NCBI GenBank assembly: GCA_022376465.1
Contig: JACDTU010000006.1
Coordinates: 1,786,439-1,850,438 of the forward strand
Direction: 5' to 3'
Source of the DNA: Cubamyces lactineus
Taxonomy: Eukaryota > Basidiomycota > Agaricomycetes > Polyporales > Polyporaceae
Length of the DNA stretch: 64,000 bases
Of the stretch, positions 1-64,000 are shown one piece after another. A program made the translations under genes and the position numbers. The notes below the pieces were generated by a model that saw nothing but the letters and a program-made list of their open reading frames with translations, made no database searches and was not told the origin of the DNA. The stretch's first letter is position 1. Every line of letters starts with the position of its first letter.

Positions 1-494
1 ACATGATACTCTTCAAGGACCCTCCTCTAGAGCCATATCCCGACTATATTTTCAACCATGTCGACGTCCGCGACTCAACAGAGATGCATATCAAGGCGCT
101 CGAAGTGGACGCAGCCGGTGGCGAGCGTATCATCTCGAACTCGCGTACGTGGCACACTCGCATCGTTCTAGGACACGTGTAACTTAGTTCCGCCTCGCTC
201 CAACAGACCGAATCACCTGGGCGGAGTGCGGTGAGTGTTTACAAGCGATTGCTTGCTGTCGATGTGTATTGGGATTAAGTTATTACAGTGGATGCCGTGA
301 AGGCTCTCGGTATGCTACCTGGCTTCAACAGGGTCGAGAGGCACCTCAAGACGGAATACCCACCGGCGCCCTACTTCTCTAACGAGAAGGCCGTTCGTAT
401 CTTCGGCATCAAGTTCCGTACAGTCCAAGATACTATGAAAGACATTGTTGAACAGTTCAAGGCGTTGGGATGGCTCAAACACCTGGAGACGTAG
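1..494 (+). CDS. NAD-dependent epimerase/reductase (SDR, dihydroflavonol-reductase-like), 3' part only
   Basis: The gene enters from beyond the left edge. Visible exons are 1-144, 207-230 and 289-494. The first carries the conserved exon-5 sequence of this family (NHVDVRD, then AGGERII). The second is the 24-nt microexon ending in TWAEC, and the third is the C-terminal exon with PYFSNEKAVRIFG and ending in GWLKHLET. The same exon lengths and phases recur in the copies at 8522, 22287 and 35904, which fixes the splicing. Family members reduce aldehydes or ketones with NADPH in the cytosol; the substrate cannot be read from sequence. The Rossmann part lies outside the window, so intactness is unknown. 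Confidence 0.85.
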
Positions 495-732
495 GTGGGC
501 AAGCACGATTGACCCGAGCGCGAGTCAACGGTTCGCTGGTTACCTCAAGCGCTTCTAGTGTCCTCGAATCCATCGCTCGTGATGCGCGTTCAATGCAGGT
601 ACAAATGCATACCATTGAAGTACAATAACGTAGAATATCAGTGGATACTAAGGTAAATGAGAACAATGTCCGTATCGTGCATTAACCTCACAGCTCGACC
701 AGCGGGCCGCCCACGCGAGCTCGCCATACCCA

Positions 733-1716
733 TCACCGGATCCTCTTGAAGTTATCCCTTGCATGACGACCGAAGTCGCGGTAGCGGAGCTTGGTCTCCT
801 TCACGTTCGTCGCCCGGGCGACGGCCTCACTCGCCTCGCTCCCCAGGATCTGGAGCGACTTCATCTGCGACTTGAGCTGGCGCACGCGCCGCCGCGCGTG
901 CTTCCGCCGAAGTGTGCTCGACACGCTCAGCGCACTGCTCGCGCTGATGCTCCCCGGCGAACACTCCGACCGCCACGACCGAGCTGAGAGCGGCGTCTTG
1001 GGCGAGCGTTGCCACTTGCTCTTAGCGGACCCCGGAGTCGTCGGTGCAGACGTGCATCGCGCGCGATTGGGCGTCTTAGGTACGAGTGGCCACTGAGAGC
1101 CGTCTTCCTCGTCGAACGGATCGTTCCCGGCGGCTCGAGAAGGCGAACCATTGTCTTCTTCATCCCCCTCTGCGCCGTATTCGTCTTCGAAAGGGTCCTC
1201 GTCGTGCCTAGAAGGCGAGACCAGGCTGCTCAGTGTGGCGCGCGGCGCGGGCTTGGGATCCTTGCGCATCTTGCGCCGGCCGAATTTCCGGAAGAGGAAC
1301 GCGAGCTTCTTCCGCGTCTTGCCTGACTCACCCTTTGTCGGCATCGAGCCCCCGACGAGCGGCGTTCCCTCGTCTTCGTCCATCGGCGAATCAAGAAGCG
1401 TCAAGGAGCCCATGTTTAGTTGCGAGAGAGAAGTGCGCCGGGCGCCCTGGACGGGAGGCTGCATGCCGTCGATGCCGGACCAGTCTGGGGACATGGGAGA
1501 GGCCATGTCGACGTCAGCGTCAATGTCTTCGCGCGCGATGGTGATGTCGAGGATTTTGGCCGCCTTCTTGTCGGAGCGCCGCCGCGCGCGGAGGACGTCC
1601 CGGTCGACCACGTTGATGGTGGGTGGCAACGAGGGCAGACTCGACGCTTCCTCGTCGAACTCGTCGAAAAGTGCGTGCGCAACGTCTTCTTGGAAGAGTG
1701 CATTGAATGAGGGCAT
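733..1716 (-). CDS. Hypothetical Ser/Pro-rich basic protein
   Basis: A single uninterrupted frame of 327 aa from the ATG at 1716 (MPSFNALFQEDVAHALFDEF). The frame is open about 70 codons further upstream, but that part looks like untranslated leader. It has an acidic N-terminal third, a strongly basic stretch near the middle (KTRKKLAFLFRKFGRRKMRK), several SP/TP motifs that could be phosphorylated, and a Lys/Arg-rich C-terminus with heptad-like LKSQMKSLQILG. No signal peptide or membrane segment is seen. Absence of introns is unusual in this neighbourhood. I do not recognise the family; composition suggests a nuclear or nucleic-acid-associated regulator, which is inference only. Confidence 0.6.
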   Translation of the reverse strand: MPSFNALFQEDVAHALFDEFDEEASSLPSLPPTINVVDRDVLRARRRSDKKAAKILDITIAREDIDADVDMASPMSPDWSGIDGMQPPVQGARRTSLSQLNMGSLTLLDSPMDEDEGTPLVGGSMPTKGESGKTRKKLAFLFRKFGRRKMRKDPKPAPRATLSSLVSPSRHDEDPFEDEYGAEGDEEDNGSPSRAAGNDPFDEEDGSQWPLVPKTPNRARCTSAPTTPGSAKSKWQRSPKTPLSARSWRSECSPGSISASSALSVSSTLRRKHARRRVRQLKSQMKSLQILGSEASEAVARATNVKETKLRYRDFGRHARDNFKRIR

Positions 1717-2173
1717 GTTGACGGGGTTGAGGATGGTGCTTCGCGGCCTGCGCGGGGTAGATTGGGAGTGGGTGGAGGTGGGAGAGGTTGGAACGTGTGT
1801 GACTGTGGTCGGGCCGCCTCTTTGAGAAGATATACGGCACGCACAAAGAGTTCCAAAGGATATTGAACGCAGCAATGCCTTTGTTAAGTTCCGGATCGTA
1901 TACCCGGCGGTTAGTGACATTGACTTGTCGCACAATTGCTATTCACAGATTGAGCCACTCACATCGATATACCAACCACAAAGCTGTTTGATCGATAACA
2001 CAGTGATAGGATATTACCCAAATCACGCTCAGACTGGGGTTCCTCGAGAGTACTAGTCGAGGCAGTCGCAATTACTTGCTCATGCAACTCAGGGTGTTTG
2101 CTATTCGTGCGCAACTTGTATTCCTTCTCGGCGTATTTGTCGACAGGTATGCTCTGTAAGAACATACTCGCAT

Positions 2174-2266
2174 GGCCTGGTGGTCTAGTAGTATGATTCC
2201 TTCTTAGGGTCCATCGGTTTAAGATTCATTTGGAGGAGGTCCCGGGTTCAATTCCCGGCCAGGCCC
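2174..2266 (+). tRNA. tRNA-Pro (AGG) with intron
   Basis: Acceptor stem GGCCTGG pairs with CCAGGCC at 2259-2265. Anticodon stem CCTTC (2199-2203) pairs with GGAGG (2232-2236). The anticodon AGG is at 2206-2208 and a 21-nt intron occupies 2210-2230, directly 3' of position 37. The T arm is CCGGG-TTCAATT-CCCGG. A TTTTT run at 2271-2275 fits a Pol III terminator. Confidence 0.93.
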
Positions 2267-2552
2267 AGCTTTTTGTTTGCAAACACACACGATTGGCAGC
2301 CCCGGGAACGACTGAACGCGCAAGTATTGCATCTAAATTGACACCAGTATAGAAGATGCTTCTTGTGTTGCTACCTCGTACACGCCCCATTTACCAGTAC
2401 ATAAGCAGTCAAAAGGCAGGATACATATTGGACCCGAAGAATAGAAGTGGTCGTAGTGGTCGTTGCAAAGGCTCCGACGTCGTCTCGTTCGCAGCAAGAG
2501 CGTGGATGGTGGTTTCTTGGGGCTGCGCAGCAGCAAGCGATGGTCGAGGGAG

Positions 2553-4131
2553 TCACCCGTAGATCTTGAGCCACTGGATGTCGAAGTAGGCGTTGGTGAA
2601 TGCCGAGGGGTTGTTGTTGACGTAGCCTGTAATTATAGGTGGTAGGCGATGAGCAAATGGAGAGAGGCTATCGCATGGGGCAGGTTACTCACTGACGCAG
2701 TCGCCGGGGCAGCCGTCGGAGCTGTAGACAGCACCAGCCCAGTCACCGCCTATTGCGATGCGCGACGAGAACGAGTCAGTGCCTGTTCCAATGACGATAG
2801 GACGTATGACGTACAGAGGGTGAGGTTGATGATGATGTTGTGCGCGCCGAAGTGCGAGTTTAGATCGCACGACTGGCTCGGGAAGTAGGCGTACGGGGTG
2901 CCCTGTCACGCGGCGCGGAAGAGTCAGCCTGACAGTTCTGCAGCTGCAATCGCTAGGAAAGGGTCGTGACTTGCCCAGTTGTCCGTGTTGATGGAGGTTG
3001 CGCCGTTCTTGACGTCGGCGGGCACAGAGCCGTCATTGCGGGACCAGAACCAGACTTTGATGAATGAGCTTGTGCGCTCCATTGCATACCTGAGAGGGTG
3101 CACATGGTCAGCGTGATGCGCTCCTGGATCACATACGGCGAATGCGCTTACCAGCCTCCCCCGGCACTGTTGAAGGCTGGGCCGTAGCTGTTTGTGGTGG
3201 GCGCCTTTACTCCGCATCCGGCATTATTGGTGGCGGCAGTATCACAGTTGTTACCGGTAGAGGTTCTAGTGGAGCGTTAGGCAGGGTTCAAGAAGACTCC
3301 CAATAAGGGGAACTCACCCAGTCTGCGAGCGCGACGCGGGCATCGTGCATCCTGGCGTCATGGCGGAGTCAGACCACAGATAACATACATTCACGGCGAA
3401 GTATGGGCATGTACTCACCGGAGCTGGTGTGAAGCGTCGATTGGTTCGGACTCTGATCGTTGACGCCCTCGAGAACATCGATTTCGCCTGGGAACAAGAA
3501 GCAGAAGCGATGAGAATCACGAGCACCGAGCTTCGCGTGGGACTCGGGACCGACCTTGGTTGGGCCAATCAGCTCCGACCTCCCACAGAGCGGGCCATGT
3601 CCTATACGGTCGTGTCAAAGAGGGCCCTATTGACGCAACGATGCCATATCGTTACTCACGCGCAACCCTGGGGCATATGGCGGAGGCTCCATCTGGTCGT
3701 CACGAGGGATTAGTCTTGACTCTCGGAACCCGAGATAGGTCGCCTGAAAGACTTACACGGTAACATGGGTCGTGTACTGCTTGTTGCTCTGCAGCCGGAC
3801 AGAGTTACGTCCGGGGCCGCTGGCGCTCAGCACCGTCGTATCGTCGGCGCGGATGATGAAGTGGTCCCCCGAATAGTAAGTGAGGTTCTGCGCGAGGGCA
3901 GTGGCCTGATCAACATAGTTACTGATGGATCAAATGCCTGTCAACCCTCGGGCTCCGCATGAACATCGAGTAAAAAACTTACACTCGGCCATGAGTGGGG
4001 TCAGCAATGGCTTGGTGGGTGAACGACTGGAGGAAGCCGCTGCCCTGGTGGCTGTCCGTCTGCTGGTACGTCGCGCCAAGGGCGGAGGCGACGAAACACG
4101 CTAGAGTAACGAAGGTGCGGGAGGCGAACAT
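2553..4131 (-). CDS. Secreted GH16 endo-beta-1,3(4)-glucanase (laminarinase-like)
   Basis: Eleven exons: 4131-3983, 3921-3757, 3692-3660, 3601-3555, 3487-3419, 3351-3318, 3265-3152, 3089-2975, 2902-2815, 2749-2693, 2626-2553, giving 314 aa. An N-terminal signal peptide (MFASRTFVTLACFVASALG) precedes the catalytic domain. The GH16 active-site motif ExDxxE appears as GEIDVLEG, with the usual neighbours MPQGCATWPALW before it and NDQSPNQSTLHTSSGC after it. Length matches fungal family-16 laminarinases, which cut mixed-linkage or beta-1,3-glucans outside the cell. The intron at 2903-2974 needs a GC donor (GCAAGT) to keep NWGTPYAYFPS in frame. A TATA element lies about 110 bp upstream. Confidence 0.95.
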
Positions 4132-4241
4132 GGTGCTGAAGCCCAGAAATGGAGAGAAGGGGTGTTTTGTGCGAGCTGGAAGGTCGCGAGGAGGTGGACG
4201 GAATGCAGCTCACGGCGAACGGTGAGCCTCAGCATCTCAGA

Positions 4242-4248
4242 CTTTATA
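4242..4248 (-). promoter_or_regulatory. TATA-like element for the GH16 gene
   Basis: TATAAAG on the minus strand, 111 bp upstream of the glucanase start codon. Position and sequence fit a core promoter; no other element was identified. Confidence 0.4.
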
Positions 4249-6801
4249 CCTCGTCGCCCGACCACGAGATTTTTGGAAGAAGATAGCGCCAAAGGGGAAC
4301 CATGCTGCGCAAGGTGTACGGAACCGGGATGTACAGGTCAGGTTTGCTAACGCAAGAGAGTGCAGAGCAGCGGAAGCATCCCATGGTGCCTCACGCGAAG
4401 CAAGGCACATGGTGCTACTCGACCGCCAACGCGGACGGATACCGGGCGTGACGCTGCAGTCCATACGGAAGATGTCTCGAACAGAAAACAGAATGGAAAG
4501 CGTCTCCCCACACGGTCGAGAGCGGCGCAGAACCCGGGGGTCAAGGACATAAGCAGCAACCAACGACGGTGTGGGCCAATGTGCTCTGCATCCGCGGCTA
4601 TCGATAACCCGTTCCGGAGTAGCAGCCAACGTGTCCGGAGATCCCACAAGGGGCATATGTTCGACTCCAGAGCGCGTTAACATGATCCCAGTAATCTTCC
4701 GCGGGCGCACGGGAATAGCGTTTGGCAAGAAGACCAGCAAGGCAACGAGTCATCTGAGGGCGCTCGTGGAGCTTCAGCAGATGCTGCGTGTCGTCTGACT
4801 GGTTACCTGTGAGCCATTTGCGCCTCGTTGTCGCTCAGCTGTAGGGCCAGAAGAGCGATGTCGTCCTAACGACGCCCGCAGGGACGATGAAGGACCGCCG
4901 GAATGCGGAACGCACATTGAGCCCTGATTGCATTCCAGGTAGATTCGTGTGCTACCCGGTACGGCCAGCTTCCTGAAATGTAGAGAGCCACAATCCGCAC
5001 GTGCATTCCCATGGCGCAACCTGTGCTGGAGGAAAATGGTAAGAGCTACTTTGAATACCCCGGAATAAATGCAGTACGGGGTATACAGCATACTCAACTT
5101 CCTTTGATCATCGCTTGACTTCTGCCAAATTCTGGGAGTATCGCCGGGTCAGAGGGCCAACTCCGAGCTCCGCGCTGGCGTGAGAAGCCAACCCGACATT
5201 GATGACAAGAGCCAGGTGAGACGGATGCCATATGTTCGTAAGTCAGCATGATCAAGACAAACGCTTCCTGTAGTGATCAGCGCGTGCACGAGGAGAAGGC
5301 GTTAGTTTGGGCGGGTGCACGTTAGGGAAAGAGCTGCATCTCGTGATACCGATATGCTCCTCAGGAGACGCGTGGCAAGCTCGGACGAGATCCTCAGGGA
5401 AGCAATGTTCACGTATCGCCGGAGCCTGCGTTCCGGACAATCGTTGTGCTAGAACATATGGACCTGGAGATACTAGGTAAGTCTGCACATGCGTCTGAAG
5501 ATCGCGGTCCGTCGTTCCATAGCGACCATAAGGTTCTCATCATCTTGCCTGTCCGCCGCGTGTTAGCTATGTCTTGGGCTCATGACAAAAGTATACCATG
5601 AGGAACGTTATGTCATTGGCCATTCTTCAGCAGTACTCCATCTGCGGATCGGCGGCGGCGGTAACTGGCAGACAGCGTTGGGACTCCGAGGAGATGCGAC
5701 TCCGAGTCGGACTCGCATGATAGGGGACGGCTACACGGCATCTCCCGGAATATCCACATGGTGGCTGTGTGGTGCACTTCTACATTTGGCAGTCCTCCGT
5801 CGTATGTCGTTTGGGTTAATGGAGACCGACCTTTCAGGACATCAGCTGTAGGAGGAATAATGCAGAGACATATGCATACGATGAGGGGAAAGGATATGAA
5901 TAGATAGCACCAATTGTTGGCCACGCCGCAAGTAATCGTGGGTACCGCTTACTGCCTAGACGCATCGCTAGTGTTCCGCTAGTAGGACTCCGCCATGCAG
6001 GAGACCCGACGGAGCCGAATACAGTTGCGAATACAGCGGGGGAAAGTGACGGTAGACACTGACGTCAGTGTATGGGGCTTCAGACTGAGGCTCGCATTGA
6101 CGGCGCATGGTCGGAGCTCTCGTATGACGTGGAGCACATGCTCGGCGTACGCACAAGGTTTCGAGGTAACGTCGACTTCGTTGTACAGTTCGTTGAGATG
6201 TTGCACTAACTGACTGGTCAGAATGCCTCCGGAAACCAGTGACGTCCGAGGCTTGCGATGACAAGCCTCAGCAACAGAGCGTGGACGAAGCACTCACAAA
6301 CCGTATCGCGCTGTCGTATCGCAAACCTGGAAACTATTTAACAGAGTTTGGGGAGAGCCGCCGCCTTCAGTGCTTCTTATTGTAGAGGTCAAGCAACGCA
6401 GAGGACCTTTGCTTTCCAGACTTGTTGGACGTCTTCACAGTATAGTACTAGCGTGTACGACCTCTCCTGCCCGAACATCTCTTAGTAAGCGCGATGTGTG
6501 GTCTCGAGCGAATACTGTGACAATAGCTTCACTTTAGGTAACCGGACCCAAACCGTTTCAACTCGCTCACCGATAGTCTCGAACATAGTCGGCGCGCCTA
6601 ACTGGGACCTTCGATTCAATAGTGATGTTCCTCGTCCAATCAGGATGCGCCGATATGCATAGAGCTCGGTATGACAGACGTGCATTGAAACTGAAAGATG
6701 AATCTATGATACAAATAAAATCCACATCGTCCTCCACAGCCAGAGTTCAGACCCTCGGCCTTTGTCGTAGTGTACACTCGCAGTAGTCCGCGATCAAGTG
6801 T
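4249..6801. other. Gene-poor stretch, no supported gene
   Basis: Only short overlapping frames on both strands, without splice-consistent extension, family motifs or codon bias. I see no RNA gene or repeat. Frames at 4237-4740 and 5979-6293 on the minus strand are the longest and look like chance. Confidence 0.5.
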
Positions 6802-7236
6802 TCAAGCCGCGCCGCCAGACTTGCGCCTGTCGTCGTGGATCTACATCAGCTCCGGCGTTTCGTCTCCAGTGATCCAACAACGCGATACTCACAGCTGGTA
6901 GCCCACAGCAATGAAGGGGATCATGAAGAATGTCGCCGCAGCGCCGGCGTACCGAGTCGCAAACTTGCGACGGTTGTCATACGTGAAGGGCATGTTCTGG
7001 GGGAGCGAGCGGAGATGAGCGACAGGGAATCCACACAGTACGATTGACAGGCGAGCATGCACTCCAGCATGAGCCTCGGGTCTCCTGCTCTGGCTGTATC
7101 AGACGGAGGATCGTTCACTTACGTGGTGAGCAGTGTGCTCCTTCAGGGGGTGGAGTCCAAATCCGCGCACTTGCTTCGGGGTGCGCCTGAGAGCAGCACG
7201 GAGGGAAGCCGGCGAAGTCCTAGCGAGCGGCGACAT
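6802..7236 (-). CDS. Cytochrome c oxidase subunit VIIc-type (COX7C family; yeast Cox8 equivalent)
   Basis: Three exons, 7236-7123, 6996-6893 and 6826-6802, encode 80 aa. The first 30 residues are Ser/Arg/Ala-rich (MSPLARTSPASLRAALRR), as in a mitochondrial presequence. Next comes GFGLHPLKEHTAHH, then the family core NMPFTYDNRRKFATRYAG and a single membrane helix (AATFFMIPFIAVGYQL) with a short tail RKSGGAA. Length and layout match fungal subunit VIIc, a nuclear-encoded single-helix subunit of respiratory complex IV in the inner membrane. Each exon is too short to stand out as an open frame, so the gene is easily missed. Introns are GT-AG and phases 0 and 2. Confidence 0.9.
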
Positions 7237-7833
7237 GTCGAGAGAACTCTAGGAACAAGTGAACGGACTTGAGAGAGGGTAGCGAGAGTCGAAACTACCG
7301 GTCGACGAGACTTGGTGTGCAGGGATGGTAATGCGGGACAAGAGTCGCTGCGCGGTCGTCGTTATGTACGCCGAATGGAACTACCCCAGTGCCCCAGTTC
7401 GTGGAGTGATGGTCGCGCGTGCCCGAGATGGGCCCCTCTGGAGCAGAGCTAGAATAGCCTTGGCCTGAGAATGAGAACCTCGGCCACAGTGCGGCATACT
7501 GACATCTATGGGCGGCCGCGGGGCCAGCTGACCATTTGTATTAGACACGGTTCCAGGTAGGTCGAGAGCTCGAGCGACCACGCGGATAATGAAGATGCCC
7601 CTATTGACCGGTGGGCATGCTACATCGACTATTCGGGCATTTCTCGCCAGATTCAAGCACGGATCGGGCTTGAATGGGCCTGGGTACCTGGACAATGTTA
7701 GTTGAACCGTGGGATGGTGGTGGTGAGCAAGGTTCAATGGAGATGGTAGCGTGATTTCCGGCATGTCTTAAGAGCTTCAATCAATCGATCAAGTCTGACC
7801 CATATGGCATATGGCATTTGTCATACTATCACA

Positions 7834-7924
7834 GCCCGCTTAGCTCAGTGGTAGAGCGCATCACTTGTACCGACTTAGCAATCGGGCGATGATGAGGTCA
7901 GTCGTTCAAACCGGCTAGTGGGCA
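7834..7924 (+). tRNA. tRNA-Thr (TGT) with intron
   Basis: GCCCGCT at the 5' end pairs with AGTGGGC at 7917-7923. Anticodon stem CATCA (7859-7863) pairs with TGATG (7890-7894). The anticodon TGT is at 7866-7868, followed by a 19-nt intron at 7870-7888. The T arm is AGTCG-TTCAAAC-CGGCT. TTTTT at 7929-7933 is a likely terminator. Confidence 0.92.
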
Positions 7925-8521
7925 TTGCTTTTTGCGGTTCTCCAGGGCTTCTCCCCCAGCTGCGGGCCACGACTTGTTAGTCATTAGAGAGCATTTTCAA
8001 TGTCGACGATTCCATCAATACCCAGCTGTGATAGGAGATAGCGAAAGACTGATGAAGAGTCAGGGCGTCGGCCGATGCATACGCGCCGAGGTAGTGCGAT
8101 CACCTCATATCAGCACTCACTATTTCTCGGTACTGAACGTCTATACTTGCGACCGCGTCTCTAGATCTAGACTAGACCTCAGCGATAGCAGTCATGACCG
8201 TGATCAATGGATCGACGGTAGGCCTCTTCAAGGGACGCGCCTGGTGCCATAGACATATGAGTCGCCAGGGGTCTTCATTCATGATAAAGATACGAGCAAT
8301 CACGATTCTGAGGAACTTGAGTATTTACATTACCAACCGCTGGATCCAAGACGAAGATGTAGCTTTCGCTCGAATCTCTTGGTCAAAAACTGGATACCTG
8401 GCAGTCATCATACGACGCGCCAAAGGTATTGTGTGCAAGATCAATCCTACATCCTCGCCTATTCCTTGGGTACTAGTACACAAGCCATAGCGTACCCATC
8501 TTCTCGAAAGTCCATAGACTT

Positions 8522-9875
8522 TCACTGCGTTTCGTACGCCGCTAACCAACCTCTCGGACGGAACTGATCCAAGATGTCCTTCAGGGTCTCGGGGAAAGTC
8601 CTGAACTTGGTACCCAGAACCTCCTTGGCTTTTTCGTTTGAGCAAATCCGCTTGGATGGCGGGGTAGGGTACCTGGCGGGGTCGCCCTTGTCGAGTGTAG
8701 GGAGGAGGTTGAGGTCGCGCGCGGCGTTCACTGTAACGAATTGAAGTCAGCATAGTTGAGCACGTATCCGGAAGGACGTAAAGACGTACGCCAATCCTGC
8801 CATGTGCACCATTCTATGCCAACGAAGATATCGTATAAGCATATAAGTTGTCATAACAAGAGTGTGCGATTGTACGTACGAGATGTACAGATGAAGCGTT
8901 CGCCGCCCGCCTGGTCGACTGCGAGAGCCTGAGTGTGCACGTCTGCAACGTCGCGGACGTCGACGTAGTTCATAGCGGGTGGCATGATGTGTGCGGGGTC
9001 GCGAACGACGAAGAATTGGTGCCAGAACAGAAGCATCGTCCCAGGAAGCTTCATGGGCGATTCCGGGTCGTCGTGATTTGGCTAAAGGGCAGCCGTTGAG
9101 TATAGATCAGTCGATGCAAGGGTAATGCACGTACGCCGAAGACCCAACCAGGTTGGATAGTAGTCAGGTCCCAAGAGACTTTGCCCTTATTCTCCTCGTA
9201 GAACTTCCAAGCCGCTGATGCGAGTGGTGCTTTCAGTCATAAAACGCGTTTCGGATGACCACGGACGGAATACCTTTCTCTGCGAAAATCTTGCTGGCGT
9301 CGTACATATAGTCCTTGCGAGCATCCTTGCCTTTGGCCTCGATCTCGGGGACGGCGACGTCGTTCCAGTCCTCCTCGGTGTAGGTCTTGGGCTTGTCGCT
9401 CAGAACTGCCTTGATGGAGGAAGTGACAACGATTCTCTTCGCATCCTTGCTATAACAGGATACTCTATCAAATCGACGACGACCCTCGCGATGTGCTCTG
9501 TACATACCCATGGGCGGCGGCGCTCTGTAGCAAGCCGAGTGTACCCTTGACAGCGGGGTCGATCACCTCTTTTGGGTCGTCGATCAGGTACGTCAAGGGA
9601 GATGCGGCGTGTATGATGGCTGAGACGCCTTTCACAGCGTCGTCGTACGCGTGATCCTGAATATAGTATGGCATCCTATCAGACGTGGGACTTGCGGTAT
9701 GAATGCAACCAGAGTACGTACCGCGGTGATGTCTTCAGGGCGTCACCTTTGTCGGCGGACGCACAACTGCACGAACAAGATACCCTCCCTCGAGGAGGCG
9801 GCGGACAATCCATTGTCCGATGTAACCGTTGGCACCGGTGACGAGGACCTTAGCGGGGACTGAGACGTTAGGCAT
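8522..9875 (-). pseudogene. SDR (dihydroflavonol-reductase-like) gene with a broken first exon
   Basis: Seven exons fit the family pattern: 9875-9722, 9656-9508, 9449-9274, 9214-9135, 9081-8880, 8813-8790 (24-nt microexon), 8730-8522. Exon 1 starts well ([23 protein letters not shown], the NAD(P)-binding TGxxGxxG motif), but after LVRAVVR the frame runs into TGA. The expected ADKGDALK and EDITA remnants are found in the other two frames, and exon 1 is 154 nt instead of about 216-222 nt. Exons 2-7 are open and keep VVTSSIKAV and the YxxxK catalytic pair (YDASK). Total length is not a multiple of three. Either a recent deletion and frameshift killed the gene, or the exon-1 assembly is wrong. 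Confidence 0.8.
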
Positions 9876-10857
9876 TGTGAGAGGGAGCTGTGAAGTTGGC
9901 ACTATAGCTAGAACTCCAAGCTCTTATATCCTGCATGGAGTGCGCGGAGCGTGACGCGGGAAGTCCAGACGAGCCATGCCGAAGGCGCAACATGGGAGGG
10001 TCTCGGATAGCCCGACATTGCTAATGCAAGAGACAGCAGGTTCGGACATGACGCACGGGTCAGAACAGATGTTGCGGATAAGAGGCACTGCATACGTCGG
10101 AGAGGGATGGGGCTGGAGGTACTCCTGGAGATCTGCAACCCGGCAATCATAAACTGCATGGATCGATCACTGGAAATCCGTTGTTGCCCGGTACGTCGAG
10201 CAGTGCCCTGCGATATTCATCGTGGACTTAGATGTCCTCAAGTATCTTATGTATTGTAGGTCCGAGGGCAATCATCATGAGTCGCACCGCCGCTTTTTGC
10301 AATCAGCGAGGCTTCGGCGACCTCAAGGCCGGAAAATCCAAGTAATTTCCACTTTGCCCTGTGCCTCGTGGCTGAGATGCGATTCCTGGGCATGGTGTAC
10401 ATCGTTAATCCATCAGACAACGCATTCAGGGAAAAGGGGTCGTCGCAACAGCGACTTACCAGATTTTTGGCCGGTGGATCGGACTCACGGCCTCGGGGAT
10501 ACATCAATAGCCTGTACAGATTATACAAGCATGAGCGGAGTCAGTAGAGTCCACACTGTGGAAGTGTCGGCCATGCCAGAGTCAATGTCCGAGGCATGAC
10601 ATATCTGGAACTACCTTCGCCGTTACCATCGCGAACACAGCCAGAGACATGATATTGTAGAGCTGATTCTCTGGGTGTGATTGAGAGCTGGCATGAGGTA
10701 CGAGGCGGCAGACGATGGTGAGTAGCTATGGTGATTTTGCCAACCTGAACGCGACGTAAAGAGGTGATTGGCAACATACATAGTAGACATCCAGGAGGTC
10801 GAAGCAGGCGCTCTAAACATTAAAGAGTACATACTTTTTCACACATTCGTGAATAAG
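9876..10857. other. Intergenic, no supported gene
   Basis: Contains a TATATAAG-like element (minus strand, about 9921-9930) upstream of the broken SDR gene. Short frames at 10222-10832 show no family signal or splice support. Confidence 0.45.
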
Positions 10858-10929
10858 TCCGATATGGTGTAGTGGCTAACATTATCGCCTCTCACGCGAT
10901 AGCCCGGGGTTCGATTCCCCGTGTCGGAA
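10858..10929 (+). tRNA. tRNA-Glu (CTC), copy 1
   Basis: A 72-nt intronless tRNA. Acceptor TCCGATA pairs with TGTCGGA, and the anticodon loop CTCTCAC between ATCGC and GCGAT carries CTC. The T arm is CCGGG-GTTCGAT-TCCCCG type. A TTTT run follows at about 10934. It is identical over its whole length to the copy at 20219. Confidence 0.95.
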
Positions 10930-11117
10930 TTCATTTTGCCCCCTACGGCCAACAGACTGTAGCACCGCCGCAGCGGTCCCGAGAGTAAGATCGAGGTTGA
11001 CTTCGTCCGTGGCCAACCACCATAAGTCGAGTCGCGTCCGCCTACTTTTAGTCTTACTTCTACTATCGCCTATTACCCTCATATTCTCACCAGTGCCAAC
11101 CTCCCATAGTCTTCGGC

Positions 11118-11891
11118 ATGTCCTTCAGTCCCTCAGATTCCGTAACACAACTCTGCACTTTCAAGGATTGTCTGGCGCGCCGCATTCTCGCGCAACCTGG
11201 AGTTGATGGCCAAGCTGACACTCAAACTGAGGCGGACTCCCTTGACGAATTTACATCGTACTTAGCGCAGGAAGTCTGGACATATCTCCCCCAAGCACTA
11301 CGTGAAGCCACATACGAGAGTCGGGAGTCTGTACCAGACGTTGACGATCTCTCTCTGGATGCGATCCCTACCTCGTTCGCCGACACGTTAGTCTCGTGTG
11401 GGATCTCCGAAGACGATGAAGCGGCAGCGGCATTTCTACGCAAGACACTCCAGGATTACGTCGCGGAGGCGTGTGCGCCACCGCCAGTGTGGTCGAAGAC
11501 TCGAACGAAGGAATGCGAGATATGCGAACGCTCTGTTCCGCTCACATATCATCATCTCATACCGCGCGAAGTCCACGACAAAATCCGCAAGAAGAAATGG
11601 CATCCTGAGTCATTGTTGAACTCCGTAGCATGGCTGTGCAGGTGTGTACGCGCATCATTAACCTGAGTAAAAAGGAGTCTCTCGCGGGCGTTCCAAGTCG
11701 CTATCACCCTATGATGATCTTCGTATTGACTCGTATTTCCCAGACCTTGTCATTCCGCCGTGCATCATGTTGCCTCCAACGAAGAACTTGCGCGAGAGTA
11801 CTACACGATAGAACTACTCCTCGCTAGAGAGGACATCCAGAAATGGCGCAAATATGCGGCCAAGCAACGGTGGGGCGTTCGAAGGGGATAG
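11118..11891 (+). CDS. HNH-like zinc-binding domain protein
   Basis: Exons 11118-11641 and 11744-11891 encode 223 aa. The C-terminal half holds CEICERSVPLTYHHLIPR, then RPCH and AVHHVASNEELAREYY. The pattern CxxC...HH...CH...H is that of an HNH-type treble-clef domain found in many Agaricomycete proteins of unknown role. The acidic N-terminal half (about 110 aa) has no recognised domain. The splice keeps WLCR-PCH in frame. Such domains can bind or cut DNA, but these fungal single-domain versions are not functionally described as far as I know, so nuclease activity is only a possibility. Confidence 0.82.
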
Positions 11892-12288
11892 CTTGGCCTA
11901 TATTACTACCATCTATACCCCGTGTCCTAGAATGCATTATGATCCTCGTACTTGGGTGAGTACAAGAACATTCAGCCTATAGTGGTACCACTCATATTTT
12001 GTTGTAGACCCTCTCTGGCGACTATGACCGAAGGTCGTATGATATGTTGCAACGTGTACCCCCCCCCCTCTTGTCCAGCGGCAATGCGAATATGGTATAT
12101 CCTGCCAGGCACGCTGAAGTCGCTGCGATCAGAATATGGACCCCGTGCGAGGCTTCGTGTTAGACGCGAACGGCACCGACGGAGTGATCTGCAGATCCAT
12201 TCCCATAACTCCTGCTATGGCTAGTTATCTCGAGGTTCTGTTTCGAGTCAGATCCACTTGAGTCGAGGTCGACACCAGCCTCGTCTAG

Positions 12289-12296
12289 TATATAAG
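12289..12296 (+). promoter_or_regulatory. TATA box of secreted Cys-rich gene 1
   Basis: TATATAAG ends 31 nt before the ATG at 12328, implying a very short 5' leader or a start at the downstream end of the box. Confidence 0.5.
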
Positions 12297-12327
12297 AGAA
12301 CCGCACGCCTGGATTCGATCAACACCC

Positions 12328-12807
12328 ATGATGAAGCTTCGCACGAACCTCAGAACCAACCTCTATGGCTTTCATATGCTTGCTCTTTTACATCTCGCTT
12401 TCGCAGTAGCAGCTTCGCCTAGCACTCTCCAGGCCCGCCAGTCCGACGTGTGTTCGGGCTTGGCCTGTCCAGCGAACGGTGAACCGTGCAGTGCAGAGTG
12501 CCTCTGCATCCACCCTCTGCCCAGCTCTGGGTCTGTCAGTAACGTCTTCGCATCCATTGCTATGCTAGGGCCCCACTAACCGAGCATATTTGGCTGGAAT
12601 TCGCCAGGTCTGTGTGCCTAACTCTTGTGTCAGCGCACCGTGCACGACGGACGCCGATTGCTGCACGACGCCTCTGGCGTTCTTCTGCCTGAAGCCTGCG
12701 AACGTCACCGACGGGGCGAGTGTTTGTTCTGGACCTTCAGGTGTGATAGCAGCACTGACTTTGAGCTCCACACGTAGATCTGTGCACCTACGCTGCCACC
12801 TGCTTGA
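12328..12807 (+). CDS. Small secreted 12-cysteine protein, copy 1
   Basis: Three exons, 12328-12534, 12608-12715 and 12778-12807, give 114 aa. A signal peptide (hydrophobic core MLALLHLAFAVAA) is followed by a mature region with 12 cysteines: CX4CX6CX3CXC in exon 1, then six more in exon 2 including a CC pair after DAD, and one in the last exon (ICAPTLPPA). Exon lengths 108 and 30 and the end ICAPxLPPx are shared with the neighbour at 13234, which fixes the structure. Intron 2 (12716-12777) starts with GC. Function is unknown; such proteins are typical fungal effectors or surface proteins. The start could also be the second ATG, three bases on. Confidence 0.82.
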
Positions 12808-13233
12808 ACTCGTCAACCTCGTCGGACCCTCACACTGTGGCACGAAGGCTGAGATATCGAAGCATGCAGGACCAGGGGCTTCCACCTACCTACGGGATAG
12901 CTGTGTCTCGGGGCCGCGGGTTACAGGGACGTTAGATACTCAACGCAGATAGCCCCTAGTGCAAATCACCTTGCAGAGCTCGGCTATAACAGATTGTCTG
13001 GCCGTCATCACGTAGTACGTGCACAGAATGAATAGCTGCGATCTGTCAGAACGCGTGTTTCCGGCCATCGGTGAGAGACAGACTTCGCGTCGGCAGATGC
13101 ATCATTGTGTTTGAATTAGCATCGTTCTCTCATGCGCAGCGGTGCCGGACACTGGAAACAAGAGGAGTCAGCACTACAAATACGGAAGTCACCTGCAGGC
13201 ACCCTCTGCTGCATGCCTCTCCGTCGCCCCACA

Positions 13234-13722
13234 ATGCACGTCCGCACGTCTGTTCCAGTCGCTGCAGTCCTCGCCGTTCTCCTCCACGGCGTCTTAGGAG
13301 TGGATGCCTCGCTGAGCACACTCGATAGACGTCAGTCCGACTCGTGCTCGGGTCTTCCCTGCCCCGGCAATGCACAGCCGTGTAGCGATGAATGTACTTG
13401 CATTAACCCGCTCGAACTCGGGAATGGGGTGAGTAGCATTGTTCACTTACGGAGAGCTCTGTCATAGAACAAACATGACGTGCTGACGATTGAGATCTGC
13501 ACGTTTGGAAGGAATGCGTGCCGAGCTCGTGCATTGGGGTAAGATGCACGTCGAACGCCGATTGCTGCACCACTCCGCTACTGTTTGTTTGCTTGCTTCC
13601 CGAGGGGGTCACTACTGGGGTGAGTTCCCCCTCAACTCTTTTGCGTCTGGTTTGTATGACATCGGGCGTGTCTTATTCTGATGACGAAACAGATTTGCGC
13701 CCCGTCTCTTCCGCCGTCGTGA
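13234..13722 (+). CDS. Small secreted 12-cysteine protein, copy 2
   Basis: Exons 13234-13428, 13512-13619 and 13693-13722 give 110 aa. Signal peptide MHVRTSVPVAAVLAVLLHGVLG is followed by 12 cysteines in the same spacing as copy 1 (CSGLPCPGNAQPCSDECTC, then CVPSSC, DADCC-like NADCC, FVC and ICAPSLPPS). It differs from copy 1 in using a normal GT donor at intron 2, and in an AAG acceptor at intron 1. A frame open further upstream to 13132 lacks a signal peptide, so the ATG at 13234 is preferred. Tandem copies about 430 bp apart indicate local duplication followed by divergence. Confidence 0.83.
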
Positions 13723-13822
13723 TGAACCCCACGAACTAGATGAAGTACGCTTGAGGAAATCTCCGCATTCGCGATCTGGTGCACGGAATAATGCGATAGC
13801 TGTGGAGGAATTCCGAGTATGA

Positions 13823-16800
13823 CTACAGCACATATCTGCGGAACGATGTCAAAGGGGACGATGTCAAAGGGGACGACGACGAGAATAAATCGTATTGTGA
13901 CGACATACCTATGATACTTGTTCTCAAACTCTGTCAGGTCGTGCATACCGGCCTCTGTATACGTCTTCGTCAAGCAAGGAGCGTCGTTGAACATCGTAGA
14001 CTATACCTTCTCCCTTGAGCTGGTCTTCATACGACGTTACCTTGCCAAGCTCTCGGTCACGCTAGCCAGCAGGTAAGTATATGCCCCTAGGAGTATTTGC
14101 GAGCAGATTCCCGACCTTGACGTTGCTCCGTAGCATGTATATGCCTAACGCAAGGTGGGCGACTGCAGCATGCGTCAGTTCGAGTGTCCTAGACGAGTAG
14201 GAGAACCTATTCACCAGTCTTGATCACGTAGCCTTAACGCCGAGAGAAGTGAGCAGCGGCGCCGATGGGGAGGGTTATGGGTTATGAGCGTACCAATGAA
14301 CATCGCTTTCTGAGGCACATGAGTTTGTAGGTTAGTCTGGCAAGTCCTGTCACCCCGCGCTGATTGGGTGCACATACCGTCCCTGTCACGTATTTAGGGG
14401 CCTCGCTATCCTAGATACGACGTTCAGCACGATGTCTATGGCGACCATCAAGCGGAACTCACAATGAGGAAGTGAGGGCTGCGAGTGATCGTCAGAGTCA
14501 GCCGTGTGTATCCGCGGAGCCCTGAGCCTCGAGTACGAGCTTACCCAATAACATTCCCGACGCAGTACTGCATAAGTTGTCAAATACGTTGAGAGCCCAG
14601 TACGCACGAAGGAGAGGACCTGTACGCACTCCTATAAACGTTACAGCGGTCGTAAATGTCTTCTTGGTGAAGCCTCCGACCTGGACAAGACATCAGCAAT
14701 CCGATTCTTTGAACGACAACGCACGACTATGCTCACGTTGTTGGAGATCGTCACCAAGGATAGCGCAAATCCAACAGACTAGACAGACGTAAATGAACAA
14801 GCTACGCTTTCGACGTATCCAGCCGTATACGTACTTGGAACGACGTGAACCAGTAGGCGATAAGGCGATTCCACTTCTGTTCGTCCGGAAGATATGTCAG
14901 ACATGCCGCCGCGACGATGCAGGTGATGTTTCCAGCAGCCATGGTGATGACTCGCACTAGTGACAGCAGTTTTATCAGAGTCTCCTCGCTCACGGCTATG
15001 AAGATGCTCACTGTTCTTGAAGCGCATACTGACCCAGCTGGAAGAGAGGTATTGATGAGATGCTGAGATCGAGGTGGAGTTGGCACCGAGTTCACATACC
15101 CAGCAACGAGAAGACTGGCGATCTGGACGCCGGACGAAGCTGCGTCGAGCAGGGTACTCTGCAGCGTCGTGAATCCCATTCCCTGCGGATGAAGTCAGAA
15201 GACATTTCGTCGCCTTTCCGTGTCCAAGTGAACGCCCACCTTGATGATAATAGTTGAGAAGTTGGTCACGATACTGAACAAATGACAAATGATATGAGCA
15301 TCCTTTTGTATAAGCTCAAGTGGATCTATGCCTGGCATACCCGTTCGGAATCTGGGCGGCGATAGATGCGATGAACAGAAACCAAGTCTTCGGGTCGATC
15401 AGCGCATGCTTGATCTACTCCACAACAAAGCATCGCAGATTGTGAACGGTCAGCGTGTCGACCCTGGATCGTCGCGGCGCCACGCACCTGGTACCACTTG
15501 AACTGCGTGTTCTTCACGCCAAGCTTCGCTTCCGCCACGCGCTTCACGGCAAGGATCCGTTCCTCTGGAGTCAAGAAGCGCGCGTCGACCGGGGAGTCGG
15601 GGAAGAAGATCCACAGGATGATGGCGACTAGTGGTGCCAATGCGGTCAGCGCTTGCTCAGCGCGTGCGTCGGACGTTAACCTGGTATGTGCTCGACTCAC
15701 AGACGACACTCATCGCGCCCAGGATGAGGAAGATGTACTTCCATAGAGCTATCTCTGGGTTCTCAAGATGTCCAATCTACACAAAGCGCATCGTGTGAGC
15801 ATGTCCCTGGCTCGACGAAGTGTAGAGCTTACGCCGTAGGCAACGAACCCTCCGAAGATTCCAGCCCATCCGTTGAACGAGTACCATATGAGGGACCGGA
15901 ACGGCACCTCCGATTGCGCATACCAGATGGAGGTGAGGAGGGTCATTCCTGGTGTGACTATGGCTTCGAGGAGACCAAGGAAGAACCTGGTCAAAGCGGT
16001 CAGATTGTATGACAACTTAACATCATCATATTACTCACCGATTGGCCATGGTACCTGCGAAGTTCGTGCACGCTGGCGTCCTGAAAAGACAATGACGGTA
16101 AACACGCTGCGTCGTGGTATGATGAATGAGCAACGGACGTGATGACGATGACAGCCCAGAGAAACGTCGCTGCACGGATTGTCAGCTTATAAGCGAGTAT
16201 GTCGGGTACGCTGTACTCACTAATGGCGAGTACTTTGCCAGTTGGGTAGTGCTGTAGCAACCAGCTGTCTGGATAGTTGCCGATCAAGTAGCCGAGACTG
16301 CAAGCCGCCGTAAGGTCAATACGAGATCTTCCGGGGCAGGTACGCACTAGAATACTAGGGTGAAGTGAGCTAGATCCGAACGCTAGCCACCGAAGTTAAA
16401 CAAACGTACTGCTTGCAAACCAGCTGAACTGGTCTCCAGAAACATGCAGAGCGCTCTTCATGCCATACAAGTTTCCGTAGTTCAGCCTGTACCACTTACG
16501 TTTAGCTCCTTGGCTACATTTTATACCATCGGGAATCTTACGCAGTCTTGTCCACTGCAGTCGTATTCGGCAAGTGAACGTCACGCAGGTGAAACGCTCA
16601 CAAGACGATATACTCACGGTAGCTCAGTCCCTGGGCCATGCAAAGCTACACAGCACGGGACATCGGTCAGCGGCGGCGCGCTGAGCATCCCGAAGGGATA
16701 CGTACCATAGGCAAGATAAACATGTCGATCTTCCTCGCAATCCTGTCATACTCGACATGTCAGCAAGAGAACGAAGGAGTTGTATGGGGTCTCACTGCAG

Positions 16801-17014
16801 ACCTGCGATTCTGCTCCGGGGTGACCCGGAGCCCCGATTGCTTGGCAATAGCGAACTCGTGCAAGCCGACGTTTCCCTCCTCGCTGCTCACCGCATCGTG
16901 CACGGACACCTTCTCGACGTCCCCCACCTTGTCCTTCAGCCTCAGCGAGCCTACCTCCGAGCCCGACCCGGCGTTATCAAACGAGCGCTTCTCAGGAGTA
17001 GGAGTAGTAGACAT
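13823..17014 (-). CDS. MFS transporter, Dal5 / anion:cation symporter family (nicotinate- or allantoate-permease-like), 28 exons
   Basis: Exons (high to low): 17014-16803, 16742-16706, 16645-16618, 16554-16542, 16486-16410, 16354-16348, 16297-16221, 16169-16139, 16080-16039, 15986-15833, 15776-15701, 15627-15488, 15414-15341, 15273-15240, 15182-15100, 15037-15012, 14956-14835, 14778-14737, 14680-14630, 14567-14545, 14478-14463, 14410-14378, 14309-14294, 14232-14215, 14162-14116, 14061-14041, 13964-13909, 13835-13823. They sum to 522 aa in frame. Family signatures: RKIDMFILPM, SYLDKTALNYGNLYGM, FYLGYLIGNYP, SNNVGGFTKKTF, and the C-terminal DLTEFENKYHRYVL. Twelve membrane segments are expected; the protein imports small N-containing acids. 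The last exons rest on that C-terminal signature. Exons of 7, 13, 16, 16 and 18 nt are extreme. Confidence 0.85.
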
Positions 17015-17136
17015 ATCGGCGTTTGGCGCGAACGAGACTGGCCTCTACGCGGGACGATGAGTCTGATAAAGACGACCGACTGGGACTGGCACGAAGCGGG
17101 ATCGGTGTGCGCATCACATCCTGTGGATCTCTTGGG

Positions 17137-17144
17137 CTTATATA
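17137..17144 (-). promoter_or_regulatory. TATA-like element for the MFS transporter
   Basis: TATATAAG on the minus strand about 123 bp upstream of the transporter ATG. Confidence 0.35.
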
Positions 17145-17621
17145 CGAGCGCGCCGCGCCATTCAACGCTCAAAGGCCCCGCGGATACGAAGGGCGAAGTG
17201 GCGAAGGCCAAGCGAAGCGTGAGGTGCTTCTGTCAGGCACGGCGCTCAAAACACGCCATCTTATCGCGTCCTTGCAAAGCAGGTCACGGTGCCAGTGGCC
17301 TCCTGGTACTACAGTAGGCTGGTGCTAACCGAGCCGTCCGCTGCCGTGGCCGGTGCGCGGGCCGCGGACTTTGTTGGCGGAAGCCTGCTACGCCGCGCTG
17401 CGTTGCATAGAACGTGAGCTGCTCTTGTAGTTATTTTCCAGAGCCGAAGACGAGAAGTACGCACCCAATAGTGCGCTTCGTGAAGCGTCGACGGTCATAA
17501 GGCCGTGCGTCCCAGTTCCAACAATAAGACAAGGGTGATATCCACGAAATCCTCTATCCAAAAAACATACAACGAGTCCGATAACGGCGACGTACGTACG
17601 ATAAGACGCGTCCGTCACACC

Positions 17622-20039
17622 TCACTCCACGCCCTTTTCCTTCCCCTGCTCGGCCTTGGACAGCGACGCCGCGCCGGCCTTGCCCTTGCCCTTGCCCTTC
17701 ACCGCGGCGGACGCGGTGGCGTACGCGTACAGGCGGCGCTTCTCTCGGCGGCGCATGTACCAGGTGAAGACGGTCATTGTCCCGCAGGACATGATGATCC
17801 ACGCGACGATGACGGCGATGTTCCGGCCCAAGTGTGAGTTGGTGTCGAACATGATTGTGCGGAGAGCTTGTGAGCTGTTACCAGACGAATTGTGTTAGTT
17901 ATCAATTAGGCGGCAGTGTGCAGGGCGCACTCACAGGTTCCTGAAACAAGCGTCGTCAGCATGACATGAGGTGGATGATACGGAGTGAGTGGACATACCA
18001 TATAGGGAAGCCACTACCATAGGTATAGATCGGGTTCTGAAGCTCGGCGGGCATAACTACGGGCGAAACATTATACAGAATCTGGCAGAGACGTCAGCTT
18101 GGCATCAACATACGGAGACGAGGCACCTACTAGCGTAAAGAGGAAGAACGGAGTGAATCGCGGCGTAAGAATCGTTATCATCGCCTCTATGGACAGCCCA
18201 AGCGCCGCCATGCCGAGATAGATGTACACCCAGAAGACCATGAATCCAGCACCAGGACCGAACCTAAGAATGCCATCAGCCATCAACGCAGAGGTAGGAT
18301 CACGAAAAGGCGTACTTTGTATCCAATGGAAGGTCGAAAGCGAGATTGATCAGAGCATAGCTCAGACTTAGGGGCAGATAGGCCATGAGTGGGACGAAGA
18401 TGCGGAGGGCGAGGTAGGGAAGGAATGCCATATGCGGGCTGACGACGGCCCTCGCGGTAGAGTTTGCCATAGTCTACGTGCCTATCAGTATCGGTCCGTT
18501 CGACCCGCGAGTGCAACTCACAATCATAAAGCTAGATTTTTTCGTCAATACAGCGATAGTCCATCAGATAATGTGCGACACTCACGCAAATATGCATAAG
18601 AAGATATTTCCTACGAGTGTTACGGCTTGTGCTGCTGGTGCTCTGGGCAGATTGTGATCAGTGCTCAGGTATGCAGGCAGTCCGTGCGTGGAGGACATAC
18701 TGATAGGGTCGTAGGTTGACCATAGTCCAGCTGATGGCAGGTGAGATGGTTTGAGGGGCGTTGGCGATCATCTGCAGGGCCGTCGAGTTTGGCTGGCCAT
18801 TTGAGTTAATCTGCGCAAACACTCGTTGCGCAGTCGATGTGGCATACGCGGATGTTGTGGCCTGCAACATCTGCGTGGTGAGCGGGACAAGGTAGTTACC
18901 CGTCGCTATTTCGTTCCGCGCCTAAAAGCCCAGTGAGTTCACACCGGGTTCGCTACGTTTGGCAGTCACATACCTGCGAATAGTACACTTTAATCGCCGA
19001 TGCGGGGTCGTATGACTGATCGCCATTCATACGAGCTTGAGCTAGTCGGAGGGTCGCGTTCGGTTGAACTGAATAGACTTGTGTTGAGTGTCGTATAATG
19101 TGAGCTCATGCGAGTCCACTTACTGACGACAGCGACCCATATTTGCTCTTCGAGCACCATACGGATGACGGCATCATCGCTACTGGCGTTGACAGCCTTT
19201 ATAAACGTCCAGTCCAGCTGAGGCCCTGGAGCAGAGTACTTCTGGACGGCCTGTGTCAACCCCTGGCCGACCCGCAAACCGTCGCGGTCAATGAAGAGCG
19301 CCTCTAGGTTGCCCGTCAACTTGGCAGAGTCGACGAGGGCACCCCAGTACCTACGAAGCAAGAAGTCAGCTGCCGCACCGTCTGTCTCGAACCGCCACGG
19401 CAACGTAACACGCGAAGTAAAGGCTACCCGCAGCATTCATGGATGCCACGAACCGCTGATAGGGGGTCACGGACACACGAAAGAGTTGTGCTCACGGCAG
19501 CGTCCGGCATCCATGCAACGCGTGTCCGCCAGGAAGGTGTTCGAAGGAGGCGCCGACACCTCAGATCAATACGGGTGCGGGCAGTGTGGACGGCGCGGGG
19601 AGGAAGGTTTGTTCCGCGAAACTTACACGGGTAGACAGGCCCACATGAGGGCGATTATCAAGAGGGTTGCGCGGGCGATGATGATGAAATACCTCCGCCG
19701 CAGAGGCGCAAACATAGGTGAGAAAACTAGGACAGGACGAGAGTCAGATTGGGGGAGATGGGGAGGCGAAAACGGCTCACAGCCGCCGTAGACTGGTGCG
19801 AACGCCTGTTCCGGATCGACGACTTGGTTCACCTGGGACTCGGCGACAAACGAAGACTTGGGACTTGGCTTTTTTTCATGTTCGAAGTCGACTTGGAGGA
19901 TGCCGCTCGAGACTTGGAACGTTTCTGCCTGTGCCGTGTACTCGGCATGCCGATCTGCCGATGACCCGCGACCAATGGGACGCGCAGCCTGGATCTGGTC
20001 AGCGGCATGTTCCCGGCTGGATTGAGCAGACAGGTCCAT
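17622..20039 (-). CDS. SNG1 / DUF3533 family membrane protein
   Basis: Twelve exons: 20039-19781, 19726-19627, 19350-19124, 19068-18974, 18921-18701, 18642-18586, 18531-18522, 18473-18316, 18263-18131, 18081-17999, 17940-17935, 17874-17622, giving 533 aa in frame. Layout matches the family: one membrane helix near residue 100, a long extracytoplasmic part (YWGALVDSAKLTGNLEAL, VNLRPYQ) and a C-terminal cluster of helices (FLPYLALRIFVPLMAYLPLS, FMVFWVYIYLGMAALGLS). A basic, Ala/Lys-rich tail ends the protein. Yeast Sng1 confers resistance to nitrosoguanidine and affects membrane lipid asymmetry. Two microexons of 10 nt and 6 nt are required. The ATG at 20039 (MDLSAQSSREHA) is the first in the open part of exon 1. 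Confidence 0.85.
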
Positions 20040-20218
20040 GTCCAGCGGCCAAGGGCGATGGGCGGGTGGGTCGCGACAGCGTCGGGCTCGTCGTGGTCGA
20101 CGGCGAACGAGCAACGCGGCACAACGTCCCCTCCAACATGTCCATCCCCCGGTCCGATCACTCGCCTACCCCATTTTTCCTAGCAGGCAATATCTGCGTA
20201 TGCGGCCCCACCTCAGCA

Positions 20219-20290
20219 TCCGATATGGTGTAGTGGCTAACATTATCGCCTCTCACGCGATAGCCCGGGGTTCGATTCCCCGTGTCGGAA
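20219..20290 (+). tRNA. tRNA-Glu (CTC), copy 2
   Basis: Same 72 nt as the copy at 10858. TTTTT runs follow within 15 nt. The flanks are unrelated, so this is not a recent long segmental duplication. Confidence 0.95.
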
Positions 20291-22286
20291 TCCTTTTTCT
20301 GCTCTTTTTCTCCTGCGTCGGACTTTGTGCTTTCTTTGCTCTGCCCAGCTTGTGTTGGGTATTGCTGAAGCTCTGGTCAATAGCTCGACGCCTCCTCCTC
20401 GGAATCGCTGTCTACGCAAATCCCAGCGGACTTTTCCAAAACCTTGGAGCAGGACGCTCGCTCGGCTGGGCTCAGCATGTAAGACGGTAGAGTGCACACT
20501 GAGCACTGGTTACGGCCCAAAGCCAAGAAGTCCCGTTGAGGAGGAGGAAGGCTCGCTGGCAAGTACACATATGCTGCACGTCGTCTACAGATTACCATGG
20601 TCGCCAGGGAAGATTATGCGGGTACGTCGCCATTGGCACGGGCTTGCTAACCTGCAGATATCAGTGCTAGTGCCGTCAAATTCGCATCAACTCTTCCCCA
20701 TGCGGACTCGTCCCATGTAATTGCGATGAGACAGTGGAACTCAGGCCGCCACCTTGTCCGAACTCATGACACAAGCTGCCAGCTTCCCAACTTGTCCTTG
20801 GACTTCGTGACTCTTAGTATGTGCTCCACAGCTCTCCTCTTTGCCTCGGCGTTCTCGTGCATCGATCTGCTCTGATGCATAGGTTGCCCGCAATAGCTTC
20901 GCCCGCTCAGGAAGGCCTTGCGCTCCAATCCCTCTGAATGCTGTCCTTGTAGATTCTCTACTCGTCAGGACAGTCTGCGATCTGCTCCGACGTTCTTTAC
21001 TGGGTCGTTTCTCTAGAACTCGTTACCTTCCGAGGTCGCAGCGACGGCTCCTCTCCAGCAGACTGTTCCGGCTTACAGCTTGGGCAGCAAATGTCTTGAC
21101 GACAATCCCCCCGACCTTCTCCCACTTATAGTAGCACATCTCTCAGGCACTCCACTTCAAGCTACCATCATCAACTGCCTAAGTACCTATCCCCCCTACG
21201 CTATCACGTTGCCTCAGGAGGATAGCCGACATACGTGCCAGCATCACCTTCGCATTGACATCCTGCTCGGGAACAATTCACGGCCGTCCCGAACTGGGGT
21301 ACTAGTCTGACAACCAATATGCTCATCGAGGTCCAGGTACTGTCCGGTTGGCCGTGGTATTGATGCAACTTGTCGAGCTCGTTCTTGTTGACTACTGGGC
21401 GCCCACATTCTATGCTCAAGCTGATCCAACTCCACAAGGGCATGGAAGGCTTCGTTAAAGCATTGGATTGTGTCCGGGAATCAACGTGCGCGAGGACCCT
21501 GAGAGCTAGCTTGGCAGCACGCCTGTCCGGACCCAACGTCTAGATGTACACACGATTGCATGTTTGTTCGGTAAGCCATACAACCCGTCATCGAACATCA
21601 AGCAGCAGCAGATACACATGTTGCAACTGCGCGCGGGTACAACAGTAGCAGTCACTCGCTTGTCAAGTCGGCCCCGAGCAACGTCGTCCGGCATCCAAAT
21701 CCCGATTATTGGTGAGCAGTCCGGAAGGGGTCGGGGTACCTATGCTGACTCGAGAGGACAGCATCGACGCCACGACGGCGGAAGACCGCCGCCTCTGTGC
21801 GCCCGTTCTATCTGACGAAGCGCAGTTGAGCTGCCCCAGCGGCAGTAGTCGGCCCACGCACTCAACTGTCTATTCCTGGCCGAGCGCACTACGCACTCGT
21901 CGAGCCGAAAGATGTCTTCCTCACGGACCCGGAACCCTGGCCGCTCAACCACGTACACCACCGAGCAGCCGAGATGGAACGCGCTTCGTGGCTGCGGTGC
22001 TTCGTAAGGTTGGCCTCATACATCGCTGACCACTGCCATGTGTTCTCAAAATTCTATCTCCTCCTCACATATCCCGTAAATCCACAACGTGTTCCCTGAT
22101 ATATGTCGCCATAGCCCACATTTAGAGATCACAGCGAGCCGTTTTTTTCAAAAAAAATCGAGCCTGTGGGGAGGAGATAGGTTCTCAAACCCACGTGGCA
22201 GTAGTCAACGATGTATAAGGTCAACCTTAACCTCTCCAGCCTTCGCCCAGAGCTCGCTTCATCCCCACAACACCTCCTCTTCCACT
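20291..22286. other. Intergenic, no supported gene
   Basis: About 2 kb with only short frames. A frame at 21080-21310 has an F-box-like start (PPDLLPLIVAHLSG) but no continuation. TATAAGG at about 22213, 70 bp before the SDR start, is a possible core promoter. Confidence 0.45.
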
Positions 22287-23810
22287 ATGCCGACGCTCGC
22301 TCCTCCTGCAAGAGTTCTCGTCACCGGTGCGAACGGGTTCGTCGGCTGCTGGATCGTCCACCGACTGCTCGACGGCGGCTACCAAGTGCGCGCTGCTGTC
22401 CGCTCGGACGACAAGGCGCGCGCCCTCTCGGCACTTATGGCGAAGAAGCACCCCGGTTCCGACTCGACGGGTGCCTTCGACACGGCCGTCGTGCCAGACA
22501 TCGCTGTGGTGCGTGGCCGTTCCGCCAGGCCAGATTTTGTCGGGGGTGGTGTCCGCTTAACACAAGTTATACGACGAGTAGGATGGCGCGTTTGACGAGT
22601 GCCTCGATGGAATTGGGGGGATCGTCCATACTGCATCCCCGGTCTCGTTCGCCATCGAAGACCCCGAAGGGTACTTCCGGCCGTCCATCCAAGGCACTCT
22701 AGGGATCCTCCGCAGCGCGGCCAAACACCGGTCAGTCGCCGTCCTACGCGCATTACAGAGGCAGTAATTGACTGACACCGGGGGGGATGTGACAGAGGTG
22801 TCAAGCGCGTGGTATTCACGTCGTCGATCATGGCGATCACGGAAGCGTTCGTGCAGCCTGATGAGACGTGCGTTTGTACTGAACAAGATTGGAACGAGGC
22901 TGCTGTGGAAACGGTGAACAAACTGGGCCGTGAGGCTTCCGGGAACGCCAAGTACGGCGCGAGTAAAGTCCTCTCGGAACGAGGCACGTCTTTGCCCTCA
23001 TCGCCGTGCTTAATTGGCTGTCCTTGCTAACGCCTTGTATGGGGGTGTGCGCGCTCATCAGCTGCGTGGAAGTTCTACGAGGACAACAAAGACACGCTCC
23101 CGTACGAGCTGAGCGTCGTCGCCCCCGCTTGGTCACTCGGGGTACGCACAGCTGCGCCGCATCCACTCCCTTCCCCCCGAGCTCGTCCGCTGACCAATCG
23201 CACTCGCTTCAGCCGCTCCCGGATGACCCAACCTCTCCTACGCAGCTCAGCGGGACGGCAAGGCTGCAGTGGGACTGCCTGTTCGCGACGCCTCCGCCGC
23301 CCGCGCCGTACCCTGCGGTGTTCAACTATGCTGATATACGTGACGTCGCGGACGCGCATGTACGCGCGCTCGAGGCGGAGGACGCTGCGGGAGAACGGAT
23401 GGTCGTCAGCTCGGGTGCGTCTCTTGTTATTTTGGCTGCGTGGAGGAGATGGTGCTGACGGGTAGGCGGGCGCAGAGGTGTGTACTTGGCAGGACTGGTG
23501 TACGTTGTATTCTCTCCGGTTTGAGTGCTGAGAGTTCACTGACGGAGGGGTACTGGTCTCGGGGATAGACGACGCTGCGAGCGCGATGGACCTCGTTCCT
23601 GGCTTGTCCGACCTACATCCCCCGAGGACAGAATGTGACTCAGGGAAGGACGACCGCCCTCCGCACGTCGTCCTGAGCGGAGAGAAAGCGACGCAAAAGC
23701 TCGGGATCGCGTACCAACGCATCCCGGAGACGCTGCGAGCTGTGTTGGACGACTTCCGTGCGCGTGGTTGGCTCAGGCATTTCGAGGCACATGCAGATGG
23801 ATCGGCTTAG
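22287..23810 (+). CDS. NAD-dependent epimerase/reductase (SDR, dihydroflavonol-reductase-like), intact
   Basis: Seven exons, 22287-22508, 22582-22730, 22796-22983, 23062-23141, 23213-23414, 23476-23499, 23569-23810, giving 368 aa. Nucleotide-binding motif [15 protein letters not shown] is near the N-terminus. VVFTSSIMAI and YGASK (Tyr-x-x-x-Lys) supply the catalytic Ser/Tyr/Lys set, and FNYADIRDVADAHVRAL is the substrate-side motif. Intron 3 (22984-23061) must use GC-AG to join SER to AAWKFYEDN. Intron positions equal those of the other copies, including the 24-nt exon (VCTWQDW). Family members reduce flavanonols, aldehydes or beta-keto compounds; the substrate is unknown. Confidence 0.93.
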
Positions 23811-24427
23811 AGCATTGCTTGCCCGTTTTTCAAGGAGGTGCGGAATCGCTTCCTTGCGGTATCGAATAATGGGGCTCGAGATCGCTGCGGGAATCAATCG
23901 CCGTGTGCATAGCTGACGAGTAAACTAACATGTTCTATGCACTGCAGTCCTTTTGGCACAGCACTGCCACAGTATGTACGCCATCTTGGCCTGTGCCTGA
24001 TCGTACGTTCATACTCAAGAGACAGGAGGAATTGTGGCCCATCGTGAGTCGTCGAAATCAGCCTTGCACGGGAGAGCACGCAGTATTTGGGAAGATATGT
24101 ACACCTTTAGCCAGAACACTGCAAGACGCAAGTCGTTAGATCAATATAGTACACTGTAATACATGGAAAGCCATCATGAGCATAATCGTCGTCACAATAC
24201 ACCAGCCTCGGGCTGCACACCATGCATGACCCAAACCACTCTACAGCACCCATACCGTACTTGGTACCTAATGTACACTCTGCATCCGGAGGTTTCCGGA
24301 ACCCGCGAGCCAGTCCAATGCCAGACATAACACAGCAACAACGCAATGGAACAAAAACGATGGTAGCAGGACGCAGAAGGCGAGGGAGGGGGATATGGAC
24401 AAGGATGGAACAGCAGGGGAGGAGCGC

Positions 24428-26082
24428 TCATAGCTTCGAGAGCACGGCCTCGAACTTGTCCGTGCCCCCAAGGCTGCGCTCGCCGACCTCGCGCCACCAC
24501 CGCTCGGCCTCCGTGTCAGCGTCGTACGCAAATTGCGCCTCGTTCTTCTTCCGGTCCGCCCACTGGTTCGGGCTGCCTTCTAGTGCGTCCTCACCCCGTT
24601 CGCCCCGGAGCACCTTGAACTCGATCTCCATCGCCGCGCGCATCTGCGCATCCCGCGCTTCTTGTTCGGGTCCGTCGGGTAGGTGGAAGATCTTCTGGTT
24701 AAGACGCGACTGGCGTTGTGTCTCTGCTGTACGAGGTAGTCGGAGGTCTTCGTACGCCTGGAGGAGCCCACGGAGCTGTGCGGGGTGTTGCAGTCGAGAA
24801 AGCAAGTTCCCGAGAACGGCGGCGTCTTCGATGGCCATCGCAGCACCTTGTGCGCGGTAGGGCTGTCACGGCGTTTGAGTCAGCTGCGCAGAACAATACC
24901 GACGAAGATACAGGACGCACGAGCATGGGGTGGCACGCGTCGCCGAGGAGGATAACCTTATATGACGGGTGAATCCACTTGTTGAGTGGCTGACGGTCCA
25001 TGAGCCGCCACTTGAGCGTCGAATTGACGAAGCCCAGGAGCTTCCGGATGCTAGTGAAGAGAGCCGGACGTACGTTAGCACTCGTTCCAATACGGACGGA
25101 CGCCAGAGAGCACTGCGGACTGCGGAATGACGCACTTACCGAGGCTCGAAGTCGGCGAAATCAGCGCGCATCTTGTCCGCGCTGCCCTCGGCTGTCCACG
25201 ACTCGACAGACCCATCGTCGGGGTGTGCGAGGACGATGTTGAACTCTTTCTTGGCTCGCTACATGTCGTGGAGTAGACAAGTCAGTTCCAGCGTGGCTAG
25301 CACGAGCGCCGCTAGCTCGCGTAAATACGTACAATATTATACGCCATGATGTGGCGCCCGGGGCCCATCCATCCGGTCATTTCGGGGATGTCAACAAATC
25401 CCTTGAGCTCCGGGTCTTTGAGCAGCAGATGCGAGGGAATGATGGCCCGGTAGACGGCGTCCCCTGTGGGCTCCGCAGGGTTCGTATGCCCGAGGACGAC
25501 CCGCTGAATGGTGCTCTTGACACCGTCCGCCCCGACGATGAGATCACCATGAACGACCTCGCCGGTCGCCAATGTGATAGAGGGTGCGTCAGGGTCGACA
25601 CTGACTACGGTCGACTTGAGGCGGAGGTCCATGAACGGTACGGCGAGGTCAAAAAGGAGTTTGTGGAGGTCGGCGCGGTGAATGTGGTAGTAGGGGGAGC
25701 CGTAGCGGCGTTCCATGTCTGCCCAGCTGGTATATGCAACCCGCTCACCGGTATTGTATTTGCGGAGAACAATAGCGTCCGGGCGGACTGCGACAGACTC
25801 GAGAGCGTCGCCAACGCCCCACCTCCTGAGTAGCCTGGAGACATTTGGAGTAACTTGGATGCCAGCGCCGACCTCACCGATAGCAGAGGCGGACTCGAAA
25901 AGGGTAACCTTGTGTCCTGCTTGTCCAAGACAGTGAGCAGCGGCGAGACCGCCCATGCCACAGCCGACGACGAGGACATGGAGACGGTGTGCGGCCTTTC
26001 GACCGTCGTAGAGTCGAGTGTGGAGCGAGATACCCTCCGCAGAGGCGGCGCGGTGGGCAGCTACAGGTTCGTGGGTGGCCAT
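24428..26082 (-). CDS. FAD-dependent monooxygenase (salicylate-hydroxylase-like)
   Basis: Four exons, 26082-25333, 25258-25140, 25050-24921, 24862-24428, giving 477 aa. Class A flavoprotein hydroxylase motifs appear in order: GxGxxG as VVGCGMGGLAAAH at about residue 38, the DG motif in IVGADGVKST at about residue 180, and GDACHPMLPYRAQGAAMAIEDA binding FAD ribityl/pyrophosphate at about residue 330. Such enzymes insert oxygen into an aromatic or heteroaromatic acid using NAD(P)H and O2 in the cytosol. Fungal relatives act on salicylate, 3-hydroxybenzoate and hydroxynicotinate. No targeting signal is seen. The nearby permease and lam-like pair would fit an N-heterocycle substrate, but this is conjecture. 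Confidence 0.93.
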
Positions 26083-27909
26083 GGTCGGAGAAGCGACAGG
26101 AGAGGGGGGCTCGGAGGAGGCGAGATTAGAGGCTGGCAGGGTAGATATACGGACGCGCAGGGTAAACGATTAGACGGTGGTGTTATGGTATAGCCCATTA
26201 GAGCGTCAGCCAGCGCGAAAGGGCGTCATGCAGAAGAGAAGGCCGGACCTAGGACTGGTCGCATCAGCCACGAGTTCCCATGGACTGGCGGTCATTGACG
26301 CTGCGATTCCCTTTTGCGAGGGCGGGGAACACAGCTCAAACCCCGCAGATCTCCCTCGCTCAGCCCCCGTTCGGCCGGTAGCGTCTCCCCTCGCCGAGGG
26401 GCTCGTTCTCACGTGGACCTCGGAGCCAGCGGGTCGTGACTTGACTAGCGGGATGTGTCATGGAGACTGTGGCATGTTCCGCGACGCCGCCAAGAGAGCT
26501 TGATATAGCACATACACGAGGGAAATGGGCCAGTTGCGCTGAAAACAGCGAGCGGGAGGTCGTCGTCGTCGTCGAACGTCGTTCGAGTTGTGGTGGTGGA
26601 TGCGGGGAAAGGTGCGGGGTGCGGGGAAACCGGCGGCTGATTCATTTACCCTAACCACGGCTCGGGAGACTAATGAAATCGGCGATTCAAGCTCAGCTCA
26701 TCGGACTCCAATATAGAGTTCATCACTGCATGCAGACTCCTTGCTCCGTATCCGTATCTTCTCAGCATTCCCTCACATCGGCCCATTAGGTGGAATCGGA
26801 CACCCGAGTTGGATATTTTCAGCCGTTCACAGAAATACATCAGAATAGCACAAGTCTGAATTACACCTCCAAGGTAGTACTTCGACGCGGCCTAGCCTTT
26901 GCACTAAGCGGGGCACCATGTTCTCTCGGCTTTCGTAGGTTTCGGCATTCGCACCATACGGCACTCTAACCGCATGCTTGCATACAGTGCTTCAAGTCCT
27001 TCAGCACCTTACAGTTCCCGCCGTATAGGTTGTATCAGCTCAGACCAGAACGCGGGATTCAACGGTCTCGTGGATGTATCACTCGCTGTTTAGACTAACA
27101 GACATCCTCCTCTCCTGATCAAGGAAATGTCAGCGTTACCATAACATGCCACTTAATTCATTCGACTCGATCCCACAGCACTGGGCGCGGTGTGAACGGA
27201 CGCGGAACATGAATCTGCATACCTTGCATATTACCGTGAGAAGCTGGCCCGCTGTTCCGGTAAGCACGATTCCTCGCTCCCGCAGACACGACTCATTTCA
27301 GTACACGGCTGGTAAGGTAAGTAACGGAATCGCCTGTACGGTACAGTACAGATTTACCCTCAGGGACGCCGAATCCAGGGCCGGCGAAGTGTCAAATATG
27401 GCTGAGTGCGATGGACGCGTCGTTGGGCGCCTTCTTGCTAGTAATCAATCACCCAACGCGGGGTCGTGACCGTGTTGTGTGTAGCGCCCACCGAAGTGTG
27501 CGTCGGGCGTGCACCACGCGCCGGGTCGGCTGGGCAAGATGGCAGGACGGTCGTCGCGAGCAATCGTTACAGCATTCCTACGACTGTATGAGGGGCGGCA
27601 ACATGCGAGAGAACTGGAGGACAGGTCCCATATAGCCTCGCAAGAACCAATCCTCCGACCGGTGCGGGGTGACGAACACGAGTGGGCCTGAGCGTATTTT
27701 GGGTGGTGGTGGTGTACGGGGAAGCTGCGGCGAGAAGTGCGCATCGGACTGCCTAGGACGTACTATGTCGCACTCTTAGGTACGCTCTTCCTCGGAAAAT
27801 GTGTATATGCGCCATCATGTGCGGTCGTACCTACATAATCTCCTCCATTGCTTTGATATAACGGGTACTCGGCCCTCCACGATTCCTTGCCGGGCCTGCA
27901 TCCTGTCGC
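26083..27909. other. Intergenic, no supported gene
   Basis: About 1.8 kb between the monooxygenase start and the end of the LamB-like gene. Frames are short and unsupported on both strands. The part at 26500-27100 is comparatively AT-rich. Confidence 0.45.
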
Positions 27910-29505
27910 TTACTGTAATTGCGCGTTGTTCCTGTCCACCAACGCCTTCACCGTCTCAGCGATCTCGACCGCGCCCTGCAACGCCATCACACGTATTCAG
28001 CTTTCACGCTCTCACGCGCAGGACCAATGATTGGCGTCGAGATGCGAGAGAAGAAGGGAACGGGAGCACGTAGGAGCACGTACCGGAGTATCAGAGTGGC
28101 AGCAGATAGAGACTTCTGTGACGCCTTCGGTGAGAGGGAGGGAGCCCGTGGTGGTCGTGATGCGCTTCTCCTCGAGTAATCTGTTCACCCTATCGCGCAC
28201 GACGGACGCTGAGAGCGGCTCGTGCGTCCTATCCGCACAATGCAACAGTCAGCGATACTGCTTTGTGGCCAAAGAAGTACTTCGAGGCCAACTCGGCATT
28301 CGGCACAAGGTACGAGTACGGGGAATCTGGGACACGCACTTTGTAATCAACAGCTTCCCCTCGGGGCTATACTCCATGTCGACGAACCATTCTGGACGCA
28401 AAAGAGGTGGGAGCAGGGTCATCTATCCATATGCAGCCTCTGCAGGACAGATTCTTACCAGCGATGAACGGAACGCCGAGTTCCTTCGCGGCGGCTTGGT
28501 GATGTGTACCCGGGAGACCCATGAAGGGTACGTTGAACGTCTTTGCAACTCCCACCGCCGCCCGAGCGAGCGCAGGGTCGCGTGCGGTCATGCCGTAAAC
28601 TGCTCCGTGAGGCTTGATCTATATGGAGTTGCATTGAGATTGAACGTTGGCCCATATAGGAAGAAGGTAATGGAATCTACTGACGTGGTTGAGTGTGAGG
28701 CCGTGGGCGACCAAAAAGCCCATCAAGGCGCCGACTTGGTAAATGAAGCACGATGCGAGCTCTTCCTGTAGTATGCATTAGCCTCCTGTAACGAAGATGT
28801 AGTCCCTGCATATGCACGAGAGACTCACTGGTTCCATAGCCATCTCACGACGGCCAAAGCCTTGCCTGTCCGGCAGCGACGGGTGGGCGCCGACGTGGAC
28901 GTTGTTCGTCTTGGCGAGACGTACCGTCTCGTTCATAATGGAGAAGTCCCTATAAAGGTTGTCAGTACTACACGCATGCTATGCATATACACCCTAACTT
29001 ACGATGCGTGGAATCCACATGCGACGTTGGCGAGGTGAATCGTCTTCATGAGGGCCGCGTCGTCGCCCTTGCGAGTGCCGGCATTGATATCATGTCTCGG
29101 CGAGTCGATTCAAAGAGCTTGGAGACATACCATCTTATAGAGAGAGTAGCCCTAAAACGCAGGAATAATTGTATCAGCATCGTGGACCAGTCGCCTGTGC
29201 AACCATGAGTCCCTGAAGATGGTTGGCAGAAAGTCTTCCGACTCTTCGCATCAGCTGGGACGCTGAAGCGCCCATGAAGCGTTTGTGGCGTTGACGCGGG
29301 CTTCCACCTCTCCGTCCTCACCACCACCCTCTGGCACCTGCTCCTCTGCGCGGCTGGCGATATCACCGATACAACACTGCTTTATCAATCTGTGTACCAC
29401 TGGCCATGCAGGGACCTTCGAAGCGCAAGGAAAGGCGAAGGCTGATGAGTGTATGTTACCCACCTCACCCATATCGCAGTTCACTGTTGCACGGATACGC
29501 GTCAT
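27910..29505 (-). CDS. lamB: LamB/YcsF family protein (5-oxoprolinase subunit A-like)
   Basis: Nine exons, 29505-29464, 29151-29131, 29067-29003, 28949-28829, 28765-28685, 28618-28459, 28391-28340, 28228-28084, 27975-27910, giving 250 aa, the usual family length. Signatures: VNCDMGEGYSLYKMGDD at the N-terminus, [30 protein letters not shown] and [13 protein letters not shown], whose His/Asp residues form the family's putative active site. Bacterial PxpA works with PxpB/PxpC to open 5-oxoproline with ATP; Aspergillus lamB is needed for 2-pyrrolidinone use. It is divergent from the urea-carboxylase-like gene, with 481 bp between starts. The first intron is 312 nt, far longer than others here, and exon 2 is only 21 nt. 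Confidence 0.93.
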
Positions 29506-29986
29506 CTTGAGATTGAAGAGTGGGTGAGAGTACAAAACCGAGGCTAAGGTGATGGGGTGTAGGAGAGGTGATCCGGTGAGTAGACCAATGTCGAAAGGCG
29601 TGTCTGTGGCACGTCTCAGACTGACGGCCTTGTCCCGCAGGATCCCTTATATCATAGCCGCCTCGAGTGCTGGACGCGCATAAACCGTTAAAATAGATAG
29701 CACGAACTTAGGAGCATATCAGGCGGTGCGGTCATCCATCCCCTGCAATGGTCATGAGGCCTACGCCGACCGCGGCCCGCTCACAAGAACCTATCTGTGC
29801 GCGCGGCGTCGCTGTCAGACGTGCTACGCGGTGCCATCCCTTGGCATCGCAGCGCGCGCCGTTCCCTCGCTATCGCGAGCTATACATACCACGCCTATAT
29901 CGACGTCCATCGTGTGCCGACCTTCGGAATCACCGTCTTTGAACCTGACTCCTCAGGTTGACTGCTACGTGCCTCTGACCTCGACC

Positions 29987-32900
29987 ATGTCTACCACTGC
30001 AACGCCCGACTACTCGAGGCACAAGCTGCTCGTCGCGAACCGTGGCGAGATCGCCGTCCGCGTCTTGCGCACCGCGCGTCGTCTCCGGATTCGAACTGTA
30101 GCCGTCTACACCCGCTCGGACGCTACCGCACCTCACGTCGTCCTCGCCGACGAGGCTGTCGCTCTCCGGCCTGAAGACGACGATCCCGTGTCGAACGCGC
30201 GCGGATACCTAGACGCCGACGCGATAGTCACGATATGCAAGGAGCGTGGTGTGACGCTTGTTCACCCTGGGTATGGGTTCCTCTCGGAGAACGCGCACTT
30301 TGCGCAGATGGTCGTCGATGCGGGGATCGCGTGGCTTGGTCCGCGCCCAGACACGATTGAGGCGATGGGATTGAAGCATCGCGCGCGCGAGCTCGCCGTG
30401 GAGGTCGATGTGCCCCTCGTACCGGGGTCTAAGAGCCTCTTGCGGGACGTCGAGGACGCTGTGGACTTGGCGAACGGGATTGGCTACCCGGTCATGCTCA
30501 AGTCGACTGCGGGTGGCGGCGGTATGGGCCTAGTGGTTTGTCATTCCGCAGAGGAGCTGCGCGTCCGGTTCGCATCTACACAGGCTCGCGCGAAGGCATG
30601 TGATGCATTTGTACGTCCTCTGGCACGTTCGAGGGTTGACGTCGCCAACAGAGCTTGTTCCACAATGACGGTGTGTTCATTGAGAGGTACTACGCCGCCG
30701 CGCGTCATATAGAAGTGCAGGTATGGATATAAATTGCTTCGCTTATTCAGAACGGATCGGCTGACAGTTACGTTGTAGGTCTTTGGCGATGGTCAGGGGC
30801 ACGCTATCCACATGGGCGAGCGTGAGTGTAGCGTCCAGCGCAGGCACCAGAAGGTCATCGAAGAGGCGCCGAGTCCATTCATGCTCACTCGTCCAGGTAT
30901 GAACGCGGTGCTCATCGCGTCTCGCTAGACTTACACAATTTGATAGATGTGCAGCGAAAAATGTGGGACGCTGCCGTGCGCCTTGCTGAACATGTTCAGT
31001 ACGAGTCTGCAGGTAACTCAATATGAGCTTGCTACCATCTTGCTGCTGACCTCTCTACTACCCAATAGGCACTGTGGAGTTCCTGGTTGACGACGCAACA
31101 GGGCAGTTCTTCTTCCTCGAGATGAACACCCGACTCCAAGTAGAGCATCCCGTGACGGAGCAGATCAACCCCGGACTGGACATTGTCGAGCTCATGATAC
31201 TTCAAGGCATCACGAAGCACGATAAACTTCCCAACACGATCCTCGCCCACCCGGCGTTCGATCAACGCCTCTATGCTATCGCTTCACAGGAGAAAGGCAA
31301 GCACGCGATCGAGGTCCGCGTGTACTGTGAGAACCCCGCAGCGCAGTTCAAGCCTTGTCCCGGCGTCTTGCAGCGCGTAGAATTACCAAGACACGAGTGG
31401 CTGCGTGTGGAGTCCTGGGTAAGCGGCTCGGTTACCTCGGCGGAGATAGAGAGGTGGTTTTGTCTGACGCGTTGGGATAGGTTGAGACGGGAACGACGAT
31501 TACGCCGTATTTTGACCCGTTGGCGTGCAAGTTGATCGTGACGGGCGCGGACCGTCCTGAGGCGATCGCGCGGCTCGTACAAGTGCTCTCGGAGGCTGAG
31601 ATCTATGGGCCACCGAACAACATACAGTACCTTCGTGCCATATGCGAGTCGCAGGTATTTCAAGATGGCGCTGCGACGACAACCTTCCTCGATACGTTCG
31701 CATTCACGCCGAGGTCTGTGCCTTATTACACGCATGTATCCTGTCACTGATGATGAACATTGAAATAGGGCTTTCACAGTTCTCAGCGGTGGCCTAGAAA
31801 CTACGGTGCAGGACTACCCCGGACGCAAGATTGGTCTTGGAATCCCGCGAAGCGGACCCATGGACTCGATCGCCTTTCGCATGGCGAACGTCCTCGTCGG
31901 CAACGAACCCGGCACAGAAGCCCTCGAGCTCACATTAACAGGCTGTCGTCTCATTTTCCATGCCACTGCCGTGATCGCCGTCACAGGGGCCAGTGGTAAG
32001 CTGACCGTGGACGGACGCGAGGTGCCGTTCTGGTCGAGCGTTGTAGTCAGCCCTGGGAACAAGGTGGTGATTGGCAACGCCAAGGATGCGGGGATGCGAA
32101 TGTATCTCGCCGTCAAGGGAGGCTTTTCGGAGATCCCGAAGTATCTCGGGTCGAAGTCGACGTCGTTGGGACTGGGTGGATATCAAGGGCGCGCGCTCAC
32201 CGCTGGCGACCAGCTTGCTTTGGGCGACTGCGCTCCTGCCTCCTCCAACGTATCATCCCCGTCATCTCTCGTTCTCCCTGCGTCACTTACACCAACGTAC
32301 CCGAATGAATGGTCCATACACGTCCTCGCCGGGCCACACTGCGACCCCACGTTCGTCACTCCAGAAGGCATCAACGCATTCTTTGCGACCAAGTGGACCG
32401 TCAGCGCGGCGAGCAACCGGATGGGCGTACGGCTGGAGGGCCCCCAAATCGCTTGGGCGCGAACGACAGGTGGCGAGGGCGGCTCGCACCCGAGCAATAT
32501 CTTGGACAATGGGTATGCGTATGGAACGGTGAACGTGAACGGGGACACGCCTGTGATATTGGCGAACGAGGGCCCGGACATGGGCGGGTACGCGTGCGTG
32601 TGCACGGTAGCCAGCGCAGATATGTGAGTGCGAGATCTGCGCAAGGCGTCTCACTTCAAAGAGCCAGTGGGAGGCTAACGACCCCTCGGCCGCAGGTGGA
32701 AACTAGGACAGCTGAGAGCAGGCTCGACGGTTCAGTTCAAACAAGTGTCGCACGAACAGGCTGTTGATCTACTACACCACCAAGAGCGCCTCATCGACAG
32801 CTTGGTGGAATTCAGCAAGACTACCAAGGCTCCTGTTTTTCCGACTCTTGGGGAGTTTGATGTCGTCTCTATGGACCCACGACTGTATGTAAGGCATGCA

Positions 32901-34760
32901 GATACGACCAGCGGTCGTCCCGGTGTAGTCTTCCGCCAGGTGCGCATCGATTCCTGGCATTTTTTGATGTGTCGGCTGATACGTGATTGCGCATTCTTGA
33001 TCGACAGGCAGGCGACTCGGCGATTCTGGTCGAATTCGGCGAGATGACGCTCGACTTTGGGATACGAGCGCGGATCCATGCGTTTGAGGCGGAAGTCAGG
33101 AGGAGGGCGATTTCGGGTGTGTGGTCTCTCGCGCCGTGCATCAGGTCAACGATGGTTAGTTTGCATCAGCGTTCCTTGCTATCGCATTTGCTGAACTCCT
33201 TTCCTTCTTCTTTTCGCGCGCATGTACAGGTTCACTTCGATCCCCTCATTACGAGTCAGTCAGCCCTGCTCACTGCGCTAGTGGATGCAGAGGCATCGCT
33301 CCCCGCCAACGTCGAATCACTCACCTTCCCGGGGCGTAAGATCACGTTCCCCGTCGTTCTCGACGACAGGTGGAACCGCGAGGCTCTGGAGAAGTATATG
33401 CGCAGCATTCGTGACGAGGCCGCTTACCTGCCTAGCAACATTGAGTACCTGGCGAGGACGAACGGGCTGCAGAGTAAAGCGGAGGCCTTGAAGCTGCTCG
33501 TGAAGACTGACTGGGTGAGTCCGGCATCAAGTGTTGGGATTGTCTGCTCATGATGCGTTTGCAGCTCGTACTGGGCGTTGGCTTCTATCTCGCGTGTCCC
33601 TTCCTGGTTCCTGTAAGCCATCCAACGTTCCAGGGAGTGCCTATAGACTAAAGCGAGTGCGTAGATTGACCCTCGCTGCCGCCTGATAGGCCAGAAGATG
33701 AACCCTTCGCGAACGTACACGCCTCGAGTGAGTCGGGCGATGTCTTTCCCGTGGCTGTCCACTTTGCTCACTGTCTCACCTCTCATTTCAGGGTGCCATT
33801 GGTATCGCTGGAGTTGTTGCAGCCATATATCCCATCGAGTCTCCCGGAGGCTATCAGCTATTTGGCCGTACATTGCCTCCTTGGCAGACTTGGGGCAAGG
33901 GTCAGAACTTCGGCCCGGACAGCCCTTGGCTGCTCCGGCCATTCGATCAGGTAGGTTTGCAATATGAACACAAGGTCTGTGTTTCTGACGATCTGTGCCT
34001 CCATAGATTGCATGGGAAGCCGTCAGCGAAGACGAGTATCTACAGGTAAGCAGGATTGTCCAGCACTCTTACACCGAAAATCAAGATGGTGCTGTCGTAG
34101 TTCGAGAACCGCTTTGATGCAGGACAATACGCGTTCAAGGTAGGGTCCTGCGCCTTCTAGGGCCGGTACTGTCATTCACCCTGAGGTCAGATCGAGGATA
34201 CGGAGTTCTCGATGGCGGAATATGCTACGTTTGTGAACAGCATCGCCGATGAGATCAAGGAGTTCAAAGCGAGGCAAGCAGCAGGCGTGGCAGCCGAAGA
34301 TGCACGGTGCGTCAGATGCGATGATACGATGCACGCAAGCGTACCTGATTGAAGATGACTATAGCGAGCGGGAACTATTCGCGAAGTGGGATCGTCGACG
34401 ACGCGAGGAGATCGAAGCACGCCAGTCGCAGAGCGCTGATTCAGACGGCAAGTCAACCTGTGGTGATCGCCATTGCTTGGCGTATGGCTTATTGTATAAT
34501 GAACGTCAACAGGTACCCCAGAGGAAAGTGGCGAATTTGTCCCATCTTCACTGACCGCGCACGTATGGAAGATCAAGTGTGCAGTCGGCGACGTCGTCGA
34601 AACGGCGGAGGACGTGCTCATTATCCTCGAGGCGATGAAGACCGAGGTCAATGTTGAAGCTGGGGAAGAATTCGTTGGACGTAAAGTCAAAGGCTTTGGT
34701 AGAGGGGTAAAAGAGGGAGGTTCCGTCCAAGCTGGGGATGCACTCGTGTATTTCGACTGA
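29987..34760 (+). CDS. lamA: Biotin-dependent urea-carboxylase-like protein (LamA-type)
   Basis: Eighteen exons: 29987-30595, 30652-30720, 30779-30896, 30947-31012, 31069-31418, 31481-31713, 31769-32623, 32696-32939, 33008-33154, 33230-33514, 33565-33612, 33665-33727, 33792-33950, 34007-34045, 34101-34139, 34191-34306, 34365-34447, 34513-34760. They sum to 1256 aa. Domains in order: biotin carboxylase ([59 protein letters not shown]), AHS2/KipA ([20 protein letters not shown]), AHS1/KipI ([38 protein letters not shown]), a linker, and a biotinyl domain with EAMKTEV. No allophanate hydrolase domain is present, unlike Dur1,2. Introns 1 and 17 use GC donors. Probably ATP-dependent carboxylation of a urea-, amide- or lactam-like substrate. 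Confidence 0.93.
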
Positions 34761-35903
34761 TGGGCTCACTGCCTGAGTATTGATCTGTGTAACTACAAGT
34801 TCCAGAGGTTGTCGCTCTCAGAATCCACACAGAATCATGTGCACGGTTGCGTATGTTCGAGTGCTTGCTCCTTGACCAGGATGTACGCCGCACAGGTGAT
34901 TGCCGCGTATACATACGGGCGTCTCACCTCCTTGCAACGTTGCCTTCCGAACGTCACTCCCTGACTCGGAACCATCACCATGTGTCCCCGCCAGCTCTAG
35001 GTTGCGCCTGCAGCTTGATCCCTTCTTCTATGGCGAACTCCAACCTCAATATCTGCGAGAGCCGACAGATAGCTCAGCTATGGCACCGTATGTTTCCTCA
35101 GGCTTAGGCCGCCGAGCGCTCATAGAGGTCGTCTCGTTTGGTCGAGGCCGACGGCTGATCAGTGTGTTTTGATAGGTAGACATGATACACGCATGTTCAG
35201 GCTTGCTCATTCCAAGATGGCTATCCGATGTGACTTACACGATGGCGGAACATCGTTGTTTGGTTGTCACCCTCACAGTTGTCGGGCTTCGTCCTGAGCC
35301 TCTCACTATTCTCAAACTAAATCTCATACGCAAGTGTCATCTTAATTCGGATCTCCGAGCCAATATGCCACCTCGACCAACCGCCAAAATGAGCCCCCGC
35401 CTGCAGTGGCGGCTGGAACATTCGTTTCGCCCGCCGGGCCCCGCGGATGAGAATCGAAAGTTCCCTTTCACGTAGTTTAGCGAAAAGAAGCAGGCACTAC
35501 GTGGGTGCGCATGCCTCCAGCGGCTGATCTTGTGTATATCGCAGAGCCCTGGCCCCCGTATGCAACTGATATCCGAGGTCCATCGCTCAGCATCGGGCAT
35601 ACGTTCACATACTCTGTCGCATTCTGAATTTCTGACTATGGAGTCCAACAGGTCTCTCTCCCACACTCGCCTTCCGAATACCGTAGAAGTCGAGGCTATC
35701 TGTCATGGTTGCGAGCTGACCCTCAAACCATCCAAGTGACGAACGGGCCCAGCTGGTTGCTCGTTACGTTTGATCGCCTTCCAGAGCGAAAACACGCGGC
35801 AAGGTTTTTGGTGTATCTCATATAATATACGAGGGATGCAGGACGGTCTGCACGTCGCATCGTCCTCATTCCTACATCTGCGTCGACAAATCATTCTGAC
35901 ACA
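34761..35903. other. Intergenic, no supported gene
   Basis: About 1.1 kb between the LamA-like stop and the next SDR start. No gene, tRNA or repeat recognised; TATAATATA at about 35821-35830 could serve the downstream SDR. Confidence 0.4.
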
Positions 35904-37327
35904 ATGCCTGCTATTCCACCTCGCGCGACTGTGCTTGTCAGCGGTGCAAACGGCTACATTGGTGTCTGGGTCGTACTCGCTCTCCTGTCTCGCGGATACT
36001 CTGTGCGAGGCACCGTTCGATCCCCGAGCAAGGTCGGGGTCTTGTCTGACATCGTCTCTCGCAAGCTTCCCGATGCGGAGGCTCGCTTTGTAGGCTACGT
36101 CGTTCCGGACATCACATCTGTACGTGTTAGACGTTACTTTGCGTTCTGTTCGTCTACTAAAACCTCTTGGGTCAGCCCGGCGCATTCCGCGAAGCTGTCA
36201 AGGACGTCGATGCCGTGATACACCTTGCTTCGCCGACGTCCACCAGCATCGTCGACCCGAAAGATGCAATAGAGCCTGCTGTCCGCGGCACTACCAACGT
36301 CCTGACGAGTGTTCTAGGGTAAGTCAGTGCCGTTTTTTCGTATCTCTGGCAGTGTGTGGCTGAGTACTCACGGCCCTTTTTTTAGAGAGCCTAGGATCAA
36401 GCGAGTCGTGGTAGCTTCGTCAATCTCTGCCATCGCCAGTGCCTCGGTCGCGCCAACACGGGTATACACCGAAGACGATTGGAACGATCAGGCGATCCGG
36501 ATAGTGGAGGAGCAGGGAATTGACGCGCCGGGCCTCATCGAGTATGAAGCCAGCAAAACCCTCGCGGAACGTGGTAAGTTCCTGCATTGCTGTGACCGGG
36601 CCTCTGCCTCATACCTCTGCATATATGCAGCTGCTTGGGCGTTCCTTGAGCAGCACAAGCCTGAAGCAAAATTCGACTTGGTTGTAGTGAACCCCTCCTT
36701 GGTGTACGGTGTAAGTCCGCGCAATTCAGCTCTCCTCTAGGCGTGCATTGCCTAAGCGGAGTTGAGGCGGTAGCCTGTCGCTGACGATACGCTCGCGTCG
36801 CCCGACGATCTCCCCATAACTCCTAGTATGGTGTGGAACAACCTGTTTGCACGCCCTGCGCCGCGCGAACGAGAACCGAAAGTGTTCAACTCTGTCGATG
36901 TGCGCGATGTCAAGGATATCATGGTCAGCGCACTTGAAACCGAGGCGGCCGGCGGACAGCGGATCATCGCCAACTCTCGTACGTTCCTCTACATGTTCTA
37001 GGTCTGATACTCATTGCGGTAACTGGTCGGTTGATCTGGCAGAGATATCCACCTGGGACGAATGGGGTAAGCATCTTTGCACCACAAACTGATCCTATCG
37101 CCTGTGATTCACGACTCCCCGCAGTGCTTGTCAGCCAGGAACTCAGTCTACTCCGTCGGCTGGAGAGGGTCGACGCAGAGGTCACGAAGAAGCGTCCAGA
37201 GCACCTATTCTTCTCCAACGAGAAGGCGAAACGGCTTTTCGGGATGGAGATGCGCACGATCCGCGATACGATGAAGGACACGGTCGCTGATTTCAAGTCG
37301 CGCGGGTGGCTCAGGCATCTCGAGTAG
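35904..37327 (+). CDS. NAD-dependent epimerase/reductase (SDR, dihydroflavonol-reductase-like), intact
   Basis: Seven exons, 35904-36119, 36176-36318, 36386-36573, 36631-36710, 36774-36978, 37043-37066, 37125-37327, giving 352 aa. The TGxxGxxG loop has Ser for Thr (VLVSGANGYIGVWVV). Catalytic VVVASSISAI and YEASK are present, as is VFNSVDVRDVKDIMVSAL and the C-terminal FFSNEKAKRLFGMEMRT. Exon lengths 188, 80 and 24 match the copy at 22287 exactly, showing common descent; protein identity is moderate by eye. All introns are GT-AG. Cytosolic oxidoreductase of unknown substrate. Confidence 0.93.
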
Positions 37328-37849
37328 TAGGGAGTACGTGTCGAAACGTCGTGTCTGTGGGGGGTCCGCTTGCAGCAATGAAGTGATGAGGCAATCTATG
37401 GGCCGTTCTGCCCAAGACCCTTGTACGGTCGTGTTAGTTTGCGTCACCATACTGGTCTCATTCGCGTCATCCATTCCCGAACCGTCCCTGAGAACGTCCG
37501 ATGATGCGGTCCAATAGTGCAGGTCCCGCGGATGGCTGCGGCAACTAGGGGTCTTGCGCGCACGATTGAGTTTCGAGACCGTAGCGAACGGCAGCCGAGG
37601 CGCGCTTGGACCCCTCTTGTAAAGTAATGTGGTCCGAATCGTTCACAATATCCACTGTATAGGACAAAAAAGGTCATTGAGAGGCGGGGACTAAAGGGAG
37701 AGTAGTGATACATACGCCAGTCTTGCCACATCGATGACCCTGCTATAGTTCCCGGTCATCGCGTCAGACTGTATGCTAGGCCCACGAAGTAGAGCTACGC
37801 GACGACTTGCGTGGCCGGCAACTCCGACCTCGAGTGCGCGGGGGTACCT

Positions 37850-38333
37850 TAGAGCATTGCAGCGATGTCGCGCACGTCGGCGTAGTTGGAGGGCAGCGGG
37901 AAGCGTGACATCGGGCGGAGGGGATGGGTCGTGGTCACCTCGCTCAGAGAGGATCTTGCTCGCTTTGTACTTGTACGATCGTTGGGCGTCCTTGTTGAGC
38001 TGACGCACGACGTTCATGGCGAGGTCGCTCCAGTCCGCTTCGGTTACACGCCTGGAGGGACGTCGGCCCGCACAATGTCGGTGATGGAAGTCGTGATGAT
38101 GGTACGCCTGATAGCCTGCCTCTGAGTAGGACGAGTCAGTCGTATACGGAAGAATGAGACGAGAGACGGTCGTACCCGTGCTTCAACGCGCTGTTGAAGA
38201 TTGAATCCGACCCGCAGACAGCAGGGGGAATGAGGTCCTGGGTATCGCCCGCGAGAAGCGAGATAGTATGTGGGACTCCATGGATAGCCGTGTCGACACC
38301 CTCGATAGCAACGTCGAATGCACCTTCCTCTTC
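37850..38333 (-). pseudogene. Relic of an SDR (dihydroflavonol-reductase-like) gene
   Basis: Exon-2-like (38333-38176, EEEGAFDVAIEGVDTAIHG) and exon-3-like (38115-37939, RRTIITTSITDIV, then YKASKILSERG) segments keep splice signals. VYTEADW is broken: PPGV is followed at once by TAA and the rest (TEADWSDLAMN) continues one frame over, as if one base was lost. Exon 4, most of exon 5, the microexon and the C-terminus are missing; only a scrap, NYADVRDIA, remains at about 37850-37900. Exon 1 was not found. It lies convergent to, and about 520 bp from, the intact copy at 35904, so it looks like an inverted local duplicate that decayed. Confidence 0.82.
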
Positions 38334-38342
38334 CTGCAGCGT

Positions 38343-39280
38343 CAGTCAGCCTACTGTAAATACGAACTTGTTAAAGGCGACCACGGATACCGTTGACATT
38401 TCGCACTGGATGCAATACTACCGGGAGCACGAGGGAATACTTCATGTCTGCACTGAGTCGACGATTGTGGGCCGTGTTCAAGAGCATGCCGCTTGTTAGC
38501 GCGCGTGTCCGGGTTAGGGTTGGGGCTGCCAACTGATCGCGTGGCGCTTGCTCTGTTGCACTGCGACCACCACCTCCGCCCATGACTATCATCATACTCA
38601 CATCCCAGTCCGTAGCTCACTCAACACGCAGCGAACTCTCGTCTCCCATCTATCGCACTGTCTAGCAATCGCTGTCTACATCCGAGCTAGTCTCGTCATT
38701 CTGCCCAAGTATGCCGGTAGGCTCACAGAGCCATGACCTCGCCTCGCATCCAACTCTCGCCCGCCTCTCAACTGCGACGAACCTTGGATGCGAACGGTCG
38801 GAGCATACGGGCTCATTCACGACCTCCTGTCGTATATACCGCACCCGCACATGGGGGCTGTGCCTTCTGGGATGTGCATTGTGGTGCGCCCGCGTTCAAA
38901 AGACTTCACTCTATCATGTTACTCGTCCCTAATGACAGCCTCGCCTCGTTTGCTTCGGTGGGCCATCATCAGCAATGCAGAATCGCTCATGTACCTCCCA
39001 TGGTGTTGCCATTGAGCGTGACTCAAGCGGTGGGACGTCCTTCCTGGTCTTTCCTGGTACACTCGTGTCAATACCAACTACCACGTCCCTGTGAGAGGAA
39101 CAGTGATGAGCATGGCTGTCCTACTGGTGCAGCGAGCACCCAATCATCTTCTGTTCCTGAAGTTTCACGATGAGCATCTTGTATGCGTCCATCAGCTTGA
39201 ATTTGTGAACGACCACGAACAATGCTGTGAAGCGGTGCGGAACTGCTGTGGCTGCGGTGAGTGCATGCTGTCGTGTTTAC
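38343..39280. other. Intergenic, one unexplained ORF
   Basis: An ATG-started frame of 146 aa lies at 38733-39173 (plus), with no recognised motif, no signal peptide and no splice-supported extension. It may be chance. Base composition is normal up to about 39280, where the CpG-poor block begins. Confidence 0.4.
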
Positions 39281-41575
39281 ACTGCATTGAATAGTGATAC
39301 CATAGGACCATAGGATGGCATGGTGATTGAATAGTATCTGTTGTCCCCGCTCTACCTGCATCTCAATCATCTGGTATGAGTCCCTCAGTGAAGTTCATGA
39401 GAGGCCTAAGGTATCAAGGACTGAACAGTTCCAGTGATGTCCAAAATGTGCTGTTATGATTGTTTCTATGTGATGTGTCTATGTTGCAACTATAGCTTGG
39501 TTACCTGTATTGTGCATCATGTTCTTAATCTGATAAAGGGATGAACAACTGTTGAGAATAGGGGCCATTCAGATTGTAGGGTAGAATATATAAGCAAGGG
39601 TGCTGCTTCACATTGCAGAATCTTAGACACCTCTCACTTCCCCTCCAATGTCTGCTCAAGAAGCTTCTTCCATCATTACTGAATATACCGCTATGTAGGC
39701 TGATTTGCAATCTTTGGATGCTTATGTCAAACTCATGGTACACAGTGCTACAGAAAACTATATGTCAACTGCTACTTGTGGTGAGTTGCAGATATGTTTG
39801 TCCAGCTACAAAATTTGATAAGACCTAGCTCTGCTCATTCACCATTATCTCACTACATTGGATCAAGAACTAAGACACTACACTCACAAGTTCACTCTAT
39901 CAACACTACTGTTTATAATCAATAGATATATCCCAATCACCTACTTGGTATATAATCTACCCTTCTGGCCTGTTTATACAACAGAAGTGGGTGGAATAAA
40001 CATCTTACAGATGGCTCAATCTGATGGTTTTATGTGCAGGTTCTGTAAGTGGCCTTAAGGTTATTCATATACATTCTCTATAAGCTGACAGTGCACTTTG
40101 AACAGTTGTAAGGCAGAGGAAGGTATCTCAATTGGCCTTGAATGTTTGCAATACTTTCCCTGGGCCAGTAAGGCAACAGCCCCACATATGTCTTATCATG
40201 ACATTAAATCATTGATTAGCATTCTCAGCCCTACGTGCCTATGCACTTCAAAAGAACATTTGGTGTGCGATTACAATATTTGTCTGTTCATTATCCCCAG
40301 TATACATCACTTTGGTGAGAAATGCCTGTGTTCTCACTGCAAGCCAACTTAAACAAAGATAGATGGAAATTCACTGGATTAGCCTATACAACCCCATTGA
40401 AGGATGCTTTTATTCAGGATACATTCCTTTGTGGTACACTTATAGGTGAGTATGTCTACTAATGAACTGGCTATGATTATTCTAACATATGTGATAGTGG
40501 TGTGTATTATGCTTGCTCATGAAATCTGGTCTGATTGTGCTACTAGCACCTGTGCTAGCTCGTATACCCCTGATTTTGGCTGATGTAGCAGTGCTTGTAA
40601 TCACATGGAGAACACAGCATTCCACCTGGAAACTCATGAAGACCTTGCCAAAGACAAACTATCTCACCAGAGTATTTCTATATAATGGTGAGAGTCAGAT
40701 GATTGATGCATTCTGTATTCTCACATTTATTAGGAACACAATATTTTATGTGAGTGTGTTAGTATAGAATGCATATAGCAATTCCTCTGCTAATAGTGTC
40801 ACAGGCTGCTTACTATGTTAAATATTGCATCCCTGATCACTGAGCTACTCAATGTGAGACTGAAGTTTGCAATCATAAGTGTATGCTGATTAGTTATGTA
40901 GACTTTTCATGCAACATTGTATGGACTTGGTAGCTGGTTCATTAATATCAATGAGCCGTAAGTAGCATAGTACAACACCATAAAGTCTGAACTAACAGAG
41001 ATTAGAATCACAGCCATATTGGTGTCCACCTTCCTTATTGAGCTGCGCAAGGCAGCTGATTCAAAAGCCTACCAAGCCTCAATCTCATCCATGGGCAGTC
41101 TGGAGTTCAGAGTGGTTGGCTCTATTGGAGCCTCCCTCTCAAACCCTGAACCACTGCCACAGGAAGCAGCAGATGAGGTGGAGATGGCTGAAATAGCGCA
41201 GGTGGGGGAGGGTACTCAGCCTTTGGCCAGCAGTGATGGAACGGAGATAGAGGAGGTTGCTAGAAGCGAGCACCATTTTGTTGTTTGAGGTGAGTGTACT
41301 TGCATTTTTGGTGTAGTTTGGGATATTCATTGAGTTCTCAACATGGCAGCTACCAGAAGCACGCCAGTGCTTTTCTGTTGCTGATTCCATGTTACCCCAT
41401 TTCTTGGTTTTTTTGTGTATAGCCTGCTTTTCTTGTTTCTATCACCCCAGCAGATCATACCCATCTTCTTGCTTGGATATATGCATGGCCTGAATGTAAT
41501 TTATTCCCCCATCTCACAGAGATATTGTCTTGCTATAATCCCATCTGGACAATTGTATTGCATATGCTCACCATA
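39280..41575. other. AT-rich, CpG-depleted block
   Basis: CG dinucleotides almost vanish between about 39280 and 41575, while flanks are CpG-rich. The edges are abrupt. The block contains the decaying DUF6533 gene. TG and CA are common, as expected if methylated CpG has been lost by deamination. Confidence 0.75.
39648..41288 (+). pseudogene. DUF6533-domain multi-pass membrane protein, decaying
   Basis: From the ATG at 39648 (MSAQEASSIITEYTAM) the family pattern can be followed: SATENYMSTATC spliced to ALLIHHYLTTLDQELRHYTHKF, then FIINRYIPITYLVYN (the DUF6533 core), AFSALRAYALQKNIW, IPLILADVAVLVITWRT with LTRVFLYNG, and a C-terminal exon at about 41019-41288 (LVSTFLIELRKAADSKAY...). In-frame stops interrupt it: TAG after ITEYTAM at 39696, and TGA just before LAFSALR; both could arise from C-to-T or G-to-A changes. 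DUF6533 proteins are expanded, poorly understood membrane proteins of Agaricomycetes. Some exon borders are unclear, so a weakly functional gene cannot be excluded. Confidence 0.72.
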
Positions 41576-41664
41576 GACCGCAATGACCAAAACACACAGC
41601 AAGGAGATCTGACCAGGATTGCTCTACTTCGCATTAGACAGAACATACTGTAACATGCCGCTCG

Positions 41665-43315
41665 CTACCCATCTATACGTCCGCTCACAGCCGCTACTGT
41701 GCCTGCATTCAACGCTGCAACACGACCGTCCGCATCCTTCACAGGCCCAAAACGTAGTGCCTCGAGGTTGTGGCCCTCAGTTCCAATGACACCCTTGCCC
41801 ATGATGAGCTCATCCGGGACGCGCTCGAGCCGGACGAGCTCCCGACGGACGTACTCGACGACTGTCGCCATCGTCTCCGGGTACGCAACGTACTTGTCCG
41901 CCTCCGCGGGCGGGAAGTCATGCACACCCGAGCCGTCGTCCCGCCGCTCCTCCGCCTCCAACGCTCCACGGTTCTTCTCGAGCCGGGAGAGCTTCTCGAC
42001 CGACCCGCCCGCGATGTTCACCGCGCGTCGGAAGTGCGCACGCGGGTCTGCAGAGGCACCGTCGGGATCTGGGTATGCAATCCCCCGCGCACCGCGTGCG
42101 CCGAGGAGGTTGCGCCAGATGGCGGCGGCGAGCTCGGCGTCGGAGCGGACGAGGCCGAGGTCGAAGGACATGCCCATCCCTGCCCATTGCTCTTTGAAGA
42201 TCTTCATCTGGCGGGTGACGAGGGACTCCGGGGTGCGTCCCTTGGCGTTCTTCTTGCTCATCGCATTCGCGATGCGGTAGAAGTCGGACCGGGAGGTATA
42301 CGGGGCGAGGTTCTGGGGTGGGGCGAGCGAACCGGGAGAGACGGGCTGAAGGACGGCGCGGACGCGGTCCTCGATGTCGATGAAGAAGTGGTCAATGAGG
42401 CCTTGGACGTAATTTTGGCCGTGTGGGGCAGGGAGTGCGCGGAGGCGGACGGTAAGGAGCCATACGTGGAGGTTGGTTACTGTGAACCAGGATTGGAACG
42501 TCGGTGGTAGATGGCATTCTAGAGGAATATAAGCATGAGCGACGTGATAAGCGCGATCCGGACAGCGTTACGCCGTACATGGCAGAAGAGGCTGAGAAGC
42601 CCGGCGCTGGTCAAATTCGACGGCAAACGAGGGAGCAGGAAGAGATAGCATGGACAACTCCGAGGGGAGAGTATGACCCGCCGTCGCTACACTCTTCCTC
42701 GTACAGTGGCGGTAAAGTGCGCGGGCGTAGCAAACGCGGAGATTGTCCGGCTCTGACGAGTGTAAAGCTCCGCGGATAGCGCTCGAGGAAAGTGCTGACG
42801 TTACGAAACATATGCCGCACTCCTTGAGCTGCAGTTGCCGCCAAAGCGTGCAATAGAGGACGCGATGCGACGCGCATACAACGCGACTTTGACGAACACG
42901 CAAGCCGTGCAAGGCCCATCAATCACGACAGAACAAGAAACGCGTACTCACCCTTTTTCCAGAACGCAGCTTCGTCGTCTGCACGGGGGACGCAGAGCTC
43001 GGAGTACATGTTAAACGCCCTCCGGCCAGCGTACTGTTTTGTGCTGCCGTAGCCGAGGAGGCCAGCGAGCGCGATGAACGCGCTTTTTGCGACGGGGGAT
43101 TGGCGAATGGTCTTCGTGAGCCATGTTTGCTGTGGGCTCGCCGGCCGCTTGCTGGGAGGCTGAGAGGAAGAGGACGAAGAGGATGGTGTGGAGGACGACG
43201 GGGGATTAGAGGGTGTCGAGGAGGAGGATGAGGAGGCCTGGGATGTCAGAGCACGGACATGGCGAGCACAGGCAGAGCGCTGAGCAGATGCGAGGGAGAG
43301 AGAGCGGCCGAGCAT
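41665..43315 (-). CDS. CBP3: CBP3-like ubiquinol-cytochrome c reductase (complex III) assembly chaperone
   Basis: Two exons, 43315-42952 and 42518-41665, give 405 aa. The ATG at 43315 opens a Ser/Arg/Ala-rich mitochondrial presequence (MLGRSLSLASAQRSACARHV) followed by a Ser/Pro-rich stretch. The ubiquinol-cyt c chaperone domain follows: YSELCVPRADDEAAFWKK, spliced to ECHLPPTFQSWFTVTNLHVW, then HGQNYVQGLIDHFFIDIEDR. Cbp3 with Cbp6 binds the mitoribosome exit and newly made cytochrome b in yeast. The C-terminal half is longer than in yeast and charged. The single intron (42519-42951, 433 nt) is unusually long for this window; alignment shows no missing exon. The gene is divergent from HSP60. 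Confidence 0.93.
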
Positions 43316-43464
43316 GCTCGGACGACGAGCTCGGAGGGAAAGGCGGAGAGGAGGGACTGGCAAGCAGCGAGCAGACAGGCGCCGGTGGTAAGCAGGCGAT
43401 TCCTACTGGCGCCCGTTGCGGCAGACCCTAACCCGAGGGACGGGCGTGACGTGACCATGCGTGA

Positions 43465-43477
43465 TTCTAGACTGTTC
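43465..43477. promoter_or_regulatory. Heat-shock-element-like motif in the shared CBP3/HSP60 promoter
   Basis: TTCnnGACnnTTC: three alternating 5-bp Hsf1 units with one mismatch (GAC for GAA). It lies 134 bp before the HSP60 ATG and 150 bp before the CBP3 ATG. Confidence 0.5.
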
Positions 43478-43610
43478 TGCGGGGAAAGGGACTTAAACCG
43501 GGTCGCGCCCAAAAATTCCCGTTTCCTCCGTGTCATCCCTTTCCTCTCCTCGTCTCTCGTCGTCGTCGTCGCTCTCGTCTTCGTCGTCGTCGCTGCTTTC
43601 GTCTGTCGCC

Positions 43611-44371
43611 ATGCACCACCTCTCCTCCGCGTCTTCCTCTGCCGTCCGCCGCCAGGCCGTCAAGGCCGCAAAGGCTGCAAAGCCCGTCCTCGCGCGCGGC
43701 GCGCACAAGGAGATCAAGTTCTCCAACGAGGGTCGCGCCGCCATCCTCAAGGGTGTTGACACCCTCGCCAATGCCGTTTCCGTCACCCTCGGTCCCAAGG
43801 GTCAGTTCGCTCTCGTCGTCGTCCGAGCGCGAGCACGTTTTTGCTGACACGCGTCTGTGCAGGTCGCAACGTCATCATCGAGCAGCCCTTTGGTGGCCCC
43901 AAGATTACCAAGGGTCAGTCTCTCTTCCCACACTCGCCTTCTGGCTCGCGTCTGACGCCCCCACGCAGATGGTGTAACAGTCGCAAAGTCGGTCACTCTC
44001 AAGGACAAGTTTGAGAACCTCGGCGCTCGGTAAGCCATGACAGCGTTACGCCCGTAGCGTATCCCGTACTCACCCGTCGTGTAGTCTCGTCCAGGATGTC
44101 GCGTCCAAGACGAACGAGCTTGCCGGTGACGGTACCACCACCGCTACCGTCCTCGCTCGTGCAATCTATTCGGAAGGTGTCAAGAACGTTGCTGCTGGCT
44201 GCAACCCTATGGACCTCCGCCGCGGCTCCCAGGCTGCCGTCGACCGCGTCGTCGAGTTCCTCTCCAAGCACGCAAAGACCATTACTACCACCGCCGAGAT
44301 CGCCCAGGTCGCGACCATCTCCGCGAACGGTGACGCCCACGTCGGCAACCTCATCGCTCAGGCTATGGAGA

Positions 44372-44408
<37 letters not shown>

Positions 44409-45585
44409 CCGCACCATCGAAGACGAGATTGAGATCACGGAGGGCATGCGCTTCGACCGTGGCTTCATCTCGCCCTACTTTGTCACCGACGTGAAGAACC
44501 AGCGGGTCGAGTTCGAGAAGCCCCTCATCCTCCTCTCCGAGAAGAAGATTTCCGCGCTCCAGGACATCCTTCCCACGCTCGAAATCGCTGCGCAGTCCCG
44601 CCGCCCGCTTGTGATCATCGCCGAGGACATTGACGGCGAGGCCCTCGCGGCGTGCATTGTCAACAAGCTCCGCGGTCAGCTCCAGGTCTGCGCAGTCAAG
44701 GCGCCCGGCTTCGGTGACAACCGCAAGTCGATCCTCGGTGACCTCGCCATACTCACCGGCGGTACCGTGTTCACGGACGAGCTCGACATCAAGCTCGAGC
44801 AGGCGACCGCGGACATGCTCGGTTCGACGGGTGCGATCACGATCACGAAGGAGGACACGATCATTCTGAACGGCGCGGGCTCAAAGGACGCGATCCAGGC
44901 GCGCTGCGAGCAGATCCGGGCGTTGATTGAGGACCGGACGACGTCCGACTACGACCGGACGAAGCTCCAGGAGCGCCTCGCGAAGCTCTCGGGAGGAGTT
45001 GCGGTCATCAAGGTCGGCGGGTCGTCGGAGGTCGAGGTCGGTGAGAAGAAGGACCGGTACGACGACGCGCTGAACGCGACGCGGGCTGCCGTCGAGGAGG
45101 GTATCCTCCCCGGTGGTGGTGTTGCGCTGCTGAAGGCGTCGCTCGCGCTGACGTCGTCGAGCCAGGCGGGCCAGAGCACGTCGTCGCAGCCGACCGCGGC
45201 GGACGCGAAGCCGATCCCGACGGCGAACTTTGACCAGGACCTTGGCGTGTCGATCATCAAGCGGGCGCTGACGCAGCCTTCGCGGACGATTCTGAAGAAC
45301 GCGGGCGAGGAGGCGTCTGTGATCGTGGGCACGCTGTTGAGCACGTACGGTGCGGCGGACAAGTTCTCGTGGGGCTACGACGCCAGCAAGGGCGAGTACG
45401 TGGACATGATCCAGGCGGGTATCGTGGACCCGCTGAAGGTCGTGCGGACGGCGCTGATTGACGCGGCGGGTGTTGCGTCGCTGTTGACGACGAGCGAGGC
45501 GTGCGTGGTGGAGGTGGAGGAGAAGCAGCCTCCTGCGCCCGGTGGCATGGGTGGTATGGGCGGCATGGGTGGCATGGGCTTCTAA
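43611..45585 (+). CDS. HSP60: Mitochondrial chaperonin HSP60
   Basis: Four exons, 43611-43800, 43863-43913, 43969-44029, 44085-45585, give 600 aa. An N-terminal presequence ([21 protein letters not shown], ending near ARGAHKEI) is followed by [51 protein letters not shown] and the ATP-binding [13 protein letters not shown]. The chaperonin signature appears as [16 protein letters not shown], and the C-terminus is the GGMGG repeat tail. It folds imported proteins in the matrix as a double ring with Hsp10. Introns sit only in the first quarter. Codon use is strongly G/C-ending, as for a highly expressed gene. Confidence 0.98.
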
Positions 45586-45975
45586 GCAGCTCGCCGCCGC
45601 TCTTCCTCTACCAAAAGTAACTACGTGCATTCGCAGCTAGTTCTTTGGACGGTCCACGTCGCTGTCGCGCGCTTTGCAGTCTCGGAATGGTTTTTGTTGA
45701 TCTACGATATGTTCGCTTATAAGTAGCATTAGTGTACACGCTCACGGTTTACGCACGCACGCATTTACATACACACCCCACATAGTCTACCGCAATGAGA
45801 TGACATCCCCCGCTCGTTTGTTGAGATGTGTCTGAAACATGAGGAGATATGGGCGTTTAAGAGCATTTCCGAGAAAGACGGAGCGAGAGGAAAGTCGTGC
45901 GATGGAAATCGATTGTCCTCGTTCCACTCCTCGCCTTATAACGTCTGAGCACACTCCATCTCGCCCACACCCACC

Positions 45976-47326
45976 ATGGCCGACGCTTCCAAGAGACAGC
46001 GCTTCGAGTCCGTCTACACCATCCTCCGCGATGAGCTCCTCGCCTACCTCCGCCAGGAGCGCATGCCCCAGGACGCGATCTCCTGGTACCAACGCGTCCG
46101 TACCCTCAGCCCCCTCGCCTCTCTCCCGCACGCTGACCCCCGCGCGCCCTGCAGAACCTGGACTACAACGTCCCCGGCGGAAAGCTCAACCGCGGCATGT
46201 CCGTCGTCGACTCTGTAGAGATCCTCAAGGGCCGCCCGCTCGACGACTCCGAGTACTTCAAGGCCGCCCTCCTCGGCTGGTGCATCGAGCTCGTACGTCC
46301 CTCCCTCCCTCCCCCTCGCACCCCGCCAGCCGACTCGACGCTGACTGCGTGTATGCGCGCGCGGCGCAGCTCCAAGCCTTCTTCCTCGTCTCCGACGACA
46401 TGATGGACCAGTCCGTCACCCGCCGCGGCCAGCCCTGCTGGTACCGCGTCGAGGGCGTCAACTACATCGCCATCAACGACTCCTTCATGCTCGAGGGCGC
46501 CATCTATTACCTCCTCAAGAAGCACTTCCGCCCAGAGCCCTATTACGTCCACCTCCTCGAGCTCTTCCACGATGTGAGTCTCTTGCCCGATCGTCATGGC
46601 GCTGTACGTACGAGTACGAGGCGGGCACGCTGATGGACCCGCGCGTGTGCAGACCACCTTCCAGACGGAGATTGGACAGCTCATTGACCTCATCACCGCC
46701 CCGGAGGACCACGTCGACCTGAGCAAGTTCTCGCTCGAAAAGTACGTACACGCGCGTCCTGCTCGTGCTACACGTGCTGACCTCGCTTGCCCGCGCACAG
46801 GCACCAAAAGATCGTCATCTACAAGACCGCGTACTACTCCTTCTACCTCCCCGTCGCGCTCGCCATGTACATGTGCGGCATCCCGCACGGCGCGACGCCC
46901 GCCTCGGATCCCTACGCGCTCGCGCAGTCCATCCTCATCCCCCTCGGCGAGTACTTCCAGGTGCAGGACGACTTCCTCGACTTCGCCGCCCCGCCCGAGG
47001 TGCTCGGCAAGATCGGGACGGACATCGTGGACAACAAGTGCTCGTGGTGCGTGAACACCGCGCTCGCGCTCGCGACTCCCGAGCAGCGGCGCGTCCTCGA
47101 TGAGAACTATGGGCGGAAGGATCCGGAGGCGGAGAGGCGCGTCAAGGCGCTGTATGAGGAGCTGGGGATTAGGGAGAAGTATGCGGAGTATGAGGAGAGC
47201 GCGTATAGGCGCATCGTGGCCCTCATTGAGACGATTCCTGAGCGGCCGGCGCAGGGTGGGGAGGTGACGCTCAAGCGGGAGGTGTTCAAGGTCTTCCTTG
47301 ACAAGATCTACAAGCGCCAGAAGTGA
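45976..47326 (+). CDS. ERG20: Farnesyl diphosphate synthase
   Basis: Five exons, 45976-46095, 46155-46292, 46370-46573, 46653-46741, 46801-47326, give 358 aa. Both aspartate-rich motifs are present: first [12 protein letters not shown] (FARM) and second [20 protein letters not shown] (SARM). Also seen are [19 protein letters not shown] near the N-terminus and the C-terminal basic KIYKRQK. It condenses IPP with DMAPP and then GPP to make FPP for sterols, dolichol, ubiquinone and prenylation in the cytosol. The residues before the first motif (LQAFF) fit an FPP rather than longer-chain product. TATAA at about 45936 is a likely core promoter. Confidence 0.97.
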
Positions 47327-49498
47327 GCGACGAGGGTTGGATTGCTTGGCTGTGGGATGGGATATAGGTACTAGAATCTTGGTCAACGATGTATACGTAC
47401 AGGTAGGCATATAGGATCCGGTATAGAGTGCGTTTCGTTGCTTGTAGTCGCCCACACGGTACGTGATGCGCAAGTACTGTGCTTCCAGGTGCGTACCTTG
47501 TCTCGTCCTTCACTCTCCTACTGTTTGATTTGCCTGTTGGTTTACTCACCTCTGACGGTTCCCTAGAGATGGCACCCTCCGGCAGCAGGCCCGCTTCCCG
47601 AAGCATGTATCCGTCCACACACCGCGCTCTTCTACCAATCATAAAGGTCACCGAGTCCCTCTGCAATCCGACCGTCCTCACGTCCAACTCGGCGGGAACG
47701 TCCACGGCGGGCGCGACGTCGCGATGGACCGCTCCCCAAGTTCTGCACCGACGCCGTCTATAGAGTCTACTAGACCGCTCGGACGAGGTTGACTTCGTGA
47801 GTCCCAGAGAGCATTCGTGGGTGACGGGCCTCCAGCTGGATCTCATACATCGTTTCGGGCGCCCCTCGTGCGAGGTCACTGGTACGTCTGATATCGACAT
47901 CGGGGCCCTCGAGCTTGCAGCCTCCTCGACACGGCGAGTTCGGGCTCTTGCATCGCGCGAGGGAGTCGTGGGTACCCCCGGATGCTCTACAGGCTCGTCG
48001 CGCCTGCGTCGGACATCCGTGCCAGTGGGCGTTCGCCGCGTTCATCTTGCTCTCTTCGAGGGGCTTGGACCTGCTGGTTTCCGATTATGTCCTGACTTCT
48101 GGGGCGTGCGGTGCTGCGCGAGCAGGCGGCGCGTGTCTCTTCTGGTGTTCCTGGTATCTGGACCAACGCGGTGTGTCTCCTTGCTTCTTGCTCAGCCGGG
48201 CGGCTGTGGAGTCAGATGGGGGGCGCGGGCTTGCATCGGCTTGCGCAATGCGCGTCGCGAGGATGGTCTTGCGAGTCACTTGGGAATTGGCTATCCTTGA
48301 CGACGTCGAAGTCTCGTATGATTGGCTGAGCCTCGGCGATGGCTCGCACAAGGAGCTGAGGGTTGCTTGCGCCGTTCGTCCGTCGACATTCACAAGCGAA
48401 GGTACGAGAGCCCAAGCTCTCGTTCTTGTCTTGTGTCTGACTGACAGTTGGGCTCATCACGACGCGTGAGCAGTATAGCTTCACAGACAGTGACCCGTAA
48501 TAGGTACAGCCCCTTGCTCACCCTTTCCTCTGCAAGTTCAACAGAGCGATACCGGGGCAACAGGATGTGCACCGGGTGGGTGTCCACTTGTTCTTTGGTA
48601 GGCGGATGGTGTCGCACGGTGGCAGCTTGCGTAGTATCCAAACTCCAGTGCTGGTAGTGTGCTGCCGATCACGACTATAAACTTCCTTCTGCATCCACAG
48701 GGACTGCGGCCCTGCCAGGGACAAGCTCTGGGACTGCAGTGCATGCGCGAGCACGCTGTGCGGCAAGTGTGGATCATCCATGCATGTCTGACTTGTATCT
48801 GCGCACACTGCGCAGATGCGCTGGAATCTCTGCGACTGCTGGTGAGTTGAGTAGTAGATTGCGATTGAAGACTTCAAACCAGAGTATATTTGCATCCGCA
48901 ATGCTGACAACCCGTTTCTGCGCGGCCCACACATCCGCACTACTACATCTTTCGAGGCCTACGCCCTACGGTGAGTAATCCGCTTGATATCGCAAACGCG
49001 CATTGAGAGACAGACATTATCCACAACTTCAGAGGGCTCCGAACCCGACACCTGTATGTACTGCGATCAGCATAAACGCCCTGGGCAGTATGTAACAACG
49101 CCGCACGCGCAATGCAAGCGCAATGTATCACACGCTCCGTATCGCCCCCGCGCAAGGCAATGCTCCCGTTCTCCTCTCGCAAGCCCGGTCTTCGTAGCGC
49201 AAGACGTCGCATGTGTCTCTCGCCGGCCAACCTGCCCCTTGTTGCTGATGCATGGCGGGAGCACGCTAGGATCTACAGACGGATTCGTGACTACATTACT
49301 ACATTGTCTGGTTGACGCTCGGATGGTGATCGTTTCGCAGTCAGAGATTCCGGGGGTCCCACGGGCACCGCTTCCCCGAACGCCTTCATAAACCAAGCTC
49401 CAACGGCACAGGAATGTGTTGATGCTTTGAAGGTACGCCAGGAAGGCGAATTCGCAGACCTTGACATCTTGTCCGCCTTCGACTGAACCTTCTTGCTA
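47327..49498. other. Gene-poor stretch with unexplained coding-like fragments
   Basis: On the minus strand, 47475-47780 and 47770-48045 hold open segments with protein-like composition (PAELDVRTVGLQRDSVTFMIG; MYEIQLEARHPRMLSGTHEV). I could not join them into a gene or name a family. The rest, to 49498, shows nothing I can support. Confidence 0.35.
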
Positions 49499-51109
49499 AT
49501 GGGTGGCAGGCTGATCTTCCTCTCCGTCGAATTTATCCAGGAAATCGTCTTCGCGAGCGTGTTATGGGGTCAGTAGTTTCATATTGTCTTTATTTCTCGC
49601 GTTGAACGCTGAACTCGTCCATACCACCCATCGTAGGCGCTTACACTGTTCTGGTCGTCTTCACAGTCTATGCGAGCCTGTGAGTGGTTTCTGCTGATAA
49701 CGGCATTTCGGACTGTCACCCAGATCATCTAAAGGAGTCTGACATGACGAACACAGAACTCGAGGATTATCCCAGCGGTCCGCTCGGATCCTCCTCGCCG
49801 TCGTCGTCGCCCTGTACGTCTCAACGACGTCCTACTGGGCGTTCGCGTTGCGCTTCGCTCGCTCGGTGACCGAGATCGCGGAAGGCGAGGGCACGATAAA
49901 GCAAGATTCCATCACCTCGTTCGGGTGCGCGCTCACCGCGCCTCTCCTCGTCAACGTGCGTCATATGCCCTTCAGACTTCACCTTTTGGCTTTTTGGGAT
50001 GACATCTGTGCTGATGACGACCTGACTCGACGCGTGTAGATTGTGCTCAGCGATGGCGTCGTCTGGTGGCGCGCGTGGGTCCTCTCGGGCAGGAAACGCC
50101 TCGTTCTGCTCTCCGCCGGGGTCCTCTTGCTTGCGACATTCGGTGGGTACCCTCCTACTACTGGCTTCTCCGTTGGCTAGCTGACGAGGCTGACTGATAC
50201 AGCGACGAGCGTACTCTCGACACGTAACTCGTGCAGCTTGACGCACGCGCGGGAGCTGAGCTTCATTACGGTGGACCTCTTCTCGAACGACGCGTTTGGC
50301 GTCGCGGCTACTGCCCTGTCGCTGTTCACGAATGCGTCCGCGACGGCGGTTATTGGCGTCCAAGCGTGGTACGTACCGTTACGTCCCCTATTGGCTGCAA
50401 TACATGACGCCCATGTCTGCAGGCGATTCCGCAAGCTCCTCGGAGGCCATCTCAATACCCTGTCAGGCCGGGTACGCGCAGAGGAGATTCTGCACTTGCT
50501 TATCGAGTCCTCCCTCGTCTATTGCGTCCTATGGGTGTGTATCAGTGCTCTGGCTTGCAATGGTTGTGTTGTGTTGATTGGTGTTCGAACAGAGCATCAT
50601 CCTTGTCGGCCAGGCGTTCTCCATCATCCCGTTCGACGCGCCGTTCTACAGGGCTTACCATGATACTCCCGCCGGTGGACGCTTCTCGGACTTGTACAAC
50701 TTCCTGCTGGACGGCCTCGTCCCGATCATCGTAAGTGCTCTCAACTGCCTCGCGGCCCTCCTATGTGACGTTGATGTCTTCTCGGTACGTACAGGGCATA
50801 TACCCAACGCTCGTGATCATGCTCGTGTCCGCGAAGAAGTCGCGCCTGGAAATCGAGACGTCCCTGGGCGCGGAGGCCACGCTGCCCACTACGGTCCGCT
50901 TCCAGACGACAACGATGTCGATGGGCACGGCGGGGGCGACGACGCGACACAGCCGTCGGATGCAAGAGCTCGAGCGCGCACTTGCGGGAGGCACGGACAG
51001 TGTGTTGTCGTCGATACACCTCGGGACGGTTTCGACGCGGAGCGACGGTCTGGAGGATGGCCCGCTACATGGTGAAGACGTCTTCAAGCGAACCGAACAC
51101 ACGACATAA
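49499..51109 (+). CDS. Seven-helix integral membrane protein of unknown function
   Basis: Eight exons, 49499-49568, 49637-49679, 49757-49955, 50040-50142, 50203-50368, 50423-50534, 50593-50730, 50795-51109, give 381 aa. Hydrophobic segments alternate with short loops: IVFASVLWGAYTVLVVF, ILLAVVVALYVSTTSYW, the SDGVVWWRAWVLS loop typical of this fungal family, LVLLSAGVLLLATF, AFGVAATALSLFTNASATAV, LLIESSLVYCVLWSIILVG and GIYPTLVIMLVSAKKS. A hydrophilic, Ser/Thr-rich cytosolic tail of about 85 aa follows. These proteins are abundant in Agaricomycetes and resemble GPCR topology, but have no assigned ligand. The start at 49499 gives a very short N-terminus; an upstream exon is possible. Confidence 0.8.
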
Positions 51110-52249
51110 ACCATACTACCGAAAACTGCCGTCGTATCCGAGATGCGAACGAGCTCGAAGGTGTGTGGGTCCTCGAGTTGGGCGCTCGTCTGTCGGTTTC
51201 GTATATTCCAAGTCACTGACTAAAGAGAACAGCATCTCTGCAGTGTGCGCACTTGGACATGCCAAGTCGGGGACGCGGATTCTGACAACTGTGGACAACG
51301 GACGACTACTGTATCAAAGTAGCGTCTCGGCGTGTCTAATCGGGGCCCTCTCAAGACGAGTGCTCTGGTCCTTGCAGGCAGCACGCTGGACCCACAGTTC
51401 TCCGTATGGCCGTTTACCGCAAATGGCTACGCTAGTCAAGGTCCAGGACTTCCTTGCCAGCTCGATAGGACGAGTCGAAGTGAGGTCACAGTGCCGCGCC
51501 AGCAGGCAAAGTCGATTATGCATTGCCGCTTCTGCCCGACCTACACAGGGTGGTGGGATGGAGATGGAGAAGTAGGTGGATCTCCTATAGCACGCGCATC
51601 GAGTGGATTCCATTGTAACTGGTAACACCGCCTGAGGCACCTAATCATAATCGTCGGAGGGCTGTTCAGCGGCTTGATAAAGTGCAGCGCTACAGCAGAT
51701 TCGTCTGCGGCTAAGAATCTTGCTGTATAACTTTAGTGGTCACAGGTGAGGGGGGGATATACATGGCCTAGCCTACCGTACGAAGATCGCAGTACTTCAC
51801 CCGCGGTGCGCAGGCTTTCGCCACTTGCTTGTGCCCCTGCGGCACGCACTGATACCAAGATAAAGACGCGAGCTCACTGCAAAGTTTGTGACTGCGTACC
51901 AGGGATGTACTAGTCTGATACTTCAATATAGACACCAAGGACGTAGAAACGCGGACCCTCGAGTCTCGACGACGCATAGATCGTAGTTGGTGGGATGTGC
52001 CTGTGGCTGTCATCCCTAAATTGATCTGCACAGCAGCTGATAGCTTCTGACATGCGGCTGTACTGTAACAATATCAATATTGGGATGCCCTTGGCATGTT
52101 ATACAGACACCTGTGAGTGTTCGCATCGACGCGCAGCTACAGCCCGGACGAACTCGGAGTAATACGAGCACTTCGCTGTGTTGGGGGTGTCAGGATGGGG
52201 AGTGATGCAGTAGCTTAACCCATCACAGCAACGTACCTCGAATCCAGGC
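51110..52249. other. Intergenic, no supported gene
   Basis: About 1.1 kb between the membrane-protein stop and the aldo-keto reductase stop. Only short unsupported frames. Confidence 0.4.
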
Positions 52250-53380
52250 TCACGAGCGTACATATCCCAGGACCTCAGCCACGGAATCCTGTACATCATC
52301 GAGGCTGATCGCCTCGACCGCAATGTCCTCGTCCATGTGCGTCTCGTTCGTCGTTCCGGACAAGGGAGTGATGCCGTGCAACTGCGCGATCCTGAACAAG
52401 GCTTGGGCCGGCGTGCAACCCTTGGCCTTACAGATAGCGCGGATGCTCGGGTGGCGGAGGAGAGTTGGGGAGCCAGAGAGCGTCCAGAAAGACCTGCAAG
52501 AATACACGAATCAGGCCAAGGACGCAGGTCAGATCACCGGCGTCGCTCACTGGTACTGGATATGTTTCTCTTGACAATAGGTCCAGACGTCGTTATCCCA
52601 CCCGTTGCCCTCGTACCAGCGATTCTGGACGACGTCAGGACGCCGACCGCCATCGCGTTCCAGTGCCTCCAGAGTAGAGACATCGTAGGTGTTGCTCACG
52701 CCGATCTTGCGAACGACACCCGAGTCCTGGAGTCCGACGAGCGTTTGCCACGCTGTGAGGGTCTGCGAGAGGGTCCGGAGCGGTGAATGGAGCAGAAGGC
52801 CGTCGAGGTAGGTGGTGTGTAGGTTGGAGAGTGAAGTCTGGACGGAAGCCTGGATTTGGGTAGGGATGTCCGTTTCTGGGTCGTATGGGAGCGGCTGGGA
52901 TGTATCCTGGCCACCGATTGGAGTGTACCTGCAGAACGGCGGGTTAGGTGGAATATTATGCTGGAGGCTGCGAAAAGGGTAGACAGACTTTGTCTGCACA
53001 AATAAGTCCTCGCGCTTAATGCCGTGTTCGTTCTGGAGTGTTTGGAGGGCAACGCCGACTAGATCCTCCCTAATTCCGCGTGCGTTGAGTTCAGCGGTTA
53101 TGAGAGCTACTTTCGGTGGTCAATTCGTACCGGTAGTGTTTCGGCTGGCACGCTGTTGTGCACCACAAATAGTCGTACTAGAATCGCGGGCGTGATGAGC
53201 TGCAAGGAAGTGCATACCGGTGTCGATGGCCCTGAAGCCGTGAAGGACGGCACTAACGACGAGCGCCGCCGTTCTCTCTTTCTTCCTATGCGTTATGGAA
53301 GGTCAAGGTAAGTTTCAGTGAATGAAAAAGTACAGACGGGTGTACCAGGCTGTTCCGTATATGATCTTCGCGGTGGCCAT
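52250..53380 (-). CDS. Aldo-keto reductase
   Basis: Six exons, 53380-53346, 53285-53218, 53152-53131, 53069-52989, 52928-52551, 52493-52250, give 275 aa. The TIM-barrel family markers are in order: IIYGTAW, GFRAIDTACQPKHYRED (with the catalytic Asp and Tyr), FVQTKYTPIGG (catalytic Lys), LDGLLLHSP (catalytic His), RKIGVSNTYDVSTL, and a nucleotide-binding end GITPLSGTTNETHMDEDI. The 22-nt third exon carries the active-site Tyr. NADPH-dependent reduction of aldehydes or ketones is expected in the cytosol. No neighbouring pathway partner is evident. Confidence 0.92.
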
Positions 53381-53808
53381 GATGGCGGACGGAGTGGTAG
53401 TGTGTAGGACGAGTGGTGGCGGTACGCAGTGAACAAGCGCCCATGGCTGTTATAATTGTTCATATACATTCGCAATCCCACAAAGGGCCTCCCTGCATTT
53501 GAAGGAAATTGTAGGTCCGCAGATTAGTGCGCATAGCTGGGGCTACTGTATACTACGTCGCCCACACTACAGGACTGCCTGGGCACCGTCTCGGATGACT
53601 ACATGTGTAACTGGATCACACGTTGTGTTGCATCACTCAGGTAACCTCGCCCAACAGACCTCGCGCGCGATCTACGTCTCCCAGTCGTCGGGCCTACAGC
53701 GCGTTCATCACCTCTTGGGAGCTGTCCACGCCAACCTCTGACGGGGCCGGGCGACGGTGGTGGTTCATCTACACGTAGAGGATAGCGTATAAAAGGCCGG
53801 TGAGTACA
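53381..53808. other. Intergenic
   Basis: A 3' flank only. It contains 53769-53808, an alternative-frame continuation of the PDI-like gene (see that entry). No other feature. Confidence 0.4.
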
Positions 53809-54907
53809 TCATATCCTTGTGCACAACCCATAGCCAAGACCGGCACAACGTACCAGATCCACAGCATCCTGGTTGACTTCTGCAAACGCTTGCAGGTGCG
53901 CAAGGCTGCGGTCGCCTCTGTACTGCGTCTTTCTGCCCTTTCCGCCGTAGTAGAACATCATGGGGCACCCGATGACGCCTTCATGACTACAGAGCGCGCT
54001 ATGCTCCTGGCAGTTGACCTCCGCAATCGCGACTCTGCCGTTGACCTCATGGGCCAGCTGCGTCCAGGTCGGTGCCAGCTTCCTACTTTGGTAGCCCCTG
54101 CAAACAAGGATTCGAGTGAGTATACAGATGGCCAGTACGCGGGGGAGACGTACCATGGCAGAAAGAAGTTGACGAAGACGCCGCCCTCGTCAGTAGCCTC
54201 CTTGAACGTCTGCTCGTCCAGCGAGACGACGGCTCCAATGGGGCCCCCGTCTTTGCTGGGCTTTGCGTGCTCTATGGGCGAATCATCTGCCTCCAAGTCG
54301 ACTGCGGTCGGCGCAGACTCGCTTGTGGTCACAGGCATAGGCAGAACGCGCGGCTCGGCGTGGGTGTTGAGGTACTCCGTCAAGAGCTCGATCGTCCGGG
54401 CTTGCTTGAACGTCTCGACAAACTGCCCGTTGCGATACAGGTTCATCTGTGGGTATCCGACTACAGCGTTCTTGACGCAAAGCGCTGCGGGAGACGTCAG
54501 CAACGTTGAGGCCTAGGAACGGAGAGGAGCGGGCGTGCCTCCATGCGCGGCGCAGTTGACTTGGGCGAGGTAGATCCCGGGATCGGCCTTCTCCCCGTTC
54601 TTCTCGACGAGTCGTTCCCAAGTGGGCGCGAAGCTCCGGCAGTGGCCGCAGTAGGGGGACATGTACTCGATGAACCTGTCATGGTGTTCGGCGAGGGTGT
54701 GAGTGACTCGGGATGGGTAGAGAGCTTTAAGTCGTGGGCGTACCATACGCCTTCCGCTATGGTAGACTCAAAGTTGTCAGCGGTGAGAATCAGGAGCTCT
54801 GTCGTCGAGGACTTCGTTGGAAGAGCCGTAGAGGCGCCTGGGAGGACGGCCCAGGGAGCGAGAAGAGAGAAGGAGGCCGCGAGCCTCGCGAGAGAGGATA
54901 GCTTCAT
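53809..54907 (-). CDS. PDI-like protein with two thioredoxin domains, second one cysteine-free
   Basis: Four exons, 54907-54744, 54675-54539, 54484-54154, 54097-53809, give 306 aa. A signal peptide (SLARLAASFSLLAPWAVLPG) leads into domain 1 with YMSPYCGHCRSFAPTWERL, a standard CGHC redox site for the ER lumen. After an acidic linker, domain 2 reads FVNFFLPWGYQSRKLAPTW, where CxxC is replaced by G-Y-Q-S, so it should be redox-inactive and perhaps binds substrate. Intron 2 uses a GC donor. The model ends in VDLVRCAGLGYG, but the neighbouring frame continues as VVPVLAMGCAQGYDVLTGLL, a likely C-terminal membrane anchor ending at 53769. One extra base would explain this. Confidence 0.82.
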
Positions 54908-57016
54908 GTTGGTCAAGTCGCACTTGCTCGAGGCAGCTGGGATTGCTAGAGTCCAGAGGGTCAGAGTGGAGTCCGTTGTGTTCGTAACTTGGCGGGAGGA
55001 CCCTCGTTGTATCCGAGTCAACCAAGGGGCAGGTCGTACCGGTACCGAAGGCAGCGATGCCGTACACCTCGACAGTACTTCAAAGATCGCAGCATCACTT
55101 TGCAATTCCGTTATCCATACACAACCGGAGCGTGGACCTGTGCATGCGCCATTTATCAGCACGGGTGCCGAGGGTAGCAATAACGTAAGTAGTTGGAGGA
55201 GGAAAGAGGCGCGCCCACAATTGGCCGTGAACGCATGTCGGCAGCTCATGCGGACTAGGAACGTATGAGCACTGGGAATCTAATGTCGAACCGAGATGCA
55301 GCATAGTGACAGGGTCTCCCGAGGGCAGACGTAGGTGCTCGTCGTTCTCACCTCGGCCGGAACCCTCAGACGCTTGCCAAGACATTCGGTACGTGGGATA
55401 CCATGATGATTGTGGTGCTCTAGTCGAGTTCGCAGCAGTACTCATTGACCTACGAGCTGTGCTGTTGCTCGTGGCGTTGAACACGTCTTCGAGTGTCGCT
55501 TCAAGCTGTGTGGCGACGGCGACGCTATCACTACGGTTCACGAACGTGATTGCACCTGTGGCGTTCGACAACGAGTCTGAGGATGGTCGAGTTATCGAAT
55601 GGCGGTGAGCAGGAGATTTCGAAACGGCTGCATGCATCTGGGCGGGGATGCAGAACGTGTACGCGCATCAGAGACGTTGCACGTACCCTCGCGCTTTGAC
55701 TGCGACTTGATTTGGGTGCGTCCTGGTAACCTCTCCGATGGATATATGACTCGTTCCGATACGATGGAACCGTACGAGGTATCATCTTCGTTCACAAGTA
55801 ATTCTCAGGTGGGAGGGCGTTGTCCTACGGCGCGTACTACAACGTCAGGAAGCGGTTCGTGTTGTCTCCACTATTGTGAGGTTCGCCCTTTGAACCGGTA
55901 GTTGGGGTAGTGCTGACTGCCGTCTTTGTGTGCTACTAGAGTAGTATGGGTACCACGGGGGCATGTTCCTGACGGCGAAGATGATGTTGGTGTCAATGAA
56001 AGTTGGCTGTGCATGATAGGGGAGGAGGTGCTGCCGACGGCGCACCGGATAGAGATGTCACCTCAAGGGAGGACGGTGCCGGAGGTGGCAAGCAGCGCAG
56101 GCCCGGTGAGGCACAAACCTCTAACGCATCTGGCAACGGCGGCCCAGTGTTTCGTAGACTCGTTCACACGTGAACGTCCGTAGACACTGCAAGGGCGGTA
56201 TCCTGAGAGAAGAGGTTCGGGATGCCGAGGGCGATGGCCGAGGGTCAATCGCGGGACAGAGAAGGCGGGTAGTTGAGTGTGGGGAAGTGTTCGTATCCAC
56301 GCCCACCGCTAACGGAACAGTTGTCTAGTGAGAATGCGACGGTCGGTGAGAGTGCACGGTTGGCGTACTGTGGCTGATAAGCCTTGTCGAGAGCGAAGAC
56401 GGTGCGACGACGACTCGGTCTTTTCGGCTCAAGGCAACATATTTTCTTCGGCTCAGCTGCTGAACTTGCGATTAGCTTGTGACTCGGTCCGCAGAGATGA
56501 CGTCCAGGGCGATGGAGATGCTCTTGGTTTCATCGCCGAAGAAGATCACGGGGGAGGTTGAGCGCGGGTGCGAGCCTCGTCAGGCCGACCGGCGGGGGCG
56601 TCCACGCAGATCGCAGCAGTCGAAAGCGTCGGATGCTTTCGTTCGGCACGCCCTTAGACTTGGCCTCAGTTTATGACCCTGTAACAAGTGCGAATGTGTG
56701 AATATTTCCAACATATCTATTACGCACACAGAGGGCCTACTTCCGCGTCGATAGCTGGTGCAGCGCACATGTTCTGTATTGGGTAGACTGCCGCTAAGGG
56801 TGCCCGCGCTCGCTGCTGTTAGGGATTGTGAATTGTCGTGGATGAGACGCGTGGCGAGGGATCGCCGTTGGGACGCCGTGCTCGACAGGCGCGGTGAGGG
56901 TTTGTTCCTTGCCACCATCTCTCTCTCCACCTCTTTCCTCTCTCGTTTTTTCTCCCGCGCTCTGCTGGGAATCTCCTCCGAAGCTCGCCCGTAGCATCAT
57001 CTGAGAGCACAGGAGG
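54908..57016. other. Gene-poor stretch, possible eroded coding sequence
   Basis: Several moderately long frames (minus 55095-55637, 55531-55785 and 55845-56045) have protein-like segments but overlap in conflicting frames and could not be spliced into a recognisable protein. I call no gene. Nothing else is visible up to the TATA box at 57017. Confidence 0.35.
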
Positions 57017-57024
57017 TATAAAAA
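57017..57024 (+). promoter_or_regulatory. TATA box of the GT69 gene
   Basis: TATAAAAA ends 11 nt before the ATG at 57036. Either the leader is almost absent or true initiation uses a later ATG or an upstream promoter. Confidence 0.4.
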
Positions 57025-57035
57025 CAGAGAGAAAG

Positions 57036-58691
57036 ATGGCTGGCCTACGCTACGACCGACGCGATGCCCGCCGTATCGGCCTGCAGCTGCTGTCTCACTC
57101 TCTCCTCTTTCTTCGTCTCCTGGGCCGCCTTCTCGTTTGCGTACTGCGTCTTCCTCTTCTCTTCCAGGTCGTCAGTTTCGCTCTGATATTCCGCCACATT
57201 TACAACAGGCTCGCCCTCTACCTCGACGGCGTATGGCAACCAGCCTACCCCCACGGCTGGACTCTCTGGATCGCCTTCCTCTGGTCCATCCCCGTCTGGG
57301 CCGCCATCCAGATCGCATGGACCCTCCTTACGCTCTGCGTCAGGCGTAGGCTGTCGAGGAACACCAACAACAAGAGCTGGAGGGTCGACGGGTACGTCGT
57401 TCTCGAGGGCCGTGCCTCTGAGGAGGACGGCCTCCCTCTCCCGTCCACGCCATCCCACTCTTCCTTCCCCACATCCCCGCTCCACGCCCTCGTCGCTGGC
57501 CTCCCCAGCCTCTCGACGGTCTGGGTCCTTGCGCAGCTCGCGCTCTACACCTACCTCCTCGTCGTCGGCTATCACGAGTACACCCACTACGAGCACCCCA
57601 CCGACATCCGCCTCCGTCCTGCCCTCCGTGCCGCCCTTGCAGATCCTCGTCCTAATCCGGCAGGCTACGCACCTCGGAAGGAGAAGATCTTCATCGCCGC
57701 CGCCTTCCACCAAAACCAGGACGTGATCCCGTACTGGACGCGTTCCATGCGCGACGCCATCATCTACCTCGGCACCGACAACGTCTTCGTCTCCATCGTC
57801 GAGAACTACTCCTCCGACAGCTCCCCGGACCTCCTCCGTGCCTTTGCCCAGGAGCTCGACACCCTCGGCGTCAGGAACCGCGTCCTCGTCTCCGACGAGA
57901 CCGTCAAGAAGCCCGAACACGTCGAATGGAACCCGCGCATCGAGTTCCTCGCCGCCATCCGCAACCAGGCGCTCGAGCCCCTCGTCCAGTCCGGCGGCTA
58001 CGACCGCGTCCTCTTCTCCAATGACATCTTCATCGAGCCCGAGTCCATCCTCGAACTCCTCGCCACCCACAACGGCGAGTACGACTTTGCGTGTGGACTC
58101 GACTTTGGCCATTTCGGCGCGTACGACATGTGGGTCCTCCGCGACCGCATCGGACGTCTCACCGCCGGCTTCTGGCCCTACTTCTTCGACGCGGCGAGCT
58201 ATGAGGCGATCAAGCGCGAGGAGCCCGTCCCCGTCTTTTCGTGCTGGAACGGCATCGTCGCGTTCAACGCGGACCCCGTTCTCCCCGTCGCTCTCCGCTC
58301 GAACAAGACGCTCTCCCAGTCTCCCCTTCCCAATCCCCCTCCCGCGAACCACCCCTGGACGCCGGTGCTAGCCGAGTCGCCCGCGCTGACGCCCCCGCTC
58401 AAGTTCCGCGCCTCGGCAGAGGGCGAGTGCTACTCGTCCGAGTCGTTCCTCCTCCCGTACGACTTCCGCCGCGTGATGGCGCTCGACAGGATCTACGCGA
58501 ACCCGCTCGTCGTGAACGGGTACGTGTGGAAGTACTACGCGTGGCACAAGTGGGTCCTCCGCGAGCGGTACGTCAAGTGGTTCATCGAGCAGGTCTGGGA
58601 CGGCGCGTGGATGCAGTATGCGCGTATGATCGTGGGCGACGCGAAGAGCGTCTGGGTGTGGGATGGTGTCGAGTGCCATCCGTGGTGGTAG
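57036..58691 (+). CDS. GT69 alpha-1,3-mannosyltransferase (CAP59/CMT1 family)
   Basis: A single open frame of 551 aa. The N-terminal third holds three to four hydrophobic segments (LLFLRLLGRLLVCVLRLPLLF, WIAFLWSIPVWAAIQIAW, VLAQLALYTYLLVVGY), as for a Golgi type II or multi-pass anchor. The catalytic domain begins near EKIFIAAAFHQNQDVIPYWT, with VFVSIVENYSSDSSPDLL, VLFSNDIFIEPESILELL (the D-x-D-like part of the family) and YDFACGLDFGHFGAYDMWVLRD. Cryptococcal relatives make capsule or protein-linked glycans. Total lack of introns contrasts with nearly every neighbour and suggests retro-origin or intron loss. Downstream 58692-59110 is empty. Confidence 0.93.
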   Translation: MAGLRYDRRDARRIGLQLLSHSLLFLRLLGRLLVCVLRLPLLFQVVSFALIFRHIYNRLALYLDGVWQPAYPHGWTLWIAFLWSIPVWAAIQIAWTLLTLCVRRRLSRNTNNKSWRVDGYVVLEGRASEEDGLPLPSTPSHSSFPTSPLHALVAGLPSLSTVWVLAQLALYTYLLVVGYHEYTHYEHPTDIRLRPALRAALADPRPNPAGYAPRKEKIFIAAAFHQNQDVIPYWTRSMRDAIIYLGTDNVFVSIVENYSSDSSPDLLRAFAQELDTLGVRNRVLVSDETVKKPEHVEWNPRIEFLAAIRNQALEPLVQSGGYDRVLFSNDIFIEPESILELLATHNGEYDFACGLDFGHFGAYDMWVLRDRIGRLTAGFWPYFFDAASYEAIKREEPVPVFSCWNGIVAFNADPVLPVALRSNKTLSQSPLPNPPPANHPWTPVLAESPALTPPLKFRASAEGECYSSESFLLPYDFRRVMALDRIYANPLVVNGYVWKYYAWHKWVLRERYVKWFIEQVWDGAWMQYARMIVGDAKSVWVWDGVECHPWW

Positions 58692-59112
58692 AGAGGAGGA
58701 CGAGCGGTGCTGTGGTGGTGCTTGATGATTACGCGTACATGTCGGTGTAATGGCTTTGTGGTTTCGGTCGCAGTTATTGTATTGGATACTACTGATAGAT
58801 GGATTGTTTTCGTCCTCTCTCGTCATGCGTTCTGTTGTTATACATACCCTACTGCAATGGCTAACATCACTATGTACGCCATCCGCGTTGCCTCGCTCCT
58901 GTATGGCGAGCGCTGTCCACGATGTCCGCCCTGGAGCGGCCCTCCTGCGCTCTTGCGCTCGCCTCCGTTTGGCTGCGCGAGTACTGGGTGTCGCCGCAAG
59001 TTGCAAGCCTGCTCAGCTACTTTTCTGCCATAGCGTCAGTGAGCGCGTTCACCATCAGAAACAGTCAAGTAAGGTGCTAAATCGGCCGTGCTAGTCTTTA
59101 CACTGCGTCAGC

Positions 59113-60260
59113 TTACATCGATGGGATGCATGATACAGTACGGCTTACATTCGTGCTGCATCGCAAAGTTCGTCCCCTCGACTTTCGTCTCGGGACTGTC
59201 CTGGAGAGACGTCCTCGTGGGACGTCGGGATGCAAGAGTTGATGATATACTGGTTCCTGCATAATCCTCGCGTCAGTTCGCGCATGCACTCCTGCAATTT
59301 TGAGGGCCGACACGACATGGACGGGAGGGAACACCAACCGTTTCGGGACATACAGCATCGCACATTCCCTCGGGCCTCTTCGGCGTACAACCGCTTGTGG
59401 CAAGATCGACAGCCAGAAGTCGGGTTTCGCCTCACTCAGGTTGATACCGAGCTGCACACATATAGCATTTCGTCAACCAACTGCGCTTGTAGCGGTCCTC
59501 GCGCCGAGGGGACTTACCTCCTCCCCGATACTATGCGCAGCGTCGCTGGTCGACCGTCCACGAGCCTTTCCCCCTGGACACCCGCACCATCTCCTGGCAC
59601 GGCATGAGCGCGCCCAGGTTCGCAGTGATCGAGTCGATGACCACAACGATCTTGCTCGCCTGCGGGTACACCGCAGAGTCGCGCCCAGGAGGGAGCGGGG
59701 CCGCGTTGGTGAACGCGATGTTGGGCCGCTGCTGCATGATCTCGCCCAGCTTGGCGCGGAAGATGTCAAGGATCTGGGCGTGAGTGAGCGGGAACCCGAA
59801 CGTGAACGCAATCACTTCGAGGCGCGGCTGTTCAGAGCAGTCGGCGAGGTAGCGGATGGTGTTCGCGACGGCGCCGTACGTTGTCGTAGCTAGTAATACA
59901 GTGGCCAGTACTCGGTACACTGACACTCGGTCGCGAATAGCGGTCGACGATGATAGCAACAAACCTCGGATGAGCACGTCGCGCTCGCGCCATTCAAAGT
60001 TCCGGAGCACGGTGTTGAGCGCGTGCGTTGCGTTCGGGGCGAGCACGACCTCTCCCGTATTCGCCCCGATGAACTTGGCCACGCTCTCCGACCTACGTCC
60101 ACCAACGCGACGTTAGTTAGCCCCTCCCCTTATGGATAACATGCAAATCGCGAAGCGTGCACGACGCACCGTGCCTTGTCGAGCAGGCGTTTTGAACGTC
60201 AACCGATGGAACTTGTCCGGTTTCCGTACCACATCTGCGTCGCTGCGAAGACAACGGGGA
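59113..60260 (-). pseudogene. Class V aminotransferase-like (isopenicillin-N-epimerase-like) PLP enzyme, pseudogene
   Basis: Recognisable pieces in order on the minus strand: FHRLTFKTPARQG (about 60200), VAKFIGANTGEVVLAPNATHALNTVL (60080-60000), TTTYGAVANTIRYLAD (59880-59830), KIVVVIDSITANLGALMP (59660-59600), AAHSIGEE (about 59540), GINLSEAKPDFWLS (about 59450) and SCIPTSHEDVSP (about 59230). The PLP-lysine region is split: CHKRLYAEE is one frame away from DFWLS and LYVPKRL is back in another, and WTVDQRRCA runs into TAG where VVDAAHS is expected. The N-terminal NHGS part and the last third of the family length are missing. At least three frame breaks make this a dead copy. Confidence 0.8.
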
Positions 60261-60924
60261 AGACAACGGGGAACGGGGGGATCCATGCGAACCTGAATGA
60301 AAGCTGAGTTCAGCGCTACTGCTTCTGCGCAAGCAAACCAGTCATAGTGCGTGCCGTGATGGAGGTCGGAACGGCGGAGGCTTTTGGCTAGCGTCGTACA
60401 CCTCTCTCGCGGATGGTTTCAAGTTGAGGGTCGGCATACTAGTGTCTGAAGTCCCACAACTGGAACTAGACTCGGAGTAGCAGGTGTAGTACTGCAAACA
60501 ATCGGGTGGTTAGCCAGGACGTAGCTGTCAGTACCAAAAGGACTCGCTCGCTGCATGTGCTCACGCGCATGGATGTCACGGTATTGACTATCGAAGTACA
60601 ATGGATTCGCATGTACTCACCACAAGCTGGCAGGGCGACGAGTCGAGCTCCCCACGCCTGGTACGGTGTAACGGTTTCTGTCTCTTCTAGCGATGCATTC
60701 ATCCCAACGTACTGTTTGCTTAACACTCTATAATATGCGCTGGACGTTGAATGTTGCATACCGCAGAACCCGTTCACGAAGCTGGGTGTCTAGTTTGAAC
60801 GTGCGGTGCTTTCGTGTGGCCTATACACCGGTCATGTGACCGTGTGTGATCACATACACTGATACAGCCAAGGTGCACTGCCCATCCTGCTAACGCCCGC
60901 TGTCGTCGCAACCACCACCATACT

Positions 60925-61131
60925 GTGTCGCTTATCCATATGAACTTTCCGGGAAATATTCTCGCTAGCATGCGCCCCGCTCTCGGATTGTCTGCGTTAT
61001 TGCTCATGGTACTGGCGTACAGCGGCTGCCTTGCGCAGTCTCTACCAGGACCGTCTATCTTGAGTCCGAACACCTATCCATATAATCCTGGCCGGGCACA
61101 CTGCACGGCCGAAAATGGTTCACTTTTTTAG
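60925..61131 (+). other. Orphan signal-peptide ORF, possible truncated secreted protein gene
   Basis: The ATG at 60970 (MRPALGLSALLLMVLAYSGCLAQ) gives a convincing signal peptide followed by SLPGPSILSPNTYPYNPGRA, then a stop just where the 179-bp tandem units begin. No downstream continuation is visible. It may be the 5' end of a gene cut by the repeat. Confidence 0.4.
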
Positions 61132-61142
61132 GGAAAATTTGG

Positions 61143-61480
61143 AAAGATGCACGCTTTACCGCTCAATGAGCTGGGAAACGTACTACCAACCATGGGATTG
61201 TACGTGGGTAGAGGTCTCAGCTATGACCTTTGATTGACTGCATGTCGATAGCTGCCCTCAACGAGTGGTAAAGCGATGGTTGACAGTGGTACCCAGTGTA
61301 ATGGAAAATGGCCAAATTTTCAAAGATGCACGCTTTACCGCTCAATGAGCTAGGAAACTTACTACCAACCATGGGATTGTACGTGGGCAGAGGTCTCAGC
61401 TACGACCTCTGATTGACCGCATGTTGATAGCTGCCCTCATCGAGCGGTAAAGCGATGGTTGGTAGTGCCATCCCCCCAAA
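61143..61480. repeat. Two tandem 179-bp units with inverted arms
   Basis: Unit 1 begins at 61143 and unit 2 at 61322 with the same word (AAAGATGCACGCTTTACC...). They are nearly identical, with a dozen or so differences. Within unit 2, CGCTTTACCGCTC (61331-61343) is the exact reverse complement of 61442-61454, and ACTACCAACCAT (61361-61372) of 61455-61466. In unit 1 the right arms carry a few mismatches. No coding potential. Confidence 0.85.
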
Positions 61481-61489
61481 TTGGACCTA

Positions 61490-63140
61490 TTAGGCTGCTA
61501 ACTTACTACCTGCTAGACTACTTTGCCTCACCTGTATCTGTATATCTTCATGATGGCTTCACTGTGTGGTTGTAACTGGCCACTATAATGTTTTACCATC
61601 TATGTGTAGGTGCCAAGCATTGACTTTACTTGCTTCTTAAAATGGCAAGTACCAGTTGCTGCTGACATAAGCTGGTAGGATGGCCAGACTACTGGCTGAC
61701 ATAAGCATGTAGGAATGTCTCAGCCCCTCAATGATGATTGATGATCTGATAATCTATCTATTCCTTATCATCATCATTAACATTCCATCATCAACATTTG
61801 ATCTCCCCTCCCTGCCTTGCTCAAGTCACCCCCAAGCCTGTCCTCATTATAATCCTTCAACTACAACTTATTACCAATATCAATGCAGGCACTTTAACAC
61901 CTGCCCTGAGATATGTGATTTAGATTTGTGCTCAAGGTCTAAAAGGCTTGTGGCTATACACACTACAAATGGCTGGCTATAAAGGTTGTGATGGTGATGT
62001 GGCTGTCATGCACTTCTATGCTATCCTCTCAGAGGTTCACCTGTCCACCCAGTGTTACCAGCCAAGTTGCATGACAAATAACAACACCAAATGGATAGCA
62101 AATGAATGAGCAATTGCTCTAGCTGACATTGTTCTTTCAGCTCTGAAGGCCAAGGTGAAATATGTCCTACTGCCTGGATTGAAAGTCAGAGTTCCAAGCC
62201 ATGTGTCACCACTCTACCATCAACTTCTCTGCTATGCCACTCACTGCTCTGCTATCTGCTGTCCCCATTATTTCCACCTCCCTCTGCCGCCCAAAAACCA
62301 GTGCTGCCTGCTGTCACTATGCTTTTCCCACTCTGACTGCTTAACACTCAGGCACCAACTCTATTATCATGACAACTCCTGAATCCCTTGTCCCTGACTC
62401 AGAACTCTTGGCCGACAGTCAACTGTCAGCTTTGACCCCCCTAGCCTAGCCAACCTTTGTTCCCTTCCTACATTCTTCCTTCAACCTCAAGTCAAAATCC
62501 ACATCCTGACTCCACTGAGTCTGAACTCTGAGTCACAAATAGAGAAGATCTGAGTCAAAATGTGTACATCACCAATATAACAGTCCTCACCTAGTGCTCG
62601 TTTGACCTCCAGCCATAGTCTGGCCCCAAAGATTGTCAAAGTGCACTGCGACTGAGTCCTCAGCTGTGCCACCAACTGCTCTGCTAGCTGCGACACCCAT
62701 TACTGTCACGTTTCTCTGCATCTGCAAAATAGATACTACCTATAGCCACGATACTCTGCGCACATTGACTGGCCAACTAACCAACTAAGTGGCCAACTGG
62801 CGGACACTGACTCTGCGATGCATTATGACAAGTGAAGGATCTGCTGAAGTGGCACACAAAGAGAAGTGAATGTGAGGATGGAAATGTTGACTGTGGTAGA
62901 ATGGCACAAGAGATTGATGTGAGAAATGACAAGATATGTGAGGAAGGCAGAAGGTGATGTATGGGGTAAAGAGTGAAGTGGAGAATGGAATAACAAATAA
63001 CAGCTATATGGAAGTTATGGGGGAGCAAGAGGAAGGGTAAATGGATGTTAAGGATAAAGTATGAAAAAAAGCGAAGGGCAGTTAAGGGAGGGGTAAGTAG
63101 GGAAAGGAGAGTAAGTAGGTGAAGTTAAGGAAGTAAGGAG
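61490..63140. other. Second AT-rich, CpG-depleted subtelomeric block
   Basis: CG dinucleotides are nearly absent, as at 39.3-41.6 kb. It contains the decayed ORF at 61969 and, at 63000-63140, a strongly purine-rich run. Otherwise only short words repeat locally (for example GGCCAACT near 62770-62805). Confidence 0.7.
61969..62382 (+). pseudogene. Unknown ORF interrupted by one TGA
   Basis: From the ATG at 61969 the frame reads MAGYKGCDGDVAVMHFY, reaches TGA at 62107, and continues open to 62382 (IALADIVLSALKAKVKYVLLP). A CGA-to-TGA change, that is loss of a CpG, would explain the stop. I do not recognise the protein; it may derive from a repeated subtelomeric or transposon-linked gene. Confidence 0.4.
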
Positions 63141-63164
63141 GTGGGTAAGCTATGGGGTGTTAGG

Positions 63165-63839
63165 GAGGGGAGCCCGACGCGATCGAGCGTTAGCGAGATT
63201 TGCGGCGGGCGACGACGTTCGAGAGGGGTTGTCGAAAGACTTGGGCCAACTGGGGCTGGTGAGGAACACCAACCCGCCCAGTTTCGACCTTTTAGCCGGT
63301 CTCTTCAGGGCCTATACAGTTCTTTACGATTAAGTTCAAACCCTATCCCAGCGGCGTATCACCGCTTGCACAAGGGACAGGTTTACGAATTCAGCTGACG
63401 CGGCGGCGGCCGAAGGCCGCCGTCCTTACCTTCTGCCGATGGGGACGGCTGAAAGCGTAAGACTGATTTGACTCTAAACTTTAACTCGCGGAGCGCCTTA
63501 CCCCGGCGCTCCGGATGACACAATTAGTATGTGTCACTCGGACCGAGTAAACTAGCGCGCGATCTAATTAAAGACCGGCGCTTGCATACCCCTTAAAGGT
63601 TACCTTTTATTCCAGATCACGTGACCATAAGACGCCCTTTAGGCGCTAAAGACTTCCCCGGATAGGATCCGGACCCACCATGGGGGTAGCTAGGCGCCCC
63701 TTTCGGGCGCTTCGCCGGAACACGTGCCCCGCCTGTTACCGGTCAGGGTGTTCGGTTCACGTGCCCAATCAATAGGCGCCATGGGTTGTCCCACGGTGTT
63801 GTGACCTTAGAATAAACCCTCGAAGTAAACCAGCGCCTG
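63165..63839. other. GC-rich telomere-adjacent block with hairpins and three CACGTG sites
   Basis: Perfect stem-loops: 63404-63422 (8-bp stem, GAA loop), 63489-63513 (9 bp), 63516-63536 (6 bp), 63536-63548 (5 bp), 63658-63672 (6 bp, AGG loop), 63694-63710 (6 bp). E-box palindromes CACGTG lie at 63618, 63721 and 63758. No convincing protein frame; not rRNA or tRNA as far as I can tell. Confidence 0.7.
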
Positions 63840-63952
63840 TTAGGGTTAGGTTAGGGTTAGGGTTAGGGTTAGGGTTAGGGTTAGGGTTAGGGTTAGGGTT
63901 AGGGTTAGGGTTAGGGTTAGGGTTAGGGTTAGGGTTAGGGTTAGGGTTAGGG

Positions 63953-63983
<31 letters not shown>
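63840..63983 (+). repeat. Telomeric (TTAGGG)n array
   Basis: About 24 units of TTAGGG in the orientation expected for a right chromosome end. There is one 5-mer (TTAGG) at 63846-63850 and one unit with an extra T at about 63970. It is followed by 17 non-telomeric bases to the window edge. Confidence 0.98.
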
Positions 63984-63984
<1 letters not shown>

Positions 63985-64000
63985 GGTTCTTCTCCCTTTT

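Follow-up and report, generated by a model that had tools for sequence, protein, structure and literature searches.

In fungi, a stand-alone 'urea carboxylase' has been described by Strope et al. (PMC3073912), who record one such protein of 1241 aa and no amidase in Aspergillus nidulans, and three basidiomycetes, none with an amidase, in their Table 2. The fungal genes lamA and lamB are reported to serve lactam use, lamB being a 2-pyrrolidinone-use gene related to ycsF (PMC3412718, PMC8016842). For the bacterial 5-oxoprolinase PxpABC, PxpA is described as a probable metal-dependent lactamase and PxpBC as the ATP-using part (PMC8453981), and phosphorylation of the lactam rather than carboxylation is assumed (PMC13274462). 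At the residue level, Lys1605 of the yeast urea enzyme has been proposed to act as general base when the carboxyl group is transferred (PMC5770610), and guanidine carboxylases are described as requiring Asp at both 1330 and 1584 (PMC11410670).

In a 64,000-nt stretch of Cubamyces lactineus DNA (the window), the pair of genes spanning positions 27910-34760 probably corresponds, in this basidiomycete, to the lam locus of Aspergillus and would work as one two-step, ATP-driven lactam-opening system. Its features, in window coordinates, are as follows:

27910..29505, minus strand: LamB/YcsF (PxpA-like) gene, 9 exons, 250 aa (splice model, Pfam PF03746, relatives)
29505-29464, 29151-29131, 29067-29003, 28949-28829, 28765-28685, minus strand: LamB gene exons 1-5 (splice model)
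28618-28459, 28391-28340, 28228-28084, 27975-27910, minus strand: LamB gene exons 6-9 (splice model)
29152..29463, minus strand: long first intron of the LamB gene, 312 nt; the remaining 7 introns are 53-111 nt
29506..29986, no strand: shared upstream region, 481 bp, between both start codons
29987..34760, plus strand: LamA-like gene annotated 'urea carboxylase', 18 exons, 1261 aa (splice model, Pfam, deposited protein P0001)
29987..31713, plus strand: biotin carboxylase part in exons 1-6, with linker where exon 6 ends (Pfam PF00289, PF02786, PF02785)
31769..32939, plus strand: CT_A_B (KipA/AHS2/PxpC-like) carboxyltransferase (CT) half, exons 7-8 (Pfam PF02626)
32532-32534, plus strand: Asn equivalent to yeast Asn1330, in the CT_A_B half (residue alignment)
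33008..33950, plus strand: CT_C_D (KipI/AHS1/PxpB-like) carboxyltransferase half, exons 9-13 (Pfam PF02682)
33574..33603, plus strand: active-site loop, without the Asp equivalent to yeast Asp1584 (residue alignment)
33695..33697, plus strand: conserved Lys equivalent to yeast Lys1605 (residue alignment)
34513..34760, plus strand: biotinyl carrier domain, motif EAMKT (Pfam PF00364)
34638-34640, plus strand: biotin-accepting Lys codon within EAMKT of the carrier domain

The first-pass annotation had placed two divergent genes here, LamB/YcsF on the minus strand and a biotin carboxylase fusion on the plus strand, with 9 and 18 exons and a 481-bp gap. Splice models and Pfam agree on each point, the gap running from the ATG at 29505 (minus) to that at 29987 (plus). 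Pfam likewise confirms that the pair holds homologues of PxpA, PxpB (AHS1) and PxpC (AHS2) together with biotin parts, and the claimed lack of an allophanate hydrolase domain stands, as neither protein has an amidase domain. The LamB gene ends at a stop at 27910, all 8 of its introns are GT-AG, and its frame has no internal stop; its product gives a full-domain match to LamB_YcsF (PF03746, E=1.3e-81, positions 3-237 of 239). A candidate second working LamB copy, at C30:109065-109799, was rejected, as it matches exons 6-9 only (stretches 75-93% identical).

The frame of the large gene is free of internal stops down to position 34760, and the protein carries, in order, Biotin_carb_N, CPSase_L_D2, Biotin_carb_C, CT_A_B, CT_C_D and Biotin_lipoyl. 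Its biotin carboxylase domain, carrier Lys and CT Lys, as expected of a biotin-dependent carboxylase, are all present. Unlike the separate subunits of PxpABC, its B- and C-like parts form a single chain with the biotin carboxylase and the carrier. The fused protein is of an already known kind, the stand-alone fungal 'urea carboxylase' described in PMC3073912. The deposited protein P0001, 'urea carboxylase [Cubamyces lactineus]', has the same length as our splice model and differs at two junctions: it has no extra residues at exon 1/2, and its linker before the biotinyl domain is 5 residues longer. The short exon 1/2 form also occurs in 6 relatives readable there; P0002, the closest relative, carries the longer one. 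Exon ends follow our own splice model except at the first and last introns, which from P0001 would be 30596-30651 (GC-AG) and 34463-34512.

Three GATA-factor-like HGATAR sites lie in the 481-bp gap, at 29695 (+), 29796 (-) and 29875 (-). This is not a significant enrichment, since as many sites occur in 8.7% of the 481-bp stretches sampled from the window, and nitrogen-regulation motifs were dropped as a signal there. The frames beside the pair give an FAD monooxygenase-like match and a weak epimerase/reductase-like match. Because these neighbours carry nothing tied to lactams, a functional gene cluster in the window was also dropped.

The annotated name would make the large protein a true urea carboxylase, with LamB either an unrelated neighbour or the enzyme that handles allophanate. 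Its relatives are annotated in the same way, and it is ~41% identical over its whole length to the Pantoea and Rhizobium 'urea carboxylases'. With NCBI's urea carboxylase equivalog model TIGR02712 it scores 1323.8 against a cut-off of 1303.85, a narrow pass that speaks for the annotated name; Pantoea reaches 1960.7 and Rhizobium 1790.6, and two of three further fungal relatives fall below (P0116 1320.3, P0045 1219.0, P0087 1223.8). A urea carboxylase would be expected to have Asn at 1330 and Asp at 1584; the large protein has the former and lacks the latter. Asn occupies the 1330 position in 120/120 fungal relatives listed, and, as the urea-type letter, it counts against a lactam reading.

The Asp1584 equivalent is absent in 120/120 fungal relatives listed because their loop is one residue shorter in the alignment than the GLGDVYLGAP of urea/guanidine carboxylases. 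The biotin-accepting Lys is kept in all 120, and the CT Lys (yeast Lys1605) in 119, the remaining one being gapped. The K. lactis urea enzyme has the Asp, as do bacterial fused relatives: 80/80 in one set, 30/30 in a second and, in a third set of 40 loci, the 21 with a match to the motif; three loci of this third set lie in genomes already in the 80-relative set. Every bacterial urea-type (Asn1330) sequence read has it (11/11, 1/1 and Pantoea). The CT_C_D-type subunits of six bacterial LamB/PxpA loci (Methylobacterium, Thioclava, Aureimonas, L. fermentum, Bradyrhizobium and E. coli) all align without it, and by this alignment the fungal loop is the shorter form common to LamB-partnered subunits. 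The argument from the Asp holds within a sample, used for residue alignments and trees alike, of fungal relatives, bacterial sequences and the yeast enzyme; the green-algal 'urea carboxylases', reported to cluster with the fungal ones (PMC3073912), lie outside it. A homologue search with a Dacrymycete query gave only basidiomycetes among the named matches listed, and showed that Pleurotus ostreatus has the large protein.

Genome context also bears on the name. In a search of the C. lactineus genome, CT domains match at the locus of the pair only, and urease is present. A separate allophanate hydrolase elsewhere in the genome, raised beforehand as evidence that would favor plain urea breakdown, was not found over the TIGR02713 cut-off (best 90.9 vs 511.05 bits), in a profile search that reads exon by exon, so that a much-split gene would score low.

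The pair is linked in 53/120 listed large-protein relatives, each matched to one of 120 listed LamB entries, with linkage taken from entries on contigs of equal size rather than from gene coordinates; 6 of the 53 sit on contigs <100 kb. Four pairs (Coniferiporia, Marasmius crinis-equi, Paramarasmius and M. oreades) have consecutive locus tags, and Trichoderma is reported to have both genes within one segment (PMC8675399). The window, the 53 relatives and Trichoderma share the pairing of a LamB gene with a stand-alone carboxylase that would be expected of a fungal lam locus. Conservation as neighbours is not universal: Ganoderma sinense and G. adspersum have the two genes unlinked, and in several further species they are listed on different contigs. 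Linkage to LamB in many relatives, the missing Asp and the lack of an allophanate hydrolase over cut-off beside a urease make true urea carboxylation very unlikely, and the name 'urea carboxylase' is likely a mislabelling of this mushroom protein family.

Phylogenetic placement separates the protein further from its namesakes. In trees of biotin carboxylase, with AccC as root, and of CT, with Pxp as root, built from 38, 19 or 18 sequences with few outgroups, the fungal clade is placed as sister of all sampled urea/guanidine carboxylases with support of 98-100. Nesting with the urea type (AU p=0.00037) or the guanidine type (AU p=1e-6) was rejected, as was a direct fusion of bacterial lam-operon genes, since the test rules out a clade uniting the fungal and lam-operon sequences (AU p=3e-5). 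Among the 80 nearest bacterial fused relatives, 0/80 have LamB in the fetched flanks, and no fused bacterial LamA was found there. No fused bacterial protein carrying the loop of the fungal enzyme was found in 791 genomes from three phyla (398, 199 and 194; a sample without Actinobacteria or Bacillota), where all the fused loci read have the Asp and the best identity to the 76-aa query was 58% among the top-scoring matches listed.

The LamB proteins nearest to the fungal one in a plasmid collection are 51% identical and lie within pxpA-BCCP-BC-AHS1-AHS2 operons; the Aureimonas LamB adjoins a class-III aminotransferase gene. A branch with support 100 splits the fungal LamB and those of Methylobacterium, Thioclava, Shinella and Aureimonas from the E. 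coli PxpA group. A division of LamB into 'biotin' and 'non-biotin' types was dropped, since the LamBs of L. fermentum, Bradyrhizobium and Paracoccus, from biotin carboxylase operons, fall with E. coli PxpA.

We infer the following mechanism for the pair, covering substrate, N-carboxylation, LamB hydrolysis and the joint working of the two proteins. The biotin carboxylase domain of the large protein ('LamA') would carboxylate the carrier biotin with ATP and bicarbonate, and the C-terminal carrier would swing to the CT_A_B/CT_C_D site, where a small lactam, most likely 2-pyrrolidinone, would receive the carboxyl group on its ring nitrogen. LamB/YcsF would then hydrolyse the activated ring amide, in the place held by allophanate hydrolase in urea breakdown. 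The resulting N-carboxy-amino acid would lose CO2 to give an omega-amino acid, gamma-aminobutyrate in the case of 2-pyrrolidinone. The lam-type reading of the first-pass annotation is supported by the confinement of CT domains to one locus, the lack of an allophanate hydrolase over cut-off, the linkage in many Agaricomycetes, the loss of the Asp, the plasmid LamB operons that also encode biotin carboxylase and carrier, and the placement outside urea/guanidine carboxylases.

That annotation had proposed lactam or oxoproline opening, and it is the first half that the sequence evidence favors. With 5-oxo-L-proline as natural substrate and glutamate as product, the same machinery would be a fungal biotin-type 5-oxoprolinase. 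In the absence of ATP the opening of the 5-oxoproline ring is unfavourable, with a Keq of about 0.035 (PMC13274462), which would justify an ATP-driven route. The LamB protein passes NCBI's PxpA subfamily model (245.9 vs 226 cut-off) and, in the same scan, none of the PxpA equivalog models. We nevertheless regard this substrate as unlikely, given that C. lactineus has an ATP-dependent eukaryote-type 5-oxoprolinase of its own elsewhere in the genome (Hydantoinase_B, 7 matched stretches, C39:1421521-1423677); the fungal LamB is split from E. coli PxpA, and fungal lam genes are tied to lactam use (PMC3412718, PMC8016842). More improbable than any other reading here is a different small amide or amidine, such as hydantoin, guanidine or a lactam other than 2-pyrrolidinone, whose product LamB would open or hydrolyse. 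The Methylobacterium operon of the pxpA-biotin type lies beside hydantoinase/oxoprolinase genes, so the substrate range may be wider, but guanidine is disfavoured, as the fungal protein has neither Asp, and the 16 distinct window reading frames scanned indicate no given substrate.

If the lactam reading is true, the label urea carboxylase or urea amidolyase that a protein bears across many mushroom genomes is wrong, and nitrogen in lactams is accessible to these fungi. It would yield a residue-level prediction, in which the loop with or without Asp goes with allophanate hydrolase or LamB as partner, would make the chemistry of the lam genes and of biotin-associated pxpA operons directly testable, and would bear on the evolution of urea and guanidine carboxylases. 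We tentatively suggest, as a possibility somewhat short of even, that mushroom 'urea carboxylases' form a third class of the urea carboxylase family by substrate, LamB-dependent lactam N-carboxylases. Since they branch outside those enzymes and share the Asp-less loop with LamB-partnered subunits, they may keep the ancestral Asp-less state. Insertion of the loop Asp and replacement of LamB by allophanate hydrolase would then have led to the urea/guanidine enzymes. Carboxylation would then be a general means of readying amides for hydrolysis, and the substrate would depend on which hydrolase is the partner and on a single residue of the loop.

Among known systems, the A. nidulans lam locus, as described in the literature, is alike in its LamB/YcsF gene and serves lactam use under AmdR. 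We take lamA to be the stand-alone 'urea carboxylase' of that species and lamA and lamB to be divergent there. The fungal stand-alone urea carboxylase of Basidiomycota and Pezizomycotina has the same domains and length, but PMC3073912 treats it as a urea enzyme, in a main text without lam, oxoprolin or pyrrolid. Yeast urea amidolyase (Kluyveromyces lactis, 3va7, 5i8i) shares the biotin carboxylase, CT halves, carrier and the Asn1330 and Lys1605 equivalents, whereas the fungal protein lacks its amidase domain and Asp1584 and sits on a separate tree branch. Bacterial guanidine/urea carboxylases share the fused architecture and differ in their Asp and in flanks without LamB; in two annotated examples allophanate hydrolase lies alongside, accompanied by UAAP1/2 or by urea transporter genes. 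The alphaproteobacterial operons (Methylobacterium aquaticum, Thioclava) share five functions with the pair, including LamB proteins 51% identical to the fungal one and AHS1 proteins of 287 and 291 aa with the Asp-less loops VGFVAGLPFL and VGFVSGLPFL, but as five separate genes; the CT halves of urea/guanidine carboxylases are closer to the fungal protein than theirs are. E. coli pxpBCA is alike in its LamB/YcsF, two CT-like subunits and Asp-less loop, and unlike in being an operon without biotin parts, with LamB on another branch. The locus as such belongs to a known kind, and the useful part is the likely mislabelling of the mushroom protein family.

The locus, in the genome of Cubamyces lactineus, consists of a minus-strand LamB/YcsF gene and a divergent plus-strand gene for a large, LamA-like protein that is annotated as a urea carboxylase. 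Both genes could be rebuilt from the DNA without in-frame stops, and the two-gene locus described in the first-pass annotation proved real in its exon counts, its gap of 481 bp from start codon to start codon, and its Pfam domains.

29505 to 27910, minus strand: LamB/YcsF gene, 9 exons, 250 aa; model rebuilt from DNA
29987 to 34760, plus strand: large (LamA-like) gene, 18 exons, 1261 aa; model rebuilt from DNA
30596-30651, plus strand: first intron of the large gene, with a GC-AG boundary (AAG/GCATGT) if the deposited protein is followed

The small protein matches LamB_YcsF, and the large protein comprises biotin carboxylase N, ATP-binding and C domains, CT_A_B (AHS2), CT_C_D (AHS1), and a biotinyl domain. 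The latter protein is already in the database as P0001, which differs from the rebuilt model at two junctions. At the exon 1/2 junction P0001 is five residues shorter, implying a GC-AG intron; this form is shared by six relatives that are readable at the junction, and the longer form occurs in the nearest relative, P0002. We adopted the deposited form wherever the two models differ. The assignment as a lam-type pair was also right, the fungal lam pair being a known kind of locus. The flanking reading frames match a FAD-dependent monooxygenase (25315-26169, minus strand) and, weakly, a NAD-dependent epimerase/reductase (35826-36215, plus strand); others in the window match the ubiquinol-cytochrome c chaperone (41668-42567, minus strand), TCP-1/cpn60 chaperonin (44041-45582, plus strand), and CAP59-type mannosyltransferase (56898-58688, plus strand) families.

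Across the 36.3-Mb assembly, CT_A_B and CT_C_D are matched at this locus only. A second LamB match, a partial gene copy limited to exons 6-9, lies on a 129-kb contig (G000 C30:109065-109799; L002, L105), with matched stretches 75-93% identical and no CT_A_B match on the same contig. The genome search did not turn up an enzyme for the second half of a urea carboxylase route: all matches to the allophanate hydrolase model fell far under the cut-off (best 90.9 versus 511.05 bits), an absence that is strong, not absolute, because the profile search sees intron-split genes as separate exons. Urease and ATP-dependent 5-oxoprolinase are both present in the genome; hence, urea has another route, and 5-oxoproline has an enzyme of its own.

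Residue numbering was checked against the Kluyveromyces lactis urea amidolyase chain. Guanidine carboxylases are defined in PMC11410670 by Asp at positions 1584 and 1330, and PMC12186494 gives aspartate as the mark of guanidine carboxylases and asparagine as that of urea carboxylases; the K. lactis urea enzyme itself carries Asp1584. All 120 fungal relatives have Asn at position 1330, and in all of them the loop around residue 1584 has the sequence [10 protein letters not shown] or a near variant, versus GLGDVYLGAP, being one residue shorter and missing the equivalent of Asp1584. The column adjoining the gap is Phe in every case, and the deletion itself is visible in further alignments. Lys1605, described as the general base in PMC5770610, is retained in 119 of the 120 (gapped in one), and the biotin Lys in all. 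GLGD is retained in 80/80 bacterial fused relatives from genome contigs (all Asp1330), in 30/30 from one phylum sample (19 Asp1330, 11 Asn1330), and in 21 of 40 loci from two other phyla (20 Asp1330, 1 Asn1330; the remaining 19 without a motif match), counts that overlap in that three phylum-sample loci (L149, L155, L177) come from genomes already among the 80. Two annotated plasmids conform to the residue rule: the Asn1330 enzyme of Pantoea stands alongside atzF and urtABCDE and the Asp1330 enzyme of Rhizobium alongside atzF and UAAP1/2.

In both the biotin carboxylase tree (rooted on E. coli AccC) and the CT tree (rooted on Pxp), the fungal clade is sister to the sampled urea and guanidine carboxylases, yeast included, with support of 98-100. 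Placement tests on 19 sequences, joined into a 1023-column alignment, ruled out nesting with urea types (AU p=0.00037), nesting with guanidine types (p=1e-6), and grouping with lam operons (p=3e-5). The C. lactineus large protein scores 1323.8 bits against the NCBI urea carboxylase model (cut-off 1303.85), and two of three further fungal relatives fall under the cut-off; the Pantoea and Rhizobium enzymes reach 1960.7 and 1790.6. Stand-alone fungal urea carboxylase was described by Strope et al. (PMC3073912), whose account gives it a history separate from urea amidolyase, clusters it with green-algal enzymes, and includes a table with no amidase in its three basidiomycetes. What our analysis adds is residue and tree evidence, from fungal (yeast included) and bacterial sequences, against the name "urea carboxylase," which, judging from these sequences, is probably wrong for the mushroom family.

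Of the 120 top-listed relatives of the large protein, 53 lie on a contig of the same size as that of one of the 120 top-listed LamB relatives. Equal size only stands in for identity of the contig, and a long contig may carry both genes far apart; six of these 53 contigs are shorter than 100 kb. Locus tags are consecutive in four pairs, and PMC8675399 places the two Trichoderma genes within one segment. The listed contigs of the two genes differ in Dentipellis, Mycena pura, Suillus paluster, Phellopilus, and others, whether through fragmented or separate assemblies or for some other reason. The expectation that the genes stay neighbors in related species, on which the first-pass annotation had staked its reading, holds for Agaricomycetes at large but not for Ganoderma, where the locus tags lie far apart in G. 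sinense and G. adspersum. A LamB protein of Phlebiopsis gigantea (P0173) also has a precomputed carbohydrate kinase domain (PF00294), perhaps a gene-model fusion.

In urea amidolyase, N-carboxylation primes urea for allophanate hydrolase. By analogy, the large protein would N-carboxylate a lactam, LamB would hydrolyze the primed ring amide, and CO2 loss would then leave an omega-amino acid, which would be GABA if 2-pyrrolidinone were the substrate. Such a two-gene lactam-opening system is our main explanation, and we regard it as reasonably probable. For PxpABC, lactam phosphorylation is assumed (PMC13274462); the predicted biotin carboxylase and carrier domains of the large protein argue for carboxylation over a phosphorylation of that type. 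We prefer 2-pyrrolidinone as the substrate because fungal lam genes have been linked to lactam use (as reported in PMC3412718 and PMC8016842) and 5-oxoproline is served by its own enzyme. Our literature search returned no paper proposing this mechanism for the fungal pair, though the primary lam and PxpABC papers lay outside it and the mechanism may already be in print.

The LamB tree (18 sequences) places the fungal proteins with those of Methylobacterium, Thioclava, Shinella, and Aureimonas on one side (branch support 100; 50 for the placement of Aureimonas), opposite E. coli PxpA and the LamBs of L. fermentum, Bradyrhizobium, and Paracoccus. Since the operons of these last three also contain biotin carboxylase genes, the split is not simply biotin versus no biotin, which lowered our confidence in the lactam-opening explanation very slightly, to the level stated. 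For the 80 closest fused relatives from bacteria, a profile that does detect bacterial LamB elsewhere found no LamB gene in the flanks (up to 8 kb, less at contig ends). The LamB gene of Aureimonas is separated from the carboxylase genes by several kb and is followed by a class-III aminotransferase gene, which fits an amino acid product; in Shinella, ~7 kb separate LamB from the CT halves, and the search of that stretch gave no biotin carboxylase.

The solved-structure entry PDB 9yx5 (chains V, W) lists a biotin-dependent acyl-CoA carboxylase alpha3 subunit alongside subunits 1 and 2 of allophanate hydrolase, and it may represent a Pxp-type pair in complex with a biotin carboxylase. On the Methylobacterium aquaticum plasmid (L114 9995-19636), a pxpA-BCCP-BC-AHS1-AHS2 operon adjoins hydantoinase/oxoprolinase A and B genes, which puts two distinct ATP-dependent systems for opening amides next to each other. 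The nearest bacterial LamBs in the plasmid collection, 51% identical, are those of M. aquaticum and Thioclava, both within operons of this arrangement, with AHS1 proteins of 287 and 291 aa. The Asp is also missing in Aureimonas AHS1 and in the PxpB of E. coli, Limosilactobacillus, and Bradyrhizobium, the last with Ser where the others carry Phe; the AHS1 loops of M. aquaticum and Thioclava, VGFVAGLPFL and VGFVSGLPFL, align to the fungal loop without a gap.
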